From a virus, in the IMG/VR virus record IMGVR_UViG_3300042465_005830, positions 1-64,000 of that record: a DNA stretch of 64,000 nt; one strand, written 5' to 3'. Under the pieces are notes generated by a model. The model saw only the letters and a list, made by a program, of their open reading frames with translations. It did not search any database and was not told where the DNA came from. The position numbers and the translations under genes were made by a program. Below, one piece after another: positions 1 to 64,000 of this stretch. Within the stretch, counting starts at the first letter, position 1. Each line of letters begins with the position of its first letter.

Positions 1-1
1 C

Positions 2-646
2 TATAATGGAACCTTATTAAACTTAGGATCTTCGCAAGTACAAGCAGCAGGATTCTCAGGATCTTTTTCAGGATCATTCTCAGGAGATGGAGCAAACTTA
101 ACAGGATTAGTTTCTACTCTAAACGTATCTGGTTCAACAGGTAATGGAGCAATTGATATAAAAACTCAAACATTTACTATACAAGGTACTTCTTTAGAGG
201 TTGAGACAGCAATGTCAGGTCAAACTCTTACAATAGGGTTACCAAGTGATGTTACAATTGGAAACAACTTAACAGTATCAGGTGATTTATTTGTAAATGG
301 TTCAACTACTCAAATAAATACAACACAGTTATTAGTAGAAGACCAGTTCATTATATTAGCATCAGGATCAGCATCAGCAGGAGACGGTGGTATCATAATT
401 GATAGAGGTTCAGATGCATTAGGTAATATTGCCTTTGGATATGATTCAGCAACAGACAGATGGGGATACCAGAACGGATTAGTAGATACAGATAACGCAA
501 TCACAATCGGTACAAACGGAAATAGTGCATTTGCAGGATACGTATTCACAGAAGCAGCACACGTATCAGCTCCAACATCAGGAGAGTTTGTAGCAGCAGG
601 AGCAATTTACACAGCAACATCAGGAGATATTTTTATCTATTCATAA
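2..646 (+). CDS. Tail fibre-like structural protein, 3' part only
   Basis: The frame is open from base 2, so the Met at 212 is internal and the gene starts outside the window. The product is rich in Gly, Ser, Thr and Ala, has no Cys, and carries a short repeat (GSFSG) and a stretch reading NLTVSGDLFVNGSTTQIN, a pattern common in beta-rich phage fibre shafts. It heads a run of fibre genes, so a virion fibre or fibre-attachment role is likely. The exact fibre cannot be named from the C-terminal part. Confidence 0.7.
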   Translation, partial: YNGTLLNLGSSQVQAAGFSGSFSGSFSGDGANLTGLVSTLNVSGSTGNGAIDIKTQTFTIQGTSLEVETAMSGQTLTIGLPSDVTIGNNLTVSGDLFVNGSTTQINTTQLLVEDQFIILASGSASAGDGGIIIDRGSDALGNIAFGYDSATDRWGYQNGLVDTDNAITIGTNGNSAFAGYVFTEAAHVSAPTSGEFVAAGAIYTATSGDIFIYS

Positions 647-669
647 AATAAATTTTAAAAAAAGTTATA

Positions 670-852
670 ATGGGATTATTGGACAAGATTAACCCTTCAT
701 CAAAACAAGAAGAGGTTAACAGTTTTACAGCAGAAGAGTATAAATTTTTACTCTCAAAATTAAGATCGGCAACCTATACAGGACATGAATTTGAAACGTT
801 CTACAACATATGGGTTAAAGTAACAAAAGAATTAGAAAAATTAGAGAAATAA
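670..852 (+). CDS. Small protein of unknown function (60 aa)
   Basis: The protein begins MGLLD and is charged and helical, ending in Lys/Glu-rich sequence. It starts 23 bases after the fibre gene and is followed at once by a hairpin terminator, so it closes the first transcription unit. The same MGLLD start occurs in the 74-residue protein at 21888, which may be chance. I do not recognise a family. Confidence 0.6.
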   Translation: MGLLDKINPSSKQEEVNSFTAEEYKFLLSKLRSATYTGHEFETFYNIWVKVTKELEKLEK

Positions 853-854
853 AC

Positions 855-878
855 AAGAGCCTTAGGGCTCTTTTTTGT
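855..878 (+). terminator. Rho-independent terminator
   Basis: A perfect 7-bp stem (AAGAGCC 855-861 with GGCTCTT 866-872), a 4-base loop and a T run follow the stop codon at 852. Confidence 0.85.
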
Positions 879-881
879 TAG

Positions 882-912
882 TTGATTCTTTAAAAAAAAT
901 CTCATAACTTAA
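882..912 (+). promoter_or_regulatory. Putative promoter, Bacteroidota-like (weak match)
   Basis: TTG at 882-884 is followed by a 20-base spacer and TAACTTAA at 905-912. It lies between a terminator and the gene at 925. The -7 box is the weakest of the set. Confidence 0.45.
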
Positions 913-924
913 AAAGAAAAGCAT

Positions 925-1149
925 ATGAACGTATTTACAATAGAAAATTTATCACTAGAAGAAATAAACCTCTTAAGACAATCACTTAACGTAATTGAAA
1001 TAAAAGGCAGTTCGGCTATCTTTGTAGCTACCCTTCAAGTAAAACTTGATCAAGAGATTTCTCAAATCCGTACCATGATTCAAGAAGAAGAAAAGAAAAA
1101 ACAAGCAGGTATTCGTAAAATAGAAAAAACTGCTAAAGCAGAATCTTAA
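925..1149 (+). CDS. Small helical protein of unknown function (74 aa)
   Basis: The C-terminal half is Glu/Lys/Gln-rich and probably a helix or coiled coil (about residues 35-74). No catalytic motif is visible. It has its own weak promoter and lies just before the giant fibre gene, so it could be a fibre-assembly helper, but nothing in the sequence proves that. Confidence 0.6.
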   Translation: MNVFTIENLSLEEINLLRQSLNVIEIKGSSAIFVATLQVKLDQEISQIRTMIQEEEKKKQAGIRKIEKTAKAES

Positions 1150-1151
1150 GA

Positions 1152-1160
1152 TATTTATAT
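1152..1160 (+). promoter_or_regulatory. Putative late promoter motif TATTTATA
   Basis: TATTTATAT lies 70 bases before the giant fibre start. The same box precedes several other structural genes (15226, 17399, 19009, 21861). Confidence 0.4.
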
Positions 1161-1228
1161 TATATATTATAGACCTGAGAAGGAAGTGGGCAGACACGAA
1201 TCTGTAACCAATCATAATACTACTTAAT

Positions 1229-4200
1229 ATGCCAAGTTGGAAAAAAGTCATAATTAGCGGCTCAGATGCTGCTTTAAACTCTCTTACCGTTTCAAACGGA
1301 ATAACAAGTTCTTTATTCGGAACTGCTTCATGGGCAGTTTCTGCTTCAAATGCTGTAACAGCTTCATATGCAAATTTTGCATTAACAGCATCTAATTCTC
1401 AAAATGCTCAAGACATTTTAATATATGTTAAAAATGTAACTGGAGCTCAAATCAACAAAGGAAAAGTAGTAAGAATATCAGGAGCAACAGGTGATAATGC
1501 TTTAATATCAACAGCCTCATATGAAAGTGATCCAGTTTCAGCTAACACTTTAGGTATTACCAATCAAGATATCCCTAATGATAGCTTTGGATATGTAATA
1601 ACTGAAGGTACCTTAATAGGAATAAACACAAATGCATTCTCAGCAGGACAATTACTTTATTTAGGAGCAGCTGGATCTATAATAGGAACAGCACCCGTAG
1701 CACCATTACATGCTGTAAGATTAGGGCAAGTACTAAGAGTACAGACTAATAATGGTTCAATGTATGTCCGTATTGATAATGGATATGAATTAGGAGAATT
1801 ACATGATGTAGTAGACACTACAACAACTTCATCATATGGAGATTTATTAGTAAAAAGTGGAAGTGTTTGGATTAATTCTAGACAATTAACCGGATCTTAC
1901 GGGTTAACAGGATCTTTAAATGCAACTTCTTTTGTAGGACCATTAACAGGAAACGCAACAACAGCTACAACAGCATCACATGCTTTAACAGCTTCACTGG
2001 CTCCAAACTATCTTCCTCTAACAGGAGGAACAATAACCGGATCACTTACTATAACAAATAATATAACAGTATTAGGATCTGCATCTATTCAATATATTTC
2101 AGAATCAACACTTAATATTGGTACAAATTTAATTACAGTAAACACCTTCAATCCTTCTACAAGATTTGGAGGATTAGCAGTAATTGATTCAGGATCATCA
2201 CCAACAGTATCTGGTTCATTCCTATATGATTCACTTCAAGATGAATTTATATTTGTACATAAAGGAACATCAGCCGGTGCAATAACATCATCTGTTTTCC
2301 TATTAGGACCAGAAACATATAATAATTTAGGTAATGAAACATACCTAACAGCAAACAGAATACCAAAAGGAACAGGTATAGAACATCTAAATGATAGTAA
2401 TATATCAGATAATGGATCAGTTGTATCAATAAACAGTACTACACAAGTAACAGGATCTTTAATAGTAACAGCAGGAATAACAGGTTCTTTACAAGGAACA
2501 GCTTCATACGCTTTATTTGCACAAACACCAACAGTAGCAGGGGCAACAGGAGCAACTGGACCTCAAGGTGCTACAGGAGTAGTAGGTGTATCAGGAGCTA
2601 CAGGATTGACTGGACCAACAGGACTTACAGGTCCAACTGGAGTCATCGGAGTATCTGGGGCAACAGGATTAACAGGTCCAACAGGAGTAAGTGGAGCTAC
2701 GGGAGTAGTCGGAGTAAGTGGAGCAACAGGTCTTACAGGTGCAACAGGAGCTACTCTAGCAGTAGTAAACAATACAGATAATTACATACTTACAGCAACA
2801 GGCGGTTCAACAGTAAATGGTGAAGCAAATTTAACATTTAATGGAAGTTCTTTAAATGTAAACGGAAATACAATTATAACAGGTTCTGCAGTAATAGGAT
2901 CAAGTTCTTTAGGACCAAGTGAAAATACTTTAACTTTAGGAGCTAGAGATACAGCAGGAGAAGGAGGTCAATTAGGATTTAATGCTTCAGGAGGTACTTA
3001 TACATCTGCGTCAATGTTTGATCTTTATCAAAACAGACTTAGAATACTAAGAGGTACAAACGCTGGAAGTGATGCAGAAGTAGCTTGGTGGAGTATGCAT
3101 AGTAAGCAAATGGCAATGCCGGCTTACAACAGCACAGCAGCATTTCCAGGAACAGCAGCAGCATATCTAGCAACAGATTCAAGTGGTAATGTAATTACAG
3201 TTTCTGGAATAGCAGGGGTAACCGGTGCAACCGGACCTACAGGTCCACAAGGAGCTACAGGACTAACAGGACCAACCGGTATTCAAGGAGCAACCGGTCC
3301 AATTGGAGTATCAGGAGCAACAGGACTTACAGGTCCAACCGGAGTATCAGGTGCAACAGGGGTAATTGGAGTAAGCGGAGCTACAGGATTGACTGGACCA
3401 ACAGGAGCAGTAGGTGTTAGCGGAGCTACAGGAGTAGTTGGTGTATCAGGAGCAACAGGTTTAACAGGACCGACTGGTATTCAAGGAGCAACAGGTCCAA
3501 TAGGAGTAACAGGTGCAACCGGAGTAATTGGTGTTAGTGGAGCAACAGGATTAACAGGTCCAACAGGGGTTACTGGAGCCACAGGACCAGGAGTAAGTGG
3601 TACAACAAATTATGTTGCTAAATTTACAAGTGGTACAGCCATTGGAAACTCTTTAATATTTGACAACGGTACAAATGTTGGTATTGGAACGACAAGTCCT
3701 ATTTCAAAACTTAATGTTTTAGGTAGTGGAACAACTTCAATAAGTATATCAAATTCAAATGCTGGAACAACAGCAAATCCAGAATTAACACAATTAAATT
3801 TTTTAGGATTTTCACAAGAAAATAGAGCAAGAATAGAAGCAACGGATGTTGCTAGTAGTGCAAACGGAAGCGAATTACGTTTTTATAATGCCAATACAAG
3901 TAATGTTTTAACCGAAAGAATGCGTATTGACTCTTCAGGTAACGTAGGTATTGGAACAACAACACCGTTTAGGGCTTTAGACATAAATGGATCATTAAGA
4001 ATACAGACACCAACAATTGACTTAGGTAATACAACTGACAATCAGATATGGGTTTCTTCAAATAATATAAATTTCAAAACAAACGGATCAGAAAAAGCAA
4101 TAATTACCTCAGCAGGTAACGTAGGTATTGGAACAACAGGCCCTTCCACGGCACTTCATATAGCTAAAGCAGCAGCCACAGCACCTATTGTAAGATTACA

Positions 4201-7200
4201 GACAACTGATAGTACAACAAACGGATCAGTACAGTGGGCAAATAGTGGTAATAATGTCTTCGCATTTATAGGTTCTAACACAAACGTTACTGATAGTGGT
4301 GGAAATTTAGAATTTGCAACAGGAGGAACTACCACAAGAATGATGATAAGCTCGTCAGGTAACGTAGGTATTGGAACAACAACTCCAAATGCAAAACTAG
4401 ATGTAAACGGTAATGCAATCATAACAGGATCACTTACAGTAACAGGAAAAATAACAGCAGAAGAATTCCATACAGAATTTGTATCATCTTCTATTATATA
4501 CCAATCAGGTTCAACAAAATTTGGTGATTCATCAGATGATGTAATGAATGTTACAGGATCAATAAAAGTACAAGGAAGTATAACAGGTTCATTATTTGGA
4601 ACTGCTTCTTATGCTATGTTTGCTCAAACACCAACAGTGGCTGGAGCTACCGGTATTCAAGGTGCTACAGGACCTCAAGGAGCTACAGGAGTAATAGGAG
4701 TAAGCGGTGCAACTGGGGTAATCGGAGTAAGTGGTGCAACTGGTTTAACAGGTCCAACAGGTGTATCAGGAGCAACAGGAGTAATCGGAGTATCAGGTGC
4801 TACTGGTCTTACCGGACCAACAGGGGTAAGCGGAGCAACAGGAGTAGTAGGGCCAACAGGAGTAAGCGGTGCTACCGGTGTAATCGGAGTATCTGGGGCA
4901 ACTGGTTTAACAGGTCCGACTGGAGTAAGCGGGGCAACAGGAGTAGTAGGGCCAACAGGTGTATCTGGGGCTACTGGGGTAATCGGAGTATCAGGTGCAA
5001 CAGGTGTAATAGGTGTTAGTGGTGCTACTGGACCAGTAGGAGTAACAGGTGCAACAGGACCAACCTTATCTATAAATGGAAATACAGATAATAGAGTATT
5101 AACAGCTACAGGAGGTTCAACAGTTGATGGTGAAGCAAATTTAACATTTGACGGAACAACATTAGGTACACCAAATGCTTCAATTGCAAACAATCTTCTA
5201 TTAAACGGAAATCACTACATTAGGCAAATAGCCCTACCATCACCAAGTGCAAATGCAGGTGGCGGTAGATGGTTTGTAAGATTATACCAAACCTCACAAG
5301 GAGCTTGTTTTATGGGAGGTAGAATTCGAGTAGGAGGTGCCTGGAACTGGGCAGCTATTATGGGAGTTCTTGAAATAGAGTTTGGTGTATATACATCAAA
5401 TAACAGTACCACAATAGATTCAGGACAGACAAGACAATCAGCAGCAGTAGGAGCAGCAAGAAATAGTTTAAGAATAGGAGATATAGAAGTAGTAGACGGA
5501 TGGGTAGGAGTATATGTATGGTCAGAGAATACAAACTCCCCAGTAGTTCTATTTGACGGATACTGCACTCAGACATTAAATTTATCATCTACTTCATGGG
5601 CTTCAAACAGCTTACCTGCCATAAGTAACACAGAAATCATAGGTGATATTTCAGCTACGACTTTTATAGGAGCTTTATCAGGAAATGCTGCAACAGCTAC
5701 CAATGCAGATACAGTAGACTCATTACACGCTGCTTCTTTTATAAGAAGTGATGCAGATGACGTATTTACAGGAAACCTAACTACCGGAGCAGATAACCAT
5801 ATAACATTTGGACCAAACTCAAGTTGGGGATCTTCTCTAAGAATAGGAGGAAATGGCAGAACTGCTACAGGAACTGAAATGGCAAGTATTGTTACAACAG
5901 ATGGTAACATACACCTAGACGCTGCAAACAGCAATAATGGAATATACTTAAACTACTACGCAGGAACAACAGGAACAGGGTTCGGTAACGGAGCATCAGG
6001 AATTGTTGCTTGGATGGGTTCAGATGGAGATCTATGGAAAGGATCATCAGACAATTCAGGAGATAAGTATTGGCATGCAGGAAATGACGGAGCTTCATCA
6101 GGATTAGATGCAGATTTATTAGATGGAAATCATGCAAGTGCTTTCCAATTAGCACTTACAAATCCAGTAACAGGAACAGGAGCAAATGGACGAGTAGCTT
6201 TTTGGACAGGAACAACTTCTCAATCTTCAAATGCGAATTTCTTTTGGGATAACAGTAATGGAAGGTTAGGTATTGGAACAAGCAGCCCTCAAAGACCATT
6301 AGAAGTAATCTCAGACGGTAATAATTTTGTTTCTGTTGGTGTTAATTCAATAGGTGTTGGTCAATTTGCAGGTATTCATTTTGGATATAGAGAATCTAAC
6401 AACTTATATAGAAAATCTGCAATAGTATTTGAAAGAACAGACCTCACAGCAAATAACGCTCAAGGAAAAATACATATACTAAACGGACCTCAAGGAGATG
6501 CAAATAACGCTACCCTTGCAGATGCTAAGTTAACAATTGCAGAAGACGGTAATGTAGGTATTGGAACTACAAGTCCAACTGCTAAATTACACGTTGCAGA
6601 CACAAACGAAATATTTGATAGTTACGGAAACATCAATGTATTTACAACTAATACAGCAGCGGCTGATATAGGGGGATCTATAGCATTAGGAGGAACAAAT
6701 ACAACAACAGGAACTACTCCATATGTTTTTGGAAAAATTCAAGGTATAAAAGAAGGAAGTGCTAGCAGTTGGAATGGAGCTTTAATATTAGGAACAACTA
6801 ATACCAACTCTTCTATTACGGAGAAGATGCGTATTACTTCGGCAGGTAACGTAGGTATTGGAACAAATAACCCAACAAACAAGTTAGATGTAGTTGGCGG
6901 ATTAGCACATTTTCAACAAAACGCATCCGTAGGAGCAGCATTTAGATGGGGTACGTACGGTACAGCTGTATCACCTGACACTATGTTATGTATGAACCAG
7001 CTATGGAATGGTTCAGGTTGGACAATATTGAATAGCAGTTACGGTACAACTTACATGAATCTAGGTTCTGCAGTAAGTTCTCCTGACATAGACTTTGGTA
7101 CGGGAGGAGCTAATACAGCAGGAACTACCAAAATGATTATCAAGAACAACGGTAACGTAGGTATAGGAGAATCTTCCCCTTCTCAAAAACTTCATGTTAG

Positions 7201-7819
7201 AGGAGATGAAGGTCAACCTGCAACTTCAGGTACAACTCAAAACGGAATCTTTAGAGTAGATCCAGCCAGTACAGAAGGATGGGGTGAAGCTCTAGACATG
7301 GGTATGCATATTGGGGTATCGGGTCCTGCAACGTATGCATGGCTACAGGCTACAAATAAAGGTAATCACGCTATAAATTATAACTTATCTTTAAATCCAA
7401 ATGGCGGTAACGTAGGTATTGGAACAACATCACCAGGATATAAACTAGATGTAAACGGAAATACAAACATAACAGGAACACTTACAGCAACTGTAAAATC
7501 GTTCATCATTGATCACCCAACCAAAGAAGGTAAAAAACTTCAATACGGAGTATTAGAGGGACCAGAACATTCAGTTTACGTAAGAGGAAAATTAACAAAC
7601 AACAATACAATTACACTTCCAGACCACTGGACAGGACTTGTACATGAAGATACAATTACAGTGAACCTAACACCAATAGGTAAAAGACAAGACCTATGGG
7701 TAGAAACGGTAACAGACACTACTATTACGGTAGGATCAGAAAATGAAATAAACTGCTTCTATACAGTATTTGCTGAAAGAAAAGATATTGAGAAATTAAT
7801 AACAGAATTCGATAAGTAA
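1229..7819 (+). CDS. Giant collagen-like tail fibre (2196 aa)
   Basis: The N-terminus ([19 protein letters not shown]) resembles the attachment end of many phage fibres. Three Gly-X-Y blocks built from GATG, GPTG and GVSG units lie at about residues 438-509, 663-789 and 1139-1279. Between and after them come many copies of a [10 protein letters not shown]-type turn (near residues 818, 907, 966, 1048, 1681, 1777, 1875, 1975 and 2063), typical of triple-stranded fibre shafts. Residues 2088-2196 ([16 protein letters not shown]...) form a C-terminal domain seen in T4-like marine phage fibres. The stop overlaps the next start (TAATG), so translation is probably coupled to the fibrinogen-like protein. 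Expected role: trimeric host-binding fibre. Confidence 0.88.
2540..2754 (+). repeat. Collagen-like Gly-X-Y coding repeat, block 1
   Basis: Tandem codons for Gly-X-Y triplets with X-Y mostly Ala-Thr, Pro-Thr, Leu-Thr and Val-Ser, inside the giant fibre gene. Confidence 0.85.
3215..3594 (+). repeat. Collagen-like Gly-X-Y coding repeat, block 2
   Basis: A longer run of the same GATG/GPTG/GVSG units. The close DNA similarity to blocks 1 and 3 makes unequal recombination plausible. Confidence 0.85.
4643..5064 (+). repeat. Collagen-like Gly-X-Y coding repeat, block 3
   Basis: The longest block, with nearly identical sub-repeats ([16 protein letters not shown]). The sequence after it repeats the one after block 1 (NTDN...[15 protein letters not shown]), so the whole module looks duplicated. 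Confidence 0.85.
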
Positions 7820-8553
7820 TGGCTGAGATTCATGGACCAAGACATAACAAAGTTTCAGACGTAAGAGGTCCTTCAGGTTTTTATTCAATAAAACTTGGAG
7901 GGGAATACGTTACTGTATATGTAGACCAGGAGTATGATGGTGGTGGTTGGATATGTGTATTAGCCAATAGGGAAAATACAGGAGGTATGACAAACTTAAC
8001 ATACTCAAATGCTGTAAATACAAGTAACTATAGGACAGGAGGTTCTGTAAATACAGCAGGACCGGTAGTAGATCCGTATTCACCTCTATCAGGATTATCA
8101 AATTATAATATTTGGATAGGAACTAAGTATTGGGAATTATTAGGAAAAAGAGTAAATTCAAGCTATGTAACAGTAGTACAATTTGTATCTTCGACAGTAG
8201 GAGCAGCATTAGGATCAACAGGATTACATGCAAAAAGATATAGGTGGAGATTTAATAGCTTTTCGAGTACTTACGCATTTACAGGAGTAGCAGCTATAAG
8301 CGATGAAACATCAACAGGAGCACCAGGTATGTACGGTTATCATGCTGCAAATGGATTCTCACTCTCAACTTACGATCAAGATCAAGATGCTTACGGAAGC
8401 AACTGCTCTACTGCTTTCGGTAACCAGCCATGGTGGTATGGAGCTTGTTGGGATGGTAATTACTTCGCTGCAGGAGGGGGATATGCTGCCCAACCTAACT
8501 GGGCAGGAGCAGGATCTGATTTACATAACTACGGAGCAGTTTATATAAAATAA
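7819..8553 (+). CDS. Fibrinogen-like (FReD) adhesin, 244 aa
   Basis: Two hallmarks of the fibrinogen C-terminal fold are visible: SGFYSIKLGGE..VYVD...DGGGWICVLANR near the N-terminus, and the cluster YGSNCSTAFGNQPWWYGACW at about residues 193-212, matching the family's calcium-site, Cys and WW region. The protein ends GAVYIK. Fibrinogen-related domains bind sugars or acetyl groups, so this is probably a receptor-binding tip subunit. Its start overlaps the stop of the giant fibre, which suggests partnership. The fold is inferred from motifs only. Confidence 0.72.
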   Translation: MAEIHGPRHNKVSDVRGPSGFYSIKLGGEYVTVYVDQEYDGGGWICVLANRENTGGMTNLTYSNAVNTSNYRTGGSVNTAGPVVDPYSPLSGLSNYNIWIGTKYWELLGKRVNSSYVTVVQFVSSTVGAALGSTGLHAKRYRWRFNSFSSTYAFTGVAAISDETSTGAPGMYGYHAANGFSLSTYDQDQDAYGSNCSTAFGNQPWWYGACWDGNYFAAGGGYAAQPNWAGAGSDLHNYGAVYIK

Positions 8554-8555
8554 TT

Positions 8556-8777
8556 ATGCCAGCAAACACACAATTAAAACCTATGAAATTAATACTCACT
8601 CAAGGAGTGGGTACATGGGATAAAGTAATTACAGATTTAGAAGGAAATATAATATTTGAACAAAGAGGATTAGTTTTATCTGAAGAAAATACTAATAAAG
8701 AATACTTCGACGGATGGGAAACTCAGTTAAGAGGATTACCATACTGGAACATAGTAGAAGTAGAAAGATTTATATAA
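8556..8777 (+). CDS. Small tail-region protein of unknown function (73 aa)
   Basis: It sits 2 bases after the fibrinogen-like gene and 1 base before the LamG-like gene, so it belongs to the adhesin operon. The sequence mixes hydrophobic and charged residues (GLVLSEENTNKEYFDGWETQ) without a recognisable motif. A fibre chaperone or connector is possible but unsupported. Confidence 0.65.
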   Translation: MPANTQLKPMKLILTQGVGTWDKVITDLEGNIIFEQRGLVLSEENTNKEYFDGWETQLRGLPYWNIVEVERFI

Positions 8778-8778
8778 T

Positions 8779-9927
8779 ATGCCAGTAGCAGGAGGACCAA
8801 ATACATTAGGAGAAAGTAATTTAGTATTCGCTTACGATACAGGTGATGTGAGTAATTCCTATAGAGGACAACCTACGGTTAATGTACTTCCATCAAGTAA
8901 TGTACTATTAACATCGTATAATGATCATGGAGGTACTCATGTAACTGATACAGGATTTACTTTATTTGGAAATGCTACATTGAGGAATACTTCGAACCCA
9001 GCACAAGACTGGAATGGAGTTTACCTTACAGGACTATCCTCAATACTAACACCCGGTGTAACATATACCTATTCTTTCTATATATACTTTACAAGTGATA
9101 ATACTACTATATCTTATTTTGGATACGGTGCACCAGGATATACAGGGGTAAAAGGGCAATGGAATAGAGTATCGACAACTTTTACAGCTACTTCTCAGGA
9201 TTACCTTTACGTAACCCTGCAATATAGTAATGGTCAACCTGTATCAACTTACTATTTAGCTAATCTTCAAATAGAGCAAAAATCCTACCCAACTCAATTT
9301 GTAAATGGAACTCGTTCAGCAACACAAGGACTTCTTCCAGTAATAGGAAACAGTACCTTAGATTTATCAAATGTATCTTTTGATTCAAATGCTAAAATGG
9401 TATTTGATGGTACGAATGATTATGCTTCAGTAACACTTCCTTCAAGCATAGGGGTATACTGCTTAGAAATGGTATGGTATAATAATAATGCTATCCCTAA
9501 CAACGATACTGCAATTGGTGGTCCTACAACATACCAAACGCCCATAGAATTTAACGGGGATAGGACAGGGGTACATTTAGGAGCTTGGACAGGAGGAATG
9601 ACTAATGAAGCTATTCATATATGGTCAGGCGGAGGAGCAACATCAAATAGAGTATATGCAGGGGTAGGATACCACCACGTGTTGTTTAATTGGAATGGTA
9701 CAACTTACGATATATGGTTAGATGGGATCAAAACTGATATATACTATCAAAATGGGGTATCTCCTGCAACCTTGATAACAGCTACTTCTTTAAAGTTAGG
9801 TAGAGACGTAGATAATTATGCTTTTAATGGACAAATACCTGTAACAAAAATATACAACAGAGCATTAACAGCCCAAGAAGTAAGACAAAACTACCAACAA
9901 TACAAAACACGTTTTAATTTAAGTTAA
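8779..9927 (+). CDS. LamG/concanavalin A-like tail adhesin, copy 1 (382 aa)
   Basis: The C-terminal half (about residues 200-382) has the pattern of a LamG-type jelly roll: MVFDGTNDYASV, then YHHVLFNWNGTTYDIWLDG, LKLGRD and a final YNRALTAQEVRQNYQQYKTR. This ending is common in phage proteins that bind or process sugars. The N-terminal half (SNLVFAYDTGD...) looks like a carbohydrate-binding beta sandwich. The next gene is a paralogue with the same ends. Likely a receptor-binding or fibre-tip protein. Confidence 0.75.
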   Translation: MPVAGGPNTLGESNLVFAYDTGDVSNSYRGQPTVNVLPSSNVLLTSYNDHGGTHVTDTGFTLFGNATLRNTSNPAQDWNGVYLTGLSSILTPGVTYTYSFYIYFTSDNTTISYFGYGAPGYTGVKGQWNRVSTTFTATSQDYLYVTLQYSNGQPVSTYYLANLQIEQKSYPTQFVNGTRSATQGLLPVIGNSTLDLSNVSFDSNAKMVFDGTNDYASVTLPSSIGVYCLEMVWYNNNAIPNNDTAIGGPTTYQTPIEFNGDRTGVHLGAWTGGMTNEAIHIWSGGGATSNRVYAGVGYHHVLFNWNGTTYDIWLDGIKTDIYYQNGVSPATLITATSLKLGRDVDNYAFNGQIPVTKIYNRALTAQEVRQNYQQYKTRFNLS

Positions 9928-9928
9928 T

Positions 9929-11197
9929 ATGGCAGTAGCACAAGGATACGGAAAAACAGTCACATCAGGATCGGTGTTTGCTTACGATGTAGCAGATTTT
10001 AGAAATAGTTATATTGGACAGCCAGGTACTAACATAACAACAGGAGTTAATAGGAACTATAACGGATACAGCCTTACTACATACTCACCTGGTGTATTTT
10101 TTGAAACTAACGGATATGCTGAAACTGTAAATATACCAGCATTAGGAACAGTTAATGTGCAGAGCATTGAAATTAATAACTCAGCTTCAGGAAATGCATG
10201 CTGCCCTAATTTATTTAACTATACAGGAGGTTTCAACAGTCCCATATGGACTCCCGGCCAAACATATACTTATCAAATTATATTCAAAACACGTTCAGGA
10301 TATACACATCCTAATTTTATGTACCACTATCAATATACAAGTGGGGAATCATATATAACAGAGTATGGATTATTGGATACAAATAAAATGGAATCCCTAG
10401 GAGATGGATGGTTTCATGCTTGGAATACATTTACAGTAGGAGGAACTGCTGTTAAAGGATATACAGGATTATGGTACTATAACTATAATGTAGCAGATAA
10501 AGTATCAATAGCTGCTATAGCAATAACTCCTGGAAGTACAATAAGACCTCCTAAGCAAATAATACCATCAGGGACTACCCGTTCAGTAACACAAGGACTT
10601 TTACCATTGGTAGGAAATTCAACAATAGATCTAACAAACGTATCTTTTGATTCAAATGCACAAATGACTTTCGATGGTACGAATGATTATATTGCAGCAG
10701 GTAATCCTACAGCTTATAGAATGGGTACTAGTAATTTTACCCTTGAATGTGTAATGAAGCAGTCAAAAACTTCTGGACATTGCTTACTAGAGTCTAGGGG
10801 AGATAGTTTAGCAGGGTATCTATGGGTACATAACTACTACAGTACAGGACAGGGATGTCTTTTCTTAAACTACGGCGGTAACCAGTACTTGCATTTTCAA
10901 GACGGAGGATTTGTTGCAACAACAACAACACAGTACTACCACATGGCAATTGTAGTAAATAGGGTAAGTAATATTATTTCATTTTATGTAAATGGAAATA
11001 AGGTAGGAAACGATGTATCGATTCACAGTAATTCAATTAGCCCTACAGGAGGAGATAGGTACTGGGTAGGAGCAGATTTAGGAGGAAGTCCATGGCAGGG
11101 AGAGATACCTGTATTTAAACACTACAACAGAACACTTTCAGCATCTGAGTTAAGACAGAATTATTTACATTATAAAACAAGATTCAACTTAAGTTAA
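9929..11197 (+). CDS. LamG/concanavalin A-like tail adhesin, copy 2 (422 aa)
   Basis: This is a diverged tandem copy of the gene before it. Shared landmarks are VFAYDVADFRNSYIGQP near the start, LPLVGNSTIDLTNVSFDSNA and MTFDGTNDYIA in the middle, and YNRTLSASELRQNYLHYKTR near the end; both copies finish KTRFNLS. The central part that would hold the binding face has diverged, with a Cys-containing insertion (GNACCPNLF). One base separates the two genes. Two adhesins of different specificity is the simplest reading. Confidence 0.75.
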   Translation: MAVAQGYGKTVTSGSVFAYDVADFRNSYIGQPGTNITTGVNRNYNGYSLTTYSPGVFFETNGYAETVNIPALGTVNVQSIEINNSASGNACCPNLFNYTGGFNSPIWTPGQTYTYQIIFKTRSGYTHPNFMYHYQYTSGESYITEYGLLDTNKMESLGDGWFHAWNTFTVGGTAVKGYTGLWYYNYNVADKVSIAAIAITPGSTIRPPKQIIPSGTTRSVTQGLLPLVGNSTIDLTNVSFDSNAQMTFDGTNDYIAAGNPTAYRMGTSNFTLECVMKQSKTSGHCLLESRGDSLAGYLWVHNYYSTGQGCLFLNYGGNQYLHFQDGGFVATTTTQYYHMAIVVNRVSNIISFYVNGNKVGNDVSIHSNSISPTGGDRYWVGADLGGSPWQGEIPVFKHYNRTLSASELRQNYLHYKTRFNLS

Positions 11198-11205
11198 TAT
11201 TTATT
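11198..11205 (+). promoter_or_regulatory. TATTTATT box before small tail gene
   Basis: A partial match to the TATTTATA late motif, only 12 bases before the ATG at 11210. Weak. Confidence 0.25.
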
Positions 11206-11209
11206 ATAT

Positions 11210-11551
11210 ATGAGTACACAATTTCCAAATAGAAGATGGTTAATAATACCAACCACAGCAACAGGATCGATTGATTTCAATCAAGTATTAGAATCATCAC
11301 CAGAGAGTTTAAGACTATCGGTAGATGGTACTAAGACTTTTATTAAGTATGAAATTATAGAAGTACCGGTTACATGTCAAACTGAATTTATAAATGCAGA
11401 AACAGGAGAACCTGAAGTATGTACTACAGAAGCAGGGGTATACGGAAGACCAAATATTTACCAAGAAGGTGATACAGAGTATACTCATGAAGAAATTCTT
11501 CATATATTATCAACTGAAGAGTGGACTAAACCAATGGAAGAATTAAGATAA
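11210..11551 (+). CDS. Conserved-looking tail-region protein of unknown function (113 aa)
   Basis: The start MSTQFPNRRWLIIPT is followed by a beta-rich region with two Cys (VTCQTEF and EVCTTEA) and an acidic C-terminus. Its place among fibre genes, 4 bases before the S74 fibre, suggests a fibre-associated role. I do not recognise the family. Confidence 0.65.
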   Translation: MSTQFPNRRWLIIPTTATGSIDFNQVLESSPESLRLSVDGTKTFIKYEIIEVPVTCQTEFINAETGEPEVCTTEAGVYGRPNIYQEGDTEYTHEEILHILSTEEWTKPMEELR

Positions 11552-11555
11552 GAAT

Positions 11556-13106
11556 ATGCCAGATATTAGAATAGTACCCGGAAATGCAATAATGAGCTTT
11601 ACAAGTTCGTTAAACTTTATAGAAAGAATAACACAAGATCCTTCCGGATCCCTAACCCTATACGGTTCAGGATCAACTGGAAGAACAGATTTATTTTCAA
11701 TAGATGGAAATAACGGAAGATTATTCTCAGTATCTGACGATTTATCTGATTCATTATTTTCAGTAAATACCATAGCAGGACTTCCAGTAATAGAAGCTTT
11801 TGCAAATAATAGTGTAAACATTGGACAATACAGTGCACCTCCTATTAGAGTAATAGGATCAAGCGCTTTTATAACAGGTTCACTAGCTGGAGGAGCTGAC
11901 TTTAGTCGCACTAGTCTTGTCTATAACGAAGGTACTAATGCAACAAGGTATTTAGTTTTCGCATCAAATGGCAACGGAACCCCTCAAACATTGTATACAA
12001 ATCTTGGAAACCTAACCTACAACCCATCTTCAAACACGTTAACAGCAGGTACCTTCTCAGGAGCATTAACAGGTAATGCTTCAACAGCGACTGCTCTGAC
12101 TTCAATGAATATATCACAGTTTACAAATAACTCAGGATATACTACTAATACTGGAACAGTAACTTCTGTAGGAGGTACAGGTACAGTAAATGGAATTACA
12201 TTAACAGGAACAGTTTCTACAACAGGAAATTTAACTTTAGGAGGAACATTAGGAAGTATTGCAAATTCACAACTAGTAAATAGTGCAATACAGATAGGTT
12301 CAACTAATATGTCATTAGGAAATGGATATTCTGATTTAACAGGACTAGGAACTGTTAGAGCAGGTGCAGGAACAGCAGGAGCTCCATCTTTTGCATTCAC
12401 ATCAGATACTAATACAGGTATGTATAACATCTCAGCTGATACATTAGGATTCTCAACTGCAGGAACAGCTAGAATGGTTATTGATAGTAGCGGTAGAGTA
12501 GGGGTAAGCACTACATCAATGGTTAGGGATTTCCAAGTTGGAGCATTTAGTGGATCTCCTGAAATATGTATTGGATCAGGAACTGCAGGAAATGGTACTT
12601 TAGCTTTCGGAGATGGAGCTAGTGGTAATGATCCTTGGAGAGGATATGTACAATACCAGCATACAAACGATAGGATGGTTTTCGGTACAGCAAATGCTGG
12701 TTGGTTGAATTTAACAAGTGGAGGAGCTTTGGGACTTAATATAGTACCAACTAACACAGCTGGTAGATTTGAAGCTTCAAATGACATAGTAGCTTATTCA
12801 TCTTCAGATAAGAGATGGAAAAAGAATATTAAAAATATTAATTCTCCTTTAGAAAAATTATCTCAAATTAATGGAGTTGAATTTGATTGGATCGAAGACG
12901 AACCAGTTCATGGAAATAAAGGACATGATATAGGAGTTATTGCTCAAGAAGTTGAACAAGTATTACCGGAAATAGTTCAGACAAGAGAAAGCGGAATGAA
13001 AGCTGTTCAGTATGATAAAATTATACCGCTTCTAGTTGAGTGTATTAAAGACCAGCAAAAACAAATTGACGAATTAAAACAAATTGTAAATGGCATTACC
13101 AGCTAG
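11556..13106 (+). CDS. Tail fibre with S74 intramolecular chaperone domain (516 aa)
   Basis: Residues 1 to about 405 are a Gly/Ser/Thr-rich shaft (NTGMYNIS.DTLGFSTAG turns). From about residue 408 (SSDKRWKKNIKNI) comes a typical Peptidase_S74 chaperone: SPLEKLSQINGVEFDW, then DIGVIAQEVEQVLPEIV, then the helix YDKIIPLLVECIKDQQKQID. In this family the domain trimerises the fibre and then cuts itself off at the Ser of the first motif. The gene overlaps the next one by 17 bases. Confidence 0.9.
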   Translation: MPDIRIVPGNAIMSFTSSLNFIERITQDPSGSLTLYGSGSTGRTDLFSIDGNNGRLFSVSDDLSDSLFSVNTIAGLPVIEAFANNSVNIGQYSAPPIRVIGSSAFITGSLAGGADFSRTSLVYNEGTNATRYLVFASNGNGTPQTLYTNLGNLTYNPSSNTLTAGTFSGALTGNASTATALTSMNISQFTNNSGYTTNTGTVTSVGGTGTVNGITLTGTVSTTGNLTLGGTLGSIANSQLVNSAIQIGSTNMSLGNGYSDLTGLGTVRAGAGTAGAPSFAFTSDTNTGMYNISADTLGFSTAGTARMVIDSSGRVGVSTTSMVRDFQVGAFSGSPEICIGSGTAGNGTLAFGDGASGNDPWRGYVQYQHTNDRMVFGTANAGWLNLTSGGALGLNIVPTNTAGRFEASNDIVAYSSSDKRWKKNIKNINSPLEKLSQINGVEFDWIEDEPVHGNKGHDIGVIAQEVEQVLPEIVQTRESGMKAVQYDKIIPLLVECIKDQQKQIDELKQIVNGITS

Positions 13107-13497
13107 CGGGCAATTAAGTTTAGGAGATATAGCAGGAGAATTAGGAGTAGACCCGCCATTATCTTTAAGAAGTATGTCTAATTCAGCAGGATTTTCTACT
13201 CCTGATGCTGTTAGTGAGTTTTACGGGTATAGTGGAGCAGTAACATACACGTATCATGCAAACTATACTGCTTACGGACCTTGCAGCTACGATTACTGGG
13301 ATATATACTACGGTAGTGACGGAGTATATTATAGGTTTGATGGAACATACTACGATCCAATGTATAATTATGCAGATCTCTGGTACGAGTATATGTACTA
13401 TGAACCACTCTTGGATGCAAATGTATATACAGAATGGGAGGTTAATGTAGCCTCTACGGTACTAACAGATAATGGGTTATTTTTAAGTTCATGTTAA
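13090..13497 (+). CDS. Tyrosine-rich tail protein (135 aa)
   Basis: The N-terminus (LSLGDIAGELG...PLSLRSMSNSAGF....SEFYGYS) matches a short segment found at the start or end of many phage fibre and head-decoration proteins. From about residue 50 the sequence becomes extremely rich in Tyr with Asp and Trp (for example YDYWDIYYGSDGVYYRFDG). Such Tyr-rich loops often form binding faces. It overlaps the S74 fibre gene, so co-translation is likely. Confidence 0.7.
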   Translation: MALPASGQLSLGDIAGELGVDPPLSLRSMSNSAGFSTPDAVSEFYGYSGAVTYTYHANYTAYGPCSYDYWDIYYGSDGVYYRFDGTYYDPMYNYADLWYEYMYYEPLLDANVYTEWEVNVASTVLTDNGLFLSSC

Positions 13498-13508
13498 CAG
13501 TATAAATT

Positions 13509-14171
13509 ATGATACAGAAAATACAAGCATTTGCAGTAGTAAATAGGGGAACTGCTACAGAAGTAAAAGTAGAGGTACAGAGTAGATTTACTACAAGAGA
13601 CAGAGCAGTAATTTACTACGACCTAAGAGATCCAAACGGAACAACTCCGGCATTTGATTCAAGAACAAATCAATTCGTAACACTCCCTTATGCAATCTTG
13701 TCACGTAACAAAATAGTAGTAACAGGAGAAGACCGTGCATCAGCAATATCAGATGCAAACCTTGCATCAAATATAGTATTTAGAGAGAGAACAGATGTAG
13801 TAAAAGATACAAATACATATAAATATTTTGCAGTTAGAAATAAAATGACTCAAAGAGGACGTAACGGAGGTCGACAAACCGTAGATAAAGGTGCATATAG
13901 GCTGTACGAAAAATCATCAGCAGCAAAAACAGGATTAAATAACTACACTCTTTTAAGTGAATCTCAAGGAGAACCTGTTGATAGAATCCCTATTTACGAC
14001 TTCAAAGGTCGTCTTATTGGATATGAAGATAAGTACTTATCAAGTAATTATGGAGCAGGTATTATAGATATACAGGTAACTATAAGCAACACAGGTGAAA
14101 AAACATATACAGTAGCTTCTAATAGTAGAGGAGATGAATTTTATATTAATTTAATACAACCATATTTATAA
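13509..14171 (+). CDS. Structural protein of unknown function (220 aa)
   Basis: A basic, beta-rich protein (MIQKIQAFAVVNRGTATEV...; RNKMTQRGRNGGRQTVDKG). It has no signal peptide or membrane segment. It lies between fibre genes and sheath genes, so it is probably virion or baseplate related. Its two stop codons (TAATAA, first at 14169-14171) come 22 bases before the first paired core segment of the group I intron-like RNA. A splice from 14165 to 14447 would be in frame with the next gene, but I cannot find the pairing needed to support it. Confidence 0.7.
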   Translation: MIQKIQAFAVVNRGTATEVKVEVQSRFTTRDRAVIYYDLRDPNGTTPAFDSRTNQFVTLPYAILSRNKIVVTGEDRASAISDANLASNIVFRERTDVVKDTNTYKYFAVRNKMTQRGRNGGRQTVDKGAYRLYEKSSAAKTGLNNYTLLSESQGEPVDRIPIYDFKGRLIGYEDKYLSSNYGAGIIDIQVTISNTGEKTYTVASNSRGDEFYINLIQPYL

Positions 14172-14446
14172 TAACAAAACGTCCAGATTAAATCGGGTGA
14201 ATTGCTGGAAAGTCCTTAGAGCCTCAAGTACCAAAGCGTAACAATCTTGAGGATTGGAAAATCAGCAGCCAAGCTTAGGATACATCCTAGGAAGGTTCAG
14301 AGACTACTGGAGAGGTAAAGTCCTCTTAATAACCAGCTAGAGCGCCCGACACTTGTAAGAGTGATGATATAGTCCGAACTTTATGGAAACATAAAGATAA
14401 CAAATTGGGAGTTTCGGCTCTGGATGACCAAATTAAAAACAAATAG
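14172..14446 (+). ncRNA. Group I intron-like RNA, ORF-less, between genes
   Basis: The order of paired segments is that of a group I core. P3 pairs TCGGGT 14193-14198 with GCCCGA 14344-14349. P4 pairs TGCTG 14203-14207 with CAGCA 14263-14267. A P5 extension pairs CCTCAAG 14222-14228 with CTTGAGG 14246-14252. A P6 hairpin lies at 14274-14291. P7 pairs GACTA 14302-14306 with TAGTC 14370-14374, inside R/S-like sequences (TTCAGAGACTA and GATATAGTCCGAAC). P8 is CACTT/GAGTG 14350-14363. P9 is a perfect 7-bp hairpin with a GAAA loop, 14379-14396. No ORF is inside. The splice sites are not resolved and the outer ends given here are approximate. Both flanking ORFs look complete, so the RNA may lie in a 5' leader. 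Confidence 0.85.
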
Positions 14447-14449
14447 ATT

Positions 14450-14788
14450 ATGACAAATTACACTTGGACTGTAGGTCCATTCGATTGCATCTTAAACGAA
14501 GATGACATGCAAAAAGTAGTAACAACAGTACACTGGAGATATAGAGGTACTGATGAAAATGGAACATCTGCAGAGACTTACGGAGCACAATCTGTAGGAG
14601 CTCCTGACCCGGAAAACTTTACTCCTTTCTTAGAAATTTCTCAAGAACAAGCAGAAGGGTGGTTAGAAGCAGTAATGGATATGGATGCTATAAAAGCAAA
14701 CATTGATTCTCAAATCAACTTAATAAACAATCCAGTAACAGCAACTTTAGCTGCTCCTTGGAATACACCAGTAACAGGTAGTTTGTAA
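14450..14788 (+). CDS. Tail-region protein, MTNYTWTV family (112 aa)
   Basis: The start MTNYTWTVGPFDCIL, the block VVTTVHWRYRGTDENG, and the later PDPENFTPFLEISQEQAEGW resemble a small protein found in the structural regions of many marine T4-like phages, whose function is not established. This match supports the ATG at 14450 as the true start and so an intergenic position for the intron-like RNA before it. Confidence 0.75.
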   Translation: MTNYTWTVGPFDCILNEDDMQKVVTTVHWRYRGTDENGTSAETYGAQSVGAPDPENFTPFLEISQEQAEGWLEAVMDMDAIKANIDSQINLINNPVTATLAAPWNTPVTGSL

Positions 14789-14812
14789 TTTAAAAAATAT
14801 TTACTATATTAA
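14783..14812 (+). promoter_or_regulatory. Putative promoter, Bacteroidota-like
   Basis: TTG at 14783-14785, a 19-base spacer and TATATTAA at 14805-14812, before the gene at 14845. The TTG lies in the last codons of the gene upstream. Confidence 0.5.
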
Positions 14813-14844
14813 AGTATTAATCGATTAACACAAAAACAAGTTTC

Positions 14845-15117
14845 ATGGAAAACAAAAAATTAACACAAGAAGAGTTACAACAAATTGAAACGGTAAAACA
14901 AAAAAGCCAAGCAGTTGTACAAGAATTAGGTCAAATTGAATTACTAAAACTTCAACTAGAATCTAGAAGACAAAATGCTGAAGACTATTTAAAAGAGTTA
15001 GCACAAGAAGAAAAAGCATTAGCTGAATCCTTAGAAGCTGCTTACGGAAAAGGTACAATTGACCTTGAAAAAGGAGAATTTACTCCTTTTGTAGAAGAAG
15101 CAGAAGAGGTAAAGTAA
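14845..15117 (+). CDS. Coiled-coil small phage protein (90 aa)
   Basis: Residues 5 to about 68 are a heptad-like helix (EELQQIETVKQKSQAVVQEL, then ELLKLQLESRRQ). The C-terminal YGKGTIDLEKGEFTP is a signature shared by small proteins of many large phages, whose role is unknown. It lies just before the tail sheath gene and could be a scaffold or chaperone; that part is inference. Confidence 0.75.
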   Translation: MENKKLTQEELQQIETVKQKSQAVVQELGQIELLKLQLESRRQNAEDYLKELAQEEKALAESLEAAYGKGTIDLEKGEFTPFVEEAEEVK

Positions 15118-15130
15118 TTACTGTAAAAAA

Positions 15131-15213
15131 TAAGAGGAATATAAGGAGGGTTTTGACTCTCCTTTCCTATTTATTAGAGAATATAGAACCTCTAATCATA
15201 TAAGAAGGTTATC
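15131..15213 (+). other. Two intergenic hairpins before the sheath gene
   Basis: One imperfect hairpin pairs AAGGAG with CTCCTT around 15143-15164. A second pairs ATTAGAG with CTCTAAT exactly around 15174-15197. Neither has a strong T run, so they may be attenuators or mRNA ends rather than full terminators. Confidence 0.4.
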
Positions 15214-15225
15214 GAAATCCCAAGA

Positions 15226-15238
15226 TATTTATAATAAA
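15226..15238 (+). promoter_or_regulatory. Putative late promoter motif TATTTATAATAAA
   Basis: The box lies 33 bases before the tail sheath ATG at 15259 and is the same as the one before the tape measure and 21888 genes. Confidence 0.5.
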
Positions 15239-15258
15239 TTAAAACAAATTAAATAAAC

Positions 15259-17382
15259 ATGGCAGAATCAATTATCTCTCCAGGAGTATTTACAAGAGAA
15301 AATGACCTTTCTTTTATACAACCAGCACCGGTAGCGGTAGGAGCAGCATTTATTGGACCAACAGTTAAAGGGCCTGTAGAAATGCCTACAGTAGTAACTT
15401 CTTATAATGATTATGTAAGAAAGTTCGGAGTAACTTTCGCCTCAGGTTCAGACAAATTCGAATATTTAACTTCATTAGCCGTTAAGAATTACTTCTCTCA
15501 AGGAGGTAATACAGCCTTAATCACTAGAGTCGTAGACCACATTGGCCCTGATTACTCAGAAGCACAAAGTACAAACATTGCTTCTAACAAAGTAACAGGA
15601 GTAAATAGAGCAACTGGATCAGGAACTTTAACAAATGACATTGCAGTCAATCAAGAGTTTAAAGTACAGTACGGAACAGCAGCTTATAGATTTATTCCAG
15701 CAGGTACCCCACTTCCAGCAGATAGTGGAACAGGTAATGTATACTTCTTCCAATCAGGTTCAACAATTGCAGCAACAGTAACTAGCTTAGCAGCAGAAAT
15801 TAACAATGCAATCCCAGGAGTATTACAAGCAACAGGATCAGGAGCAAATTTACTTTTAAGCGGATCAGTAGCTGGTACTTTAAGAAATGGAATTACATTC
15901 TTTACAGGATCTATTACAGACTCTACCGTATCATCAAGCTTATTCACAATAGCAGGAGGTACAGACGCAGCAGCTTCTTCTTTCCCATTCTCAATTAATA
16001 CAATAGGTAAAGGAGCTATTTACAACAACTCTCCTCTAGCAACAGATGCAGGAGCTCAAAACTCTGACGGATCTTTAGTATCAGGTTCAGAAGATAACTT
16101 AAGATGGGAAATCACAAATGTAAATAACTCTAGAGGTACTTTTACATTATCAATAAGAAGAGGAGACGATAGTACAAATACTAAAGTAATCTTAGAAACG
16201 TTTAACAACCTTTCATTAGATCCAGCTTCAGATGATTATATCGAGAAAAGAATCGGTAGTCAATATACAACAATTGGTACAGACGGAAGTTCAACATTTT
16301 TAAGACTAGTAGGAGATTATCCAAATAGATCAAACTTTATTAGAGTAAGTGCAGTAAATTTACCTACAATTAACTACCTAGGAAACGACGGAGTATCAGT
16401 TAATGCAGATGCAGCAGGACTTTCTTACTCAGCATCTTTACCGCAAGCAGTTTCTGGAGCATTTCATAGTGCAGGAGGTACAATTATAGCAGGAGCTAAC
16501 TTCTTTAAAAACATAGACGCTCAAACACAGGGATTAATAGCAGGAGATTATACAGATGCAATTGCATTATTAGAGAATAGAGATGATTATCAATTCAATG
16601 TAATAACAGCACCAGGAGTAACTACAGCAGATCACTCAACAGTAACAGACGCACTTATCTCTTTAGCAGAAAATAGAGGAGATTGTATTGCAGTAGTAGA
16701 CTTAGTAGGATATGAATCTACACTTTCTCAAGTAACAGATGAAGCAGCAGTATTAAATAGTTCTTACGCAGCATCTTACTGGCCTTGGTTACAAACTAAA
16801 TCAGCTACAGGTAAGAATGAATGGATACCAGCTTCAGTTGTAATACCAGGAGTTTATACATTCACAGATGCAGCTTCAGCACCATGGTTTGCACCAGCAG
16901 GACTTGTAAGAGGAGGTATTCCAGGAGTAATTCAAGCACAAAGAAGATTAACAAAAGGAGAAAGAGATACTTTATACTCAGGAAAAGTAAATCCAATTGC
17001 TTCTTTCCCAGGAACAGGTATATCAGTATTCGGACAAAAAACATTACAAACAAAAGCTTCAGCTTTAGATAGAGTAAACGTTAGACGTTTGTTAATAGAA
17101 CTTAAGAAGTTCATTGGTGACCAAGCTAAAAACTTAGTATTCGAACAAAATACTATTGCAACAAGAAATAAATTCTTAGCGACGGTTAATCCTTACTTAG
17201 AATCAGTAGTACAAAGACAAGGTCTTTATGCATACAGAGTAGTAATGGACGAATCTAACAACTCAGCAGATGTAGTTGATAGAAATCAATTAGTAGGACA
17301 AATCTACATTCAACCAGCTAAAACAATTGAATTCGTAGTATTAGACTTCACAATTGAACCAACAGGAGCAACGTTTGTATAA
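15259..17382 (+). CDS. Contractile tail sheath protein (gp18-like, 707 aa)
   Basis: The N-terminus (ISPGVFTRENDLSFI....PVAVGAAFIGPTVKGP) is the standard sheath start, which links neighbouring subunits. The C-terminal domain (ALDRVNVRRLLIELKKFI, then NPYLESVVQRQGLYAYRV, NQLVGQIYIQPAKTIEFVVL) matches the conserved sheath core. Length fits T4 gp18 (659). The middle, about residues 110-300, is variable beta-rich sequence expected on the outer face. It is followed by the tube gene, as usual. This defines the phage as a myovirus. Confidence 0.95.
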   Translation: MAESIISPGVFTRENDLSFIQPAPVAVGAAFIGPTVKGPVEMPTVVTSYNDYVRKFGVTFASGSDKFEYLTSLAVKNYFSQGGNTALITRVVDHIGPDYSEAQSTNIASNKVTGVNRATGSGTLTNDIAVNQEFKVQYGTAAYRFIPAGTPLPADSGTGNVYFFQSGSTIAATVTSLAAEINNAIPGVLQATGSGANLLLSGSVAGTLRNGITFFTGSITDSTVSSSLFTIAGGTDAAASSFPFSINTIGKGAIYNNSPLATDAGAQNSDGSLVSGSEDNLRWEITNVNNSRGTFTLSIRRGDDSTNTKVILETFNNLSLDPASDDYIEKRIGSQYTTIGTDGSSTFLRLVGDYPNRSNFIRVSAVNLPTINYLGNDGVSVNADAAGLSYSASLPQAVSGAFHSAGGTIIAGANFFKNIDAQTQGLIAGDYTDAIALLENRDDYQFNVITAPGVTTADHSTVTDALISLAENRGDCIAVVDLVGYESTLSQVTDEAAVLNSSYAASYWPWLQTKSATGKNEWIPASVVIPGVYTFTDAASAPWFAPAGLVRGGIPGVIQAQRRLTKGERDTLYSGKVNPIASFPGTGISVFGQKTLQTKASALDRVNVRRLLIELKKFIGDQAKNLVFEQNTIATRNKFLATVNPYLESVVQRQGLYAYRVVMDESNNSADVVDRNQLVGQIYIQPAKTIEFVVLDFTIEPTGATFV

Positions 17383-17398
17383 TATTTAGAAACACAGA

Positions 17399-17406
17399 TA
17401 TTTATA
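17399..17406 (+). promoter_or_regulatory. Putative late promoter motif TATTTATA
   Basis: Box TATTTATA followed by ATTAAATAA, 29 bases before the tail tube ATG. Confidence 0.5.
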
Positions 17407-17427
17407 ATTAAATAAGTAAACAATAAA

Positions 17428-17916
17428 ATGGCAGTATTAGATCCAAACGAAATAATGTTCAGAGCCTTCGAACCAATGGTTCAGCACAGGTTCGTAATGT
17501 ATATAGACAATATCCCAGCTTTTATGATTAAAAACGTAAAAGCACCTACCTTCTCAGACAATGAGATCAAACTTGATCACATAAACTCTTACAGAAAAAT
17601 AAGAGGAAAAAGAAACTGGGAAAATATGGCTATGACCTTATATTCACCAATTACTCCTTCTGGAGCACAAGCTGTAATGGAGTGGGCTCGTTTAGGATAC
17701 GAATCAGTAACAGGTAGAGCTGGATATTCAGATTTCTATAAGAAAGATTTAACTTTAAACATTCTAGGTCCTGTAGGAGATATCGTAGGGGAGTGGATTA
17801 TTAAAGGAGCTTTCTTAATAAAAGGAGATTTTGGACAATTTGACTGGACTTCTGCTGACGGAGTAGTAGAAATAGCAATAGAAGTAGCAATGGATTATTG
17901 TGTATTAAATTACTAA
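17428..17916 (+). CDS. Tail tube protein (gp19-like, 162 aa)
   Basis: Length and sequence fit T4 gp19: QHRFVMYIDNIPAFMIKNV near the N-terminus, IKLDHINSYRKIRGKRNWE, then WARLGYESVTGRAGYSDFY and a C-terminal VEIAIEVAMDYCVL. The protein forms the hexameric inner tube. It follows the sheath gene and is closed by a terminator, so sheath and tube form one late block. Confidence 0.92.
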   Translation: MAVLDPNEIMFRAFEPMVQHRFVMYIDNIPAFMIKNVKAPTFSDNEIKLDHINSYRKIRGKRNWENMAMTLYSPITPSGAQAVMEWARLGYESVTGRAGYSDFYKKDLTLNILGPVGDIVGEWIIKGAFLIKGDFGQFDWTSADGVVEIAIEVAMDYCVLNY

Positions 17917-17938
17917 TAACATTAAAATAAAAATTAAC

Positions 17939-17970
17939 AAGCCTGGCAATAGTCAGGCTTTGTTGTTTTA
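17939..17970 (+). terminator. Rho-independent terminator after tail tube gene
   Basis: Stem AAGCCTG 17939-17945 pairs with CAGGCTT 17954-17960, followed by a T-rich tract. Confidence 0.8.
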
Positions 17971-17993
17971 AAAAAGTTTTATTCGTATATTTA
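17963..17993 (+). promoter_or_regulatory. Promoter, TTG-N20-TATATTTA
   Basis: TTG 17963-17965, a 20-base spacer and TATATTTA 17986-17993, directly after the terminator and 32 bases before the gene at 18026. TATTTATA is also contained at 17988-17995. Confidence 0.65.
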
Positions 17994-18025
17994 TATATAG
18001 AAAAAGTTACTAACAAATAAAATTT

Positions 18026-18766
18026 ATGGAACAAAAGCAAAAATTTCCTACCGAAATGGTAGAATTGCCATCAAAAGGATTACTTTATCCAAAAGATTCT
18101 GAACTAGCATCAGGTAAGATCGAAATGAAATACATGACAGCTCGTGAAGAAGATATTCTAACAAATCAAAATTATATCCAACAAGGAGTAGTTATTGATA
18201 AATTACTACAGTCTCTTATTATAACTCCAATTAACTATGGAGATCTTTTAGTAGGGGATAAGAATGCAATCTTAATTGCTTCTAGAGTATTAGGGTACGG
18301 AAAAGATTATGAATTTGAATACAAAGGACGAAAAGAAGTAATCGATCTTGCAGAATTAAAACCTAAAGAGATTAACTACGACGCTTTAAAAGGAGGTAAG
18401 AATGAGTTTGCATTTACAATGCCAGCATCAGGAACATCTGTTACTTTTAAATTACTTACTCATGCAGATGAGCAAATTATTGATCAAGAAGTAAAAGGAT
18501 TAAAGAAACTAACAAAAGATGCTTCTCCTGAACTTTCAACAAGATTAAAAAGAATGATTACTTCAGTAGAGGGAGATTCAACACCTAAAGCAATTAGAGA
18601 TTTTGTAGATAACTACTTATTAGCAAGAGACTCTAGAGCATTTAGAGAACATGTTAGACAAGTACAACCAGATATTGATTTAAAATTCTTCCCAGAAGAC
18701 GGACCTGAAGGAGGGGTTGATATCCCAATTGGGGTTAGCTTTCTTTGGCCTGACTCCGGATTATAG
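18026..18766 (+). CDS. T4-type baseplate hub protein (gp26-like, 246 aa)
   Basis: The sequence FPTEMVELPSKGLLYP...GKIEMKYMTAREEDILTNQNYI...GVVIDKLLQSLI is the hallmark of the T4 baseplate family common in marine T4-like phages, where it is called gp26 or baseplate hub assembly protein. The C-terminus (GVSFLWPDSGL) also fits. The downstream ORF overlaps its last 50 bases in another frame, and the pair sits just before the tape measure, the place where other phages keep tail assembly chaperones. Confidence 0.82.
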   Translation: MEQKQKFPTEMVELPSKGLLYPKDSELASGKIEMKYMTAREEDILTNQNYIQQGVVIDKLLQSLIITPINYGDLLVGDKNAILIASRVLGYGKDYEFEYKGRKEVIDLAELKPKEINYDALKGGKNEFAFTMPASGTSVTFKLLTHADEQIIDQEVKGLKKLTKDASPELSTRLKRMITSVEGDSTPKAIRDFVDNYLLARDSRAFREHVRQVQPDIDLKFFPEDGPEGGVDIPIGVSFLWPDSGL

Positions 18767-18995
18767 AGCCGGACTTTTTGCACAACTACATGACATAGTT
18801 TTTAATGGACAAGGAGGTTATTCTTTTGAATCAGTATACGAATTTCCAATTTGGTTAAGAAAGTATATTCATAGAACTATGGTAGAGCATTATCAAAAAC
18901 AAAATCAACAACAGCAACAACAGTCCGGTAAGACATCAGTATTACAAAACGGGCATATAAAAGCACCAGACTATAGTACAAAGGCTCCTAGATAA
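18717..18995 (+). CDS. Small baseplate-hub/tail chaperone-like ORF without ATG start
   Basis: The frame opens after a stop at 18681 and holds no ATG before 18880, so translation must begin at a TTG near 18717 or by a +1 shift from the gp26-like gene. The sequence DYRAGLFAQLHDIVFNGQGGYSFESVYEFPIWLRKYI resembles, split here as DYRAGLFAQLHDIVF and YEFPIWLRKYI, the small gp51-like proteins that follow gp26 in marine T4-like phages. A Gln-rich tail follows. It ends 36 bases before the tape measure gene. Confidence 0.7.
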   Translation: MISQLGLAFFGLTPDYRAGLFAQLHDIVFNGQGGYSFESVYEFPIWLRKYIHRTMVEHYQKQNQQQQQQSGKTSVLQNGHIKAPDYSTKAPR

Positions 18996-19008
18996 TAGGA
19001 GCTTTAGC

Positions 19009-19016
19009 TATTTATA
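19009..19016 (+). promoter_or_regulatory. Putative late promoter motif TATTTATA
   Basis: Box TATTTATAATAAA, 23 bases before the tape measure ATG. Confidence 0.45.
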
Positions 19017-19031
19017 ATAAAATCTCCATTA

Positions 19032-21854
19032 ATGGCGTTAAATAAACAATCGCAAAAAGACGTACAGGATACAGCAACCTACATAGAAGATACACTTAAA
19101 TCAGTATCTGCTAATCTAGGAGAAGTGTTTAAACAAGCTGTTGAATCTGCATTTGACGGAGTAGATGCCACTGTTATGACGGTTGCAACAAAAGACTTCA
19201 CACGAGCAATGGCAGCAGCAGCTAAGACTTCTGAAGACTTAGTAAAAAATCATTATAGAATTTCTCAAGGATTAACTACTTCTAAAAATTTAGAAAAGCA
19301 ATTACAAACAATTGCAGAAAGGAAATTAGAATTAGAAAGAAAATACGCTTACACAAAGCAGTTAGCAGAGGATATAGGTAAGAAGATGACAAAGCAGCAG
19401 GAGAAAGCCTTTGGTGATGCTCAAGCAGCTTTAGATTTACAAGAACGGATTCTTGAAGCAGATAGGCAATCTCTTATAAGCATAGAAAAGAAAGTAGGGC
19501 TCACAGGTAAACTTGTATCGGCTTTAGGTAAAATACCAGGAATAGGTCAATTCTTAAAAGCAGATGAGATTGATCAGGAGATGAGAAAAGCAGCTGCAAA
19601 TGGTGCTAGCAAATTCCAGACTATGGGAATTGCAGGTAAAATGGTAGGTAAGCAGTTACTTGAAGGTCTTTTTGATCCTTTAGCAATGATAGGTGCTATC
19701 TGGAGCGGCTTTATGAGGGTAAATAAGGCAACTGTAGATGTACAACGATTAACCGGACAATACGAAACATCTATTGCGGGAGTTAACGATAGATTAGCAA
19801 CATCAGCACAGTTTTTAGAAACTGCAGCAGAACTAACAAAACAGTGGGGAGTTTCTGCAACACTAGTATTTACTCCAGACCAAATCGGACAAATAGCAGA
19901 AGCTAAGAACCTATTAGGACTTTCAGCTGAACAAGCAGGAAGAATGGGAATGTTGATGCAAACCACAGGTAAGTCAGCAGACCAGGTAGGACAGGGAATT
20001 TACGATACAGTAAATGCATTTAATGGTGCAAATCGAGCAGGAATAGCACACGGAGTAGTCTTACAGGACGTACTAAGTGCCTCGGATAGTATAACAGCTT
20101 CTTTAGGGAATAGTGAGAAAAAGATAGGAGCAGCTGCAGTAGCAGCTAGGGGATTAGGGTTAAGCTTAAACGAACTAGACGACATTGCAGGAAGCTTTCT
20201 TAATTTTGAAGATTCTATATCTGCAGAATTAGAAGCACAGTTACTCACTGGAAAAAATATAAATTTATCTAAAGCAAGAGAACTTGCATTAAATAACGAC
20301 TTAGAAGGAGTAGCTAACGAACTAAGTAAAAACGGAGCATCAGCAGTAGAGTACGCTAACATGAACCGTCTTGAACAAGAAAGCTTAGCTAAAGCAATGG
20401 GTATGTCTAGAGATCAACTTGCTAAAAGCGTACTAACGCAAGAGGCAATGAAGAACATGACTGACGAGCAAATTGCCAAAGCAAGAGGAGTTACCCTAGA
20501 ACAGTCAAAAGCAATGGACGTTCAAGAAAAGATGCAAGTAGGTATGCAAAAGTTAGCAGAAGCTTTCGCACCAGTCTTAGACGTAGTTGTTAACTTAGTA
20601 GATGCTTTAATGTTCGTTATAACACCTGTAGCAAAACTTATTGCAATGGTAGTAGGAAACCCTATAGGGAAAGCAATATTACTAGCAGTAGTAGCAGCTA
20701 ACTTTTTAGGAGTAGCAGTATCAGGAGTAGGGAAAGCTTTTGGATCAATGTACCAGTTAGGGGCAAAAGCACTATCAGGTCTAACAGGTTTGTTCAAAGG
20801 AGGAGGATTGAAAGATGGTTTAGGAGGACTGAAAGATAAATTAGTAGGAGGATTTAAAGGAGCAGGAGGAGATAAGACAAAAGACCTTATCGCTGATAAA
20901 GCTCAAGATGTATCCGGAGCAACAGATAAAGCATCCAGCTCAGGAACAGGGGAAAAGTTCAAAGAGAAAATGCAAAATATAGCCGAAGGTATAAAAGCTT
21001 TCGGAAACATGGAAGTACTTTTTGGAGCAGTTAATTTAATACCGTCCTCTATAGGTCTTATAGCGATGATACCTGGAGTATTAGGAGCAAAGTTAATTGA
21101 GCAGATAGATGGAGAGAAGCTTAAAGAATCTTTAATAGGTTTAGGAACAGGTATATCGGAAATGGGTAAAGGAACTGTACTTCTAGGAGCGTTGGGATTA
21201 ATAACAACTTCAATAGGGTTGATTGCAATGATACCGGGTATAGCAGCAGGACTTTTACTAGCAGCAACTGCTAAGCCTATATCAATGGGATTGGAGGTAC
21301 TAGGAAAAGGATTAGAGGCATTTGGGGAATCTATGATGACAGGCTATGGGTTAATAGGATTAGCAGCAGTAGCAGTAGGGGCACTTGCATTAGGAGCAGC
21401 ACTTAACTTAGCAGCACCAGGAATTGAAGCATTCGGAACAGTAGTTACAGCAGTTTTTGCAGGACTAGCAACACTAGTAGGAGCAGTAGCAGAGGGGTTT
21501 GTAACAATGATGGGAGCAGTTACAATGGAAAATATACTACCAATGATGTTACTAGGGCCGGCGTTATTTGGAATAGCAGCAGGACTTGCAGCTATCGCAA
21601 TTGCAGGACCAATGGCAATACCGGCATTAATAGCCGTAACAGGACTAGCAGCAGTAGCAGGTGGAGTAGCAGCAATATTTGGCGGAGGAGATAGTGTAGG
21701 AGAAGCTAAAGGAAAATCAGAAGAAGGATCCATGGCAGCAGTAGAAGCTAAATTAACAGAACTTATAGCAGTAGTAAAAGCAGGAGGAAACGTATACTTA
21801 GACACTAACAAAGTCGGTAGAGCACAAGTACTCGGAAGTTATAAATCTTCATAA
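19032..21854 (+). CDS. Tail tape measure protein (940 aa)
   Basis: The product is long and mostly helical. Residues 1 to about 190 are a charged coiled coil, about 400-500 another helical region, and several hydrophobic Ala/Gly/Ile/Leu stretches follow, at about 520-580, 665-770 and 780-900 (for example LMFVITPVAKLIAMVVGNPI). This layout and the place after the hub/chaperone pair are those of a tape measure, which sets tail length and enters the host membrane. No lytic domain is obvious. Confidence 0.88.
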   Translation: MALNKQSQKDVQDTATYIEDTLKSVSANLGEVFKQAVESAFDGVDATVMTVATKDFTRAMAAAAKTSEDLVKNHYRISQGLTTSKNLEKQLQTIAERKLELERKYAYTKQLAEDIGKKMTKQQEKAFGDAQAALDLQERILEADRQSLISIEKKVGLTGKLVSALGKIPGIGQFLKADEIDQEMRKAAANGASKFQTMGIAGKMVGKQLLEGLFDPLAMIGAIWSGFMRVNKATVDVQRLTGQYETSIAGVNDRLATSAQFLETAAELTKQWGVSATLVFTPDQIGQIAEAKNLLGLSAEQAGRMGMLMQTTGKSADQVGQGIYDTVNAFNGANRAGIAHGVVLQDVLSASDSITASLGNSEKKIGAAAVAARGLGLSLNELDDIAGSFLNFEDSISAELEAQLLTGKNINLSKARELALNNDLEGVANELSKNGASAVEYANMNRLEQESLAKAMGMSRDQLAKSVLTQEAMKNMTDEQIAKARGVTLEQSKAMDVQEKMQVGMQKLAEAFAPVLDVVVNLVDALMFVITPVAKLIAMVVGNPIGKAILLAVVAANFLGVAVSGVGKAFGSMYQLGAKALSGLTGLFKGGGLKDGLGGLKDKLVGGFKGAGGDKTKDLIADKAQDVSGATDKASSSGTGEKFKEKMQNIAEGIKAFGNMEVLFGAVNLIPSSIGLIAMIPGVLGAKLIEQIDGEKLKESLIGLGTGISEMGKGTVLLGALGLITTSIGLIAMIPGIAAGLLLAATAKPISMGLEVLGKGLEAFGESMMTGYGLIGLAAVAVGALALGAALNLAAPGIEAFGTVVTAVFAGLATLVGAVAEGFVTMMGAVTMENILPMMLLGPALFGIAAGLAAIAIAGPMAIPALIAVTGLAAVAGGVAAIFGGGDSVGEAKGKSEEGSMAAVEAKLTELIAVVKAGGNVYLDTNKVGRAQVLGSYKSS

Positions 21855-21860
21855 ATAAAC

Positions 21861-21868
21861 TATTTATA
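21861..21868 (+). promoter_or_regulatory. Putative late promoter motif TATTTATA
   Basis: Box TATTTATAATAAATTAAAAC, 27 bases before the ATG at 21888; nearly the same string as before the sheath gene. Confidence 0.5.
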
Positions 21869-21887
21869 ATAAATTAAAACAATTAAT

Positions 21888-22112
21888 ATGGGACTATTAG
21901 ACTTATTACCATCATCGAACTTAGGATTACAGGGAACAACCCCAGCAACTATACCAAGTGCTAATCCAAATTCAACACTACACAATCAATCATCAATCAA
22001 TAACACACCAGCGATTGATCAATCACCTTCTAGTTTAGACTTAGACGGACAAGTACCAATAGTGTCTCCATCAGGACAAGGACTTCCTTATATGAATAAC
22101 CTACCAGGATAA
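21888..22112 (+). CDS. Small Pro/Ser/Asn-rich protein of unknown function (74 aa)
   Basis: A low-complexity, probably unfolded protein (PSANPNSTLHNQSSINNTPA) beginning MGLLDLLPSS. It lies 7 bases before the tube-associated baseplate gene and shares its late promoter, so it is likely a virion or assembly protein. No family recognised. Confidence 0.6.
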   Translation: MGLLDLLPSSNLGLQGTTPATIPSANPNSTLHNQSSINNTPAIDQSPSSLDLDGQVPIVSPSGQGLPYMNNLPG

Positions 22113-22119
22113 AAAATAA

Positions 22120-24039
22120 ATGGCAAACGGACTATTAAATCTCCAGACAGACCTTAAAAGTCTTCGTTATGGAAGCGATAAACCCTATATTACTAAGGAT
22201 GTAAACGACCCTCCTTCTAGTAATCAAACGGGTATGCAAATAACTAAGCGTATAGATGACACTTCCCGTATTGCCCAAATGCTTATTGACCGTCCTGGAT
22301 TAAAGTACCTAGGAAACGAAGCTTTACTTCAACAGATAAATGTTGGAGATAGAATAAAAAAGGCAAAGTCAAAAGGAAAAACCACAGTAGGAGCTGTTTT
22401 ACAGCAAGCAGGAAATACTTTAGTAAGTACAGCTAAAATTGTAGGATCAACTCTAGCTCAAGTTCCAGTAAATGGAACAGGTACGCATTTCTTAAAAGGA
22501 TTTAGAACAGATACATACTTACGTCCAGATCCAGAAGGAGTACAGCCATCAGGTTTTGCTGCTTTCTTTGGAGCAGGAGGAGTAGAGGGAGCACCTTATG
22601 CACTTAATGGTGCACAAATACCTATGTATATTAATTCTGATATGTACGATGAAAAGACAGATCAGTTAATTAATACCAGTAGTTTAGGTTATGATGAAAA
22701 AATAAATTCACCAATTCCTCAAGGAGAGAATAGAATATATTCTCAACAAGGTACTTCTATAATAGAAGATAATGTAGGAATAGAAGGGTGGAGACCCTAC
22801 ACAAGTCTTGGAGTAAGAGAAAATCTTGTAAGTAGAGATGATAACACCGTAATTAGCCAGAGTAAATTTTCCTCTCCAGAGATAACCGATAGGACAAGAG
22901 TAAAGCCTTCAGGATCAATAGTAAGTGTATCAGGAATTGAGATACTTAGTCCTAATACAGGAACTCCACTGACAATCCCTGGAATAGAAACAACTGCATC
23001 ACCTAATAGAGATTTAAAAAATCCTCAAAGTACAATAAAAAGTATCCCTAACACAAATGTGGTGGGCAGTGGATTTTCTTTTAAAGATAATAATTTAGAA
23101 AATAAGTACTCTAGCGGAAGTACCTATGCAGGTAACACCACACAAGAGACAGTCCTTGGAGCTTCAGCAGGATCTATCCCTCTTAGAAATTTTACAAGTC
23201 CAAATTCTGAAATAAAAAGTAGACCTATAACAGGTTCAGGTAACGATAAAGTTGTTGATGCAAATAGTGTTAATAGAAATGTAAGTGATTTTAGAACAGG
23301 TCCAACTTCTTTTAATTATTCAAGTCCTACAATTAATAAAGAAACTAGAATTAATTTAGGAAATCAAGGTAAGAATACAGGTGCAGTTAGTTATTCAACT
23401 ATAGACAGAGATAAGATAGATGAACTAAATGCTCTAGATGTTAGTAACTCTAGAATAGATGGAACAAATGCAGCAAGAGATTTAGCTAAGTTTTATTTCG
23501 AAATAATAACTCCAGACGAAACTAAGTTTTTACATTTTAGAGCACACATTGACAGTATAGATGATAGTTACTCAGGAGATTGGGATTCACATCAATACGT
23601 AGGTAGAGCAGAAGAATTCTTTACATACAAAGGATTTAAAAGAGATATCTCAGTAGGGTTTAAAATATCAGCTCAATCTAGAGCAGAAATGAAACCTCTT
23701 TATAGAAAAATGGTTTATTTAGCATCAGCTACAGCACCAACATATGGAGGTGGATCAAATTTTATGAGAGGTACGCTTGCTCGTCTGACAATTGGTTCGT
23801 ATTTTAGTCAAATACCAGGTATAATAACATCAGTGAAGTATACTTGGCAAACAGATTATATGTGGGAGATAGCAATGCAAAACCCGGAAGGTGGAATAGA
23901 TGATGATCAACAAGAGTTACCAATGACTTTAGATTGTAGTATTTCATTTAAACCAATTCACGATTTTGCTCCACAAACAGGATTAAAACATTACTTTACA
24001 AGCCCAGCACCTCTAAACGGATCAAAACCGTTTTTTTAA
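22120..24039 (+). CDS. Baseplate tube-associated protein, probable tube initiator/cap (639 aa)
   Basis: The N-terminal about 200 residues are of unknown fold, the middle (about 210-440) is polar and repetitive (Ser/Asn/Thr/Pro), and residues about 448-620 form a compact domain: RDLAKFYFEIITPDETKF, HIDSIDDSYSGDW, then a region ending in ITSVKYTWQTDYMWEIAM. That domain has the feel of the tail-tube fold used by T4 gp48, gp54 and gp19. Place between the tape measure and the LysM-like gene fits a baseplate part. The assignment to tube cap or initiator is inference. Confidence 0.6.
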   Translation: MANGLLNLQTDLKSLRYGSDKPYITKDVNDPPSSNQTGMQITKRIDDTSRIAQMLIDRPGLKYLGNEALLQQINVGDRIKKAKSKGKTTVGAVLQQAGNTLVSTAKIVGSTLAQVPVNGTGTHFLKGFRTDTYLRPDPEGVQPSGFAAFFGAGGVEGAPYALNGAQIPMYINSDMYDEKTDQLINTSSLGYDEKINSPIPQGENRIYSQQGTSIIEDNVGIEGWRPYTSLGVRENLVSRDDNTVISQSKFSSPEITDRTRVKPSGSIVSVSGIEILSPNTGTPLTIPGIETTASPNRDLKNPQSTIKSIPNTNVVGSGFSFKDNNLENKYSSGSTYAGNTTQETVLGASAGSIPLRNFTSPNSEIKSRPITGSGNDKVVDANSVNRNVSDFRTGPTSFNYSSPTINKETRINLGNQGKNTGAVSYSTIDRDKIDELNALDVSNSRIDGTNAARDLAKFYFEIITPDETKFLHFRAHIDSIDDSYSGDWDSHQYVGRAEEFFTYKGFKRDISVGFKISAQSRAEMKPLYRKMVYLASATAPTYGGGSNFMRGTLARLTIGSYFSQIPGIITSVKYTWQTDYMWEIAMQNPEGGIDDDQQELPMTLDCSISFKPIHDFAPQTGLKHYFTSPAPLNGSKPFF

Positions 24040-24049
24040 AAAGAAATAA

Positions 24050-24355
24050 ATGGCAGATAGATATAGAAACATAAGAGAAACAGTAACTACAGACAATGTG
24101 AGGTATAAGGTAAATGCTATTTACCCCGAAGTTCCTTTATCTGAAGAAGATTTTTATGTTATATCAACAGGAGGAGACAGGTACGATACATTAGCTCAGC
24201 AATTTTATAACGACCATACTCTATGGTGGATAATTGCATCTGCAAATAACTCAGAAAGAGCCTCTCTAATAGTAGAGCCAGGTGTACAGTTACGAATTCC
24301 TGCTAATAAAGAAAGAATATTACAGTTATATAGCGAGGTAAATAGATCAAGATAA
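24050..24355 (+). CDS. Baseplate protein with LysM-like domain (gp53/gpX-like, 101 aa)
   Basis: The core GGDRYDTLAQQFYNDHTLWWIIASANN followed by PGVQLRIPAN is the LysM-like pattern, here cited as DTLAQQFYNDHTLWWIIA and PGVQLRIP, found in tail protein X of P2-type phages and in T4 gp53. It would hold the hub or wedge together and bind the end of the tube. The stop overlaps the next start (TAATGG). Confidence 0.8.
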   Translation: MADRYRNIRETVTTDNVRYKVNAIYPEVPLSEEDFYVISTGGDRYDTLAQQFYNDHTLWWIIASANNSERASLIVEPGVQLRIPANKERILQLYSEVNRSR

Positions 24356-27165
24356 TGGCAATAGAGATAGGAGCAGGAATAAGCTCAGGAGTCGCACAAC
24401 AGCTTGAAGCAAGAAAAAAAATCATAGGTAAAACATCAGGTAGAACTGATGATGACTTGATGTATATGAATGCTAAGACTGGATGGGTAAAGCTATCGTC
24501 TGGTGTTAATACATTGAGTGATGCAGAAGTAGCTCAATTTAGAAGACAAGAAGGAAGAAAAGATATAAGAGGAGGTCACGGTTTAGCAAAAGATAACGTA
24601 CTTCTTGGAGGAGTACTAAGACCAGGTGGTGGATTAAGAGAAGGAATAGATACCTCAGGAAATGTAAATTCGGACAAAGCATACCTACTGAGACCCAGTA
24701 CAGGTTATAGACCTATGGGGGGTATTACCTCTATGACTGTTAAGTCCAAAAATACCTACGGAACTTTAAGAGAGGCAGAGGTTAGTTTTTCTGTGTGGTC
24801 TTTAGAAGAGTTTGAAGTAATGGAAAGACTTTACCTAAGACCAGGATTTACAATGTTACTTGAATGGGGACATTCACTGTACATTAACAACTCAGGAGAA
24901 TTACAGAAAACCATAGAGACAGTATCACCAGGATTATTCTTTAGAAGTAATCAAGAAATGTCTAATATAACAGACGCAATTAAGGAGGTACGGGAAAAGA
25001 GTAATTACAACTACGACGGAATGGTAGGTTATTGTAAGAATTTTTCTTGGAATTATAATTCAAATGGAGGGTACGACTGTACAGTTAGTATTACATCGGC
25101 AGGAGAGGTATTAGAATCAATATCAATGAAAACATCTCCATCTTATATGTTCCCACCAAGTGAGATGGAACCTAAAGAAAGTGAAGCGGGAAAAGAACAA
25201 AGAAAAAGTGTTTTTCACTATTTTCTAGCTAAATTAGCTGCACTAAAAGGAACAACCCTAGTACTTAAGCCAAGTTTACAGGGAATTGCACCAACATTTA
25301 CAACCCCTTTACAGGAGTTTGCAATATTCTTCTCAGCAGTTGAAATAGACGATAGCTGGTTTTCAGATACAGAAACACCTATGCATTGGGTTTCTTTACG
25401 AACTATTCTGGACATTTATAATAATTGGGTAGCAGTAAAAGACCTTACAAAAGCACCAGGAAGTAAGAATGCTACTATGACTAAGTTTAATATAGATCCT
25501 GCTAATCGTGCTGAGTTCGTAACTGGCCCTAAACATTTTTCACCAGATCCTACAGTATGTGTACTTATCGTGCCTAATGATGAAGGATTGGGGGTATTAG
25601 CACCTGTACATGGATCAATTACGTCTTTAGGAGAGGGTGCAGACAGAGATGTACTGAATATACTTATTGCTACACCTTACCTGAAAACTAAATTCGACGA
25701 AGCATTAGACTCAGATGGAAAATTTAATAAAAGTTTTCTAGATGTACTAAAGAGTATACTAGATGGACTAGCTGACGCATTAGGGGGTATAAACGATTTT
25801 GACGTAGCTTATGACGAAGAAGAGAATGGAGGAACATTCTATGTAGTAGATAGAAACCTAACACCTAAATCACCGCCTGTAGAATTAACCCTTGTAGGTA
25901 TAGACAGTATTTTTAGAGAAGTAGGAATAAGTAGTAAGATAAGTAACGAAACAGCCTCCCAAATAGCAATTGCAGCACAAGGAACAACTCAGAACTATAC
26001 TGAAAATGTAGAAAATATACTGAAGTGGAATCCTAATATTATAGATAGGATTATTGTCACTAAAGATGTTACACCTAAAAATAAGAAAGACGAAACAGAA
26101 GTAAAAGAGGAAGAAGAGAAAAATCTACTAGACTGGAAAGATAGTATAAAAAAGTTCTTTACAGATTTCGAAGGTGGAGGGTATAAAAAAGACGAGCTAA
26201 ACGCTTCAAAAACAGAACATCAACAGTACACAGTAGAAAACGTAATAAGAAAACCAGGCTCAGGTACAGATGCAGCACCGGGTATTATACCGGTTGAGCT
26301 TACATTGAAACTTGATGGAATTGGAGGACTTAAAATAGCCTCAACTTTTAGAATATCGAAAGGAATCTTACCAGACAAGTATAACGATAAATTTGGATAC
26401 ATTATAACAGGGTTAGAACATTCTGTAGGAACTAATAATACTTGGGAAACCTCAGTAACAACACAGTTTTATTTACTAGCACAGTTACAGCAAGCAGCTA
26501 GAACCCCACAGCAAATACCACCATACACAGCACCTTCTCCAAAAACAGAAGCAGCAACAGAAGCAAACTATACACCACCAGGACCTATAACACCAGGAGC
26601 TGACCCAGCACCAGTTATTAATCCTAAAAAAGTAGGAGCAGGAAGTTACAATGCAGCACCACTTGTTGCTAACTCTAAGGCAAATGGAGGACAGAATGGA
26701 CTACTAAACCAGTCTAATACTAAACTGCTTGTATTTACAGGAGACGGAGGAGCAAAGAGTTATTACAAGAACCCTGCAACAGGACAACCAGAATATATGC
26801 TACACCCAGCAGCAGCCAGAGCGTGGAAAGCTTGGAAAGCAGATATGAAAGCAGCAGGTATTTCCTACAGATTAACAAGTGCTTACAGAAGTCAGGTACA
26901 TCAAGCCGGATTAGGTTCAGGTAAGACTGTAGCAAAACCAGGTTCATCGCCACATGGATGGGGAGGAGCATTAGACTTTGGTAATCTTTACCAAATTGTA
27001 GGAGGAAGCGGCGATCCAAAGAGAAATCAAGATGGAAGAAAAACACCTATCTATAAACAAATGGCTACACTAGGAGCTAAACACGGATGGTACAACCCCT
27101 GGAGACTATCAGATGTAAACGGAGTAGATGAGTTATGGCATTTTGAATACTGGGGACCAGCTTAA
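24355..27165 (+). CDS. Baseplate hub protein with C-terminal M15 peptidase (936 aa)
   Basis: Residues 1 to about 710 read as a baseplate hub: beta-rich with a spike-like middle. A Pro/Ala-rich linker (about 720-770) leads to a C-terminal VanY-type M15 metallopeptidase. The zinc ligands are visible as H867 and D874 in SPHGWGGALDFG and H929 in ELWHFEYWG; E926, three residues before H929, is the expected catalytic base. M15 enzymes cut peptide cross-links of peptidoglycan. T4 uses a lysozyme on gp5 for the same step, so here a peptidase replaces it. Confidence 0.85.
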   Translation: MAIEIGAGISSGVAQQLEARKKIIGKTSGRTDDDLMYMNAKTGWVKLSSGVNTLSDAEVAQFRRQEGRKDIRGGHGLAKDNVLLGGVLRPGGGLREGIDTSGNVNSDKAYLLRPSTGYRPMGGITSMTVKSKNTYGTLREAEVSFSVWSLEEFEVMERLYLRPGFTMLLEWGHSLYINNSGELQKTIETVSPGLFFRSNQEMSNITDAIKEVREKSNYNYDGMVGYCKNFSWNYNSNGGYDCTVSITSAGEVLESISMKTSPSYMFPPSEMEPKESEAGKEQRKSVFHYFLAKLAALKGTTLVLKPSLQGIAPTFTTPLQEFAIFFSAVEIDDSWFSDTETPMHWVSLRTILDIYNNWVAVKDLTKAPGSKNATMTKFNIDPANRAEFVTGPKHFSPDPTVCVLIVPNDEGLGVLAPVHGSITSLGEGADRDVLNILIATPYLKTKFDEALDSDGKFNKSFLDVLKSILDGLADALGGINDFDVAYDEEENGGTFYVVDRNLTPKSPPVELTLVGIDSIFREVGISSKISNETASQIAIAAQGTTQNYTENVENILKWNPNIIDRIIVTKDVTPKNKKDETEVKEEEEKNLLDWKDSIKKFFTDFEGGGYKKDELNASKTEHQQYTVENVIRKPGSGTDAAPGIIPVELTLKLDGIGGLKIASTFRISKGILPDKYNDKFGYIITGLEHSVGTNNTWETSVTTQFYLLAQLQQAARTPQQIPPYTAPSPKTEAATEANYTPPGPITPGADPAPVINPKKVGAGSYNAAPLVANSKANGGQNGLLNQSNTKLLVFTGDGGAKSYYKNPATGQPEYMLHPAAARAWKAWKADMKAAGISYRLTSAYRSQVHQAGLGSGKTVAKPGSSPHGWGGALDFGNLYQIVGGSGDPKRNQDGRKTPIYKQMATLGAKHGWYNPWRLSDVNGVDELWHFEYWGPA

Positions 27166-27177
27166 TAATAAAGCAGT

Positions 27178-28149
27178 ATGGCAGAGAAAATACAGGTAAA
27201 TAAATTCACAGTATTATCCAGAATTAATAGAGATACTATTATAGTAACTACTTATGGCGACGGTGTGGAAATTACACAGGATTTATATACTCTTTCAATG
27301 GGAGTTGAGACTGCAGAAAGAGATGCTTTATTTAGAGCTGAAAAATTTGGAGTATTAACAAAAGACTTTGCAAGACGATATGAATTAACACCGCCACCGC
27401 CTATCCCTACACCGGAAATCATTCCACCGCCACCGCCAGCACCTCCTCCTCCTTCACCAGAAGTAAAGAGAAAAGGAGCTTGGTACTTGCCGAAATCTAG
27501 ATACAGAAAACCTAAGTCAACTAACGGTGGAGAATTTATTATTAAATCAACAGGAGAAGCTTACACAGGAAGTTATATAGAGACTTTCAAAAAGAAATAC
27601 TACGCAGGAAGCTCTCCAGAGCAAATGGGTGAAGAGTTAGAGAAAGTAAGACAGAGAGGAGATTTTGATTTACTAGGAGAAGCTTTTGCAACCTTAAGTC
27701 CATTACTGCTTAAAGCATTAAAGGGAGGAGTAATTAGAAAAAGGCCGACTACAAGTGAAATTGTAATGGGAGAGATGAAAAGATATTTTGTACAAGATCC
27801 AGTAACACAAAAAATCGTAGAAGTAACAAAACCGGATTATGTAGAGCTTAAAAAACAATTGCCTAATAGAAGGTATGTAGAAGTACCTTGGAATATACAA
27901 GAGCCAGCAGAAGATATAATGTTTGGTAACTACAAGTATGAAGGAGCAGCAACTAAGAATCTTAATACAGTAGTTGCATTGGAAAAACAAATGCCAGGTA
28001 TTAGTAGGGTTGTAAGAGACTTTGCGTACCTTGTACCACCAACACGTCCTAAACAGATAATCACTCCAGACACATTTACAACAACAGTAAAGGATCCGCT
28101 AGTAGATTTAGAAAATTCTCGAAAGGCAAATTTCGATACAAAAGAATAA
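27178..28149 (+). CDS. Virion-region protein with polyproline linker (323 aa)
   Basis: An N-terminal domain of about 70 residues is joined by a Pro-rich hinge (PPPPIPTPEIIPPPPPAPPP, residues about 72-92) to a basic, Tyr-rich C-terminal region. It is the last gene of the late block, 12 bases after the hub gene, and is followed by a terminator. A baseplate wedge or tail-end role is plausible. I do not recognise a family. Confidence 0.65.
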   Translation: MAEKIQVNKFTVLSRINRDTIIVTTYGDGVEITQDLYTLSMGVETAERDALFRAEKFGVLTKDFARRYELTPPPPIPTPEIIPPPPPAPPPPSPEVKRKGAWYLPKSRYRKPKSTNGGEFIIKSTGEAYTGSYIETFKKKYYAGSSPEQMGEELEKVRQRGDFDLLGEAFATLSPLLLKALKGGVIRKRPTTSEIVMGEMKRYFVQDPVTQKIVEVTKPDYVELKKQLPNRRYVEVPWNIQEPAEDIMFGNYKYEGAATKNLNTVVALEKQMPGISRVVRDFAYLVPPTRPKQIITPDTFTTTVKDPLVDLENSRKANFDTKE

Positions 28150-28153
28150 AAAT

Positions 28154-28180
28154 AAGGCTTGCTTTTGCAGGCCTTTTTTC
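28154..28180 (+). terminator. Terminator ending the late block
   Basis: A 9-bp stem (AAGGCTTGC 28154-28162 with GCAGGCCTT 28167-28175), a TTTT loop and a T run. The TTG inside the stem doubles as the -33 box of the next promoter. Confidence 0.85.
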
Positions 28181-28189
28181 TTATATTAA
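28159..28189 (+). promoter_or_regulatory. Promoter, TTG-N20-TATATTAA, for replication genes
   Basis: TTG 28159-28161 lies inside the terminator stem, the spacer is 20 bases and TATATTAA is at 28182-28189, 18 bases before the polymerase ATG. A leader AAAAGGTTATAATAA follows. Confidence 0.7.
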
Positions 28190-28206
28190 AGAAAAGGTTA
28201 TAATAA

Positions 28207-29532
28207 ATGTTTTATATAGTAGAGACAGAGGAGCAAATTGAGCTTCTAAAAGACTTAGGAAAGAAAGGAGGTTATGTAGAAGTTATTTCTTCAAACGATA
28301 ACTACCATCCACTTCTTACCACTACCGTAGCAGTCTATGTAAGACCTTTAGATCATTACGAAGGTTATATTATTCCAATAAGTCATGACGAAGGATTAAA
28401 CGTAACGAAAGATTGTGTCTCTGATATTCTAAAAGCATACACAACACTTTATACATTTGACAAGAAAGAATTGATGTATCACTTTGTATTACCGAATGTT
28501 ATAGATCTTTCTTTACTTTATTCAATGACTTCTTATAATAGACTAGAACTTCCAAGATCTAATTCAACTTGTAATTGGTATTATAATCGCTTTCATGATT
28601 TTAAAGAAATAAATGCTATAATTCCAATATCAAAGTTATTTGAGAAATGTGAAGAGAATTATAAATCATTACAAAAGATATTGCAGATTGCAATACCCAA
28701 TGGCTTTGATTTCTACAATAAAACTGCAACGTCTGTTTTCTTTATGATTGAGAGAACCGGTTTAAGAGTAACCTACCAATCCTTTCTAGAATTATTTAAA
28801 CCAAGTAATCCTGTTTATAGTATTGATAATAATATTATTTATACTTCGTACAATCTATATAATACGACTTCTCGTCCAACAAATGCTTTTAACTCAGTAA
28901 ATTTTGCAGCAATACCAAAAGCACCTGAATTTAGAAAAGCAATCATTCCTCAGAACGATGTATTTGTAGAAATGGACTTTGATGGATATCATTTAAGACT
29001 ATTATGCGAACAAATAGGATATGAATTAACAGACGAATCAGCTCACGTTCAATTGGCTAGACTTTACTTCGGTAAAGATGAAATAGCTGAAGATGAATAT
29101 GCAAAAGCAAAACAAATTAACTTTCATGCCATTTATGGAAAGATTCCACCTGAATATGCTTTCCTAGAAATCTTCGATAAGATTCAGAATTATATAAACG
29201 GTCTTTGGAAGCAATTTAAAGAACAAGGATATGTAGAAGATCCAATATCAGGAAAAAGATTCACACAAGACCTTCCAGATATGCATCCTCAGAAGCTTAT
29301 GAACTATATGATGCAAAGCTTGGAAACCTCAAGAAATATTCTTATATTAAAAGATGTGCTTATGTTCCTTCAAAATAAAGAAAGCAAGCTAGCACTATAT
29401 ACTTATGATGCCTTTGTATTTGACTTCGATAAATCAGACGGAAAAGAAACATTAGAATCCTTAGAAAAGATAATGAATCAGGGAGGAAAATACCCTATAA
29501 AATTCAAATACAGTAATAACTTAGTTTTATAA
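28207..29532 (+). CDS. Family A DNA polymerase, short phage type (441 aa)
   Basis: Polymerase motifs are in order. A box NSVNFAAIP precedes motif A (MDFDGYHLRLL, catalytic D257). Motif B is KAKQINFHAIYG (K302, F306, Y310, G311). Motif C is YTYDAFVFD (D401) in place of the usual HDE. The first about 180 residues look like a worn-down 3'-5' exonuclease domain (DLSLLYS). At 441 residues it is much shorter than E. coli Pol I and lacks a 5' nuclease, which is encoded separately at 31999. It would replicate the phage genome with the SSB, helicase and recombinase next to it. Confidence 0.85.
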   Translation: MFYIVETEEQIELLKDLGKKGGYVEVISSNDNYHPLLTTTVAVYVRPLDHYEGYIIPISHDEGLNVTKDCVSDILKAYTTLYTFDKKELMYHFVLPNVIDLSLLYSMTSYNRLELPRSNSTCNWYYNRFHDFKEINAIIPISKLFEKCEENYKSLQKILQIAIPNGFDFYNKTATSVFFMIERTGLRVTYQSFLELFKPSNPVYSIDNNIIYTSYNLYNTTSRPTNAFNSVNFAAIPKAPEFRKAIIPQNDVFVEMDFDGYHLRLLCEQIGYELTDESAHVQLARLYFGKDEIAEDEYAKAKQINFHAIYGKIPPEYAFLEIFDKIQNYINGLWKQFKEQGYVEDPISGKRFTQDLPDMHPQKLMNYMMQSLETSRNILILKDVLMFLQNKESKLALYTYDAFVFDFDKSDGKETLESLEKIMNQGGKYPIKFKYSNNLVL

Positions 29533-29542
29533 AATAAAAACA

Positions 29543-29550
29543 TATTTATA
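29543..29550 (+). promoter_or_regulatory. TATTTATA box
   Basis: TATTTATA ends 1 base before the ATG at 29552. The spacing is too short for the late promoter pattern, so it may be a leader or chance. Confidence 0.2.
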
Positions 29551-29551
29551 A

Positions 29552-30007
29552 ATGATACAAAATGATGTAGCGCCAGTAATGTTCGATTACGATATCGAAT
29601 ACAATTTTAATGCAGCCGACATGAGCAATAAGTTATTTTGTACTTTCTCTTCAGAACAACAATTAGAAGGGATATTAAGTACAATACAGACCAAATACAA
29701 GATCATTTATAATAAAATCTTCGTTCTTTATTCAAAGAGCCAAGACGAATATATTTGCACATATAATGTGGAATTTGGAAACGTTTCTAATTTCTTAGAA
29801 AATACTATTTTAGTACATAGAAAAAAGGAATCAAATACCCTATACACAATCAATTCACTAAACCGTCTAATAGAATCTCTAAATGGAGGAATCTTAGATA
29901 CAAACTACAAGGTGAATTGGAATGACTATCAAAACTGTATACTATTAACAAAAGGAGCAGAATTGAAAAGAGTCAACACAAAATTATTTAGAATAATAGA
30001 ATTATAG
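29552..30007 (+). CDS. Protein of unknown function in replication operon (151 aa)
   Basis: A mixed alpha/beta protein without signal peptide or clear motif (ADMSNKLFCTFSSEQQLEGI, then NVEFGNVSNFLEN). It sits 19 bases after the polymerase gene and before the SSB promoter, so it may be a replication or recombination helper. No family recognised. Confidence 0.65.
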   Translation: MIQNDVAPVMFDYDIEYNFNAADMSNKLFCTFSSEQQLEGILSTIQTKYKIIYNKIFVLYSKSQDEYICTYNVEFGNVSNFLENTILVHRKKESNTLYTINSLNRLIESLNGGILDTNYKVNWNDYQNCILLTKGAELKRVNTKLFRIIEL

Positions 30008-30038
30008 TTGGAATACTAAAATATTCTTCTTATATTAT
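30008..30038 (+). promoter_or_regulatory. Promoter, TTG-N20-TATATTAT, for SSB gene
   Basis: TTG 30008-30010, a 20-base spacer that holds the small hairpin GAATA/TATTC, and TATATTAT 30031-30038; 35 bases before the SSB start. Confidence 0.6.
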
Positions 30039-30072
30039 ATAGATAAAAGTTTTAATTAAAATCAGTTACATT

Positions 30073-30924
30073 ATGGACATTAATGCTATCAAAGCAAAAC
30101 TGGCCGCTCTAAACAGCACCGGAAATCAAGACCGTGAGAAAGTAGACTTCGACAAAATCTATTGGAGACCTGCAAACGGAAAATCAACAATTAGAATAGT
30201 TCCTTCAGCATTTAACGCTGCAGATCCTTTCACAGAATTGAAACTACACTACAACATAGGAAAGTTCCCTATGATGTCATTGTCGAATTACGGCAAACAA
30301 GATCCAATCGAAGAATTTGTAAAAGAATTAAGAAAGACTTCTGATAAAGACAACTGGTCATTATCTGGAAAGTTATCTCCTAAGTCAAGATTTTTTGCTC
30401 CTGTTATTGTAAGAGGTGAAGAAGATAAAGGAGTACGTCTTTGGTCATTCGGAGTTAACATCTACAAAGCATTACTTGCTTTAGCAGAAGATGAAGACAT
30501 TGGAGACTTCACAGATGTAATCAATGGATGGGATATGGTTGTTGAAAACACACCAGCAGCAGGACCAGGTCAATTCCCAACAACTACAGTTCGTATTAAA
30601 CCTAAACAAACTCCATTATCAGATGATAATACACAAGTTGATTTATGGTTAAAAGAACAACCAAATGCCTTAGAAGTACAAACTCAGTACGACTATGAAT
30701 TCATCAAGAAAAAATTACAAGAGTACTTGAACCCAGGAGAAGAAGTAGCTTCACCAGCAAACATTCCAGCAGAATCAATTGCACCAGTAGCTCCAGCTCC
30801 AGCAGCTGCAGAACCAACTGACTTAGACAAAGCTTTAGGAAGTAACAAAACTGACTTTACTTTAGAAACAGCAGTAGAGGGTAACAAAAGTACAGTAAAT
30901 AAATTTGACGAATTATTCAACTAA
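30073..30924 (+). CDS. Single-stranded DNA-binding protein (gp32-like, 283 aa)
   Basis: Residues 28-60 (KIYWRPANGKSTIRIVPS...PFTELKLHYNIGKF) and the aromatic-rich core (KSRFFAPVIVRGEEDKG.RLWSFGVNIYKALL) match T4-type gp32. After about residue 220 comes a Pro/Ala linker and an acidic tail ending in FDELFN, the part that recruits partners in SSBs. The Cys ligands of the T4 gp32 zinc site are absent. It has its own promoter, as expected for a protein needed in bulk, and lies directly before the recombinase. Confidence 0.88.
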   Translation: MDINAIKAKLAALNSTGNQDREKVDFDKIYWRPANGKSTIRIVPSAFNAADPFTELKLHYNIGKFPMMSLSNYGKQDPIEEFVKELRKTSDKDNWSLSGKLSPKSRFFAPVIVRGEEDKGVRLWSFGVNIYKALLALAEDEDIGDFTDVINGWDMVVENTPAAGPGQFPTTTVRIKPKQTPLSDDNTQVDLWLKEQPNALEVQTQYDYEFIKKKLQEYLNPGEEVASPANIPAESIAPVAPAPAAAEPTDLDKALGSNKTDFTLETAVEGNKSTVNKFDELFN

Positions 30925-30926
30925 GA

Positions 30927-32006
30927 ATGGCAGTTAAAAAAGAAACAGCAAAAACCGCTAGCGAAATAATCAAAGGCGGTTTTAGTCTTGACAACTTCAA
31001 AAAAAATAAAGGATTTTCAAATACCTCAGTAAAGTTTAAATCTCAAGACTGGATTAAAGTCTCAGATGCTTTCACAGAAGTAACATCCCTTAAAGGAATT
31101 CCTATGGGGCATATTACGTTACTAAGAGGACATTCTGATACAGGAAAAACTACTTTACTTTTAGAAGCAGCAGTTAATGCTCAGAAAAGACGAGTACTTC
31201 CAGTATTCATTATTACAGAGATGAAATGGTCATGGCCACATGCTCAAATGATGGGATTAGAAGTAGAGGAAATATTCGATGAGGATACAGGAGAGATTAC
31301 TGACTACAAAGGATTTTTCTTATATGCTGATAGAGGTACCTTAAACACTATTGAAGATGTAGCAGAATACATTCTAGACTTAGTAGATGAACAAAAGAAA
31401 GGAAACCTACCTTATGACCTATTGTTCTTATGGGATTCAGTTGGATCAGTTCCAAGTGATTTATCAGTAAGATCAAATAAGAATAATAATGAATGGAATG
31501 CTGGAGCAATGTCTACTCAATTCGGAAATAACGTAAATCAAAAAATTATGTTATCAAGAAAAGAAGCTAGTAAGTATACAAACACTTTAGTAGCTATTAA
31601 CAAAGTCTGGACTGCAAAACCTGAACATCCAATGGGTCAACCTCGATTGGAGAATAAAGGAGGAAAGACAATGTGGTATGACGCAACAGTTATCATTACA
31701 TTTGGAAACATTACCAACTCAGGTACTTCTAAAATCAAAGCTGTAAACAAAGGAAAGGAATATGAATTTGCTAAAAGAACAAAAGTTCAGATAGAAAAGA
31801 ATCATATCGATGGAATACAGTCTAGAGGAGCAATCATTATGACAAGCCATGGATTTATTGCTGACGATAAGAAAGCAATTGATGCATATAAAGATGCACA
31901 TAAAGGATCTTGGGCTAATACTTTAGGGTCAACAGACTTTACAGTAACAATTGAAGCTGAAGTAGGAGAAGATGTTAGAACTGATATAGAGATGATCGAT
32001 GAGTAA
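30927..32006 (+). CDS. uvsX: UvsX/RecA-like recombinase (359 aa)
   Basis: The Walker A is GHSDTGKTT (G68-T76, K74) after the lead-in GIPMGHITLLRG. A Walker B-like strand follows (YDLLFLWDSVGSVPS), then TQFGNNVNQKIMLSRKEASK and VAINKVW, the DNA-binding and RecA-core region. The product coats single-stranded DNA and drives strand exchange and recombination-dependent replication with the gp32-like SSB encoded 2 bases upstream. The stop overlaps the next start. Confidence 0.9.
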   Translation: MAVKKETAKTASEIIKGGFSLDNFKKNKGFSNTSVKFKSQDWIKVSDAFTEVTSLKGIPMGHITLLRGHSDTGKTTLLLEAAVNAQKRRVLPVFIITEMKWSWPHAQMMGLEVEEIFDEDTGEITDYKGFFLYADRGTLNTIEDVAEYILDLVDEQKKGNLPYDLLFLWDSVGSVPSDLSVRSNKNNNEWNAGAMSTQFGNNVNQKIMLSRKEASKYTNTLVAINKVWTAKPEHPMGQPRLENKGGKTMWYDATVIITFGNITNSGTSKIKAVNKGKEYEFAKRTKVQIEKNHIDGIQSRGAIIMTSHGFIADDKKAIDAYKDAHKGSWANTLGSTDFTVTIEAEVGEDVRTDIEMIDE

Positions 32007-33021
32007 TTATTTAGATATACTAAATAAAATCGAACAAAAACCAGACAGAAAACTAAACGACCATGTTTTAATAGTAGACAGCATGAACACCTTTATAAGG
32101 TCTTTTGCAATGCTACAATCAATGAATCCCCAAGGCCATCACACCGGTGGTCTTGTTGGTTTCTTGAGATCGTTAGGGTTTTTGATGAGAACAATTGACC
32201 CTACTAGAATCATTTGTGTGTTTGACGGACAAGCTTCTTCCTCAAGTAGAAAGAATATTGATCCTGAATATAAAGCAAATAGAAATATTAAAAGGATTAC
32301 CAATTGGGAACTGTTCGATGATAAAGAAGATGAGTACGCATCAATGACTATGCAAATGCATAGACTAGTAGAGTACTTACAATGTCTTCCTATCAACTTA
32401 ATCTCTATAGACAAAATAGAAGCAGATGATACTATATCTTATCTAGCTCAGAAGTTTGGAGCTAATAATAAAAAGGTAACAATCGTTTCTTCTGATAAGG
32501 ATTTTTTACAAATAGTGGACGAAAATATAGAAGTTTATTCCCCTATCAAGAAAAAAACCTATGGAAAAAAAGAGGTACTGGAAGAAATAGGTATGATTCC
32601 TGAGAATTATCTAATAATGAAAGCACTTTTAGGTGATAACTCAGATAACCTTACAGGAATAAAAGGATTAGGCCCTAAAACACTTATAAAAGAATTTCCG
32701 GGATTAGTAAACAAACCGGGCTTTTCTTTAGAAGATATTTATGAAGTTTGTGAAAAAGGATTACAGGATAAGAAAGTTTTTGCAAAAATCATATATGAAT
32801 GGGAAAAGGTAAAAACTAACTATGAATTGATGAATCTTTTACAGCCAAGGTTGGGAGATTACGAAATAGTTCATATATTAGATAAGATAAAAGAGCCAAC
32901 ACCGGCATTACAGGCTGTTACTTTTTTAAACATGTTAGAGGCAGATCAAATCGAAGCTCTAAACAAAAACGTTGAGGGATGGCTTGAATTATTCAGACCG
33001 CTTTCAACATATAAAAAATAA
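31999..33021 (+). CDS. 5'-3' exonuclease / flap nuclease, T4 RNase H-like (340 aa)
   Basis: The FEN-family acidic residues are present: LIVDSMNTFIRS, then CVFDGQ, then EADDTISYLA and SSDKDFLQI, with a helix-hairpin-helix GDNSDNLTGIKGLGPKTL. Such enzymes remove RNA primers and flaps during lagging-strand work, the job Pol I's own 5' nuclease does in bacteria. It overlaps the recombinase gene by 8 bases and lies before the helicase. Confidence 0.9.
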   Translation: MSNYLDILNKIEQKPDRKLNDHVLIVDSMNTFIRSFAMLQSMNPQGHHTGGLVGFLRSLGFLMRTIDPTRIICVFDGQASSSSRKNIDPEYKANRNIKRITNWELFDDKEDEYASMTMQMHRLVEYLQCLPINLISIDKIEADDTISYLAQKFGANNKKVTIVSSDKDFLQIVDENIEVYSPIKKKTYGKKEVLEEIGMIPENYLIMKALLGDNSDNLTGIKGLGPKTLIKEFPGLVNKPGFSLEDIYEVCEKGLQDKKVFAKIIYEWEKVKTNYELMNLLQPRLGDYEIVHILDKIKEPTPALQAVTFLNMLEADQIEALNKNVEGWLELFRPLSTYKK

Positions 33022-33041
33022 GTTATAATAAAATAAGTTAC

Positions 33042-34394
33042 ATGACATCATTAGCAAAATTATCTTCCTACGGAAAAGGATTCCAGTTAAAAGTATTAGG
33101 AGCATTATTAACAGACAAGAAATTTCTACTTAACACAAGAGATTTGTTAAGGCCAGATTACTTCGATTCAGATGCACATAAATGGATTCTAGAAACTACA
33201 ATTAAGTATTACGACAAATATCATACTACAATTTCATTAGAAGCATTAAAAATCGAATTACAGAAAGTAGAGAATGATATTTTACAAGTAGCAGTTAAAT
33301 CAGAATTGAGAAATTGTTATGAAGCAACTCAAGAAGATTTAGCATACGTTGTAGAGGAATTTACTACCTTTGCCAAAAACCAGGAACTTAAAGCAGCATT
33401 ATTAAACTCAGCAGATCTTTTAAACCAAGGAGACTTTGACGGTATTAGAGGATTGATTGAAAGAGCTATGAGAGCTGGTATGGATAAGAATATGGGTCAT
33501 GAGTATAATAAAGATGTAGAGAGTCGTTATAGAGAAAACTATAGACCAACTATTCCAACACCTTGGCCGATTATGAATGAGACTATTGGAGGAGGATTCG
33601 GACCTGGAGATTTAGTTATTATGTTTGGAAATCCTGGAGGAGGTAAATCTTGGACGATGGTTGCAGCTGCAGCACATGCAGTACTACTAGGTTACAATGT
33701 AAATTACTATACTTTAGAGCTTGGAGAGGATTATGTAGGTAAACGTTTTGACTGTTACTTTACAGGATATGGAATTGAAGAAGTAAATAAACATAGAGGA
33801 GAAGTTGAGAAGATTGTAGGTAAATTGAAAGGAAAACTTATTGTAAAAGAGTATCCACCAAAAGGAGCTTCAATTAACACAATTAAATCTCATATCCAGA
33901 AATGTATCGATATGGATCATAAACCGGATATGATTGTTATTGACTATGTCGATTACCTAAAAGCACCTTCAAAATCTCGTTTCACAGAGAGAAAAGATGA
34001 AATTGATGATGTATTTATTGCAACAAAAGGACTAGCTAAGGAACTACAAATACCTATTCTAACACCATCTCAAGTTAATAGAATGGGTGCTAAGGATTCA
34101 GTTATTGAAGGAGATAAAGCAGCAGGTTCTTACGATAAGATGATGGTTGCCGATGTATGTTTATCTTTATCAAGAATGAAAGAAGATAAGGTTTTAGGCA
34201 CAGGAAGAATTCACGTTATGAAGAACAGATACGGAATGGACGGTATGACTTGGGATGCAAAAGTTGATACAAATAATGGACATATTGAGATATTAGGTCA
34301 CATGTTAATAGACGAATCAGGAGACAAACCAAGAGGAAGTTACAAAGATATTGCTAATAAGTTCTTCGAATTAGAGTCTCAAGTTCCAAGCTAG
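33042..34394 (+). CDS. Replicative DNA helicase, DnaB/gp41-like (450 aa)
   Basis: An N-terminal helical domain (about 1-150; LRPDYFDSDAHKWI) as in DnaB is followed by the RecA-type motor: Walker A GNPGGGKSW (G196-W204, K202), Walker B MIVIDYVDYLK, and ILTPSQVNRMGA with a late arginine (SLSRMKEDKV). It should form a hexamer and unwind DNA at the fork. No primase domain is fused to it and I see no separate primase in the window. Confidence 0.9.
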   Translation: MTSLAKLSSYGKGFQLKVLGALLTDKKFLLNTRDLLRPDYFDSDAHKWILETTIKYYDKYHTTISLEALKIELQKVENDILQVAVKSELRNCYEATQEDLAYVVEEFTTFAKNQELKAALLNSADLLNQGDFDGIRGLIERAMRAGMDKNMGHEYNKDVESRYRENYRPTIPTPWPIMNETIGGGFGPGDLVIMFGNPGGGKSWTMVAAAAHAVLLGYNVNYYTLELGEDYVGKRFDCYFTGYGIEEVNKHRGEVEKIVGKLKGKLIVKEYPPKGASINTIKSHIQKCIDMDHKPDMIVIDYVDYLKAPSKSRFTERKDEIDDVFIATKGLAKELQIPILTPSQVNRMGAKDSVIEGDKAAGSYDKMMVADVCLSLSRMKEDKVLGTGRIHVMKNRYGMDGMTWDAKVDTNNGHIEILGHMLIDESGDKPRGSYKDIANKFFELESQVPS

Positions 34395-34447
34395 AAGCCT
34401 ATTTATTTCTACAGTCATAATCTATAACCCTTTTAAAAAAAGCGAAT

Positions 34448-35425
34448 ATGAGTCTAAAAGACGAACGCATAGTTTACAAACCATTTGAATACCCACAAGC
34501 ACACGATTACTGGCTTAAAGCGCACCAAGCGCACTGGTTACATACAGAAGTTCCAATGTCACAGGACGTAACAGATTGGAATTCAAACCTTAAACCGCAC
34601 GAAAAAAACCTTATAGGAGGAATCCTAAAAGGGTTTGCTCAAACAGAGACAGTTGTAAATGATTACTGGACATCTTTAGTAACAAAATGGTTTAGAAAAC
34701 CGGAAGTTATTATGATGGCAGTTACGTTTGGAGCTTTCGAAACAATCCATGCCGAAGCATATGCTTTACTAAACGAGCAATTAGGATTAGATAATTTTGC
34801 AGAATTCTTAGAAGATGAATCAACTGCAGCTAAAATTCAATCTTTAATGGATGTTAGAGATGGAAATGCAGGAGAAACAGATTGGCATGAAGCAGCTAGA
34901 TCACTTGCTATATTCTCAGCATTTACTGAAGGAGTAAATCTATTCTCTTCTTTTGCAGTATTGTTATCATTTAAAATGAGAAACAAATTAAAAGGAGTAG
35001 GGCAAATAGTAGAATGGTCTGTAAGAGATGAATCACTTCACTCAGAAGCAGGTTGTTGGTTATTCAGAACCTTAATGGAAGAATATCCAGAATTAAAAAC
35101 AGAAAGACTTATTAACGATATTAGAGAAGCGGCAACGCTTGCTTTAGAATTAGAATTCAATTTTATTGATAAAGTATTTGAAATGGGAGATTTAGAGAAC
35201 TTATCTAAAAACGACCTTAAAAACTTTATTAAACACAGAGTAAACACTAAGATGGGAGATTTAGGATTAAAACCATTAATACCTTCAGATCAAATCGATA
35301 AAGGAGCTTTGAAACAAATGTTATGGTTTGATGCTGTAGTAGCAGGTAAACAGCATACAGATTTCTTTGCATCAAGAGTAACGAATTATGCCAAAGGGCA
35401 TATGGATTGGGACAACGCATTTTAA
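34448..35425 (+). CDS. nrdB: Ribonucleotide reductase, class I small subunit (325 aa)
   Basis: Iron ligands and radical site are readable: E98 and H101 with Y105 in FETIHAEAY (the E+7 tyrosine of R2 proteins), a middle Glu in AFTEGVNLFSSF, and E195/H198 in RDESLHSEAG. The C-terminus ends DWDNAF, the tail that docks on the large subunit. With the next gene it makes deoxynucleotides from ribonucleotides. It lies 9 bases before the large subunit gene. Confidence 0.93.
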   Translation: MSLKDERIVYKPFEYPQAHDYWLKAHQAHWLHTEVPMSQDVTDWNSNLKPHEKNLIGGILKGFAQTETVVNDYWTSLVTKWFRKPEVIMMAVTFGAFETIHAEAYALLNEQLGLDNFAEFLEDESTAAKIQSLMDVRDGNAGETDWHEAARSLAIFSAFTEGVNLFSSFAVLLSFKMRNKLKGVGQIVEWSVRDESLHSEAGCWLFRTLMEEYPELKTERLINDIREAATLALELEFNFIDKVFEMGDLENLSKNDLKNFIKHRVNTKMGDLGLKPLIPSDQIDKGALKQMLWFDAVVAGKQHTDFFASRVTNYAKGHMDWDNAF

Positions 35426-35434
35426 TTTAATTTT

Positions 35435-37144
35435 ATGGGAGTAGATTACAGTACCTGGAAACCAGGTGTAGATTATCCAGAATGGATGAATGAAGTATCT
35501 TTGGCAACAATTTCAAACGGGTACTTATTACCTGATGAAAATCCAAAGAAAGCATACAGAAGAGTTGCTGATGCAGTAGCTAAAAGATTAGATCGTCCTG
35601 ATCTAGCAAATAAGTTTTTCAAGTATATGTGGAAGGGTTGGTTAAACCTAGCTTCACCAGTACTATCAAACACTGGAACTGACAAAGGATTACCAATCTC
35701 ATGTTTCGGTATAGATACTCCTGATTCAATCAGAGGTATAGGATTAACCAATGCAGAACTGATGAGACTTACCTCTTTAGGAGGAGGAGTAGGAATTGGA
35801 TTAGGAAGAGTTAGAGGAAGAGGAAAAAAGATCGCAAATGGCGATACTGGTAACTCAGAAGGAATTGTGCCTTGGGCTAAGATTTATGATTCAACTATCA
35901 TTGCTACAAATCAAGGATCAGTTCGTAGAGGAGCAGCTTCTGTGAACTTAGATATCAATCACGAAGATATAAAAGAGTTTTTACGTATTAGAAGACCTCA
36001 AGGAGATCCAAACCGTCAGTGTTTAAATTTACACCAATGTGTTTCTATTGATGATAAATTTATGCAGAGATTAGAGCATAGAGATCCAGAAGCAATGGAA
36101 CTATGGGTTGAGATTCTTAAATCAAGAGTTGAGACAGGAGAGCCTTATATTATGTTTAAAGATAATGTTAACAACGCTAACCCTCAGGCATACGTAAAGA
36201 ATAACTTAGATGTTACAATGACTAATATCTGTTCGGAGATTGCATTACATACCGATGAAGAGCATTCATTTGTTTGTTGTTTATCTTCTTTGAACTTAAC
36301 AAGATACGATGAGTGGAAAGATACTGATTTAGTTGAGACAGCAATCTATTTCTTAGATGGAGTACTAGAAGAATTCTTAGTTAAGACAAATGGTAAGGAC
36401 TCTATGATTAGAGCACACCGTTCTGCTAAAAAAGGAAGAGCATTAGGATTAGGAGTTTTAGGATGGCATTCATTCTTACAATCAAAAGGATTACCATTTA
36501 ATTCAATTGCATCTACTTCTTGGACAAACAGAATATTCTCTCAAATTAAAACACAAGCAGAAGCTGCTTCTAGAAAGTTAGCTGAAGAGTATGGGGAACC
36601 AATCTGGTGTAAAGGAACAGGAATGAGAAATACGCATTTAATTGCAATTGCTCCAACAGTTTCCAACTCAACAATCTCAGGAGGAGTATCGGCAGGTATT
36701 GAACCAATTCCAGCTAACGTTTATACTTTCAATTCATCTAAAGGAACTTTCATTAGAAAGAATCCAGTATTAGAAAAGTATTTAGAAGACAAAGGACACA
36801 ATACAGAAGAGGTATGGCAACAGATTTTAAAGGATAGAGGATCAATTGCAAATCTACCTGAAGACATTATGCCGTTTGAAGATAAAGAAGTATTCTTAAC
36901 ATTTGCAGAAATAAACCAACTAGCTTTAGTAGAACAAGCTTCAGTAAGACAGAAGTACGTAGACCAGGCTCAATCATTAAATTTAGCATTCGATCCAAGT
37001 GATAGTCCTAAGTTCATAAACCTTGTTCACCAGACAGCTTGGAAACTTGGATTAAAAACGTTATATTATCTAAGAACTGATTCTGTCATAAACGGAGATA
37101 TCGGAAGTAGAACTTCTGAAGACTGTTTAAGCTGTGATGGATAA
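35435..37144 (+). CDS. nrdA: Ribonucleotide reductase, class I large subunit (569 aa)
   Basis: Active-site residues are present: C90 in PISCFG, the triad N264-C266-E268 in NICSEI, the pairing Cys at 281/282 in VCCLSSLNL, and the C-terminal redox pair C564/C567 in EDCLSCDG. GGGVGIGLGRVRG is the usual substrate loop. At 569 residues it is shorter than E. coli NrdA (761) and has no ATP cone, so it should lack dATP activity control. The thioredoxin at 43950 could re-reduce it. Confidence 0.93.
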   Translation: MGVDYSTWKPGVDYPEWMNEVSLATISNGYLLPDENPKKAYRRVADAVAKRLDRPDLANKFFKYMWKGWLNLASPVLSNTGTDKGLPISCFGIDTPDSIRGIGLTNAELMRLTSLGGGVGIGLGRVRGRGKKIANGDTGNSEGIVPWAKIYDSTIIATNQGSVRRGAASVNLDINHEDIKEFLRIRRPQGDPNRQCLNLHQCVSIDDKFMQRLEHRDPEAMELWVEILKSRVETGEPYIMFKDNVNNANPQAYVKNNLDVTMTNICSEIALHTDEEHSFVCCLSSLNLTRYDEWKDTDLVETAIYFLDGVLEEFLVKTNGKDSMIRAHRSAKKGRALGLGVLGWHSFLQSKGLPFNSIASTSWTNRIFSQIKTQAEAASRKLAEEYGEPIWCKGTGMRNTHLIAIAPTVSNSTISGGVSAGIEPIPANVYTFNSSKGTFIRKNPVLEKYLEDKGHNTEEVWQQILKDRGSIANLPEDIMPFEDKEVFLTFAEINQLALVEQASVRQKYVDQAQSLNLAFDPSDSPKFINLVHQTAWKLGLKTLYYLRTDSVINGDIGSRTSEDCLSCDG

Positions 37145-37156
37145 AATTAAAAAAAT

Positions 37157-37612
37157 ATGATACAATTATTTATTTCACTATTCCTAGCAACTGTAATTTT
37201 TCTACTAACTGTAAAACTGAGAGAGTATGTACAAGAGGTAGCACAGTTGAGAAAACAAATTGAAGAAACAGCAGCAGCTCATATAATTGAGAAAGCAAAA
37301 GTAAAGAAAGATTCTACATTTAGATCTTCAGCAGTTAATTGGGGTAAGACAATTGAACACTTTGTACCTTTTATGACAAAGTTCCCTATACCAGCAGAAG
37401 ATGTAGTATTCCTTGGAATGCCAATTGACTATGTAGGGTTTACCAACACAGAAAGTAAAACTAAATGCGAAGTACATTTCATTGAAGTAAAATCAGGAAA
37501 TGCATTTCTAATGGGAAAACAAAAGAATATTAAAAAAGCAATTCAAGAAGGAAGAGTTCACTGGCATGAAATTGCAGTAGATGGAAACCGAGCAGAGATC
37601 ACAGAAGAATAG
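37157..37612 (+). CDS. Membrane-anchored resolvase-related nuclease (151 aa)
   Basis: An N-terminal membrane helix (residues 3-18) and a short coiled coil are followed by a nuclease-like domain: VPFMTKFPIPAEDVVFLGMP, IDYVGF, then HFIEVKSGNAFL. The D and E-x-K signature and overall order fit the family of endonucleases related to archaeal Holliday junction resolvases. It follows the reductase genes by 12 bases and ends the replication block. Membrane tethering of such a nuclease is unusual. Confidence 0.72.
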   Translation: MIQLFISLFLATVIFLLTVKLREYVQEVAQLRKQIEETAAAHIIEKAKVKKDSTFRSSAVNWGKTIEHFVPFMTKFPIPAEDVVFLGMPIDYVGFTNTESKTKCEVHFIEVKSGNAFLMGKQKNIKKAIQEGRVHWHEIAVDGNRAEITEE

Positions 37613-37613
37613 C

Positions 37614-37621
37614 TATTTATA
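37614..37621 (+). promoter_or_regulatory. Putative late promoter motif TATTTATA
   Basis: TATTTATA lies 12 bases before the ATG at 37626 and overlaps the end of the previous gene region. The spacing is shorter than at the sheath gene. Confidence 0.35.
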
Positions 37622-37625
37622 TGAA

Positions 37626-38627
37626 ATGAATATACTAGCCAAAATAGTAAAAATGTTATACCCTCTACTAATACTAGGGGGTATTCTATCTACGTACGGT
37701 CAAACCTTTACGCACTCCGGTTATATCTACGGATCAAACGCTGTAGGAATACCGGGTGTACAAGTACAGTTGTATAGTAGAACAACACCTACTTTGACAG
37801 GATTTACATCTCAACAAAACTATAACGGACATTCCTATTACAGATCAACTGGAAGTGCTTTCTGGACAGATGCAAGACAGGCATGTGCCAATATGGGAGG
37901 TTATTTAGTAACTGTAACATCAGCAGCTGAAAATAACTTTTTATTCAACCTATGGCCTTCAGGATGGATAGGATTAACAGATGAAGCAGTCGAGGGTCAA
38001 TGGAGATGGGTAACAGGAGAACCCTATTCTTATCAATCATGGAATCCAGGTGAACCTAATAACGCAGGTAATGAAGATTATGTTCAATTTGTAGGAGCAG
38101 GTAGATGGAATGATTTACCTAATAATCAAGCACTTCCATATGTGATAGAATTTGATTATGTAGTAACTTTTACTCCTTGGGCTTTAGTAACAACAGCGAC
38201 AACAGATGCTACAGGAAGATATGTATTTTCAACACCAACAAATCCTTCTATAGAATACTACATAACATTTACTCCTCCAACTTTACCTACATTACAAGTA
38301 AGTGATGCACAGATTTCAAATAATGTAACTTTAGGAACACTAGCTTTAAGAAGTAGAGACTTTTTTAGATTTGATGTTAATAATGACGGTAGAGTAACAA
38401 TATCAGATACTTACACAATATTTGCTAGAAGAAATGGATTAATAAACTCGTTTGCAGCATCACCTCCTGATAGTAGGATATTTACATCATCCCAATGGAG
38501 TTCAATTAGTGGAAGTGCATTAAACTTAAAAACAACAATCCCAGGGGTACAATCAGTAACAATAAACAATCCTATATCAGGAGGAGTTTCGAGTTACTAT
38601 ATAACAAGATTAGGATATAGCAACTAA
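37626..38627 (+). CDS. Secreted C-type lectin with dockerin-like repeat (333 aa)
   Basis: The ATG at 37626 gives a clean signal peptide (MNILAKIVKMLYPLLILGGI, ending near TYGQ); an in-frame upstream ATG at 37581 would spoil it. Residues about 55-170 are a C-type lectin domain: FWTDARQACANMGGYLVTV, WIGLTDEAVEGQWRWVTGEP, then GEPNN (the EPN sugar/calcium motif), EDYVQF and WNDLP. A small beta domain (ATTDATGRYVFSTP) follows, then a calcium-loop repeat DVNNDGRVTISD as in dockerins. The last about 95 residues resemble the end of the next protein. Likely an exported sugar-binding protein. Confidence 0.82.
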   Translation: MNILAKIVKMLYPLLILGGILSTYGQTFTHSGYIYGSNAVGIPGVQVQLYSRTTPTLTGFTSQQNYNGHSYYRSTGSAFWTDARQACANMGGYLVTVTSAAENNFLFNLWPSGWIGLTDEAVEGQWRWVTGEPYSYQSWNPGEPNNAGNEDYVQFVGAGRWNDLPNNQALPYVIEFDYVVTFTPWALVTTATTDATGRYVFSTPTNPSIEYYITFTPPTLPTLQVSDAQISNNVTLGTLALRSRDFFRFDVNNDGRVTISDTYTIFARRNGLINSFAASPPDSRIFTSSQWSSISGSALNLKTTIPGVQSVTINNPISGGVSSYYITRLGYSN

Positions 38628-38636
38628 AGTTGCGAC

Positions 38637-38644
38637 TATTTATA
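38637..38644 (+). promoter_or_regulatory. Putative late promoter motif TATTTATA
   Basis: TATTTATAAAAGG lies 69 bases before the ATG at 38706; the leader holds a small hairpin, GTGC-ATAA-GCAC. Confidence 0.35.
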
Positions 38645-38705
38645 AAAGGTATGAGAGTGCATAAGCACCAGGTTGTGAAATAAAAATAACTTAAAAACAA
38701 AAGAA

Positions 38706-39797
38706 ATGAAAAAATTACTTTTAGTATTAGGTGTAGTTTTAGTATCATTAACAGGATTTGCACAAACTACCGCACCTGATGCTACTAAGCCTTACTTGAT
38801 ATTTGACGCTAGTTACAACCTAGCACCAATTGGAGCAACACCTACAAACGTTGCAATTTACTATGATAACGCTGGTTCTACAGCTATCAAAGCATTACAG
38901 TACAGATTTTGGTACGACAAAAACGTATTTGCTTCTCCGACAGTAACATACACTGGGACCGAAACAAACAGTTACTTCCAAACATTAGTAAACGCTACTG
39001 AAGGAAATGTAACAGTTACATGGGTTTACACCGGAGCAGATGTTGCTTTCAATATTGCTGACGGAGCAATGTTCAATATAGCTTTACCATTTAAAGCAGG
39101 TTATACTAATGGAGCTGTAACTACTATGTCATTCTCAGGAGCAACAGCTTATCCTGCTTATGGTACCCTAGCAAATGGAACTGATACAACATTAGGATTA
39201 CATAACTACGGAGGTGCGTTCACAGAACCCGTATTTGAATATGCTGCTACATTCTTAAACAGCCCAACTAACCCAGCTTCAGATATACCGGTTGTATTAC
39301 AAAAATCTTCAAACGGAACAACTTGGGTAGATGTAATGACTGTTAATACAGCGGCTTCAACAGGAGTAGCAGAATTCACAACTAACTTAGATCAAAACTA
39401 CTGGCAAATTAGAGTAAAAGTAAATCCAGGTATTACAGCTCCAGCAGCTTTATCTGCAGCAGATGCTGATATGATGGCTCAAATTGCTACAGGATTACAA
39501 ACACCAACTGGAATTCAATTCTATACTGCTAACCCTAACCAAGCAAATGGAATTACAATTTCAGATTCATATACATTATTCTCTAGATTGGCTCAAGGTC
39601 TAACAGCTTACCCAAACAATCCTGATATCTTATTCTTTACAGAAGCTCAATACACTCAAATTGCAGCAGCTACAACAAGTTTATCAGCAACAATTCCAGG
39701 GGTAGCTACGTTCTTATCAGCTAACATCAACAATACAACAGCAGCCAATTACTACCTACTAGTATTAGGAGACGCAAACGGAACAGGACATAACTAA
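38706..39797 (+). CDS. Secreted cohesin-like protein with dockerin-like C-terminus (363 aa)
   Basis: A strong signal peptide (MKKLLLVLGVVLVSLTGFAQ) leads to a cohesin-like beta sandwich (about residues 28-170: NVAIYYDNAGSTAIKALQYR, WYDKNVF, a hydrophobic strand after DGAMFNIALPF). An Ig-like region (about 180-245) follows. The last about 90 residues (ITISDSYTLFSRLAQGL ... ATIPGVATF ... YYLLVLGD) match the end of the lectin before it, but the calcium loop is degraded. The mix suggests an adaptor with both halves of a cohesin-dockerin pair. Fold calls are by eye. Confidence 0.65.
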   Translation: MKKLLLVLGVVLVSLTGFAQTTAPDATKPYLIFDASYNLAPIGATPTNVAIYYDNAGSTAIKALQYRFWYDKNVFASPTVTYTGTETNSYFQTLVNATEGNVTVTWVYTGADVAFNIADGAMFNIALPFKAGYTNGAVTTMSFSGATAYPAYGTLANGTDTTLGLHNYGGAFTEPVFEYAATFLNSPTNPASDIPVVLQKSSNGTTWVDVMTVNTAASTGVAEFTTNLDQNYWQIRVKVNPGITAPAALSAADADMMAQIATGLQTPTGIQFYTANPNQANGITISDSYTLFSRLAQGLTAYPNNPDILFFTEAQYTQIAAATTSLSATIPGVATFLSANINNTTAANYYLLVLGDANGTGHN

Positions 39798-39798
39798 T

Positions 39799-40530
39799 AT
39801 GTTACGCTATATAATCATAGCACTATTATCAATAAATTCACTATATTCTCAGGTACAGTTTCAAGTACCTGGGATTACAGTGTCTCCATCTAATACTATA
39901 GACCTTCCTGTAACAATTCAAACAAATGGAAATGTATTAGGGAGTTTAGAGTTTGCTTTAAATTATGACCAAAGCATCTTACAATTCTCAGAAATAATCT
40001 TATCTGAAAAAGCACAGACCTGGTTAACATATACAATGGATACTGGAAGTGGAAAAGTAAGATGGGGTGGGTATGATAAGACTCATGGACAGCATTCTAT
40101 AACAAATCCAACAGAACTATTCATATTAAAATTCACAGTACTTAGTACTAACTGGGCTCAGACTCCTATAACAGTAGGAAGAAAGACAGCAGGAGATGTA
40201 CAGGGGTGGGATATCGCTGTAACTAATACGGATGGATATATCAACTATAATAGAAATGCAGCACCATTAGATGAAGATGGAATCCATGGAAGAGCATACC
40301 CAGTACCTACAGACGGAATTGTAACAATGGAGATGTCTTTACCGGTAAGTGGGGATTATGAAATCATAATCTTCGATATGGGAGGTAATCTTCTAAATAT
40401 AAGGAAAGAGCGTTTTGCAAAAGGACCTAATACTACTTATGGAGATTTAACTGCTTACCCAAGTGGTAACTATTTATTAAATATAAGAAGTAAGAACTTC
40501 GCAAAAACATTTAAAATAATAAAAAAATAA
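39799..40530 (+). CDS. Cohesin-like protein with type IX secretion sorting domain (243 aa)
   Basis: A signal peptide (MLRYIIIALLSINSLYSQ) is followed by a cohesin-type domain, about residues 20-150: PVTIQTNGNVLGSLEFALNY, DQSILQFSEI, GKVRWGGYD and ELFILKFTV. Residues about 165-243 are a type A Por C-terminal sorting domain: AYPVPTDGIVTMEMSL, YEIIIFDMGGNLL, DLTAYPSGNYLLNI and final KTFKIIKK. In Bacteroidota this domain sends proteins out through the type IX system and often leads to surface attachment. It begins 1 base after the gene upstream. Confidence 0.85.
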   Translation: MLRYIIIALLSINSLYSQVQFQVPGITVSPSNTIDLPVTIQTNGNVLGSLEFALNYDQSILQFSEIILSEKAQTWLTYTMDTGSGKVRWGGYDKTHGQHSITNPTELFILKFTVLSTNWAQTPITVGRKTAGDVQGWDIAVTNTDGYINYNRNAAPLDEDGIHGRAYPVPTDGIVTMEMSLPVSGDYEIIIFDMGGNLLNIRKERFAKGPNTTYGDLTAYPSGNYLLNIRSKNFAKTFKIIKK

Positions 40531-40533
40531 GCT

Positions 40534-40857
40534 ATGTCAGAAGAAACAAACAACGACGGTACTTGGTCAGGATTGAAAAAAACAATTATTGGAACATTAA
40601 CTACAGTAATTGGTGGAGGAGGTATTTGGTTATCAACACAACTATTTGGAGGTCACTCTGAAGATAAAGAAGAACCAAAAACTGAAGTAGCAGCTCCAGC
40701 TGCAGCACCTGTTGTTATTAACTTACAAAACAATAACACTAACCAACAAAAACAACAATCAAACAATTCAAACTCTAACAACGTTAAGCAACAAGCAGCA
40801 CCTGTTCAAGCAGCACCTGCTCCAGCTAAACCAAAAACAGAAGAAGAACCTTGGTAA
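40534..40857 (+). CDS. Single-span membrane protein with Asn/Gln-rich tail (107 aa)
   Basis: A charged N-terminus, one glycine-rich membrane helix (about residues 17-40: TIIGTLTTVIGGGGIWLSTQ) and a long low-complexity tail rich in Ala/Pro and Asn/Gln follow. It starts 3 bases after the type IX gene and its stop overlaps the TTG start of the CsgG-like gene. A holin or a helper of the secretion pore are both possible; the sequence does not decide. Confidence 0.7.
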   Translation: MSEETNNDGTWSGLKKTIIGTLTTVIGGGGIWLSTQLFGGHSEDKEEPKTEVAAPAAAPVVINLQNNNTNQQKQQSNNSNSNNVKQQAAPVQAAPAPAKPKTEEEPW

Positions 40858-41561
40858 GATTATTCACAATATTATTTCTAGCTTTCAGTATAGTAGGTTG
40901 TGCCCAAAAGGTAGGATCTACTAAAACTGAAGAGTATAAGGCTGATTTCGAAAAGAAACAGTCTCTAGAAGTTGTATCTGATTATACTGATACTATTCAA
41001 ATACCAATTCAAATATTAAAAATTGGTATTAATGAAGAGTTATATGAAATGTATCCTGAATTAAAAGACAAAAGAGTTGGTTTAGGGGTTTCAAATATTG
41101 TATTAGAGTATTTAGAATCAACAAATAGATTTGTATTTACAGAAGAAAGAAATGAGATAAAACAAAACATGATTGCTCAAGATAAAGCATCAGCAAAAGG
41201 AATCTCATCAAATAAAATAGTTGTCAAAGGAAATGTTGTTTTAGCTAGATATTTTGTATACATTGAAGTATATGATTTCTCAGTTGGAGAAGATGAAGAA
41301 ATAGGAGGCAACGGAATAGAAATAAAACAAAAAACAATAATAGGGTTACAGATAAGATTTGTGGATGCACAAACTGGTGAAATAATTACTGGATCAGGTT
41401 CCGGTGAAGCAGTTACAGTGAAGAAAGCAAATCTACTAGACGGACTCGACGATACAAAATTCAATCAATCAACAATCGGAGTATCTACCAAAAAGTCATT
41501 AGAAACTGCTTCTTCAAGAGTAGTAAGTAAAATGATTAAAAAGGGGATATTTCGTAGTTAA
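40851..41561 (+). CDS. csgG: CsgG-like outer-membrane lipoprotein (236 aa)
   Basis: The frame starts at TTG 40851, overlapping the stop of the gene before. A lipoprotein signal with lipobox IVGC (Cys17) comes first. The body fits CsgG: VGLGVSNIVLEYLESTNRFV, EERNEIKQNMIAQ, KIVVKGNVVLARYFVYIEVY, then IIGLQIRFVDAQTGEI and SGSGEAVTVKK. In curli systems CsgG forms a nine-subunit pore that exports unfolded protein across the outer membrane. The gene runs straight into an outer-membrane protein gene (TAATG). Confidence 0.8.
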   Translation: MVRLFTILFLAFSIVGCAQKVGSTKTEEYKADFEKKQSLEVVSDYTDTIQIPIQILKIGINEELYEMYPELKDKRVGLGVSNIVLEYLESTNRFVFTEERNEIKQNMIAQDKASAKGISSNKIVVKGNVVLARYFVYIEVYDFSVGEDEEIGGNGIEIKQKTIIGLQIRFVDAQTGEIITGSGSGEAVTVKKANLLDGLDDTKFNQSTIGVSTKKSLETASSRVVSKMIKKGIFRS

Positions 41562-42988
41562 TGAAAAAATGGATATTATTATTTTCACTATTTTCAGTCC
41601 TGACCTCCTGGGGCCAGTACACCTATACCTACAAAGATCCTTGTACCCTAGTATCAAAGAGTATTTACGTACCAGCCGGTGGAGGGGTAATGGTAAACTA
41701 CTTCGATAACCAAAGTACATTTTCCGCAAATGATTTCTCCTCAGGAGTCTTTGATAACTGGATAGCTCAAGTATCTCAACAAAATTCTAACTCACCTTGT
41801 GAATCAGTAACTACAGCAATTGTAAATAGTATAACTAATATAACAGTCGCTAATACATTAACTGTTGTTACAAATGTAATATCAGTAACAAACGTAGCTC
41901 AATCCATAGCAACCATAGGAGGATCTATGGGAAGCTCTATGACAGCTACAGCCGGAGGCGTAACAAATTCTTCACAAAGTGAAGGAGGTAGTACTAACCA
42001 AAACTCAAAAGATGAAAAAAAATCCGATTCAAATACCAATTCAGGAACAAATACAGGAACTGCTGGAACAAGCCCAACAGGTAACCAAAATCAAGGAAGC
42101 CAAACCAATCCTAACCCTTCTGGAGGAACACCTACAGGATCTTCAACAGGAACACCTCAGCAAGGAGGAGACACTACAAATCCAAATCAACCAGCTTCGA
42201 CAGGAAGTCCTACGTCTGAGTCGTCTGTAGAAGGGTCAAGCGGGAGTAGTAACAACTTAGCTAACTCTTTATCGAACTCTGTAGATGGAGGATCAGCTGA
42301 CGGAGGAAGTTCAGGCGGAGGAACATCAGGTGGTGGTAAAAAATCTAACAATGCAGCTAAGAGTGTAGGAAGTTTAATTGCTTCTGGGGATATAGTAGCT
42401 ATTGCAAATACTGATCAAACTCAGAATTTTAGATTTGTAGGAAGTATAACTCACGCCAATACTAGGGGAACTAGAATTAAAGGAGTATTATTTAATTTTA
42501 CTTCAGGTGTTAATAATTTGAACGTTACTTTTTATAAGTCTTGGATTAATAAATCTAAAAAATTAAATACAGTAGGTGCTCAATCTATTATGATGGATTT
42601 TGATAAAAACTTCTTTAGTACAACTACCGTATTAGAATCTTATAAAGTAAATAATAAACTAACAGGAATGTTTGGTGTTAATTTTACAGCGGGTAAAATG
42701 GGAGAAAGATCTCTACTAAACCTATCTGCTGTAGGTGGAGCACATAGTAGTTTTAAACTAAGTGATAGAGTTAGTACTAGCGTACTAGTATTAGGAGTTT
42801 ACTCTCCATTCACTCAGTTCTATGAAGGTAAATGGTGGGATGCAGGTATAATAGTAGTACCATTTAATTCATGGGATTTAAAAATAACTAAGACATTTAA
42901 GTTTAATGTAAGTTTTACAGGAGTATACGAAGCAGGTAAAGAATTTTTAAATTACCAAATATTAACAGGAGGTAAATTAACATTTTAA
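41561..42988 (+). CDS. Outer-membrane beta-barrel-like protein with low-complexity insert (475 aa)
   Basis: A signal peptide (MKKWILLFSLFSVLTSWGQ) is followed by about 110 residues with two Cys, then a long Ser/Thr/Asn/Gly-rich region (about 125-275) and a C-terminal part with alternating strands (SFKLSDRVSTSVLVLGVY, TKTFKFNVSFTGVYEAG) ending in Phe (GKLTF), the usual end of a barrel inserted by the Bam machine. It overlaps the CsgG-like gene by 1 base. It may be a surface display or pore partner of CsgG. Confidence 0.65.
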   Translation: MKKWILLFSLFSVLTSWGQYTYTYKDPCTLVSKSIYVPAGGGVMVNYFDNQSTFSANDFSSGVFDNWIAQVSQQNSNSPCESVTTAIVNSITNITVANTLTVVTNVISVTNVAQSIATIGGSMGSSMTATAGGVTNSSQSEGGSTNQNSKDEKKSDSNTNSGTNTGTAGTSPTGNQNQGSQTNPNPSGGTPTGSSTGTPQQGGDTTNPNQPASTGSPTSESSVEGSSGSSNNLANSLSNSVDGGSADGGSSGGGTSGGGKKSNNAAKSVGSLIASGDIVAIANTDQTQNFRFVGSITHANTRGTRIKGVLFNFTSGVNNLNVTFYKSWINKSKKLNTVGAQSIMMDFDKNFFSTTTVLESYKVNNKLTGMFGVNFTAGKMGERSLLNLSAVGGAHSSFKLSDRVSTSVLVLGVYSPFTQFYEGKWWDAGIIVVPFNSWDLKITKTFKFNVSFTGVYEAGKEFLNYQILTGGKLTF

Positions 42989-42990
42989 TT

Positions 42991-43059
42991 ATGAAAAAAT
43001 TAAATCAATTATTTGAAAGGTTTTACGATAAGGTATCAAATTTCCTTTTTGGAAGATAA
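42991..43059 (+). CDS. Mini-ORF, 22 aa
   Basis: ATG, 21 codons more and a stop (MKKLNQLFERFYDKVSNFLF-GR) lie 2 bases after the barrel gene and 14 bases before the next signal-peptide gene. It is amphipathic and basic. It fits the tight packing of the cassette, but may be chance. Confidence 0.4.
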   Translation: MKKLNQLFERFYDKVSNFLFGR

Positions 43060-43073
43060 AACAGTTTAGTATT

Positions 43074-43529
43074 ATGAAAAAATTATTTTTATTATTAGCA
43101 TTAGTATTTCTAGTATCAGCTGATACAGCTACTAAAGAATGTTATAAAGTAACAAAAGTGTCTTCACAAGTTGAAGCACCAGAAATGAAAAAAGAAAGAG
43201 TTGTATTCGGAATTAAACAAATGACTGAAGAAATTCTATCTGAAAAATACGATATATGTGAAGATGGAACTCCAGTTGAAGTAGAAGTGTTATCAGTTGA
43301 AGCACCTTCCACAAATACCTCTTTAGGACCATTCTCTAAAACTAAAAAAATTACTATTGTAAAATTAAGACTATTAGTAAAAGGAGAAGAATATTGGGGT
43401 CAAGGAGAAGCAAACACTACAGTTCAATCGACTTTCTTAGATTTGAACGACGATAATTTACCATTTAATAAAACATCATTCTCAGGAGCAGTTAAAAAAG
43501 CTTTAGTAGAAGCTGTTGGAGAAATGTAA
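43074..43529 (+). CDS. Secreted protein of the CsgG cassette (151 aa)
   Basis: A signal peptide (MKKLFLLLALVFLVSADTAT) precedes an alpha/beta domain: KERVVFGIKQMTEEILSEKY, VEVEVLSVEAPS, ITIVKLRLLVKGEEYWG, ending in the helix FSGAVKKALVEAVGE. The order of strands and helices recalls the periplasmic domain of CsgG-type proteins, so it may be a partner of the pore. That is inference. It ends the envelope cassette. Confidence 0.6.
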   Translation: MKKLFLLLALVFLVSADTATKECYKVTKVSSQVEAPEMKKERVVFGIKQMTEEILSEKYDICEDGTPVEVEVLSVEAPSTNTSLGPFSKTKKITIVKLRLLVKGEEYWGQGEANTTVQSTFLDLNDDNLPFNKTSFSGAVKKALVEAVGEM

Positions 43530-43546
43530 TAAATTTCGTATCTTTA
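43516..43546 (+). promoter_or_regulatory. Promoter, TTG-N20-TATCTTTA
   Basis: TTG 43516-43518, a 20-base spacer and TATCTTTA 43539-43546, with the ATG at 43551 only 5 bases on. The TTG lies in the gene upstream. Confidence 0.55.
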
Positions 43547-43550
43547 TCAT

Positions 43551-43757
43551 ATGAAAGGTAAAGAATATACTATTACATACAAAAAACAGAAGTACGAACT
43601 AGATCCAGAATATTGGGACGAAGAACAGCCTAATAGTACTAGAGAGTTTCAATTGAGTCAACTTAAATACTGTGTAGAGGTAGGAGATTTTATTACCTTA
43701 GAAAATAGAATAAACAATATGCTCAAGTGGGGAGGTATAAAAAAGGTAGAGAAATAG
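43551..43757 (+). CDS. Small protein of unknown function (68 aa)
   Basis: A charged, Tyr/Trp-containing protein (TYKKQKYELDPEYWDEEQPN). It lies directly after a promoter and before another, so it is a one-gene unit, and the promoter gives an almost leaderless mRNA. No family recognised. Confidence 0.55.
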   Translation: MKGKEYTITYKKQKYELDPEYWDEEQPNSTREFQLSQLKYCVEVGDFITLENRINNMLKWGGIKKVEK

Positions 43758-43788
43758 TTGTATTTCTCAATTAAAATACCTATATTAT
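43758..43788 (+). promoter_or_regulatory. Promoter, TTG-N20-TATATTAT
   Basis: TTG 43758-43760, a spacer of 20 bases holding an inverted repeat (GTATTT/AAAATAC), and TATATTAT 43781-43788; before the gene at 43811. Confidence 0.6.
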
Positions 43789-43810
43789 AGTATAATCAAA
43801 AATAAAGGAT

Positions 43811-43969
43811 ATGTCTAAAAATTCAGCAAAGAGTATTTATACTCAACTAATGGAATGGATTCCAACCTTAGGAAGAACATCAGTTCCTAAACAAGAACAA
43901 TCACAAAGTAAATTCAGCAAAGCTGATCACTACAAATCAAAAGGAGCATATGGCAAAGCAGGTAATTAA
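43811..43969 (+). CDS. Small protein of unknown function (52 aa)
   Basis: Met-Ser-Lys start, a short hydrophobic helix (YTQLMEWIPTLG) and a Lys/Ser/Gln-rich end. It overlaps the thioredoxin start by 20 bases in another frame, which suggests coupled translation. Placement after a good promoter supports it as real. Confidence 0.5.
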   Translation: MSKNSAKSIYTQLMEWIPTLGRTSVPKQEQSQSKFSKADHYKSKGAYGKAGN

Positions 43970-44216
43970 GTTTTATGCTAATTGGTGTGGTCCGTGTAAA
44001 GTATATGGACCTACATTTACAAAAGTAAGAGAAGAGTTAGAAAGTGATGAGATTACTTTCTTAGAAATTAATGTAGAGGAAGATACAGAAAACTTATCAG
44101 GTCAGCATAAGGTAAGAGGAATTCCTCACACAGTAGTTCTTCAAGACGGAGTAGAAGTAAAAGCTGCATCTGGAAGACTAGGGGTAGAAGAATTAAAAGA
44201 ATTAATTTTAAACTAA
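43950..44216 (+). CDS. Thioredoxin-like protein (88 aa)
   Basis: The active site WCGPC is at residues 12-16 (FYANWCGPCKVYGP) and the cis-Pro loop GIPHTV follows. A compact thioredoxin fold of normal phage length. In T4-like phages such proteins reduce ribonucleotide reductase, and the reductase here (35435) has the C-terminal Cys pair needed. Confidence 0.9.
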   Translation: MAKQVIKFYANWCGPCKVYGPTFTKVREELESDEITFLEINVEEDTENLSGQHKVRGIPHTVVLQDGVEVKAASGRLGVEELKELILN

Positions 44217-44228
44217 AAATCAAAACAA

Positions 44229-44537
44229 ATGTTACGTAATCCAGATACAATACCGGCAGGCGATACCCTTATCGAGGATCCAATCATGGAGCCATTCTTC
44301 ATTACACATTCTCCATCAGGAGGTTACACAGTTTATGAAAGAGTAAACAGAGGTAAAGACGATAAAGCATACCTAAGAACTGTAAGCTATCCAGCCACAT
44401 TCAATCATGCATTAAAAACAGTTTCAAAAGAGTTACTAAACTTTAATGAAAATAAACATTTCAAGACAATAAAGGAATATATTGAAACTTGGAACTCTAT
44501 TGAGCAAAAGATGCGAACAATGACTACTATCGATTAA
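44229..44537 (+). CDS. Protein of unknown function (102 aa)
   Basis: It reads like a small soluble protein (HSPSGGYTVYERVNRGKDDK, then helix TFNHALKTVSKELLNF). It is 12 bases after the thioredoxin gene. I do not recognise a family. Confidence 0.6.
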   Translation: MLRNPDTIPAGDTLIEDPIMEPFFITHSPSGGYTVYERVNRGKDDKAYLRTVSYPATFNHALKTVSKELLNFNENKHFKTIKEYIETWNSIEQKMRTMTTID

Positions 44538-44547
44538 GAAAGAGAGT

Positions 44548-44697
44548 ATGGTAGAGACATTTAAACATGCGTTGGGACTATGTGGAGAGCATTGGCATCC
44601 TAATTTACTAAACATTTCTGCATTTTTTGTTGCAGTAGGAGGAAGTATTTCGTATATTAAATACAGAATTAAATCGTTATGGAAGAAAGAGGATTAA
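44548..44697 (+). CDS. Small membrane protein (49 aa)
   Basis: ATG at 44548 starts a 49-residue product with one probable membrane helix (NISAFFVAVGGSISYI) and a basic end (KYRIKSLWKKED). It overlaps the next gene by 19 bases and carries that gene's promoter inside. Confidence 0.5.
   Translation: MVETFKHALGLCGEHWHPNLLNISAFFVAVGGSISYIKYRIKSLWKKED
44630..44660 (+). promoter_or_regulatory. Putative internal promoter, TTG-N20-TATATTAA
   Basis: TTG 44630-44632, a 20-base spacer and TATATTAA 44653-44660, inside the small membrane gene and 18 bases before the ATG at 44679. Exact spacing supports function. Confidence 0.5.
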
Positions 44698-44924
44698 TAT
44701 CTTTATACGATTACTTAGGTTATGCTGCAGGACAAGAGTTAGGAGACAAAGTATATAAAGCAGCTCTTAAAGCAAAACAGGAAGTAGGAACTAGAGAAAT
44801 TTCAAATACTCGATACAAAGGAAAGGTAATGCTTTATAAGAGGGAATTTTTACAAGAGTATTTTAAAACTGAACAATCAGAAGTAGAACCTTCCTTAGGA
44901 GATCGTCAAAGTTATCAATTATAA
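44679..44924 (+). CDS. Protein of unknown function (81 aa)
   Basis: A helical, basic protein (LYDYLGYAAGQELGDKVYKA, then NTRYKGKVMLYKREFLQEYF). No motif of known function is visible. It is 5 bases from the next small gene. Confidence 0.6.
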   Translation: MEERGLISLYDYLGYAAGQELGDKVYKAALKAKQEVGTREISNTRYKGKVMLYKREFLQEYFKTEQSEVEPSLGDRQSYQL

Positions 44925-44929
44925 AAGTT

Positions 44930-45124
44930 ATGGCTACATTAAGAAAATACGAAACTGTAACAGATGTTAATGTTTATGAAGTAAATCTTACTGACGAACA
45001 ATTAACAATGTATAAAGAAAATGAAGATCTTTTCTGGGAAACATTCGATAGCGATTTAGATTGGGAATTCAGTTATGACAAAGTCGGTGATCCTGAATTA
45101 GAATTTGAATTAAGAGAAAACTAA
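44930..45124 (+). CDS. Small acidic protein of unknown function (64 aa)
   Basis: Very acidic, Asp/Glu about one third of residues (NEDLFWETFDSDLDWEFSYD). Acidic small phage proteins can mimic DNA, but nothing else supports that here. A hairpin (AAGCGT/ACGCTT, near 45123-45145) follows the stop. Confidence 0.55.
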   Translation: MATLRKYETVTDVNVYEVNLTDEQLTMYKENEDLFWETFDSDLDWEFSYDKVGDPELEFELREN

Positions 45125-45175
45125 AAGCGTTTGCCTATACGCTTAAAATACCTGGCTTATTTAAAATTATAAATT

Positions 45176-46066
45176 ATGTCTAAAAAACATGTTGTAGTAT
45201 CCTTATCAGGAGGAATGGACTCAAGTACCTTATTACTTAGATGTCTAAAAGAGTATGACACAGTTACAGCTATTAGCTTTGACTATGGTCAAAAACACAG
45301 AGTAGAGTTAGAGAGAGCTCAATCATTAGTAGAGTACCTTAATGGTTGCTCTGAAAAAGCGGAACAAGATCAATTAGGTACAATTACGGTAGTAGGAAAA
45401 AACTACAATGAAGTTATGTATCGCCAAATCCAATTAAAAGGATTAGTTGATTTACTAGATTCAGCTTTAGTAACAGGAGGTGAAGATGTACCAGAAGGTC
45501 ACTATGCAGAAGATAATATGAAAGCAACAGTTGTTCCTAACAGAAACAAAATATTTGCTTCTATTACTCAAGCAGTAGCTTTATCAGTTGCAAATAGAAC
45601 AGGAGAGACTTGTGATATTGCAATGGGTATCCATGCAGGTGATCATGCAATTTATCCAGACTGTAGACAAGAATTTAGAGATGCAGATGATGCAGCTTTT
45701 AGAATGGGTAACTGGGAAGCAGAAAGAGTAGGGTATTTTACACCTTACTTAGAAGGAGATAAATTTACTATCTTACAAGACGGAGAAGTATTATGTAAAG
45801 AGTTAGGATTAGACTTTGATGAAGTTTATTCAAGAACTAATACATCTTACAAACCAATTAAAATGGTATACCATGACCCAGTAACATTTGAAAAATTTGA
45901 AGAATGGTTCTCAGATTATAAATCAGCTTCATCAGTTGAAAGAGTAGAAGCATTTATTAAATTAGGAAGACCTGATCCAGCTCCTTACGCAGACGAAACA
46001 GGACCAGTAACATGGGAACATGTAGTAACAGAAGTAACAAAAGTATTAAATAACCATAACAATTAA
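45176..46066 (+). CDS. queC: QueC-like 7-cyano-7-deazaguanine (preQ0) synthase (296 aa)
   Basis: The PP-loop SLSGGMDSST (S11-S17 region), FDYGQKHRVELERA, VPNRNKIFASI and GIHAGDHAIYPDCRQEF are the QueC hallmarks. QueC turns carboxy-deazaguanine into preQ0 with ATP and ammonia. The C-terminal zinc Cys cluster of bacterial QueC is not seen; the region reads TNTSYKPIKMVYHD. QueD, QueE, FolE and DpdA are not in the window. In phages this pathway often feeds deazaguanine into DNA as protection from restriction. Confidence 0.87.
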   Translation: MSKKHVVVSLSGGMDSSTLLLRCLKEYDTVTAISFDYGQKHRVELERAQSLVEYLNGCSEKAEQDQLGTITVVGKNYNEVMYRQIQLKGLVDLLDSALVTGGEDVPEGHYAEDNMKATVVPNRNKIFASITQAVALSVANRTGETCDIAMGIHAGDHAIYPDCRQEFRDADDAAFRMGNWEAERVGYFTPYLEGDKFTILQDGEVLCKELGLDFDEVYSRTNTSYKPIKMVYHDPVTFEKFEEWFSDYKSASSVERVEAFIKLGRPDPAPYADETGPVTWEHVVTEVTKVLNNHNN

Positions 46067-46070
46067 GATT

Positions 46071-46460
46071 ATGTTTGAAGCAACAGGAACAGCAACAATA
46101 AACGGATATTCAGGAACAACTATCAACACAAACCTCGGAACAGTAGGAATGGGTAATATTAATCCATCAACAAAATTAGAAGTAACATCTGGACTAACCT
46201 TATCAGGAAATTCAACAATTAATTATTCACATTCAAATTTAATACCAAATAATATGAGACCAACTCAAGCAAAAGTAGCAGTATTCACAATCACAAGAGA
46301 TGCGGATACAAATGAAATCAATTCAACAAAATTTGTAAAAGAATTATGGGTTGAGCAAAAAAACGGAGCATCAATTGATTTAATTGTTGCAAAACATTTA
46401 GATAAAGATTTTGATCCAGAAACTACAGTTATTAAAGTTTTATCAACAGTATCTTTTTAA
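46071..46460 (+). CDS. Orphan tail-fibre-like protein (129 aa)
   Basis: Residues 1 to about 55 repeat the fibre-shaft pattern of the giant fibre (GTVGMGNINPSTKLEV, LSGNSTINYSHSN). The C-terminal half (KVAVFTITRDADTNEIN...) is a separate small beta domain. It lies alone, 4 bases after queC and 38 kb from the fibre operon. It may be a short fibre tip or a displaced fibre fragment. Confidence 0.6.
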   Translation: MFEATGTATINGYSGTTINTNLGTVGMGNINPSTKLEVTSGLTLSGNSTINYSHSNLIPNNMRPTQAKVAVFTITRDADTNEINSTKFVKELWVEQKNGASIDLIVAKHLDKDFDPETTVIKVLSTVSF

Positions 46461-46468
46461 TAAAAAAG

Positions 46469-46499
46469 TTGCTCAATTGAATTAAAGTTCTTATCTTTA
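46469..46499 (+). promoter_or_regulatory. Promoter, TTG-N20-TATCTTTA
   Basis: TTG 46469-46471 (in AAGTTGCTC), a 20-base spacer and TATCTTTA 46492-46499 followed by AGTATTATTAA; 30 bases before the lipoprotein gene. Confidence 0.65.
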
Positions 46500-46528
46500 A
46501 GTATTATTAACAACAAAAGAAAATAAAA

Positions 46529-46726
46529 ATGAAAAAAGTATTTTTAGCATTAGCATTAGTAGCAACAGTATTAGTTTCTTGTAACAAAGTAAACACAGCT
46601 GAAACCTCAACAGTAGACTCAACAGCAGTAGTAGTTGATTCAGTAGCAGTTGATACAACTCAAGAGGCTGCAATTATCGCAACAGAAGCAGTACAAGATT
46701 CAATCGACGCTGCAACTACAAAGTAA
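46529..46726 (+). CDS. Small lipoprotein (65 aa)
   Basis: Signal peptide MKKVFLALALVATVLVSCNK with lipobox LVSC (Cys18). The mature part is Thr/Ser/Val/Ala-rich with repeats of VDSTAV type and ends in charged residues. Bacteroidota cells often carry such lipoproteins; a phage copy may act in the envelope, for example in exclusion of other phages. It has its own promoter and is the last gene before the tRNA array. Confidence 0.7.
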   Translation: MKKVFLALALVATVLVSCNKVNTAETSTVDSTAVVVDSVAVDTTQEAAIIATEAVQDSIDAATTK

Positions 46727-46727
46727 T

Positions 46728-46846
46728 TTACCAATGCTCGCTGTTAATTGAGAGGTAGAGTGTATTAATTTCCGAACAAGGGTTTATAGTAGGAAGGCGC
46801 CACTTATTGCACTCAATCAGAAACCCTGAAAGACCAAGGTTGGTAA
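46728..46846 (+). ncRNA. Structured RNA at start of tRNA array, identity unclear
   Basis: The ends can pair (TACCAA with TTGGTA), and inside GGGTTT pairs with AAACCC and ATTGAG with CTCAAT. No standard T-loop is seen, so it is not called a tRNA. It fills the gap between the lipoprotein gene and the first tRNA-like element. Confidence 0.35.
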
Positions 46847-46852
46847 AAAAAG

Positions 46853-46938
46853 AATCGGTTGGTGTAATCGGGAATGAATACCGACAGAGGGTAACACCGC
46901 TTCTAAGCGGGATGAGGGTTCGAATCCCTCACCGATTC
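46853..46938 (+). tRNA. tRNA-like element 1 (anticodon unclear)
   Basis: Acceptor AATCGGT pairs fully with ACCGATT, and the T arm is perfect (GAGGG-TTCGAAT-CCCTC). The centre is odd: stem CCGC/GCGG closes a 6-base loop TTCTAA and the D arm is not regular. It may be a degenerate or specially folded tRNA (TCT Arg-like). Confidence 0.5.
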
Positions 46939-46943
46939 CAAAC

Positions 46944-47040
46944 AGTCAGGAGACCATTGGTTGGTGGCACCTCCCCAAGGTTTAGTTGAAATATACTATT
47001 TATGGCAAAGCTGGAGCAGGTTCGAATCCTGTCCTGACTA
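46944..47040 (+). tRNA. tRNA-like element 2 (anticodon unclear)
   Basis: Acceptor AGTCAGG/CCTGACT and T arm GCAGG-TTCGAAT-CCTGT are clear. The 97-base length and loop TCCCCAA, without U33, are not standard. A CCC (Gly-like) reading is possible. Confidence 0.5.
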
Positions 47041-47081
47041 CAAAATTAAACTACTGTTCTTTGAAATAAAAATTATAAATT

Positions 47082-47393
47082 ATGGAACAAATTTTAGCAT
47101 TTGTTTTAGGGGTTGGTATAGCTCTCCTTGCATGGGGGGTTGTGGTAGCGTTTAGAACAGCAAGCAAAGTAGCAAAGCAAGAAAAAGAGTTAACTGAAAT
47201 ACAGAACTGGATTTCTAGAAACGATGAATTAGTAAATCGTAGAATTGATCAGGAAGTTGATCGAGTAAACAAACTACACTCAGACTGTATTTCCTATACA
47301 GACTCCAGAGTAGACAAATTAGAACAAAAACTTACGTCAATTAACAATGATGGATGTGAGCCAGTTAAGAAAAAAAAATTAATAAACGGATAA
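47082..47393 (+). CDS. Membrane-anchored coiled-coil protein (103 aa)
   Basis: One N-terminal membrane helix (residues 3-23, ILAFVLGVGIALLAWGVVVA) and then a long helix with heptads (KQEKELTEIQNWISRNDELV, RVDKLEQKLTSIN). It lies inside the RNA gene array with no clear promoter before it. Its function is unknown; a spanin-like or envelope role cannot be excluded. Confidence 0.65.
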   Translation: MEQILAFVLGVGIALLAWGVVVAFRTASKVAKQEKELTEIQNWISRNDELVNRRIDQEVDRVNKLHSDCISYTDSRVDKLEQKLTSINNDGCEPVKKKKLING

Positions 47394-47413
47394 ATTAATC
47401 CAAAGAACAGTAG

Positions 47414-47444
47414 TTGTTTTATAAAATAAAAGTTCGTATATTTA
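47414..47444 (+). promoter_or_regulatory. Promoter, TTG-N20-TATATTTA (tandem copy 1)
   Basis: TTG 47414-47416, 20-base spacer, TATATTTA 47437-47444. Confidence 0.6.
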
Positions 47445-47483
47445 TAATATATAAAAACACAAAGAAAAAAAATTAAAATATAG

Positions 47484-47514
47484 TTGGACTGGAATGGAAA
47501 AGTTCATATATTTA
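47484..47514 (+). promoter_or_regulatory. Promoter, TTG-N20-TATATTTA (tandem copy 2)
   Basis: TTG 47484-47486, 20-base spacer, TATATTTA 47507-47514; 20 bases before a 47-residue ORF. The two promoters are 70 bases apart. Confidence 0.6.
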
Positions 47515-47533
47515 TATATAGAAAGCAAATAAA

Positions 47534-47677
47534 ATGAAAGCAATTCAAAACATACATCAACAACTTAGCACAGCGACAAGAGCATTGAATACGTGGTCGG
47601 ATTCGTTATGTGGGGATGTCATTTTAGGCTTTGCTGGATATAATAACGAACCGAAACAAGGAGGTACCGGGGTATGA
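47534..47677 (+). CDS. Small protein of unknown function (47 aa)
   Basis: The ORF has its own double promoter and its own terminator, which supports expression. The sequence (HQQLSTATRALNTWSDSLCG, ending GGTGV) shows no known motif. Strong expression of a small protein from a single-gene unit would fit a host take-over role, but that is only inference. Confidence 0.5.
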   Translation: MKAIQNIHQQLSTATRALNTWSDSLCGDVILGFAGYNNEPKQGGTGV

Positions 47678-47714
47678 TATGATATAGTATAAAATACATA
47701 TTATAAGTAAGGTA

Positions 47715-47743
47715 CCCGGATCAAAAAAAGATTCGGGTTTTTT
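47715..47743 (+). terminator. Rho-independent terminator
   Basis: Stem CCCGGATC 47715-47722 with GATTCGGG 47730-47737 (one G-U), an A7 loop and a T run. It isolates the 47-residue gene from the tRNA array. Confidence 0.85.
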
Positions 47744-47755
47744 ATTAAAAAAAAG

Positions 47756-47786
47756 TTGCTAGAAAGAAAAAAAAATCGTATCTTTA
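47756..47786 (+). promoter_or_regulatory. Promoter of main tRNA array, TTG-N20-TATCTTTA
   Basis: TTG 47756-47758 (GTTGCTAGAAAG), 20-base spacer, TATCTTTA 47779-47786 and then GGTA. The same GTTGCTAGAAAGAAA string recurs at 50582. Confidence 0.7.
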
Positions 47787-47836
47787 GGTACAGAAATAAA
47801 GAATAAGAGTTCATTGACATATTGGATAAAGCATAG

Positions 47837-47920
47837 GGAAGGCATCCGGCTGGATCAGGAGCCACTCTTGAAAAGTGGTAGCAGGTAATACTGTTGTGGG
47901 TTCGAGTCCCACGTCTTCCT
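47837..47920 (+). tRNA. tRNA-Ser(TGA)
   Basis: Acceptor GGAAGGC/GTCTTCC, anticodon stem CCACT/AGTGG with loop CTTGAAA, a long variable arm and T arm GTGGG-TTCGAGT-CCCAC. Followed by CA, not CCA. Confidence 0.92.
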
Positions 47921-47926
47921 CAATAT

Positions 47927-47998
47927 TGGCTTATAGTGTAACGGTTAGCACAAAACACTTTGACTGTTTTAGTCTAGGTTCGAATCCTAGTAAGCCAA
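47927..47998 (+). tRNA. tRNA-Gln(TTG)
   Basis: Acceptor TGGCTTA/TAAGCCA, anticodon loop CTTTGAC on stem AAACA/TGTTT, T arm CTAGG-TTCGAAT-CCTAG. Confidence 0.92.
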
Positions 47999-48000
47999 CA

Positions 48001-48213
48001 AATAATTGTAAGTAATGAAAGCCTATCCCAACACTTGATCAGTAAGTAGGACGGTTAGTAAAGAAAGCATTATCAGTAAGTAGTGGAGAAATCCATATGG
48101 AGAAAACGATGCAAGACATGAGTACAGGGAATCAGCCCGATGGCTTTGCTTACGGAAATTACAGTAGTTTTGAGATGGGCGAATTCTACTTTAAAAAAAT
48201 AATCCCTTCACCA
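48001..48213 (+). other. Spacer in tRNA array
   Basis: I see no tRNA here. The string ATCAGTAAGTAG occurs twice, near 48039 and 48070. An ORF from 48097 runs on into tRNA-Pro and is not believed. Confidence 0.4.
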
Positions 48214-48289
48214 CTGGTAGTAGAGGAGTCCGGTTTATCTCGCTGGCCTTGGACGCTAGAGCACGCAGGTTCGAATCCTGCCTACCAGA
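48214..48289 (+). tRNA. tRNA-Pro(TGG)
   Basis: Acceptor CTGGTAG/CTACCAG, anticodon stem CTGGC/GCTAG with loop CTTGGAC, T arm GCAGG-TTCGAAT-CCTGC. Followed by CG, an exception in the array. Confidence 0.9.
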
Positions 48290-48297
48290 CGAGAAGA

Positions 48298-48360
48298 GAC
48301 TGTTACTAATTCATAGAAGACCACGCGAGTAAGTCCTCGAAGCGTAGAATTAGATTTGCC
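48298..48360 (+). repeat. Repeated hairpin spacer, copy 1
   Basis: GACTGTTACTAATTCATAGA at the start and GAAGCGTAGAATTAGATTTG at the end flank a variable middle. CTAATTC 48306-48312 pairs with GAATTAG 48347-48353. The second copy is at 48439. The last bases overlap the 5' end of tRNA-Lys. Confidence 0.8.
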
Positions 48361-48430
48361 TTCGAAGCTCATGTGGACGGGCACCGGGCTTTTAACTCGG
48401 GGGTAGCTGGTTCGAGGCCAGCCGGGGGTA
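48358..48430 (+). tRNA. tRNA-Lys(TTT)
   Basis: Acceptor GCCTTCG/CGGGGGT with several G-U pairs, D arm GCTC/GGGC, anticodon loop CTTTTAA on CCGGG/CTCGG, T arm GCTGG-TTCGAGG-CCAGC. Confidence 0.85.
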
Positions 48431-48438
48431 CAAAAGAA

Positions 48439-48494
48439 GACTGTTACTAATTCATAGAAGGGCTTTTAGACCGAAGCGTAGAATTAGATTTGCC
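48439..48494 (+). repeat. Repeated hairpin spacer, copy 2
   Basis: Same ends as copy 1 with a shorter, different middle (GGCTTTTAGACC). It joins tRNA-Lys to tRNA-Val and overlaps the 5' end of the latter by 3 bases. Confidence 0.8.
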
Positions 48495-48562
48495 TCGTTG
48501 GCGTAATGGTAGCGTATTTGTTTTACATGCAAAGGGCGATAGTTCGATTCTATCACGAGGTA
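48492..48562 (+). tRNA. tRNA-Val(TAC)
   Basis: Acceptor GCCTCGT/ACGAGGT, anticodon loop TTTACAT on TTTGT/GCAAA, T arm GATAG-TTCGATT-CTATC. Confidence 0.92.
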
Positions 48563-48661
48563 CAAAATTCTGGGTAGCAAGTAAAATACCGGCAAGTATT
48601 TTCAAGACTATATGGAGTCTATTATGAGTTAGTAATTTGCCGATGAAAGCTTGTTATAGTT
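48563..48661 (+). other. Structured spacer in tRNA array
   Basis: Two clean hairpins: AAAATAC/GTATTTT with loop CGGCAA, and AGACT/AGTCT. No tRNA or ORF seen. Confidence 0.45.
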
Positions 48662-48733
48662 TCGTTCTTGGTAGATTGGTGACTACGCTGCCCGTGGAGG
48701 GTGGAGAAGCAGGTTCGATTCCTGTAGAATGAT
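48662..48733 (+). tRNA. tRNA with unusual anticodon loop (CGTGGAG)
   Basis: Acceptor TCGTTCT/AGAATGA, D arm GTAG/CTAC and T arm GCAGG-TTCGATT-CCTGT are regular. The anticodon stem CTGCC/GGTGG closes loop CGTGGAG, which has G at position 33; TGG (Pro) would be the formal reading, GTG (His) is one base off. Confidence 0.7.
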
Positions 48734-48739
48734 CAAATT

Positions 48740-48822
48740 GGGATGCTTCAGTCACTGGTGTGATAAGCGGTCTGTAAAATCGTTGCTGTAAGAAGCGTGT
48801 GGTTCGATTCCACAGTATCCCA
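48740..48822 (+). tRNA. tRNA-Tyr(GTA)
   Basis: Acceptor GGGATGC/GTATCCC, anticodon loop CTGTAAA, a long variable arm as usual for bacterial Tyr, T arm TGTGG-TTCGATT-CCACA. Confidence 0.9.
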
Positions 48823-48827
48823 CAATT

Positions 48828-48900
48828 GGACCTTTTGTATAGCTGGTGCGTACGCTAGTCTGAAGAACTAGAGGAACAGGTTCGATTCCTGTAGGGTCCA
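48828..48900 (+). tRNA. tRNA-Phe(GAA)
   Basis: Acceptor GGACCTT/AGGGTCC, anticodon loop CTGAAGA on CTAGT/ACTAG, T arm ACAGG-TTCGATT-CCTGT. Confidence 0.92.
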
Positions 48901-48905
48901 CAACC

Positions 48906-48977
48906 GGGTTTGTCGTATAAAGGTTATTACGGATGACTGTTAATCATCTTATGGAGGTTCGATTCCTCCCAGGCCCG
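48906..48977 (+). tRNA. tRNA-Asn(GTT)
   Basis: Acceptor GGGTTTG/CAGGCCC, anticodon loop CTGTTAA on GATGA/TCATC, T arm GGAGG-TTCGATT-CCTCC, discriminator G. Confidence 0.92.
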
Positions 48978-48986
48978 CAATTAAAT

Positions 48987-49130
48987 GCTCGTATAACAGG
49001 TAGTGTGGTAGCTCCCCAACCTGAAGTGGGATAACGTGACGGTCAATCGTAAAAGCTCAAGGTACGTAACAAGTAGCAGTTGGTTGGAGTAAGTGACTTA
49101 TCGAGGTTGGTTCGATTCCAGCTATGAGCA
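48987..49130 (+). tRNA. tRNA-like element 3, 144 bases long
   Basis: Acceptor GCTCGTA/TATGAGC and T arm GTTGG-TTCGATT-CCAGC are clear, but about 75 bases more than normal lie between. A hairpin CAGGT/ACCTG near the 5' end carries CTCCCCAA in its loop. A shorter start at GCTCAAG (near 49055) would give 76 bases but pairs less well. Confidence 0.45.
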
Positions 49131-49137
49131 CAAAAAT

Positions 49138-49211
49138 AGGTAATTAGCTCAATTGGTTAGAGCACTCGCCTGATACGTGAGAGGTTATAGGTTCGATTCC
49201 TATATTACCTA
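49138..49211 (+). tRNA. tRNA-Ile(GAT)
   Basis: Acceptor AGGTAAT/ATTACCT, D arm GCTC/GAGC, anticodon loop CTGATAC on CTCGC/GTGAG, T arm ATAGG-TTCGATT-CCTAT. Confidence 0.95.
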
Positions 49212-49216
49212 CAAAG

Positions 49217-49299
49217 GGAAAGTAAATCAACTAGGAGTTGAGACCGCTTGCTAAGCGTATCGTGCCTTCGGGCATGGGGTTCGATACCTCTGCTTTCCT
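49217..49299 (+). tRNA. tRNA-Ser(GCT)
   Basis: Acceptor GGAAAGT/GCTTTCC, D stem TCAA/TTGA, anticodon loop TTGCTAA with a short CGC/GCG stem, variable arm TGCC-TTCG-GGCA. Confidence 0.85.
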
Positions 49300-49430
49300 C
49301 AAAAAAACCTCCTCACCGTCCTCACAACGCATCTAAGGAATGCAGGAGAAGGAAGTACGAACGGGGCCCCGTGGTAAGACACTTTAAAATCAGATAGTAC
49401 AGCGATAGGGTAAGAGGTTCCCTATCAACT
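49300..49430 (+). other. Spacer with possible degenerate tRNA-Leu
   Basis: A perfect 7-bp hairpin GATAGGG/CCCTATC lies at about 49413-49435. Just before it, GTGGTAAGACACTTTAAAAT recalls a tRNA-Leu(TAA) D and anticodon region, but no stems form. Confidence 0.35.
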
Positions 49431-49499
49431 ACCGACTTGATCTAGGATCGAGAATATCTCATAAGTATTCTCAGACAAGAGCGTAACTTGTAGTCGGTA
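49431..49499 (+). tRNA. tRNA-Met(CAT), non-standard T-loop
   Basis: Acceptor ACCGACT/AGTCGGT, D stem GATC/GATC, anticodon loop CTCATAA, T stem ACAAG/CTTGT with loop AGCGTAA in place of TTCGAAT. CAT may also be a lysidine-modified Ile tRNA. Confidence 0.75.
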
Positions 49500-49505
49500 C
49501 AATAT

Positions 49506-49579
49506 GGTGATTGTAGCTGAATTGGTAAAGCGTCTGATTGTGGTTCAGGAGATTGTGGGTTCGAGTCCCATCTTTCACA
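49506..49579 (+). tRNA. tRNA-His(GTG)
   Basis: Extra G before the acceptor GTGATTG/CTTTCAC (two T-T mismatches), anticodon loop TTGTGGT on TCTGA/TCAGG, T arm GTGGG-TTCGAGT-CCCAT. Confidence 0.88.
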
Positions 49580-49586
49580 CAAACAT

Positions 49587-49666
49587 ATCCCTGTGGTGAA
49601 AATGGTAAACACACCAGGCTTAAAACTTGGCGCTCAGGCTTGCTGGTTCGACTCCAGTCAGGGGTA
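49587..49666 (+). tRNA. tRNA-Leu(TAA)
   Basis: Acceptor ATCCCTG/CAGGGGT, anticodon loop CTTAAAA on CCAGG/CTTGG, variable arm, T arm GCTGG-TTCGACT-CCAGT. Confidence 0.9.
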
Positions 49667-49742
49667 CAAAGAGAGAGATGTAGGACTAATTGCCTACCCT
49701 GTTGCATAGCAGAAAGTAGCTTAAATAAAGCCTCTCTTATTT

Positions 49743-49814
49743 GGTCTTATAGTTTAATTGGAAAAACTTATCGCTACGAACGATAGAACGTAGGTTCGAC
49801 TCCTACTAAGACCT
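49743..49814 (+). tRNA. tRNA-Arg(ACG)
   Basis: Acceptor GGTCTTA/TAAGACC, anticodon loop CTACGAA on TATCG/CGATA, T arm GTAGG-TTCGACT-CCTAC. Position A34 would need TadA to make inosine. Confidence 0.92.
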
Positions 49815-49819
49815 CAACT

Positions 49820-49891
49820 GCCCGTATAGTTTAATCGGAAGAACTAAACGCTTCTAACGTTTCAGTCCTGGTTCAAGTCCAGGTATGGGTT
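49820..49891 (+). tRNA. tRNA-Arg(TCT)
   Basis: Acceptor GCCCGTA/TATGGGT, anticodon loop CTTCTAA on AAACG/CGTTT, T arm CCTGG-TTCAAGT-CCAGG. Confidence 0.92.
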
Positions 49892-49963
49892 CAAAAAAAT
49901 CGTCCCTCATAAGGGTTAAGTAGATGAGGCTAATCTAGGTAGGTTAAGCGATACCCTACAAAT

Positions 49964-50034
49964 GCGTTCCACAGACAAGGTGTCGGTCAGGTCTCCAAAA
50001 CCTCGACGGCTGGGTTCGATTCCTAGGGTTCGCG
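49964..50034 (+). tRNA. tRNA-Trp(CCA)
   Basis: Anticodon loop CTCCAAA on AGGT/ACCT, T arm CTGGG-TTCGATT-CCTAG, acceptor GCGTTCC/GGTTCGC with two T-T mismatches, discriminator G. Confidence 0.82.
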
Positions 50035-50066
50035 CAAATATATTGTTTCATTAAAAAAAGTAAATC

Positions 50067-50573
50067 ATGAGTAAGTATCAAAAAGCACTAGTAGTAGATG
50101 CCAGCTTTATCGCAAGATCAGTTATAAGTACAGAAAGAGCTTTCGTGATTTCTTATAAAGGTAATGCTGAAGTAATAGCTGAACATCCAGAAACATTTAA
50201 TCTGTATAACCCAGAATTAACAATTTATAAACCTTCTATTATTAGAGTATTTACATATGTAAAACATAATATTCAAAAAGTAGCTCTAACAAGAGAGAAT
50301 ATTTATAGAAGAGATAATTACGAATGTGTTTACTGCGGATGTTCAAATCAAAGAACACTAACACTTGACCATGTTATACCTCAATCAAAAGGAGGAAAAG
50401 ATGCTTGGGATAATTTAGTAACAGCCTGCAGACCATGTAATCATGAGAAAGCAGATTTAACATTAGAGGAATACGGTAAGGAAATTCCAGAACCAAAAAG
50501 ACCTCACTATTTAATGTTAATGAGAACTATGACACACATACCAAAGGAATGGGAAACTTTTTTATTTTTTTAG
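50067..50573 (+). CDS. HNH homing endonuclease-like protein (168 aa)
   Basis: The C-terminal half is an HNH nuclease of the Cys4 type: NYECVYCGCSNQ, then LTLDHVIPQSKGGKDAWDNL, then TACRPCNHEKADLT, giving two CxxC pairs and the DH...N...H catalytic set. The N-terminal about 75 residues are a separate domain (ALVVDASFIARSVISTERAF). It lies inside the tRNA array, a common home for free-standing homing nucleases, and may move or protect this array. The next promoter starts 10 bases after its stop. Confidence 0.88.
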   Translation: MSKYQKALVVDASFIARSVISTERAFVISYKGNAEVIAEHPETFNLYNPELTIYKPSIIRVFTYVKHNIQKVALTRENIYRRDNYECVYCGCSNQRTLTLDHVIPQSKGGKDAWDNLVTACRPCNHEKADLTLEEYGKEIPEPKRPHYLMLMRTMTHIPKEWETFLFF

Positions 50574-50582
50574 TAAAAAAAG

Positions 50583-50613
50583 TTGCTAGAAAGAAATAAA
50601 GTTCATATCTTTA
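50583..50613 (+). promoter_or_regulatory. Promoter of second tRNA block, TTG-N20-TATCTTTA
   Basis: TTG 50583-50585, 20-base spacer, TATCTTTA 50606-50613, then AGTATAA. It shares GTTGCTAGAAAGAAA with the promoter at 47756, as if copied. Confidence 0.7.
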
Positions 50614-50700
50614 AGTATAAGAAAGAAGATAAAACATCTACTACGTAACGCACGATCGACGACACGTACTGTCTGGCAGGTCAGGCTAGATGTTTAAATT

Positions 50701-50771
50701 GGTCGGTTGGCCGAATGGTTAGGCGCAGGATTGCAAACTCTGTAACGTTGGTTCGATTCCAACACCGACCT
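50701..50771 (+). tRNA. tRNA-Cys(GCA)
   Basis: Acceptor GGTCGGT/ACCGACC, anticodon loop TTGCAAA, T arm GTTGG-TTCGATT-CCAAC. Confidence 0.9.
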
Positions 50772-50866
50772 CATTGAAGGTTCGACCCTCTACCAAATGT
50801 GTTACACCCACAGATGGACAACGAGAGGGAGCTACCGATTGATAAGTGGCCGCACATGCGGCAAAT

Positions 50867-50940
50867 GCCCGAGTGGTGGAATTGGCAGACACGCTAGACT
50901 TAGGATCTAGATATTGAGGGTTCGAGTCCCTCCTTGGGTA
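50867..50940 (+). tRNA. tRNA-Leu(TAG)
   Basis: Acceptor GCCCGAG/CTTGGGT, anticodon loop CTTAGGA on CTAGA/TCTAG, T arm GAGGG-TTCGAGT-CCCTC; the variable region is short for Leu. Confidence 0.88.
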
Positions 50941-50945
50941 CAAAA

Positions 50946-51015
50946 TTAGAGTTAGCTTATAAAGGTTAAAGCAGCAGGGGCTAACCTGCAGAACGGATTC
51001 ATAGCCCGGCTCTAA
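50946..51015 (+). ncRNA. tRNA-like element 4
   Basis: Ends TTAGAG/CTCTAA pair and a hairpin GCAGG/CCTGC closes a 6-base loop GGCTAA. There is no standard T-loop. Size and place suggest a decayed tRNA (perhaps Ser GCT) or a novel small RNA. Confidence 0.4.
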
Positions 51016-51024
51016 TTAAAATAT

Positions 51025-51129
51025 AAACTATTATGCGTAAAAAGTTAGATAGATGTGCAGATAAGATTGGGAAGCCGAGTTTACGGTGAAAGGCTGCCAC
51101 TGATGACTCCCAATAGCCTCTAATAGTTT
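51025..51129 (+). ncRNA. Candidate structured RNA in tRNA array
   Basis: A perfect 9-bp outer stem (AAACTATTA 51025-51033 with TAATAGTTT 51121-51129) encloses a perfect 7-bp stem (ATTGGGA 51066-51072 with TCCCAAT 51108-51114) and a third AGCC/GGCT. No tRNA features. Confidence 0.5.
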
Positions 51130-51135
51130 AAATTT

Positions 51136-51209
51136 GCTTCTGACGCACAAATGGTGGTGCACTGGATTTGTAACCCAGAATAGAGTCGGTTCGATCCCGT
51201 CCAGAAGCT
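51136..51209 (+). tRNA. tRNA-Thr(TGT)
   Basis: Acceptor GCTTCTG/CAGAAGC, anticodon loop TTTGTAA, T arm with loop TTCGATC. Confidence 0.88.
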
Positions 51210-51214
51210 CAACT

Positions 51215-51286
51215 GCGGCTATCGTATAATGGTCATTACTTTAGACTTCCAATCTAAAGATGAGAGTTCGATTCTCTCTAGCCGCT
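51215..51286 (+). tRNA. tRNA-Gly(TCC)
   Basis: Acceptor GCGGCTA/TAGCCGC, anticodon loop CTTCCAA on TTAGA/TCTAA, T loop TTCGATT. Confidence 0.93.
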
Positions 51287-51292
51287 CAAATT

Positions 51293-51364
51293 GCTGCGTT
51301 AGTGAAGGGGTAAACACGTATCACTTTCTATGATAAGGCACGGGTTCGAATCCCGTACGCAGTA
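51293..51364 (+). tRNA. tRNA-Glu(TTC)
   Basis: Acceptor GCTGCGT/ACGCAGT, anticodon loop CTTTCTA on TATCA/TGATA, T arm ACGGG-TTCGAAT-CCCGT. Confidence 0.92.
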
Positions 51365-51439
51365 CAGAGCTCTTTATTCGTATTAGGAGGAATAGCTTAA
51401 TCAGCTTCTAGATTTGACGACTCGGAAAGACGAGTAACT

Positions 51440-51511
51440 GGGGCTATAGTGAAATTGGCATCACGATAGATTTGCATTCTGTTATTCCGGGTTCGAATCC
51501 CGGTAGCTCCA
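51440..51511 (+). tRNA. tRNA-Ala(TGC)
   Basis: Acceptor GGGGCTA/TAGCTCC, anticodon loop TTTGCAT on ATAGA/TCTGT, T arm CCGGG-TTCGAAT-CCCGG. Confidence 0.93.
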
Positions 51512-51565
51512 CTATACAGCTGTATAACAGCTGGTGGTTGACAGCTCGGAACAGACGGGCATTTT

Positions 51566-51638
51566 GGTCTGGAGGTGTTATTGGTAACACGTCGCACTGT
51601 CACTGCGAAGATTGCGGGTTCGATCCCCGTGCAGACCG
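51566..51638 (+). tRNA. tRNA-Asp(GTC)
   Basis: Acceptor GGTCTGG/GCAGACC (last pair mismatched), anticodon loop CTGTCAC on TCGCA/TGCGA, T arm GCGGG-TTCGATC-CCCGT, discriminator G. Confidence 0.9.
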
Positions 51639-51647
51639 CTTATAAAT

Positions 51648-51717
51648 TGCGTTAAGGTGTAAAGGTTGCATCTAGGTCTCATAAGCCTGGGGGGTGGTTC
51701 GAGTCCACGCTACGCTA
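51648..51717 (+). tRNA. tRNA-Met(CAT), possible initiator
   Basis: Anticodon loop CTCATAA on TAGGT/GCCTG and T loop TTCGAGT. The acceptor TGCGTTA/CTACGCT leaves position 1-72 unpaired, a mark of initiator tRNAs, but other pairs are weak too. Confidence 0.75.
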
Positions 51718-51723
51718 CAAATT

Positions 51724-51797
51724 GTCCTTTTAGCTCAGCCGGTTAGAGCAGCTCGCTCATAACGAGAAGGTCACAGGTTCGAATCCTGTATAGGACA
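51724..51797 (+). tRNA. tRNA-Met(CAT) or Ile(CAT)
   Basis: Acceptor GTCCTTT/ATAGGAC, D arm GCTC/GAGC, anticodon loop CTCATAA on CTCG/CGAG, T arm ACAGG-TTCGAAT-CCTGT. Third CAT tRNA of the array. Confidence 0.9.
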
Positions 51798-51864
51798 CTA
51801 AAGTTTATCCAATATGAGAGCAATTCCCTCATCTCCAATGTAGTACTTGACTAGTTCAAGTATT

Positions 51865-52098
51865 ATGACTCAGAAATTGAGAATTTGGAGAGTAGTTCCA
51901 ACCAGCATGACTGGTGTTCAGGCTCCCACGTTTTTTGTTGAAACAACAGAGAACGGACGAGAAGAAGCAGAAAAATCTGCAAACCTACAAGCAAGACAGA
52001 AATCTCGCTTGGGTAAGTTTAACAATTGGTATTTTGATTTAACAAGAATGAATGTCAGAGTAGACAGACATGGGAGGTATATCAAACATCACCAATAA
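51865..52098 (+). CDS. Small basic protein of unknown function (77 aa)
   Basis: The ATG at 51865 is preferred to a TTG at 51847 in the same frame. The protein is basic (WYFDLTRMNVRVDRHGRYIK at the end) and may bind nucleic acid. It comes 67 bases after the last tRNA, behind a hairpin ACTTGA/TCAAGT (51844-51860), and is followed by a terminator-like hairpin. Confidence 0.55.
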   Translation: MTQKLRIWRVVPTSMTGVQAPTFFVETTENGREEAEKSANLQARQKSRLGKFNNWYFDLTRMNVRVDRHGRYIKHHQ

Positions 52099-52110
52099 GA
52101 AATATTCGGA

Positions 52111-52139
52111 GAAAGGTTTGGAAACCTGAACCTTTCTTC
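52111..52139 (+). terminator. Terminator-like hairpin ending the tRNA unit
   Basis: Stem GAAAGGTT 52111-52118 with AACCTTTC 52129-52136; the T tract is short. It overlaps the next promoter. Confidence 0.55.
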
Positions 52140-52148
52140 TTATATTAG
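52118..52148 (+). promoter_or_regulatory. Promoter, TTG-N20-TATATTAG
   Basis: TTG 52118-52120 begins at the end of the terminator's left arm; 20-base spacer; TATATTAG 52141-52148; 30 bases before the gene at 52178. Confidence 0.65.
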
Positions 52149-52177
52149 AGTATAAATCAAAATTAAAAAGTTATCAT

Positions 52178-53089
52178 ATGAAAAATTCGTTATCTACAAA
52201 AGGGTTATCAATGTCTCAAGCACAATCAATCTCAAACTTGTGCAATCAAAGAGCAAAAGAAATTTCTAATAAATTAGCAGATGTTAATAATGTTTCTAAA
52301 ACATTAGTAATTGGCTCAGAGACCTATACTGAGACTCAGGGTAATCCAATGCCTGCAAATACAGTAGAACTGTTAACAGAAAAAGCAAGACTATCTGCTA
52401 CACAAGCCTTCTTGATGGAGAACATCAAAGCAAAAGACGAATTAATCAAAGAGATCCAATTTGAGGACTTTGACTATACTATCCTAGCTCCAGAAAGACC
52501 TAAAACTGCAACTAAAGAATTACCTTCCTTAATAGATGAGGAATGGGGATGGTCTCAATTGACTACAGCAGAGTATAACGAATACTTAGAAGCAGAAGCT
52601 TACGCTTCACATATTGGACAATTTATCCACAAAGGAGGTAAATTAGATAAATTAAGAAGTGAATTACCTACCATTAAGACTTTAGAGTTTATGGAAATCG
52701 AAGTAGGAAAGAAAACTCCTATGAAAGTTTCTATTCACCACACCTCAGAAGGGTTACTTGCAATTCACGAAGAGTTAGCTAGTCTTCATAGAAACTATGA
52801 GCAAAAAGTTAACTACTTTAAATCTAAAGTAAAGAACTCAGTAACAACTGAAAATGCTCGTATTGCTAATGAAAGAGCAGAAATTCAAGCTGAATTGAAT
52901 GAGATAAACGGCAAACAGGATGCTGACTACAATGCAGGGTTGGAGAAATGGAGAGCTGATTTTAGAAAAGCTTCTAATGAATTTGAAGCAAAACGTCAAG
53001 AAAGAATCAAAGAAGCTGCTAATATGAAGATTGATATTGATTCTAGATTTCAGCCAGTGGTTGATATGTTCTTAAAACAGTTACAATAA
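52178..53089 (+). CDS. Coiled-coil protein of unknown function (303 aa)
   Basis: Soluble, mostly helical, with a strong coiled coil at about residues 205-290 (NARIANERAEIQAELNEING, KASNEFEAKRQERIKEA). The N-terminal third is also helical. No signal peptide. It stands alone between a promoter and a structured RNA. I do not recognise the family. Confidence 0.7.
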   Translation: MKNSLSTKGLSMSQAQSISNLCNQRAKEISNKLADVNNVSKTLVIGSETYTETQGNPMPANTVELLTEKARLSATQAFLMENIKAKDELIKEIQFEDFDYTILAPERPKTATKELPSLIDEEWGWSQLTTAEYNEYLEAEAYASHIGQFIHKGGKLDKLRSELPTIKTLEFMEIEVGKKTPMKVSIHHTSEGLLAIHEELASLHRNYEQKVNYFKSKVKNSVTTENARIANERAEIQAELNEINGKQDADYNAGLEKWRADFRKASNEFEAKRQERIKEAANMKIDIDSRFQPVVDMFLKQLQ

Positions 53090-53400
53090 TTTGGTGCTAA
53101 GGAGGTAAGCACAAGCCGATCCTCCAAAGCTTTATGCTGGGATAGTGGAGTTTTAAATATAAAACTATATGATAGCAAATCAACTACATTTAATGGCCAG
53201 GTGCCCTTTAACACTCGCTTCCTTACAAACTTTACAAAACTGAGATAGAACTCAACCGTTAGACAGGTCTGCTCGAAAGAGGTAATTGGCTAACAACTTT
53301 GAGACTTAGTTCTTGTCCTTGCCTTTGTGGTAAGGAAGGTCTTTGACCTTGATTTTGCATTCGACATCGTCTATATGCTTTACATCCCAGCAACAATTTT
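53090..53400 (+). ncRNA. Candidate large structured RNA, about 260-310 bases
   Basis: This 380-base stretch has no ORF. GCTGGGAT 53136-53143 pairs perfectly with ATCCCAGC 53384-53391, closing a 250-base domain. Inside are AGTTTTA/TAAAACT (a 7-bp hairpin near 53149-53167), AGAACT with AGTTCT, and GTTAG with CTAAC. Upstream, GTGCT/AGCAC and GGAGG/CCTCC are alternative hairpins that share bases. A T7 run follows the closing stem. It lies between two protein genes after the tRNA array. Confidence 0.65.
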
Positions 53401-53418
53401 TTTAAAAATAATTAACAA

Positions 53419-53442
53419 AAAGCTTGCTTCGGCAGGCTTTTA
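53419..53442 (+). terminator. Terminator fused to a promoter
   Basis: Nine-base-pair stem AAAGCTTGC 53419-53427 with GCAGGCTTT 53432-53440, loop TTCG, short T tract. Its TTG serves the next promoter. Confidence 0.8.
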
Positions 53443-53454
53443 TTCGTATATTTA
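53424..53454 (+). promoter_or_regulatory. Promoter of RNA-repair operon, TTG-N20-TATATTTA
   Basis: TTG 53424-53426 inside the terminator stem, 20-base spacer, TATATTTA 53447-53454, then GGTATAATTAATAAG; 18 bases before the ATG at 53472. Confidence 0.75.
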
Positions 53455-53471
53455 GGTATAATTAATAAGAC

Positions 53472-54122
53472 ATGAAACTAGTATTAGAAAAAGGACAACA
53501 ATTGTTCTTTACATCAGACACACATTACTCACATTCAAACATTTGCAGTGCTACTACAAACTGGACTGAGTCTTCAAACTTGACAAGAGAATTCGATTCA
53601 CTTGCCTCTATGAATAAGACTTTGGTGGATAACATCAACAACATGGTTGGTGAAGATGATATTCTAATTCACTTAGGGGATTTTAGCTTTGGAGGATTTG
53701 ATAAGATTGAAGAATTCAGAAGTCAAATCAACTGTAAAAACATTCACTTGGTACTTGGAAACCATGATCACCACATTGAAAGAAACAAGGAAGGTATTCA
53801 AAGACTATTTTCTTCAGTACAGCAATACTTGAGATTAGAAGTAAGAAGACCAATCAACAAAGCAACAACTGAAAAGTTTACTTTTGTTTGTATGCACTAT
53901 CCAATTGCGTCATGGCATGATATGAACATCGGAGTAATTCACTTACATGGACACGTTCATTTACCGGCAGATATAAGAGTAGCAGAGGGTAAAGCAATGG
54001 ATGTTGGAGTAGATGGAAACGGTTTAGAGCCAATTTCATTAGACGAAGTATTATCGTTGATGGAAAAACAGCCAATAAGAAAGTTAGAGTTGCCAAAGGA
54101 TCATCATGAGAAAAGAATCTAA
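53472..54122 (+). CDS. Calcineurin-like metallophosphoesterase (216 aa)
   Basis: All metal-site motifs are in order: FTSDTHYSH (D16, H18), ILIHLGDFSFGG, LVLGNHDHH, VCMHYPIASW and HLHGHVHLP. Such enzymes act on phosphoesters with two metal ions. As first gene of a set with a polynucleotide kinase and an RNA ligase it may remove 3' phosphates or 2',3'-cyclic phosphates from cut RNA, like the central domain of bacterial Pnkp. That job is inferred from context. A second, different phosphoesterase is at 59854. Confidence 0.88.
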   Translation: MKLVLEKGQQLFFTSDTHYSHSNICSATTNWTESSNLTREFDSLASMNKTLVDNINNMVGEDDILIHLGDFSFGGFDKIEEFRSQINCKNIHLVLGNHDHHIERNKEGIQRLFSSVQQYLRLEVRRPINKATTEKFTFVCMHYPIASWHDMNIGVIHLHGHVHLPADIRVAEGKAMDVGVDGNGLEPISLDEVLSLMEKQPIRKLELPKDHHEKRI

Positions 54123-54375
54123 TATAAAATATGGAATAATTTTTACAAGTGCTTTAATTATAGAGATTTGTTCAACATTCTATATTCGCTTTACAGCAGA
54201 AGCTAATACAATAGGAATGGTATTTTTTGCTTTTATTGGTCCATTTCTAGCTTTACCGTTTGCAGGTTATATGGTAGAATCTAAATTCTGGAATGAACGT
54301 ATAAAAATGGCCTTTGCTTTAGCTTTAGGTTACGCCATAGGAGCATTAGTAGTAAATAATATTATAAAAATATAA
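54106..54375 (+). CDS. Three-span membrane protein (89 aa)
   Basis: Three hydrophobic helices are seen (about 10-27, 35-54, 66-88), with MRKESNIKYG in front. It overlaps the phosphoesterase gene by 17 bases. Function unknown; it may simply ride in the operon. Confidence 0.65.
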   Translation: MRKESNIKYGIIFTSALIIEICSTFYIRFTAEANTIGMVFFAFIGPFLALPFAGYMVESKFWNERIKMAFALALGYAIGALVVNNIIKI

Positions 54376-54378
54376 AAT

Positions 54379-54519
54379 ATGAAAACAACACTACTAATAG
54401 CCTCAGCAATAAGTACAGGTTTGGCTGTAGGAGCAACATGGACAGGAGAAATTGATAGAGCTACATTCTACTTAGTATGGGCATTTTATTTAAAGTATTT
54501 ATCTGATAAAAGAGAATAG
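54379..54519 (+). CDS. Small membrane protein (46 aa)
   Basis: Two short hydrophobic stretches (LLIASAISTGLAVGATW and ATFYLVWAFYLKYL) and a charged end. It lies 3 bases after one gene and 1 base before the kinase, so it fits the operon. Confidence 0.5.
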   Translation: MKTTLLIASAISTGLAVGATWTGEIDRATFYLVWAFYLKYLSDKRE

Positions 54520-54520
54520 T

Positions 54521-54922
54521 ATGAAAGAGTTATTTTTATTAAGAGGATTACCTGGAGCAGGTAAATCAACATTTGCAAATTGTATAGGGGGTTCTTGGTA
54601 TGAAGCAGATCATTTCTTTCTTAATGAGAAAGGAGAATATGAATTCAATGCTTCAAATTTAAAAGCAGCTCATGAATGGTGTAGACAAGTAGTTGAAGAG
54701 TCAATGTCAAATTGGAACGGAATAAATCCTGATGAAAAAATTATAGTATCAAATACATTCACTCAGGAATGGGAAATGCAACCATACTATGATCTAGCAG
54801 AAAAATACGGATACAGAGTTTATTCTTTAATTGTAGAAAATAGACATGGAGGAGTAAATGAGCATGGAGTCCCAGAAGAAAAATTAGTACAAATGAAAAA
54901 TAGATTCGAGGTACAGTTATGA
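54521..54922 (+). CDS. P-loop polynucleotide kinase-like protein (133 aa)
   Basis: The Walker A LRGLPGAGKST (K15, S16) opens the protein, EADHFF gives the acceptor-site acidic residue, and KIIVSNTF plus EKYGYRVYSLIVEN follow, as in the kinase part of T4 Pnkp and related AAA_33 proteins. It should phosphorylate 5'-OH ends of RNA. It lacks the phosphatase half of T4 Pnkp, which here may be the gene at 53472. Its stop overlaps the next small ORF (ATGA). Confidence 0.82.
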   Translation: MKELFLLRGLPGAGKSTFANCIGGSWYEADHFFLNEKGEYEFNASNLKAAHEWCRQVVEESMSNWNGINPDEKIIVSNTFTQEWEMQPYYDLAEKYGYRVYSLIVENRHGGVNEHGVPEEKLVQMKNRFEVQL

Positions 54923-55047
54923 AAAAAGAATGCAAACATGACTTCAGAGAATTTTGGAAAATAAATTATCGAGGGACAAGGTTAGTATTGAAAGAAGTTA
55001 AATGTATTATGTGTAACAAAATTAAAGAAAATGGAAAATCAAAATAG
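54919..55047 (+). CDS. Small zinc-ribbon-like protein (42 aa)
   Basis: A basic mini-protein with Cys5 and a CxxC at CIMCNK, and a His near the first Cys (CKHDFREFW). It overlaps the kinase by 4 bases and the ligase gene by 17, so it is likely co-translated. It may help bind RNA; this is inference. Confidence 0.5.
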   Translation: MKKECKHDFREFWKINYRGTRLVLKEVKCIMCNKIKENGKSK

Positions 55048-56161
55048 TGTTTGCTTTGTAGCAACAATCAACGAAATTAAAGCAATCCCAAATGCTGACA
55101 ACATTGAACAAGTAATTGTTGGAGGATGGAATGCTATCACTAAAAAAGGTGAATTTAAAGAAGGTGACTTAACAGTTATTGCAACTACAGATGCAGTAAT
55201 TCCAGAAGCATTTTCTGAAAAAATGGGAGTTACTTCTTACCTAAGAAAAGGAGGTAGAGTAAGAACTGTAAAATTAAGAGGAGTTTATTCTGAATGTCTA
55301 ATCATCCCAACTAAATACATTCCAGGATATGGAGACAGATACCAAGATGGAGATGACATGATGGAAAAATTTGGTATTGTAAAATATGAACCACCAGTTA
55401 AACAAATTCAATTGGCTTCAGGTAGAAAGATTAAGTGGAGAGACAATCAAAACTTCCACATCTACTACAAATTCCCGAATCTTAAAAACGTAGCAGGAAT
55501 GTTCACTGAAGAAGATATGGTTCAAATCACTAGAAAGATTCATGGTACAAATGCTAGATACGGTATTGTAAAGAAAGGTAAGTTATCATTCTGGGATAAA
55601 GTAAAAAAATTCTTTAGACTTGCTGATGAGTGGATTGATTATGAATACATTTATGGATCACATAACTGTGAAAAAGGAAGTGACTCACAAGGATTTTACT
55701 CAACTGATGTTTGGAGAACAATAGCTGAAAAATATAGTATTAAAGAAAAACTTTGGGACCTATGTGATATTCTTGGAACTTATCATGTAGGTGATGGAAT
55801 TATTCTTTACGGAGAAATTTATGGAGCCGGTATTCAAAAGAACTATGAATATGGTTTGAAAGATATTGAGTTCGTAGGATTTGATTTAAAAATGGATAAC
55901 GAATATCTCTCAACAGATTCAGCTCAATATGAAATAATCAATATGTTACACTTACCTCACGTAGAAGTACTTTACACCGGAACTTGGAATCAAGAAGTTC
56001 AAGACATGTTTGTATTTAATAACTTCATTGAAGGAACAAAAGTACCACATGAAGGAATTGTAATCAAACATACCTCAGGTGATAGAAAGAAAGTAGCAAA
56101 GGTAATCAATCCAGACTATTTGATCTACGGAGAGAAGCATGATGTAGGAGATTCACATTAA
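55031..56161 (+). CDS. ATP-dependent RNA ligase, DraRnl/Rnl5-like (376 aa)
   Basis: The N-terminal OB-like domain (VGGWNAITKKGEFKEGDLTV) comes before the nucleotidyl-transferase core, as in Deinococcus-type RNA ligase. Motifs: I KIHGTNARYG with nucleotidyl Lys169; III GEIYGAGIQKNYEYG; IV EGIVIKH; V KVINPDYL. It joins 3'-OH and 5'-phosphate ends. With the kinase and phosphoesterase upstream it makes a full RNA-repair set, next to a 25-member tRNA array that would be its natural substrate. Confidence 0.88.
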   Translation: MENQNSVCFVATINEIKAIPNADNIEQVIVGGWNAITKKGEFKEGDLTVIATTDAVIPEAFSEKMGVTSYLRKGGRVRTVKLRGVYSECLIIPTKYIPGYGDRYQDGDDMMEKFGIVKYEPPVKQIQLASGRKIKWRDNQNFHIYYKFPNLKNVAGMFTEEDMVQITRKIHGTNARYGIVKKGKLSFWDKVKKFFRLADEWIDYEYIYGSHNCEKGSDSQGFYSTDVWRTIAEKYSIKEKLWDLCDILGTYHVGDGIILYGEIYGAGIQKNYEYGLKDIEFVGFDLKMDNEYLSTDSAQYEIINMLHLPHVEVLYTGTWNQEVQDMFVFNNFIEGTKVPHEGIVIKHTSGDRKKVAKVINPDYLIYGEKHDVGDSH

Positions 56162-56171
56162 AATAATTACT

Positions 56172-56198
56172 AAAAGAGTTGCTAGTTCAACTCTTTTT
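56172..56198 (+). terminator. Terminator fused to a promoter
   Basis: Stem AAAAGAGTTG 56172-56181 with CAACTCTTTT 56188-56197, 6-base loop. The TTG at its tip starts the next promoter. Confidence 0.85.
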
Positions 56199-56209
56199 TC
56201 ATATATTTA
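56179..56209 (+). promoter_or_regulatory. Promoter, TTG-N20-TATATTTA
   Basis: TTG 56179-56181, 20-base spacer, TATATTTA 56202-56209, then GGTATAATAATT and leader AAAAAGGTT before ATG 56236. Confidence 0.75.
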
Positions 56210-56235
56210 GGTATAATAATTAAAACAAAAAGGTT

Positions 56236-56796
56236 ATGTACTACAAATTTAATGAAGAAACATTGTTACCGGAAAAAGTTAATGTAAGTAACAAAACATT
56301 AACAGGTTTAGGAGCAGCAGTAGGATTAATACTATTATTTGGATTCACATCTAATCCAGCAAATGAGGTACAAAATTTATCTCAAGAAGACAAATTAATA
56401 GTAATTAGAGAATATAATGAGTTCTCAGAAGAAAAACTAATTGAAAAGATTACAGAGTTAAATTTTAGATACCCTCACATCATTCTAGCACAAGCTAAAT
56501 TAGAATCAGGGCATTTTAAATCAACTATCTTTCTAGAGAACAATAACATGTTCGGTATGAAAGAAGCTAAGTTAAGAGCTAATTTAGCAAAAGGTACAAA
56601 CAGAAATCATGCGTATTACGATTCGTGGCAAGAATCAGTTATCGATTATGCTTTGTATTATTCATCTTACTTAAGAAGTATTAAAACTGAAGGAGAGTAT
56701 TTTGAATACTTAAGACAGAACTATGCTGAGGATCCAACATACGTTCAAAGATTGAAACAGATTATTAAGAAACAAGATTTAAAAAGTAAATTTTAA
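56236..56796 (+). CDS. Membrane-anchored glucosaminidase, probable endolysin (186 aa)
   Basis: A membrane helix at about residues 23-42 (TGLGAAVGLILLFGFTS) leads to a glucosaminidase domain: ITELNFRYPHIILAQAKLES with the expected catalytic Glu, then GHFKSTIFLENNNMFGMKEA and AYYDSWQESVIDYALYY. Such enzymes cut the glycan strand of peptidoglycan. An endolysin exported by a signal-anchor helix is likely; no separate holin is proven. Confidence 0.82.
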   Translation: MYYKFNEETLLPEKVNVSNKTLTGLGAAVGLILLFGFTSNPANEVQNLSQEDKLIVIREYNEFSEEKLIEKITELNFRYPHIILAQAKLESGHFKSTIFLENNNMFGMKEAKLRANLAKGTNRNHAYYDSWQESVIDYALYYSSYLRSIKTEGEYFEYLRQNYAEDPTYVQRLKQIIKKQDLKSKF

Positions 56797-56797
56797 T

Positions 56798-57031
56798 ATG
56801 ACACTAAAAGAAAAGTTTTTACCTAGAATGTACTGCTTTATGGGTAGCGGGATGTTATCCAACACATACGATAAAGATGTAGCAGAAGATAATGCTATGG
56901 AATGCGAAAAAATAGCAGAAGAATTTGCTGCTGAGTTTGCAATATGGTTAGTAGAAAGAGTGGCAGGAGAGAAAGGACTGGTATTGCAGGATGGTGTATT
57001 AGAACGATTCAAAAAAGAAAAAGGATTATGA
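56798..57031 (+). CDS. Protein of unknown function (77 aa)
   Basis: A helical acidic protein (YDKDVAEDNAMECEKIAEEF, then WLVERVAGEKGLVLQDGVLE). It is 1 base after the glucosaminidase gene and its stop overlaps the next start (ATGA). No family recognised. Confidence 0.65.
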   Translation: MTLKEKFLPRMYCFMGSGMLSNTYDKDVAEDNAMECEKIAEEFAAEFAIWLVERVAGEKGLVLQDGVLERFKKEKGL

Positions 57032-57390
57032 TAGGAGGAGCACAGCCAAAAATATTACTAACTCAAAATGAGCAAGGTACATTTGATCTAGATGAAGCAT
57101 TTAAGTCCATCTTCGGAAAAGAACTAGAACCAAAATACAAATTAGTTCGAGAAAGAGATCAACTAACTAAAACATCAGTAGGAATAAAATGGTTAGAGTT
57201 TGATGAAGAAGGAAGATACAAAGCAGACTTTAAAGACATTGCTGTTGGAAGAAGTTTATTAATGTCTCCATTCGGACCTTCATTCACTTGGCAAACAACA
57301 CCAGTAACAGAAATTGTAGAACAAAGAGAAGATTATATTAAATTTAATACAGAAAATTCTGTATACGAATTGTTTGTTTTATCAAAATAA
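57028..57390 (+). CDS. Protein of unknown function (120 aa)
   Basis: The ATG at 57028, in the ATGA overlap with the gene before, is preferred to an ATG at 56944 that would overlap by 88 bases. The C-terminal part is beta-rich and resembles a small phage protein seen in many genomes (GRSLLMSPFGPSFTWQTTPV...). Function unknown. Confidence 0.65.
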   Translation: MIGGAQPKILLTQNEQGTFDLDEAFKSIFGKELEPKYKLVRERDQLTKTSVGIKWLEFDEEGRYKADFKDIAVGRSLLMSPFGPSFTWQTTPVTEIVEQREDYIKFNTENSVYELFVLSK

Positions 57391-57404
57391 ATTTCGTATA
57401 TTTA
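57374..57404 (+). promoter_or_regulatory. Promoter, TTG-N20-TATATTTA
   Basis: TTG 57374-57376, 20-base spacer, TATATTTA 57397-57404; leader AAAGGTT before ATG 57428. Confidence 0.7.
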
Positions 57405-57427
57405 GATATTAATTTAAAGTAAAGGTT

Positions 57428-58357
57428 ATGAAAAACATACACGTATTACCAACGGAAAATTCAAGTAGATTATCTTACAACAAAGATGGTGTATTAGAAT
57501 TACACAGACTTCAATGGAGAAAGAATACTCAAAATATCTATATCACTTCTGATGAAGAAATTAAAGAAAGAGAATGGTGTACTGATGGAATTTACCTTAT
57601 ACAAGCAACTCCAAAATTAGTAGATGCTCAAGGATTGTTTGATAGAAGAGATTGGAGAAAAATCATTCTAACAACAGACCAAGAGTTAATCAAAGATGGT
57701 GTACAAGCTATTGATGATAAATTCCTAGAATGGTTTGTTAAGAATCAGAGTTGTGAGTTTGTTGAGATTAAACAAGAATTAGGTGTTTGTCTTAATTGTG
57801 AATGGAATTATGATAGTTGTCCAAATGCTAAAGAATGTTTAAAGGGTAAATACAAAATCATCATTCCTAAAGAAGAACCTAAACTGCAATGTAAAGACTG
57901 TAATGACAATTTAACAGATTGTACTTGTATTGAAAATACTGTTGATATGAATAAAATAAAAATATACCTAGACGACGTAAGAACACCAGTTGATCCAACT
58001 TGGAAAGTAGTTAGAAACTATGAACAATTTGTAGATCAAATTACTTATTACGGGTTAGAAAACATTGATATAATTTCATTAGATCATGATTTAGGACCTT
58101 CAGCAATGGCTGAATGGCACTCAAACGTGTATCACAACTACGAATTAAATTATGATAACATTGAAGAGAAAACTGGAATGGATTGCACTAAATGGTTGGT
58201 CAATCAGTGGCTTGATGGATCTCCTGTTGTTGATGTTGTAATACATTCTGCAAATGCAGTTGGTAGTGCAAATATGATGGGTTACATAAACAACTACAGA
58301 CACATCCATAGATTACCTCAGAATTGTGTAAGAGTACAAATTGAACATACAGTATAA
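57428..58357 (+). CDS. Fusion with cyclic-phosphate processing receiver-like domain (309 aa)
   Basis: Residues 1 to about 110 form an N-terminal domain (DGIYLIQATPKLVDAQGLFD). A Cys-rich linker follows (CLNCEWNYDSCPNAKEC, CKDCNDNLTDCTC), with pairs able to bind metal. From about residue 177 comes a receiver-like domain: KIYLDDVRTPVDPTW, then DIISLDHDLG and VVIHSANAVG. This matches the cREC family, which has been predicted to act on cyclic phosphate ends. Given the nearby RNA ligase and kinase, a part in RNA repair is attractive but unproven. Confidence 0.68.
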   Translation: MKNIHVLPTENSSRLSYNKDGVLELHRLQWRKNTQNIYITSDEEIKEREWCTDGIYLIQATPKLVDAQGLFDRRDWRKIILTTDQELIKDGVQAIDDKFLEWFVKNQSCEFVEIKQELGVCLNCEWNYDSCPNAKECLKGKYKIIIPKEEPKLQCKDCNDNLTDCTCIENTVDMNKIKIYLDDVRTPVDPTWKVVRNYEQFVDQITYYGLENIDIISLDHDLGPSAMAEWHSNVYHNYELNYDNIEEKTGMDCTKWLVNQWLDGSPVVDVVIHSANAVGSANMMGYINNYRHIHRLPQNCVRVQIEHTV

Positions 58358-58362
58358 AAATT

Positions 58363-58980
58363 ATGGAAGATTTTTTTGAAGATTTAAAAAACCAACCAAG
58401 ACCAAACTTCTTTAGAAGAATATATCTGTGGTGGGAACATGATGGTAAATACTTACATAAAGAAATTAAATGGGGTATTCAAAATCTTATTTACTGGTTT
58501 CCAATTATATGGAAAGATAGAAATTGGGACGGGCATTACATTTATGAAGTAATGAAACATAAGTTGAAAGCTCAAGCCAATTATATTGGAAGAAGAGATT
58601 TTCATACTCGAGCACAGCAAGATGCTCGTAATATGAGAATATGTGTTAAATTAATTCAAGCATGTCAAGATGAGCCTTATTTAATGGAGTATATGGATTA
58701 CCATAAGGACAGAGTTTGGTTTACACCTTGTGAGGATCGTGAAGGATCATCTTTATATAATTCAGAAGAGATATGGGAAAATTATGATGAGTTCTTTAAA
58801 AAGTATCCTTTAGTCTATAAGAGAGTGTTAAAAGGTGAAGGACCATTTACTTTAGATGATAGAGATGAATCTGAAATAAAAAGAATTATCGCAATGAATA
58901 TTGCTCATATAAATCACGACAGAGCAAGAAAATTACTGTTTAGAATAATGGAAGAAAATATTGAAGGATGGTGGGATTAA
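58363..58980 (+). CDS. Protein of unknown function (205 aa)
   Basis: Rich in Trp, Tyr and charged residues (RIYLWWEHDGKYLHKEIKWG; DFHTRAQQDARNMRICVKL; final ENIEGWWD). No membrane helix or known active site. Similar proteins occur widely in large phages without a known role. It overlaps the next small gene by 13 bases. Confidence 0.65.
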   Translation: MEDFFEDLKNQPRPNFFRRIYLWWEHDGKYLHKEIKWGIQNLIYWFPIIWKDRNWDGHYIYEVMKHKLKAQANYIGRRDFHTRAQQDARNMRICVKLIQACQDEPYLMEYMDYHKDRVWFTPCEDREGSSLYNSEEIWENYDEFFKKYPLVYKRVLKGEGPFTLDDRDESEIKRIIAMNIAHINHDRARKLLFRIMEENIEGWWD

Positions 58981-59114
58981 TTACTATAGGAATATTTGTG
59001 CTAATTGGAATAGTAGCACTATGGGTTAGAGGAATAGATGAAATGCATACAAAACATCCAGACTATAAAGGAGAGGATTTGTTTGGAGAAGATGAACCAA
59101 AAAAAGATAAATGA
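58968..59114 (+). CDS. Small single-span membrane protein (48 aa)
   Basis: One N-terminal helix (GLITIGIFVLIGIVALWV) and an acidic cytoplasmic or periplasmic tail (HPDYKGEDLFGEDEPKKDK). It overlaps both neighbours by a few bases, so translation is coupled. Confidence 0.6.
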   Translation: MVGLITIGIFVLIGIVALWVRGIDEMHTKHPDYKGEDLFGEDEPKKDK

Positions 59115-59587
59115 TAAAATATTTACTTTTACTATTTACAATATTTAGTTTTAGTCAGGAACATATCCTAATAGGTGATTCGCAAACATACCTACTGGCC
59201 AGGCATTCAACTGAAATTAAACAAGTAAAACAGTTATGCCAATCAGGTATAGGTGTTGTTAAATTGAATAGGAAGACACTTAAATACCCTGTATCTCCTG
59301 CAGTTAAAAGCGTATGTGTATGCATAGGAGTAAACGATGGATACAAGGACAGAGGTATAGATGTTTTATTAAATACTATTAAGAGAACTTTTCCAAATGC
59401 TCGTCTTTTTATCATTCAAGGCTCATGGGGTTGGGGTACAGTAAGAAGAATGAACCAAAGTACTCTAGACAGGTACTACAAACAATTTCCAGGAACAATA
59501 ATACATCCGGCAATTGGAAAAGGAGATCCACATAAGGGTAAAAAAGTTTATAAAATTATAATGAAAAGTTTGGAAAGCCAAATATAA
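59111..59587 (+). CDS. Secreted SGNH/GDSL-type hydrolase (158 aa)
   Basis: A signal peptide (MIKYLLLLFTIFSFSQ) comes before block I IGDSQTY with nucleophile Ser24. Block III VCIGVNDGYKD gives the oxyanion Asn, and GDPHKGKKVY near the end gives the D-x-x-H pair. It is a short esterase of the SGNH class; in phages such enzymes take acetyl groups off surface sugars or peptidoglycan. As an exported, non-virion protein it may act on the host envelope from within. Confidence 0.78.
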   Translation: MIKYLLLLFTIFSFSQEHILIGDSQTYLLARHSTEIKQVKQLCQSGIGVVKLNRKTLKYPVSPAVKSVCVCIGVNDGYKDRGIDVLLNTIKRTFPNARLFIIQGSWGWGTVRRMNQSTLDRYYKQFPGTIIHPAIGKGDPHKGKKVYKIIMKSLESQI

Positions 59588-59600
59588 TTTCATATATTTA
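59570..59600 (+). promoter_or_regulatory. Promoter, TTG-N20-TATATTTA
   Basis: TTG 59570-59572, 20-base spacer, TATATTTA 59593-59600, then GGTATAATTTAA; 24 bases before ATG 59624. Confidence 0.7.
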
Positions 59601-59623
59601 GGTATAATTTAAAAGCAAAAGAT

Positions 59624-59854
59624 ATGATTTGGATTTTATTACTTTACGTTTTACCTCTACTAATATCAATAGTAGGTGTTTATTTTTTAGTTAAAAGAGA
59701 TGGAGGGGCTGTAAAAGAATTTTTAGAACCACTACCTTATTTACTCATTCCCTTACTTAATATTGCTGCTGTGGTAGTAGGTATATATTTTCTTATTGAG
59801 AAATTTCTAGATGAAGATGAATCTTGGCAGAACTTTAAAAACAAAAAACTATAA
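59624..59854 (+). CDS. Two-span membrane protein (76 aa)
   Basis: Two membrane helices (about 1-22 and 37-58) and an acidic end (KFLDEDESWQNFKNK). Could be a small holin-like or envelope protein. It overlaps the phosphoesterase start by 1 base (TAATG). Confidence 0.65.
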   Translation: MIWILLLYVLPLLISIVGVYFLVKRDGGAVKEFLEPLPYLLIPLLNIAAVVVGIYFLIEKFLDEDESWQNFKNKKL

Positions 59855-60555
59855 TGAAAATAACATTCATATCAGATACACATACACGGCAAGGACAAAT
59901 ACCATATTCAGATTTACCTGGTGGTGATTTACTAATCCATGCTGGTGATATTATGAACTCAGGATACAATAAGAATGATATCTTTGATTTCTTACACTGG
60001 TATGATTCAATTCCAGGCTACGATAAGAAAGTGTTCATAGCAGGTAATCATGATAGAATGTTTCAAAACCATCCTGAAGATGTAAAAGAATGGTTATCTA
60101 AATTTCCAAACATAATCTATCTGCAAGACGAGGCATACGAGATATATGACTTAGCAACAGATAAGAGCATTAAGATTTACGGATCACCTTGGCAACCAGA
60201 ATTCTATTCATGGGCATTTAATTTACAAAGAAACAGTCTTGAATTATCAGGCAAGTGGGAAGCAATTCCTGACAACACAGACATCTTAATCACACACGGC
60301 CCGGCTTGGGGTTCTGTTGATACAGTAGAAGGAAGACCTTGGGACAATTTAGGATGTGAATTATTAGCAGAAAGAATTCAGAGATTTAGACCAAAGATCC
60401 ATGTCTGTGGACATATTCATTCAGGATATGGAGTTGAGACTATTGACGGCATACATTATATAAATGCCTCAGTATTAGACGAAAGATACGAATATACTCA
60501 GAAGCCTTGGAATATAGAATGGGATTCTGAAAGTAATATATTATTTGTAAAATAA
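59854..60555 (+). CDS. Metallophosphoesterase, second type (233 aa)
   Basis: Motifs FISDTHTRQG, LLIHAGDIMNSG, FIAGNHDRMF, LITHGPAWG and HVCGHIHSGYG give the full two-metal site. The sequence is closer to the eukaryotic-like MPPED group than to the gene at 53472. The substrate is unknown; cyclic nucleotide or nucleic acid phosphodiesters are possible. It ends before a terminator-promoter element. Confidence 0.88.
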   Translation: MKITFISDTHTRQGQIPYSDLPGGDLLIHAGDIMNSGYNKNDIFDFLHWYDSIPGYDKKVFIAGNHDRMFQNHPEDVKEWLSKFPNIIYLQDEAYEIYDLATDKSIKIYGSPWQPEFYSWAFNLQRNSLELSGKWEAIPDNTDILITHGPAWGSVDTVEGRPWDNLGCELLAERIQRFRPKIHVCGHIHSGYGVETIDGIHYINASVLDERYEYTQKPWNIEWDSESNILFVK

Positions 60556-60560
60556 ATAGA

Positions 60561-60589
60561 AAAAGGCTTGCATATGTGAGTCTTTTTTC
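60561..60589 (+). terminator. Terminator fused to a promoter
   Basis: Stem AAAAGGCT with AGTCTTTT (one G-U) and a 9-base loop, then a T run. The TTG next to the left arm starts the promo­ter. Confidence 0.7.
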
Positions 60590-60598
60590 TTATCTTTA
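60568..60598 (+). promoter_or_regulatory. Promoter, TTG-N20-TATCTTTA
   Basis: TTG 60568-60570, 20-base spacer, TATCTTTA 60591-60598, then AGTATTAATT and leader AAAAAGGTT before ATG 60624. Confidence 0.75.
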
Positions 60599-60623
60599 AG
60601 TATTAATTAAAAACAAAAAGGTT

Positions 60624-60998
60624 ATGTTTAGAAGAACTAGAATTAAGATTGCTAAGAAATTTAGACAACAATTAACTCAAGAAGACTTAAGAGGGTATAG
60701 AAATATACTTAAATTGCTTTATCATCCTAAAGCAGAAACACCCCTTAAAGATCCAGAGGTAGCTAAATACTTTATTCAAGTACCTTGCCTTCACCTTGAT
60801 CTGATCATCGATATAGAGAAAGCAGAAATTGTAAATACAAAACAAATCTACCCTCTTAACCTTGATAAGAAAGTAACAGAGCGTGCTGTACAGAGAATCA
60901 AAGAAGAAGTATCAAAACAAAGAGCAGACCTTGAAGATACAATCAGAGGTAAAAAACAAAACATATTAGACAATTTATACGTTAAAGTAAAATGGTAA
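60624..60998 (+). CDS. Basic protein of unknown function (124 aa)
   Basis: Arg/Lys-rich start (MFRRTRIKIAKKFRQQLTQE) and a charged helical end (RAVQRIKEEVSKQRADLEDT). It might bind nucleic acid. It overlaps the next gene by 7 bases. Confidence 0.62.
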   Translation: MFRRTRIKIAKKFRQQLTQEDLRGYRNILKLLYHPKAETPLKDPEVAKYFIQVPCLHLDLIIDIEKAEIVNTKQIYPLNLDKKVTERAVQRIKEEVSKQRADLEDTIRGKKQNILDNLYVKVKW

Positions 60999-61210
60999 AA
61001 ACATTATTGACAGTGACGGTGAATGGAAATGAAATTGCATTTATAAAAGATGCAGGACATTATTTCATTCATTGGGGAGAGCAAGGAAAGCCTAGAGCAG
61101 TAAAGAAGATAACAACTCCATCTGGAAGAAAGCCTTCACAGAACTCAGCACATAAACAATTTATGGAAGCAGTAGAAGCAACTAGAGTATTAAAATTTAG
61201 TAGATTATAA
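60992..61210 (+). CDS. Protein of unknown function (72 aa)
   Basis: A small basic beta/alpha protein (LLTVTVNGNEIAFIKDAGHY, then KKITTPSGRKPSQNSAHKQF). It overlaps both neighbours by 1-7 bases. No family recognised. Confidence 0.6.
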   Translation: MVKTLLTVTVNGNEIAFIKDAGHYFIHWGEQGKPRAVKKITTPSGRKPSQNSAHKQFMEAVEATRVLKFSRL

Positions 61211-61428
61211 TGGCAGCAGAAAGTAACACACCAGTAGATATTGAAATTTGGATTGAGAAAGTAATCAATTCATGTGAGACGCTAGCACATCGTATGAATG
61301 CTTATAAATTAGTAAGACTTTATGTAAAAAGATTACAGGACGAAGGAATGCCTTACTACCAATATACCCACATTAGAGATAAGTTTGAAGGCATCTTATG
61401 GCATTTAGAAGAAAATATAAAAAACTAA
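61210..61428 (+). CDS. Protein of unknown function (72 aa)
   Basis: A helical protein (DIEIWIEKVINSCETLAHRM, then VRLYVKRLQDEGMPYYQYTH). It starts in the TAATG overlap of the gene before. No family recognised. Confidence 0.6.
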   Translation: MAAESNTPVDIEIWIEKVINSCETLAHRMNAYKLVRLYVKRLQDEGMPYYQYTHIRDKFEGILWHLEENIKN

Positions 61429-61431
61429 AGT

Positions 61432-61623
61432 ATGGCAGGACTATTTGACATGATGGATATGGCCATCGCAGATGAATTAGGAGTTGATGTAGAAGTATAC
61501 ATTGACATAATTGAAAAATGTACTGAAGAAGAAGCAAACTTTATTATTCTAGCTATTCTAGAAGAAGATACTAACAATATAGAAAAAGCAAAAGAAATGT
61601 TTAATAAGTATTTGAATGAATAA
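61432..61623 (+). CDS. Small acidic helical protein (63 aa)
   Basis: Met- and Glu-rich (FDMMDMAIADELGVDVEVYI). It overlaps the thymidylate synthase gene by 8 bases. No family recognised. Confidence 0.6.
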   Translation: MAGLFDMMDMAIADELGVDVEVYIDIIEKCTEEEANFIILAILEEDTNNIEKAKEMFNKYLNE

Positions 61624-62770
61624 ACTAGATAAACAATACACAGACTTACTCCAGACAATACTAGAACATGGTGTTGATAAGAAAGATAGAACAGGTACAG
61701 GAACAAAATCAATCTTCGGTTATACTATCAGACATAACATGAAGGATGGTTTTCCTTTGCTTACAACTAAGAAAATGCCATTCAAAACAATTGTAACTGA
61801 ACTGTTATGGTTTTTACAGGGTAGTACTAATATAAAATATTTGGTCGATAATAATTGCCATATTTGGGATGGTGATGCCTTTAAAAATTATGTGAACACA
61901 TACAAAGGAAACTTTCCAATGGGTATGGAAGAGTTTATTGAAACTATTAAAACAAATGATAAGTTTGCTGAAAGATGGGGTAATTTAGGACCAATCTACG
62001 GTAAACAATGGAGAGGTTGGAACTCAATAGATAACTCTGATTTTGATATGAGGATGAATATATATGAAGTAGACCAAATCCGTAGACTTATCGCAGACCT
62101 TACCAACAATCCAGACTCAAGACGAATGATGGTTAATGCTTGGAATGTTGGAGAATTAGATCAAATGGTACTTCCACCTTGTCATTATGGATTTCAAGTT
62201 TATACAAGAGAGTTGAGTCACGAAGAAAGGTATAATGAATATAATATTAAATTTAAAGATAGATGTACCGCAGATTGTTACACTAAAGAAGATTTTGACA
62301 GTAAAGGAATACCAACCAGAGCAATCTCTTTAATGTGGAATCAACGTTCAGTAGATACATTCTTAGGTTTACCATTCAACATTGCTTCTTATGGATTATT
62401 ATTGATGATGTTAGCAGATGAAGTAAATATGGTTCCTGATCAATTGATTGGTAATTTAGGAGATGTTCATTTGTATTCAAATCATATTGAACAAGCCAAA
62501 GAACAAATTGGGAGAGATTTAACTAATGAAGAGAGGTATAATATATGGTTTAGTAACAATTATGAAACGGGTATGGAAAGATTTTTTAACCCAAATGAAT
62601 TACCTGACTTTGATAATGAATATTACAAACCAACACCAACAAGAACAAGAGAACCTTATCCACTACCAACAGTTCATGTTAGAGATGGAATATATTGTTC
62701 ATCAATAGAAGATGTATTGTTATTTAATTATCAATCACATCCAGCAATTAAAGCACCTTTAAGCAATTAG
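61616..62770 (+). CDS. thyA: Thymidylate synthase ThyA (384 aa)
   Basis: Family landmarks: KKDRTGTGTKSIFGYTIRHN, FPLLTTKKMPFKTIVTELLW, WGNLGPIYGKQWRGW, catalytic Cys189 in LPPCHYGFQVY, and LGLPFNIASYGLLL with the Asn that selects dUMP. It makes dTMP from dUMP with methylene-folate. It is much longer than E. coli ThyA (264) because of insertions after the catalytic Cys (about residues 198-230) and near the C-terminus. The Asn argues against a dCMP hydroxymethylase. Confidence 0.95.
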   Translation: MNKLDKQYTDLLQTILEHGVDKKDRTGTGTKSIFGYTIRHNMKDGFPLLTTKKMPFKTIVTELLWFLQGSTNIKYLVDNNCHIWDGDAFKNYVNTYKGNFPMGMEEFIETIKTNDKFAERWGNLGPIYGKQWRGWNSIDNSDFDMRMNIYEVDQIRRLIADLTNNPDSRRMMVNAWNVGELDQMVLPPCHYGFQVYTRELSHEERYNEYNIKFKDRCTADCYTKEDFDSKGIPTRAISLMWNQRSVDTFLGLPFNIASYGLLLMMLADEVNMVPDQLIGNLGDVHLYSNHIEQAKEQIGRDLTNEERYNIWFSNNYETGMERFFNPNELPDFDNEYYKPTPTRTREPYPLPTVHVRDGIYCSSIEDVLLFNYQSHPAIKAPLSN

Positions 62771-62772
62771 AA

Positions 62773-63087
62773 ATGAAAGTACCAAAAGCAAAAGTAAAAA
62801 AAATAGTTAAGGAGTATAAAGACGCCACTAGAAAAGAAATCTGGGAAGGAGTAAGAGATAATTTTACTTTTGCCTTTATTGGAGCAACTCTAGTTGTATT
62901 CATTGCAACAAGAACAGACATTGCAGTATTACTGGGATATCTAGCATACTATGCCTTTATGGGTAGGCTATTAAACAGGCCTAAATACGTTACAGATTTA
63001 GGAAAACTAATAGTATTTCCAATACCTTCAGCACTTGGAGCATTTGTAGGGTATAAGTTGAGCTACTACTTAATACAGTACATATGA
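62773..63087 (+). CDS. Membrane protein (104 aa)
   Basis: A basic cytoplasmic start (MKVPKAKVKKIVKEYKDATR) is followed by two or three membrane helices (about 34-50, 52-65, 78-103). It starts 2 bases after thyA. Function unknown. Confidence 0.65.
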   Translation: MKVPKAKVKKIVKEYKDATRKEIWEGVRDNFTFAFIGATLVVFIATRTDIAVLLGYLAYYAFMGRLLNRPKYVTDLGKLIVFPIPSALGAFVGYKLSYYLIQYI

Positions 63088-63422
63088 ATTTTATAATAGG
63101 TTTTAGCTTCGGAGTACTGGCACAAGTACTTACATTTGTACAACTACAAGGACAATTCAGATGGGAATGGTTTAAACAACATCCAATGATTATTTCACTA
63201 ATGGGGGTACCAATTTCCTTTCTTTATATTATGTCTGTAAAGTATATGGTATCGCATTTTGGAGGAGAGTTATGGCCTTCAAGACTGATGGGCTTTTCAA
63301 TAGGAGCAATAGTATTTAGTTATATGGCACATTTATGGTTTCAAGAACCATTTACTTTGAAGACACTTATATGTCTTGGATTAGCTTTTGCAATAATGAT
63401 GGTTCAATTATTTTGGAAATGA
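63084..63422 (+). CDS. Polytopic membrane protein (112 aa)
   Basis: Three or four helices (about 2-18, 35-55, 70-87, 92-110) with short loops. The start overlaps the gene before by 4 bases (ATGA). It may act with its neighbour in the inner membrane. Confidence 0.62.
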   Translation: MNFIIGFSFGVLAQVLTFVQLQGQFRWEWFKQHPMIISLMGVPISFLYIMSVKYMVSHFGGELWPSRLMGFSIGAIVFSYMAHLWFQEPFTLKTLICLGLAFAIMMVQLFWK

Positions 63423-63721
63423 AAAAACTAGAAACATGTCACCACTGCGGTGAAGAAAAAGAAAATTGTTATCACGGATTTATAACAATGTGCATTCCTG
63501 TTCCTGAAATGGAAGCAATGATTGATAAATGGGGAAGAAAAGATTGGTGGAATAATTTAGAAAGAGAAGATCTTACTGAAGAAGAAATGAAAGAACTAGA
63601 TAACCTATCAATGTACGATCAGATGTTAAGCACTGTTGGAAGAGGAGTTCAATGTGAGGACTGTGGAAAGAAAGAAGCAGAGTTGTACGAAAAATACTAT
63701 CCAAAAAGTTTGGAGTCTTAA
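63419..63721 (+). CDS. Zinc-ribbon-like protein (100 aa)
   Basis: The ATG at 63419 sits in an ATGA overlap with the gene before and is preferred to an ATG at 63335. CHHCG near the start and CEDCG near the end give four Cys that could hold one zinc; the acidic middle (LEREDLTEEEMKELDNLSMY) is helical. Function unknown. Confidence 0.65.
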   Translation: MKKLETCHHCGEEKENCYHGFITMCIPVPEMEAMIDKWGRKDWWNNLEREDLTEEEMKELDNLSMYDQMLSTVGRGVQCEDCGKKEAELYEKYYPKSLES

Positions 63722-63740
63722 AATAAATTTCGTATATTAA
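63710..63740 (+). promoter_or_regulatory. Promoter, TTG-N20-TATATTAA
   Basis: TTG 63710-63712 (in the end of the gene before), 20-base spacer, TATATTAA 63733-63740, 5 bases before ATG 63746. Confidence 0.6.
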
Positions 63741-63745
63741 AAACT

Positions 63746-64000
63746 ATGAATAATAAATTTACATTCCACGTATTAGGACTTCCTCATACAATCACTAATA
63801 GAGAATTTGTAGCATGTGCTTATACACAAAAAGCTTGGAAATTCTGTAAGATGATGGGAGAGAGAGGGCATACTATATACCATTACGGACATGAGGAGAG
63901 CGACGCTCCATATGCGGAAAACGTAACAGTTATTACCAATAAGGTATGGAAAAAGGTATATGGTACTCACGACTATAAATCTAAATTCTTTAAGTACAAT
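63746..64000 (+). CDS. Phage glycosyltransferase-like protein, 5' part
   Basis: The frame is open to the window end, so only the first 85 residues are seen. The start FTFHVLGLPHTITNREF, then ACAYTQKAWKFCKMMGERGH and IYHYGHEESD, matches a group of phage proteins usually named glycosyltransferases. Their substrate, phage DNA or host sugar, is not established. Confidence 0.7.
   Translation, partial: MNNKFTFHVLGLPHTITNREFVACAYTQKAWKFCKMMGERGHTIYHYGHEESDAPYAENVTVITNKVWKKVYGTHDYKSKFFKYN

What the first reader, a model, noticed from the sequence alone, without database searches (positions are those of the whole stretch)
14172..14446. ORF-less group I intron-like RNA between two late genes
P3 to P9 of a group I core can be paired exactly, with the R and S-like strings. 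The flanking ORFs both look complete, and the downstream start matches a known small-protein family, so this copy seems to lie in a leader rather than inside a gene. It may control the downstream start, as group I ribozymes in leaders can. A splice from 14165 (U) to 14447, removing an intron that ends in G14446, would fuse the ORFs in frame, but I cannot find a P1 helix for it.
Basis: partly seen in the sequence, partly recalled or inferred. Interest (0 to 1): 0.75.

Follow-up and report, generated by a model that had tools for sequence, protein, structure and literature searches.

The report
Inside-out self-splicing RNA in phage genes
Between two phage tail genes lies a real self-splicing-type RNA whose parts are in a rotated order, so that it should cut the messenger RNA and join a tiny piece into a ring instead of stitching two gene halves together; the same arrangement recurs in about 20 other phage sequences and seems not to have been described.

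Summary
In detail: 14132-14396 scores 96.9 bits (E 9e-24) to Rfam Intron_gpI, with an intact IA-type core. The guide GUCCAG (14181-14186) pairs with CUGGAU (14420-14425), beyond P9 and beyond a normal 3' splice site (AACAAAUUG, omega-G 14407). The element is therefore circularly permuted: guide, core, 3' splice site, 18-nt 'exon', 5' splice site. In 19 GUCC-class relatives the fifth P1 pair is Watson-Crick in 19/19 (6.7 expected by swapping), in all four pair types, with at least 8 coordinated changes on a tree; the splice-site U.G never varies. A second helix, joining bases around omega-G to those after the U, also covaries. No conventional 5' splice site exists upstream. Copies lie just after a stop codon, in tail-gene regions where this was examined. 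Most likely mechanism (chemistry inferred, not shown): GTP attacks after U14425, then the U attacks after G14407, releasing an 18-nt circle and separating two cistrons. The proposed splice 14165-14447 is not supported. No phage element of this kind was found in the literature searched; nearest are coral ND5 back-splicing, engineered PIE and permuted group II introns.

The parts
14181..14186 (+). Guide (IGS), GUCCAG; its G pairs with splice-site U14425
   Evidence: P1 pairs 1-4 invariant (G.U, U-A, C-G, C-G), pair 5 shows four Watson-Crick types in 18/18; 19/19 against 6.7 expected
14193..14199 (+). P3 5' strand UCGGGUG (pairs with 14343-14349)
14203..14295 (+). P4-P5-P5a-P6-P6a domain
   Evidence: P6a: 6 of 7 pairs with two-sided changes
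14302..14306 (+). P7 5' strand GACUA (G-binding site helix; pairs with 14370-14374)
   Evidence: invariant
14307..14336 (+). P7.1/P7.2, the IA-type extension
14343..14363 (+). P3 3' strand and P8
14370..14374 (+). P7 3' strand UAGUC
14379..14396 (+). P9 hairpin CUUUAUGGAAACAUAAAG
14399..14407 (+). 3' splice site string AACAAAUUG ending in omega-G 14407, same form as in ordinary IA introns
   Evidence: UG invariant in the 22 members; introns of ordinary form L031, L046, L091 end the same way
14405..14408 (+). Helix A 5' strand UUGG, pairs with CCAA 14428-14431
   Evidence: family helix score 128.5 against 99.4 (sd 4.7) when partners are swapped
14408..14425 (+). Predicted circular exon, 18 nt (GGAGUUUCGGCUCUGGAU), with hairpin B (14409-14411 with 14418-14420)
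   Evidence: limits inferred from omega-G and U; circle not observed
14420..14425 (+). Permuted P1 target CUGGAU; predicted 5' splice site after U14425
14428..14431 (+). Helix A 3' strand CCAA
13509..14171 (+). Upstream ORF, 220 aa, in the tail region; its stop codon ends 9 nt before the guide
14450..14788 (+). Downstream ORF, 112 aa, DUF7936 / phrog_7802; start 25 nt after U14425

Best explanation
A natural circularly permuted group I ribozyme (a natural permuted intron-exon element). Shown by comparison: the core is intact; the 5' splice-site helix P1 forms between a guide before P3 and a target after P9; both splice sites are kept, in reversed order (3' site first). Inferred: GTP bound in P7 attacks after U14425, giving the downstream mRNA a new 5' G; the freed U then attacks after omega-G 14407, releasing an 18-nt circle (17-20 nt in close relatives, 41-79 nt in marine ones) and leaving the upstream mRNA with a ribozyme at its 3' end. 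Net effect: it separates two tail-region cistrons in the late mRNA. The likely benefit, less certain, is mRNA processing and a protected 3' end rather than the circle itself, because circle sequence and length vary while the cutting parts do not. The guide lies 6-78 nt after the upstream stop codon, so terminating ribosomes may gate folding (speculative).
For: Rfam 96.9 bits. Permuted P1 in 22 loci; fifth pair AU 8, UA 6, GC 3, CG 1, none broken, U.G invariant; at least 8 coordinated changes on a tree built without these columns, e.g. between sisters L010 and L027; 19/19 against 6.7 by swapping, 14/14 against 4.4 where only one GGAT exists; own 5-mer within 100 nt downstream in 19/19 against 7.5, upstream no more than chance. 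3' splice-site string with invariant UG. Helix A covaries. Ordinary IA introns found by the same patterns keep P1 upstream, e.g. L172 ACUGGAU/GUCCAGU.
Against: No RNA data: neither cleavage nor circle is observed. Omega-G is paired in helix A in nearly all members and must be freed to act as the 3' splice site. An 18-nt circle is very small. No P10 or P9.0 pairing was found consistently. The GCC subclass (L011, L013, L014) has only about 3-4 P1 pairs. P1 pair 6 shows no significant covariation.
Confidence: 0.62

Rival explanations
1. Same permuted fold, but a one-step ribozyme like the lariat-capping (GIR1) ribozyme: the 2'-OH of U14425 attacks after omega-G 14407 without GTP, giving the downstream RNA a 2',5' lariat cap; or only hydrolysis or GTP cleavage after the U, without circle formation.
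For: Topology (cleavage site 3' of the core, omega-G upstream of a G.U-paired U) is like that of LC ribozymes (G.U detail from own knowledge); U to ATG distance is short (25-31 nt) in the window and the marine members; helix A pairs omega-G, which could block free 3' splice-site use.
Against: LC ribozymes make a 3-nt loop (PMC4167309); here the loop would be 17-79 nt. No P15 was seen. In immuto a terminator follows at once, so there is no mRNA to cap.
Confidence: 0.2
2. A folded but non-cutting RNA: a permuted intron relic used as structured 3' UTR or leader, or inert.
For: No activity data; helix A sequesters omega-G.
Against: P7, P4, guide G, splice-site U and omega-G are invariant while peripheral helices change by compensation; decay would hit these as much as the rest.
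Confidence: 0.12
3. An ordinary cis intron fusing the flanking ORFs (14165 to 14447) or with a distant upstream 5' splice site.
For: UUGGAU at 14013-14018 in the upstream gene could pair weakly with the guide.
Against: Both ORFs complete; targets upstream at chance level in the family; the downstream gene exists without any intron in immuto and L002.
Confidence: 0.03
4. A trans-splicing ribozyme whose real target is on another RNA, the local GGAU being a decoy.
For: Guide plus core plus 3' splice site would suffice in principle.
Against: Guide and local target change together in every lineage, which a trans target would not require.
Confidence: 0.03

Closest known systems
Ordinary phage group IA introns (T4 td-like; here L172, L046, L031 and others)
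   Same: Core, P7.1/P7.2 (in IA types), G.U at the 5' splice site, AACAnnnUG-like 3' splice site
   Different: Order of splice sites; no P2; outside genes; would not join two exons
Engineered permuted intron-exon (PIE) constructs of Anabaena and Tetrahymena introns (Puttaraju and Been 1992, cited in PMC6545197)
   Same: 3' splice site, exon, 5' splice site order; circle expected
   Different: Natural; break in the P1 loop with a contiguous P3-P9 core; tiny exon; own flanking helix A
Coral mitochondrial ND5-717 back-splicing group I intron (PMC6545197)
   Same: Natural permuted group I precursor, circular exon-containing RNA
   Different: There the permuted order comes from a circular mtDNA with most of the genome in P8, and a real gene (ND5) is assembled
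Lariat-capping (GIR1) ribozyme (PMC4167309)
   Same: Group I descendant acting on RNA 3' of its core
   Different: 3-nt lariat and P3/P15 pseudoknot; tied to homing endonuclease mRNA in amoebae and a slime mould
[quoted passage not shown]
   Same: Natural permuted self-splicing ribozyme, outside ORFs, yields RNA circles
   Different: Group II, unrelated fold; bacterial hosts

Membership tests
Group I intron/ribozyme (RF00028) | Core P3-P4-P6-P7-P8-P9 above the gathering score | tested here: met
   96.9 bits, cut-off 50; covariation
Group I intron/ribozyme (RF00028) | P1 upstream of the core with 5' splice-site U.G | tested here: not met
   absent upstream; the equivalent pairing is downstream
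Group I intron/ribozyme (RF00028) | Interrupts a gene and joins exons | tested here: not met
   between complete ORFs; joining itself needs RNA
Natural permuted (PIE-type) group I element | 3' splice site with omega-G before the 5' splice site, both intact | tested here: met
Natural permuted (PIE-type) group I element | Circular exon product | not testable with these tools
   needs RNA
Lariat-capping ribozyme | 3-nt lariat spacing between cleavage G and branch U | tested here: not met
   17-79 nt against 3 nt
Lariat-capping ribozyme | P3/P15 pseudoknot hallmark | tested here: inconclusive
   no P15 seen in alignment A4; not modelled in 3D
Circularly permuted group II intron | Group II domains | tested here: not met
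   no group II match in the Rfam scan of the window

The most novel reading that the evidence does not exclude
A widespread natural class of circularly permuted group I ribozymes in phage tail-gene regions that cuts late polycistronic mRNA with GTP and makes tiny RNA circles (or long-loop lariat caps), perhaps inherited as a cassette with the C-terminal domain of the preceding protein.
Probability: 0.6. Interest if true: 0.87.

Novelty: new variant of a known kind. Interest (0 to 1): 0.8.

Why it matters
Natural permutations are known for hammerhead, twister and group II RNAs, but for group I only through an unusual coral mitochondrial gene (PMC10085705, PMC6545197). A compact, recurrent phage class would show that evolution found the same trick used to manufacture circular RNA in the laboratory, would add an RNA-only way to cut phage mRNA between genes, and could supply new natural circularising ribozymes. 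One member lies in a cultured phage (Flavobacterium phage immuto), so it is directly testable.

Tried and rejected
Conventional P1 upstream: scanned up to 600 nt, at chance level. Splice 14165-14447: no guide pairing, ORFs complete. P10 between exon start and bases before the guide: none consistent by eye. P9.0: CCG/CGG looked possible in the window and immuto but not in L015, L021 or L027; dropped. Bacterial genomes: the core pattern gave only ordinary tRNA introns (L237, L239) and two matches without an intron, apparently chance. The C-terminal domain of the upstream protein as an unbiased marker: only two hits, both already known and both with the ribozyme; tblastn in isolated phages found none, so the cassette idea stays a lead. 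The first MAFFT alignment (A3) slipped at the target in a few rows, so pair counts were made on A4 with the exon trimmed to its last 8 nt. No covariance model was built for wider searching.

Full report
1. The observation. Rfam Intron_gpI matches 14132-14396 (+) with 96.9 bits, E 9.1e-24, the only such match in the 76,413-base virus record. The core has P3, P4, P5/5a, P6/6a, P7, P7.1/P7.2, P8 and P9, an IA-type core like T4 td (subgroup from the P7.1/P7.2 extension; own knowledge). The flanking ORFs are complete. The finding is real and well beyond chance.

2. The missing P1. Upstream of P3 there is no partner for a 5' splice site. Immediately before P3 lies GUCCAG (14181-14186); its perfect partner with a terminal U.G is CUGGAU at 14420-14425, after P9. 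In the window alone this could be luck. It is not: relatives were collected through core patterns in IMG/VR, protein neighbours and GenBank phages, and 22 loci show the same order (one of them, L003 second copy, is nearly identical to the window's). Guide/target pairs include GUCCA/UGGAU, GUCCU/AGGAU, GUCCG/CGGAU, GUCCC/GGGAU, and with six pairs GUCCAG/CUGGAU, GUCCUC/GAGGAU, GUCCGA/UCGGAU.

3. Statistics. In 19 GUCC-class members the fifth pair is Watson-Crick in all; swapping targets between members gives 6.7 (none of 100,000 swaps reached it). In the 14 with only one GGAT in the 110 nt after omega-G, so that the target was not chosen for fit, 14/14 against 4.4. The own 5-mer occurs within 100 nt downstream in 19/19 (7.5 expected) but upstream only at chance level, 1/19 in 150 nt and 6/19 in 600 nt. 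On an 18-sequence alignment (A4) the pair types are AU 8, UA 6, GC 3, CG 1, no mismatch, and the G.U pair at the splice site never varies. A tree of the core, without these columns, needs at least 8 changes of this pair, each two-sided, including one between the sisters L010 and L027. Swapping ignores kinship, which is why the tree count matters. Pair 6 shows no significant covariation, so P1 is 5 bp plus an occasional sixth.

4. The 3' splice site and the exon. After P9 every GUCC-class member has AACAnnnUG or AACAnnnnUG, the form with which other IA introns in the same searches end (L031, L046, L091). UG is invariant. Between omega-G (14407) and U14425 lie 18 nt; 17-20 nt in Flavobacterium-type members and in the GCC subclass, 41-79 nt in marine ones. 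Bases around omega-G pair with bases just after the U (helix A: AAGUGA/UCACUU, GUAAUG/CAUUAC, AAAUGC/GCAUUU, AAUGGU/ACCAUU and so on); summed helix score 128.5 against 99.4 (sd 4.7, maximum 113 of 500) when partners are swapped. Short exons mostly begin with a hairpin (B). Thus both splice sites are held together by helix A, in reversed order.

5. Controls. Ordinary introns caught by the same core patterns have P1 upstream: L172 (ACUGGAU ... GUCCAGU, 13 nt apart, P2-less like the family), L167, L188, L139, L149. The same core string in bacterial genomes is found in ordinary tRNA introns L237 and L239. So the method does not produce permuted structures by itself.

6. Surroundings. The upstream ORF stops 6-78 nt before the guide in all 22. 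In the window the neighbours are tail genes (sheath at 15259, tail fibre with Peptidase_S74 at 11556; DUF7936 at 14450). Marine copies precede genes starting MSIVLRVNKGSALTYDEMD. Presence varies between close relatives: L003/L004 carries two copies; the window lacks the first (before the MSTQF gene, 11210), and immuto and L002 lack the second. In cultured Flavobacterium phage immuto the element carries a CDS (immuto26A_226) that is probably spurious, and it is followed directly by an intrinsic terminator, so there it is a 3' element of the upstream gene.

7. Mechanism. Shown by comparison: fold, permuted P1, both splice sites, helix A. Inferred: step 1, GTP attacks after U14425; step 2, the U attacks after G14407, giving an 18-nt circle, an upstream mRNA ending in the ribozyme and a downstream mRNA with a new 5' G. 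As circle sequence and length vary, the cut is the likelier object of selection. Alternatives kept open: one-step lariat capping (topologically alike, but 17-79 nt instead of 3 nt), cleavage without circle, or inert structure.

8. Known relatives. LC ribozymes (PMC4167309), coral ND5-717 back-splicing (PMC6545197), permuted group II introns (PMC8637638), engineered PIE. The introduction of a 2023 paper on natural RNA permutations lists hammerhead, twister, 5S rRNA and group II but not group I (PMC10085705). No report of permuted group I elements in phages was found in the held open library; subscription papers and preprints were not searchable, so novelty is provisional.

9. Verdict. Activity is untested.

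Noticed in passing
L010 2965-3099 (MW353175.1 145086-145220): Annotated CDS immuto26A_226 (QQO91905.1) lies inside the ribozyme core and is probably not a gene.
   Followed up: partly
window 13794-14168; L022 C-terminus of 4802-6271; L023 7773-8306; L050 5035-6711: Upstream proteins with unlike N-termini share a C-terminal domain (YYFAVxN ... FYxxIVxPYL) just before the ribozyme; homologues sharing only the N-terminus (L001, L007, L008) lack both, suggesting a domain-plus-ribozyme cassette.
   Followed up: partly
L011, L013, L014, L018, L019, L024, L026: A second subclass with guide GCCUGUG or GCCC and target GGU/GGGU; in several members the exon hairpin repeats the guide string GCCUGUG. Weaker P1 (about 3-4 pairs).
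   Followed up: partly
window 46853-51798: Array of 23 tRNA genes covering most amino acids (ARAGORN).
   Followed up: no
L010 4026-4442: Gene annotated as lysozyme in immuto resembles, by eye, the DUF7936 protein downstream of the ribozyme in the window; the annotation looks doubtful.
   Followed up: no
L172 9210-9444: Ordinary intron with a P2-less guide GUCCAGU and upstream P1 ACUGGAU; a possible picture of the ancestor before permutation.
   Followed up: no

Follow-up and report, generated by a model that had tools for sequence, protein, structure and literature searches.

The window analysed here comprises 64,000 nucleotides, positions 1 to 64,000 of a 76 kb virus record (IMG/VR IMGVR_UViG_3300042465_005830) from a phage of the Immutovirus-like type. 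Three adjacent genes, all on the + strand, were found where an earlier sequence-only reading had placed them, and their products are referred to as P1 (head), P2 (adaptor) and P3 (anchor), after the roles proposed for them below. The trio lies between ribonucleotide reductase genes and a tRNA array, away from the tail genes, and is followed by three further genes (P4-P6). The features of the locus and its surroundings are as follows:

1229-7819: very large tail-fibre gene, 30 kb from the trio
34448-37144: ribonucleotide reductase genes, before the trio
37157-37612: Holliday-junction-type endonuclease gene, before the trio
37626..38624, + strand: P1, head; hydrophobic N-terminus, C-type lectin and C-terminal dockerin-like module
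37863..38144, + strand: C-type lectin domain, P1 residues 80-173 (Pfam Lectin_C, E 8.5e-17)
38292..38624, + strand: dockerin-like module of P1, approximately residues 223-333 (AF2 model, PDB fold matches, sub-threshold Dockerin_1)
38373..38408, + strand: EF-hand calcium loop of 12 residues, DVNNDGRVTISD, P1 residues 250-261 (loop audit)
38706..39794, + strand: P2, adaptor; hydrophobic N-terminus followed by a cohesin fold, then an Ig/X-like and a dockerin-like module
38766..39230, + strand: cohesin domain, P2 residues 21-175 (AF2 pLDDT ~71-94 in residues 21-170; PDB fold)
39231..39425, + strand: Ig/X-like module, P2 residues ~176-240 (strands in the model)
39426..39794, + strand: dockerin-like module, P2 residues 241-363, loop N-x-N...D (homology to the P1 module)
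39799..40527, + strand: P3, anchor; cohesin and type A T9SS (type IX secretion system) sorting domain
39853..40182, + strand: cohesin domain, P3 residues 19-128 (Pfam E 4.8e-10)
40297..40527, + strand: T9SS type A C-terminal sorting domain of P3 (Por_Secre_tail 2.1e-8; TIGR04183 2.9e-9)
40534..40854, + strand: P4, small, with an N/Q/P-rich tail and a single likely membrane segment; weak PHROG matches
40851..41558, + strand: P5, CsgG-like (Pfam CsgG E 1.9e-4), with a lipobox cysteine in the window copy
41561..42985, + strand: P6, exported-type, with a low-complexity linker and a beta-rich-looking C-terminus ending F/L
Beyond P4-P6 and further genes: array of 23 tRNAs

Among named phages, the window is closest to the Flavobacterium phages vB_FspM_immuto (MW353175-7; genus Immutovirus), which have a 160 kb genome, Flavobacterium sp. 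LMO8 as host and their origin in the Baltic Sea. Their DNA was 84% identical to the window across 89% of the 12 kb surrounding P1-P3; P1-P3 were 68-76% identical to the immuto proteins, and the same genes follow the trio. In the collection of cultured phages that was searched, the trio was present in the immuto isolates only. The search of other phages that the sequence-only reading had suggested found the trio again in dozens of contigs. The genes from P2 to P6 are packed nearly without gaps (spacings of 1 base and 3 bases, a 7-base overlap and a 1-base overlap), and dN/dS was 0.10-0.24 for P1-P3, P5 and P6 (purifying selection), so selection keeps the products of these genes. Purifying selection together with the recurrence in dozens of contigs places the pattern of the trio beyond chance. 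An alternative, longer frame of P1 opens at 37581; the relatives begin at the equivalent of 37626. A repeat motif, CTATTTATA, located 5' of P1 and P2, was rejected as a candidate feature (4 matches for 2.1 expected, not above chance).

In P3, the Cohesin profile (PF00963) scored 40.2 bits against a curated cut-off of 24.1, and TIGR04183 scored 36.8 bits against a cut-off of 23. With Por_Secre_tail also above its curated cut-off, both the cohesin and the type A Por sorting domain that had been claimed for this protein were recovered. The TIGR04183 match was the sole one in the 76 kb record, and in each of 8 records of 76-168 kb there were 1 sorting-domain match and 1-2 cohesin matches, always at this locus. 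The N-terminus of P3 is hydrophobic, and those of P1 and P2 are hydrophobic and of export type (signal peptides were judged from hydrophobicity alone). Pfam and TIGR04183 profile searches gave no sorting domain in P1 or P2, so the surface location of these two proteins is not given by their sequence.

P2 itself had no Pfam match, and the cohesin-like domain claimed for it was recognised by other means. All 50 PDB matches listed for the AF2 model of this domain were cohesins or scaffoldins (best E 4.2e-7), with a TM of 0.73 by target for 1aoh and 1g1k, and the Cohesin profile matched in 8/22 relatives of P2 (best E 7.4e-5). A PDB sequence search with the P2 profile found nothing, and no similarity was seen when the profile of full-length P2 was compared with that of P3, which is attributed to the two cohesins being too divergent for sequence profiles; the link between them was seen by fold only. 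The outcome that the sequence-only reading had named as counting against it, unrelated folds for the two cohesin-like domains, was not borne out, both being cohesins. The alignments of 4fl4 and 3kcp to P2 spanned 232-248 columns, reaching past the cohesin, and in relatives the Ig/X-like module gave weak matches to Big_1/Transthyretin.

The C-type lectin domain of P1, previously called from motifs that proved to be real, also matched PDB C-type lectins with E-values down to 6.5e-26, and sits inside an Ig/CarboxypepD_reg-like (X-like) module. The EPN / E / WND calcium-sugar site is intact in P1 and was kept in 15/15 lectin-type relatives, a degree of conservation that makes a functional, calcium-dependent sugar site likely. 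The usual ligands of the EPN motif are mannose-type. The conserved disulfides of C-type lectins are absent from P1, which has a single cysteine in the whole protein.

The C-terminal module that P1 and P2 were said to have in common was found by BLASTP (E 5e-11, 34% over 90 residues), and its homology was confirmed by profile-profile comparison (probability 97.7%, E 1.6e-12 over 164 columns). An alignment of 54 rows, drawn from many phages, was the basis of the AF2 model of the module (pLDDT 89.3, pTM 0.79). When this model was searched against 350,542 PDB chains, the best 16 of 28 matches were all dockerins, which superposed at ~1.2-3 Å across 43-60 columns. The single dockerins among these 16 had a TM by target of 0.61-0.73, and the Foldseek E-values of the 16 ran from 0.067 to 2.2, none of them significant; the weak E-values are ascribed to the small size of the domain, and it is the consistency of the dockerin matches that serves as evidence. 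The model supports a dockerin fold for the module common to P1 and P2, in line with the dockerin-like calcium loop noted earlier in P1. Within P2 itself, the module was modelled at low confidence.

By sequence, Dockerin_1 (Pfam) matched 12/38 modules at E<=1 (best member E 8.8e-4), with the window module at 17.1 bits, under the curated cut-off of 22.9; in a PDB search with the sequence profile of the module, dockerins were sub-threshold among noise. The dockerin call thus relies on fold similarity combined with sub-threshold Pfam scores. The calcium loop of the head modules has D at position 1, N at position 3, T/S at position 9 and D at position 12 in 37/37 (D-x-N...D), and the loop of the adaptor modules reads N-x-N...D in 34/36; the P2 loop accordingly starts with N, the position-1 aspartate being missing. 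Two loop classes are as expected for two distinct plugs. A second canonical calcium loop is absent, the first repeat having no canonical loop and the head modules carrying one loop, and the module has a C-terminal extension, unlike a textbook dockerin.

The genes behind the trio were less readily assigned to families. P4-P6 gave no usable match in PHROG, NCBIfam or PDB; for P4, the PHROG assignments 'Zot-like' and 'hol-like' were rejected, the matches being weak and in low-complexity sequence. P5 scored 21.3 bits with PF03783 (cut-off 20.8), 2/16 members matched at E<=0.1, and no PDB match was obtained. P6 had no family match, CsgF included, and no PDB match; its sequence suggests that it is probably an outer-membrane barrel. 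In one distant relative (L082) the head gene is located after P6, which makes P4-P6 part of the same inherited block.

Across related phages the head is exchanged on a constant anchor and adaptor, a pattern present in at least 35 contigs. The first slot keeps the dockerin-like and Ig/X-like modules, and its head domain varies: a C-type lectin (most of the freshwater phages), that lectin carrying a LamG insertion (L015), PA14 (L021 and L072, with a weak match in L061 and L029 assigned via its alignment to L021), GEVED (L009, L056 and L082), or a domain of ~200 residues without a name (L007, L008 and L014, the last with two tandem head genes). No catalytic domain was recognised in any head examined. 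P2 and P3 were adjacent, in this order, in each contig long enough for judgement. Compared with the window, L009 has 96-98% identical P4 and P5 and 88% identical P2, with a GEVED head and a module of just 39% identity, and L014 has an identical P5 and one additional head; these two comparisons indicate that the head swap occurs between close relatives. In a pilot comparison of head type with the tail-fibre tip, a common tip was seen in 4 lectin-bearing records of the first 8, a tiny sample of incomplete contigs. The comparison was set aside as uninformative, and no link of head type to the phage receptor was seen.

In three distant phages (L082, L083 and L084) a single polypeptide of 628-647 residues takes the place of separate adaptor and anchor proteins. 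These fusions are 30-38% identical to P2 and retain the two cohesins together with the sorting domain and the dockerin-like module; a public phage protein, A0A6J5M064 (636 aa), is of the same kind. No head gene was visible in the available contig DNA of L083 and L084. Gene fusion is a classic sign of a shared complex. The fusion and the co-conservation of P2 and P3 also fit other kinds of cooperation. Within the freshwater clade, distances of the P2 dockerin gave a partial rho of 0.72 with those of the P3 cohesin and 0.13 with those of the adjoining P3 sorting domain; distances of the P1 dockerin gave 0.23 with the P2 cohesin and 0.01 with the P3 cohesin. Taken at face value, and bearing in mind that adjoining genes have a common history, these coefficients lean toward the pairing proposed below. 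Bacterial or plasmid relatives of P2 were not found, the lone 'bacterial' match (L056) being a phage-like contig in a bin; the genome scan behind this distribution took in only 3 genomes of the phylum of L056, so that absence from bacteria is not proven.

The order anchor, adaptor, lectin that had been suggested for the trio agrees with the domain logic of P3, P2 and P1, and the structural interpretation is largely supported: the cohesins, the dockerin fold and the sorting domain all stood. Our main reading, to which we give a probability of about 0.6, is that the three proteins form a calcium-dependent plug-and-socket chain destined for the infected cell's envelope, with exchangeable heads. 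As a modular cohesin-dockerin display chain this reading is well supported, by the fold identities, the homologous modules of P1 and P2, the two loop classes, the fusions, the constant anchor and adaptor, the gene packing, the confinement of the sorting-domain and cohesin matches to this locus and the lean of the distance correlations. The host type IX system would export P3 by means of its sorting domain, and P3 would present its cohesin; the dockerin-like module of P2 would plug into P3, leaving the P2 cohesin as a second socket; and the dockerin-like module of P1 would plug into P2, with the C-type lectin outermost. P1 and P2 might pass the outer membrane bound to P3 or via the CsgG-like P5 together with P6; they might also stay behind it.

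This chain has its closest likeness in the cellulosome scaffolds of Clostridium thermocellum (3kcp, 4fl4), in which the order cohesin-X-dockerin corresponds to the cohesin, Ig/X-like and dockerin-like modules of P2, and a cohesin is likewise joined to a cell-surface sorting signal, as in P3; the fold matches were to these same 3kcp and 4fl4 complexes. Unlike those scaffolds, the putative phage chain consists of three small proteins with no more than one cohesin apiece; its head binds sugars where the cellulosome has enzymes, its anchor has a T9SS sorting domain in place of S-layer anchoring, and its dockerin-like modules have one canonical calcium loop rather than two. A cellulosome has a scaffoldin of several cohesins that organises dockerin enzymes; here, no protein had more than one cohesin and no catalytic domain was recognised in the heads examined.

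As to what the chain would do, our tentative first choice is that it occupies or cross-links host surface glycans and thereby screens the receptor that competing phages use (superinfection exclusion). Variation among host glycans would then account for the variation of the head. The same chain could have another purpose, ranked second and doubtful, in which a sticky infected cell, or its debris once lysed, gathers neighbouring cells or polysaccharide particles and the progeny meet new hosts ('sibling capture'). The recognised heads (C-type lectin, LamG, PA14/GLEYA and GEVED) are all tied to sugar binding or adhesion, which suits this purpose, as does the CsgG-like protein in the same block, 'sibling capture' having been proposed for the curli-type genes of pelagimyophages (PMC7029224); however, the csgGF-bearing methylophage gave no clumping in culture (PMC9004378), and no curlin-like subunit was recognised here. 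It is unlikely that the chain is periplasmic, or acts at the outer membrane in lysis with P4-P6, its lectin binding periplasmic or lipopolysaccharide sugars. The operon-like packing of P2-P6, the absence of sorting domains from P1 and P2 and the lysis role proposed for phage csgGF (PMC9004378) are consistent with such an action, but the sorting domain of P3 is above its cut-off and kept in 8/8 records and in the fused forms, and the exchanged heads are domains usual on secreted surface proteins.

Two further readings appear improbable. In one, the phage would exploit a scaffold of the host, its lectin plugging into host cohesins or its cohesin taking host dockerins. A bacterial origin of cohesin and T9SS domains suits this reading, but both halves are carried twice by the phage in one block, three phages have adaptor and anchor as one protein, and the search for bacterial or plasmid relatives of P2, with only 3 genomes of the phylum of L056 in the scan, led back to a phage-like contig. 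Least probable of all is that the trio forms accessory fibres of the virion. Phage adhesins do include C-type lectin folds and Ig-like domains, but the export-type hydrophobic N-termini, the T9SS sorting domain and the position of the trio between ribonucleotide reductase and the tRNA array, not beside tail genes, argue against it. Mtd of Bordetella phage BPP-1, a receptor-binding virion protein varied by a retroelement, uses a C-type lectin fold as its variable binding part, as the P1 head would; the phage heads, in contrast, vary by exchange of entire domains, and the protein that bears them has an N-terminus of export type.

Parts of the envelope chain have precedents, and the remark in the sequence-only reading that such an assembly would be new requires qualification. 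In Cryophage, type A sorting-domain cargo genes vary between close relatives, one of them with PA14, and host T9SS hijack and superinfection exclusion were already proposed (PMC7468147); that paper mentions no cohesin or lectin. Each Cryophage cargo has its own sorting domain, whereas in the window phage one constant sorted anchor would serve the heads via the adaptor. The immuto GenBank records label the proteins 'lectin C-type domain-containing' and 'cohesin domain-containing', with the adaptor as 'hypothetical protein', and give no dockerin, T9SS or scaffold reading of the trio. CsgG/csgF curli-pore genes are known in pelagimyophages (PMC7029224) and in methylophage Melnitz (PMC9004378); a CsgG-like envelope protein is common to those systems and this one, but here P5 is a borderline CsgG linked to a lectin scaffold, and P6 lacks a CsgF family match. 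Searches of the open literature (subscription papers were not covered) for cohesins or dockerins in phages brought up no scaffold of phage origin; two phage-genome papers mention single dockerin-like matches in passing. What stands of the claim is that no earlier description of these three genes as a scaffold was found.

A chain of this kind, if it does assemble, would to our knowledge be the first virus-made cohesin-dockerin scaffold, and would show in a concrete case how a phage re-coats its host through the T9SS, a system specific to Bacteroidota. At slightly less than even odds, the system is a virus-built surface display, in which a constant anchor and adaptor at the host surface would carry swappable sugar-binding heads; a phage lineage would re-target the re-coating by exchanging a single gene, much as enzymes are exchanged in a cellulosome. 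Such an exchangeable-head design was unexpected. Cohesins and dockerins are a standard molecular glue of biotechnology, to which the phage proteins would add small pairs. A constant socket with swapped heads predicts that head type follows the surface glycan or the receptor of competing phages, and this prediction can be put to the test with immuto, an already isolated phage that infects Flavobacterium sp. LMO8.

Variants of the exchangeable sugar-binding head were found in related contigs carrying the trio (coordinates are those of each contig):

L015, 2365-4032: LamG domain within a C-type lectin
L014, 6060-8333: tandem head genes

The L015 C-type lectin is interrupted by a concanavalin A-like (LamG) domain, forming a lectin within a lectin, and L014 encodes two heads in series (the unnamed domain, then a C-type lectin) with only one adaptor and one anchor, both 3' of the two head genes. 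A GEVED head was found in the trio of L056 (contig JAAEPJ010000011.1 of a MAG bin), a phage-like contig also encoding a recombinase, DnaB and ribonucleotide reductase. T9SS sorting domains were also present in this bacterial genome bin, and the placement of L056 there possibly reflects either mis-binning or a host link.

Downstream of the trio, the following genes were identified:

Window, 40851-43529: three exported-type genes (P5, P6 and a 151-aa protein, gene at 43074)
L010, 10573-11792, and L045, 9054-10277: two-gene insertions between P4 and P5

The exported-type set follows the trio in nearly all relatives. P5 is CsgG-like, P6 is probably an outer-membrane barrel, and the C-terminus of the 151-aa protein resembled the end of P5 when compared by eye. 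The insertions, present in some relatives such as these two, encode a small membrane/coiled-coil protein and a repetitive alanine-rich protein of 315-318 aa.

Further 3', the window carries:

46853-51798: array of 23 tRNA genes
45176-46066: gene at the position of 7-cyano-7-deazaguanine synthase (QueC) in Flavobacterium phage vB_FspM_immuto

The array (~5 kb) represents 19 amino acids, and no tRNA gene for Trp was found in it. The positional equivalence of the gene at 45176-46066 to QueC suggests that guanine is modified in DNA or tRNA.
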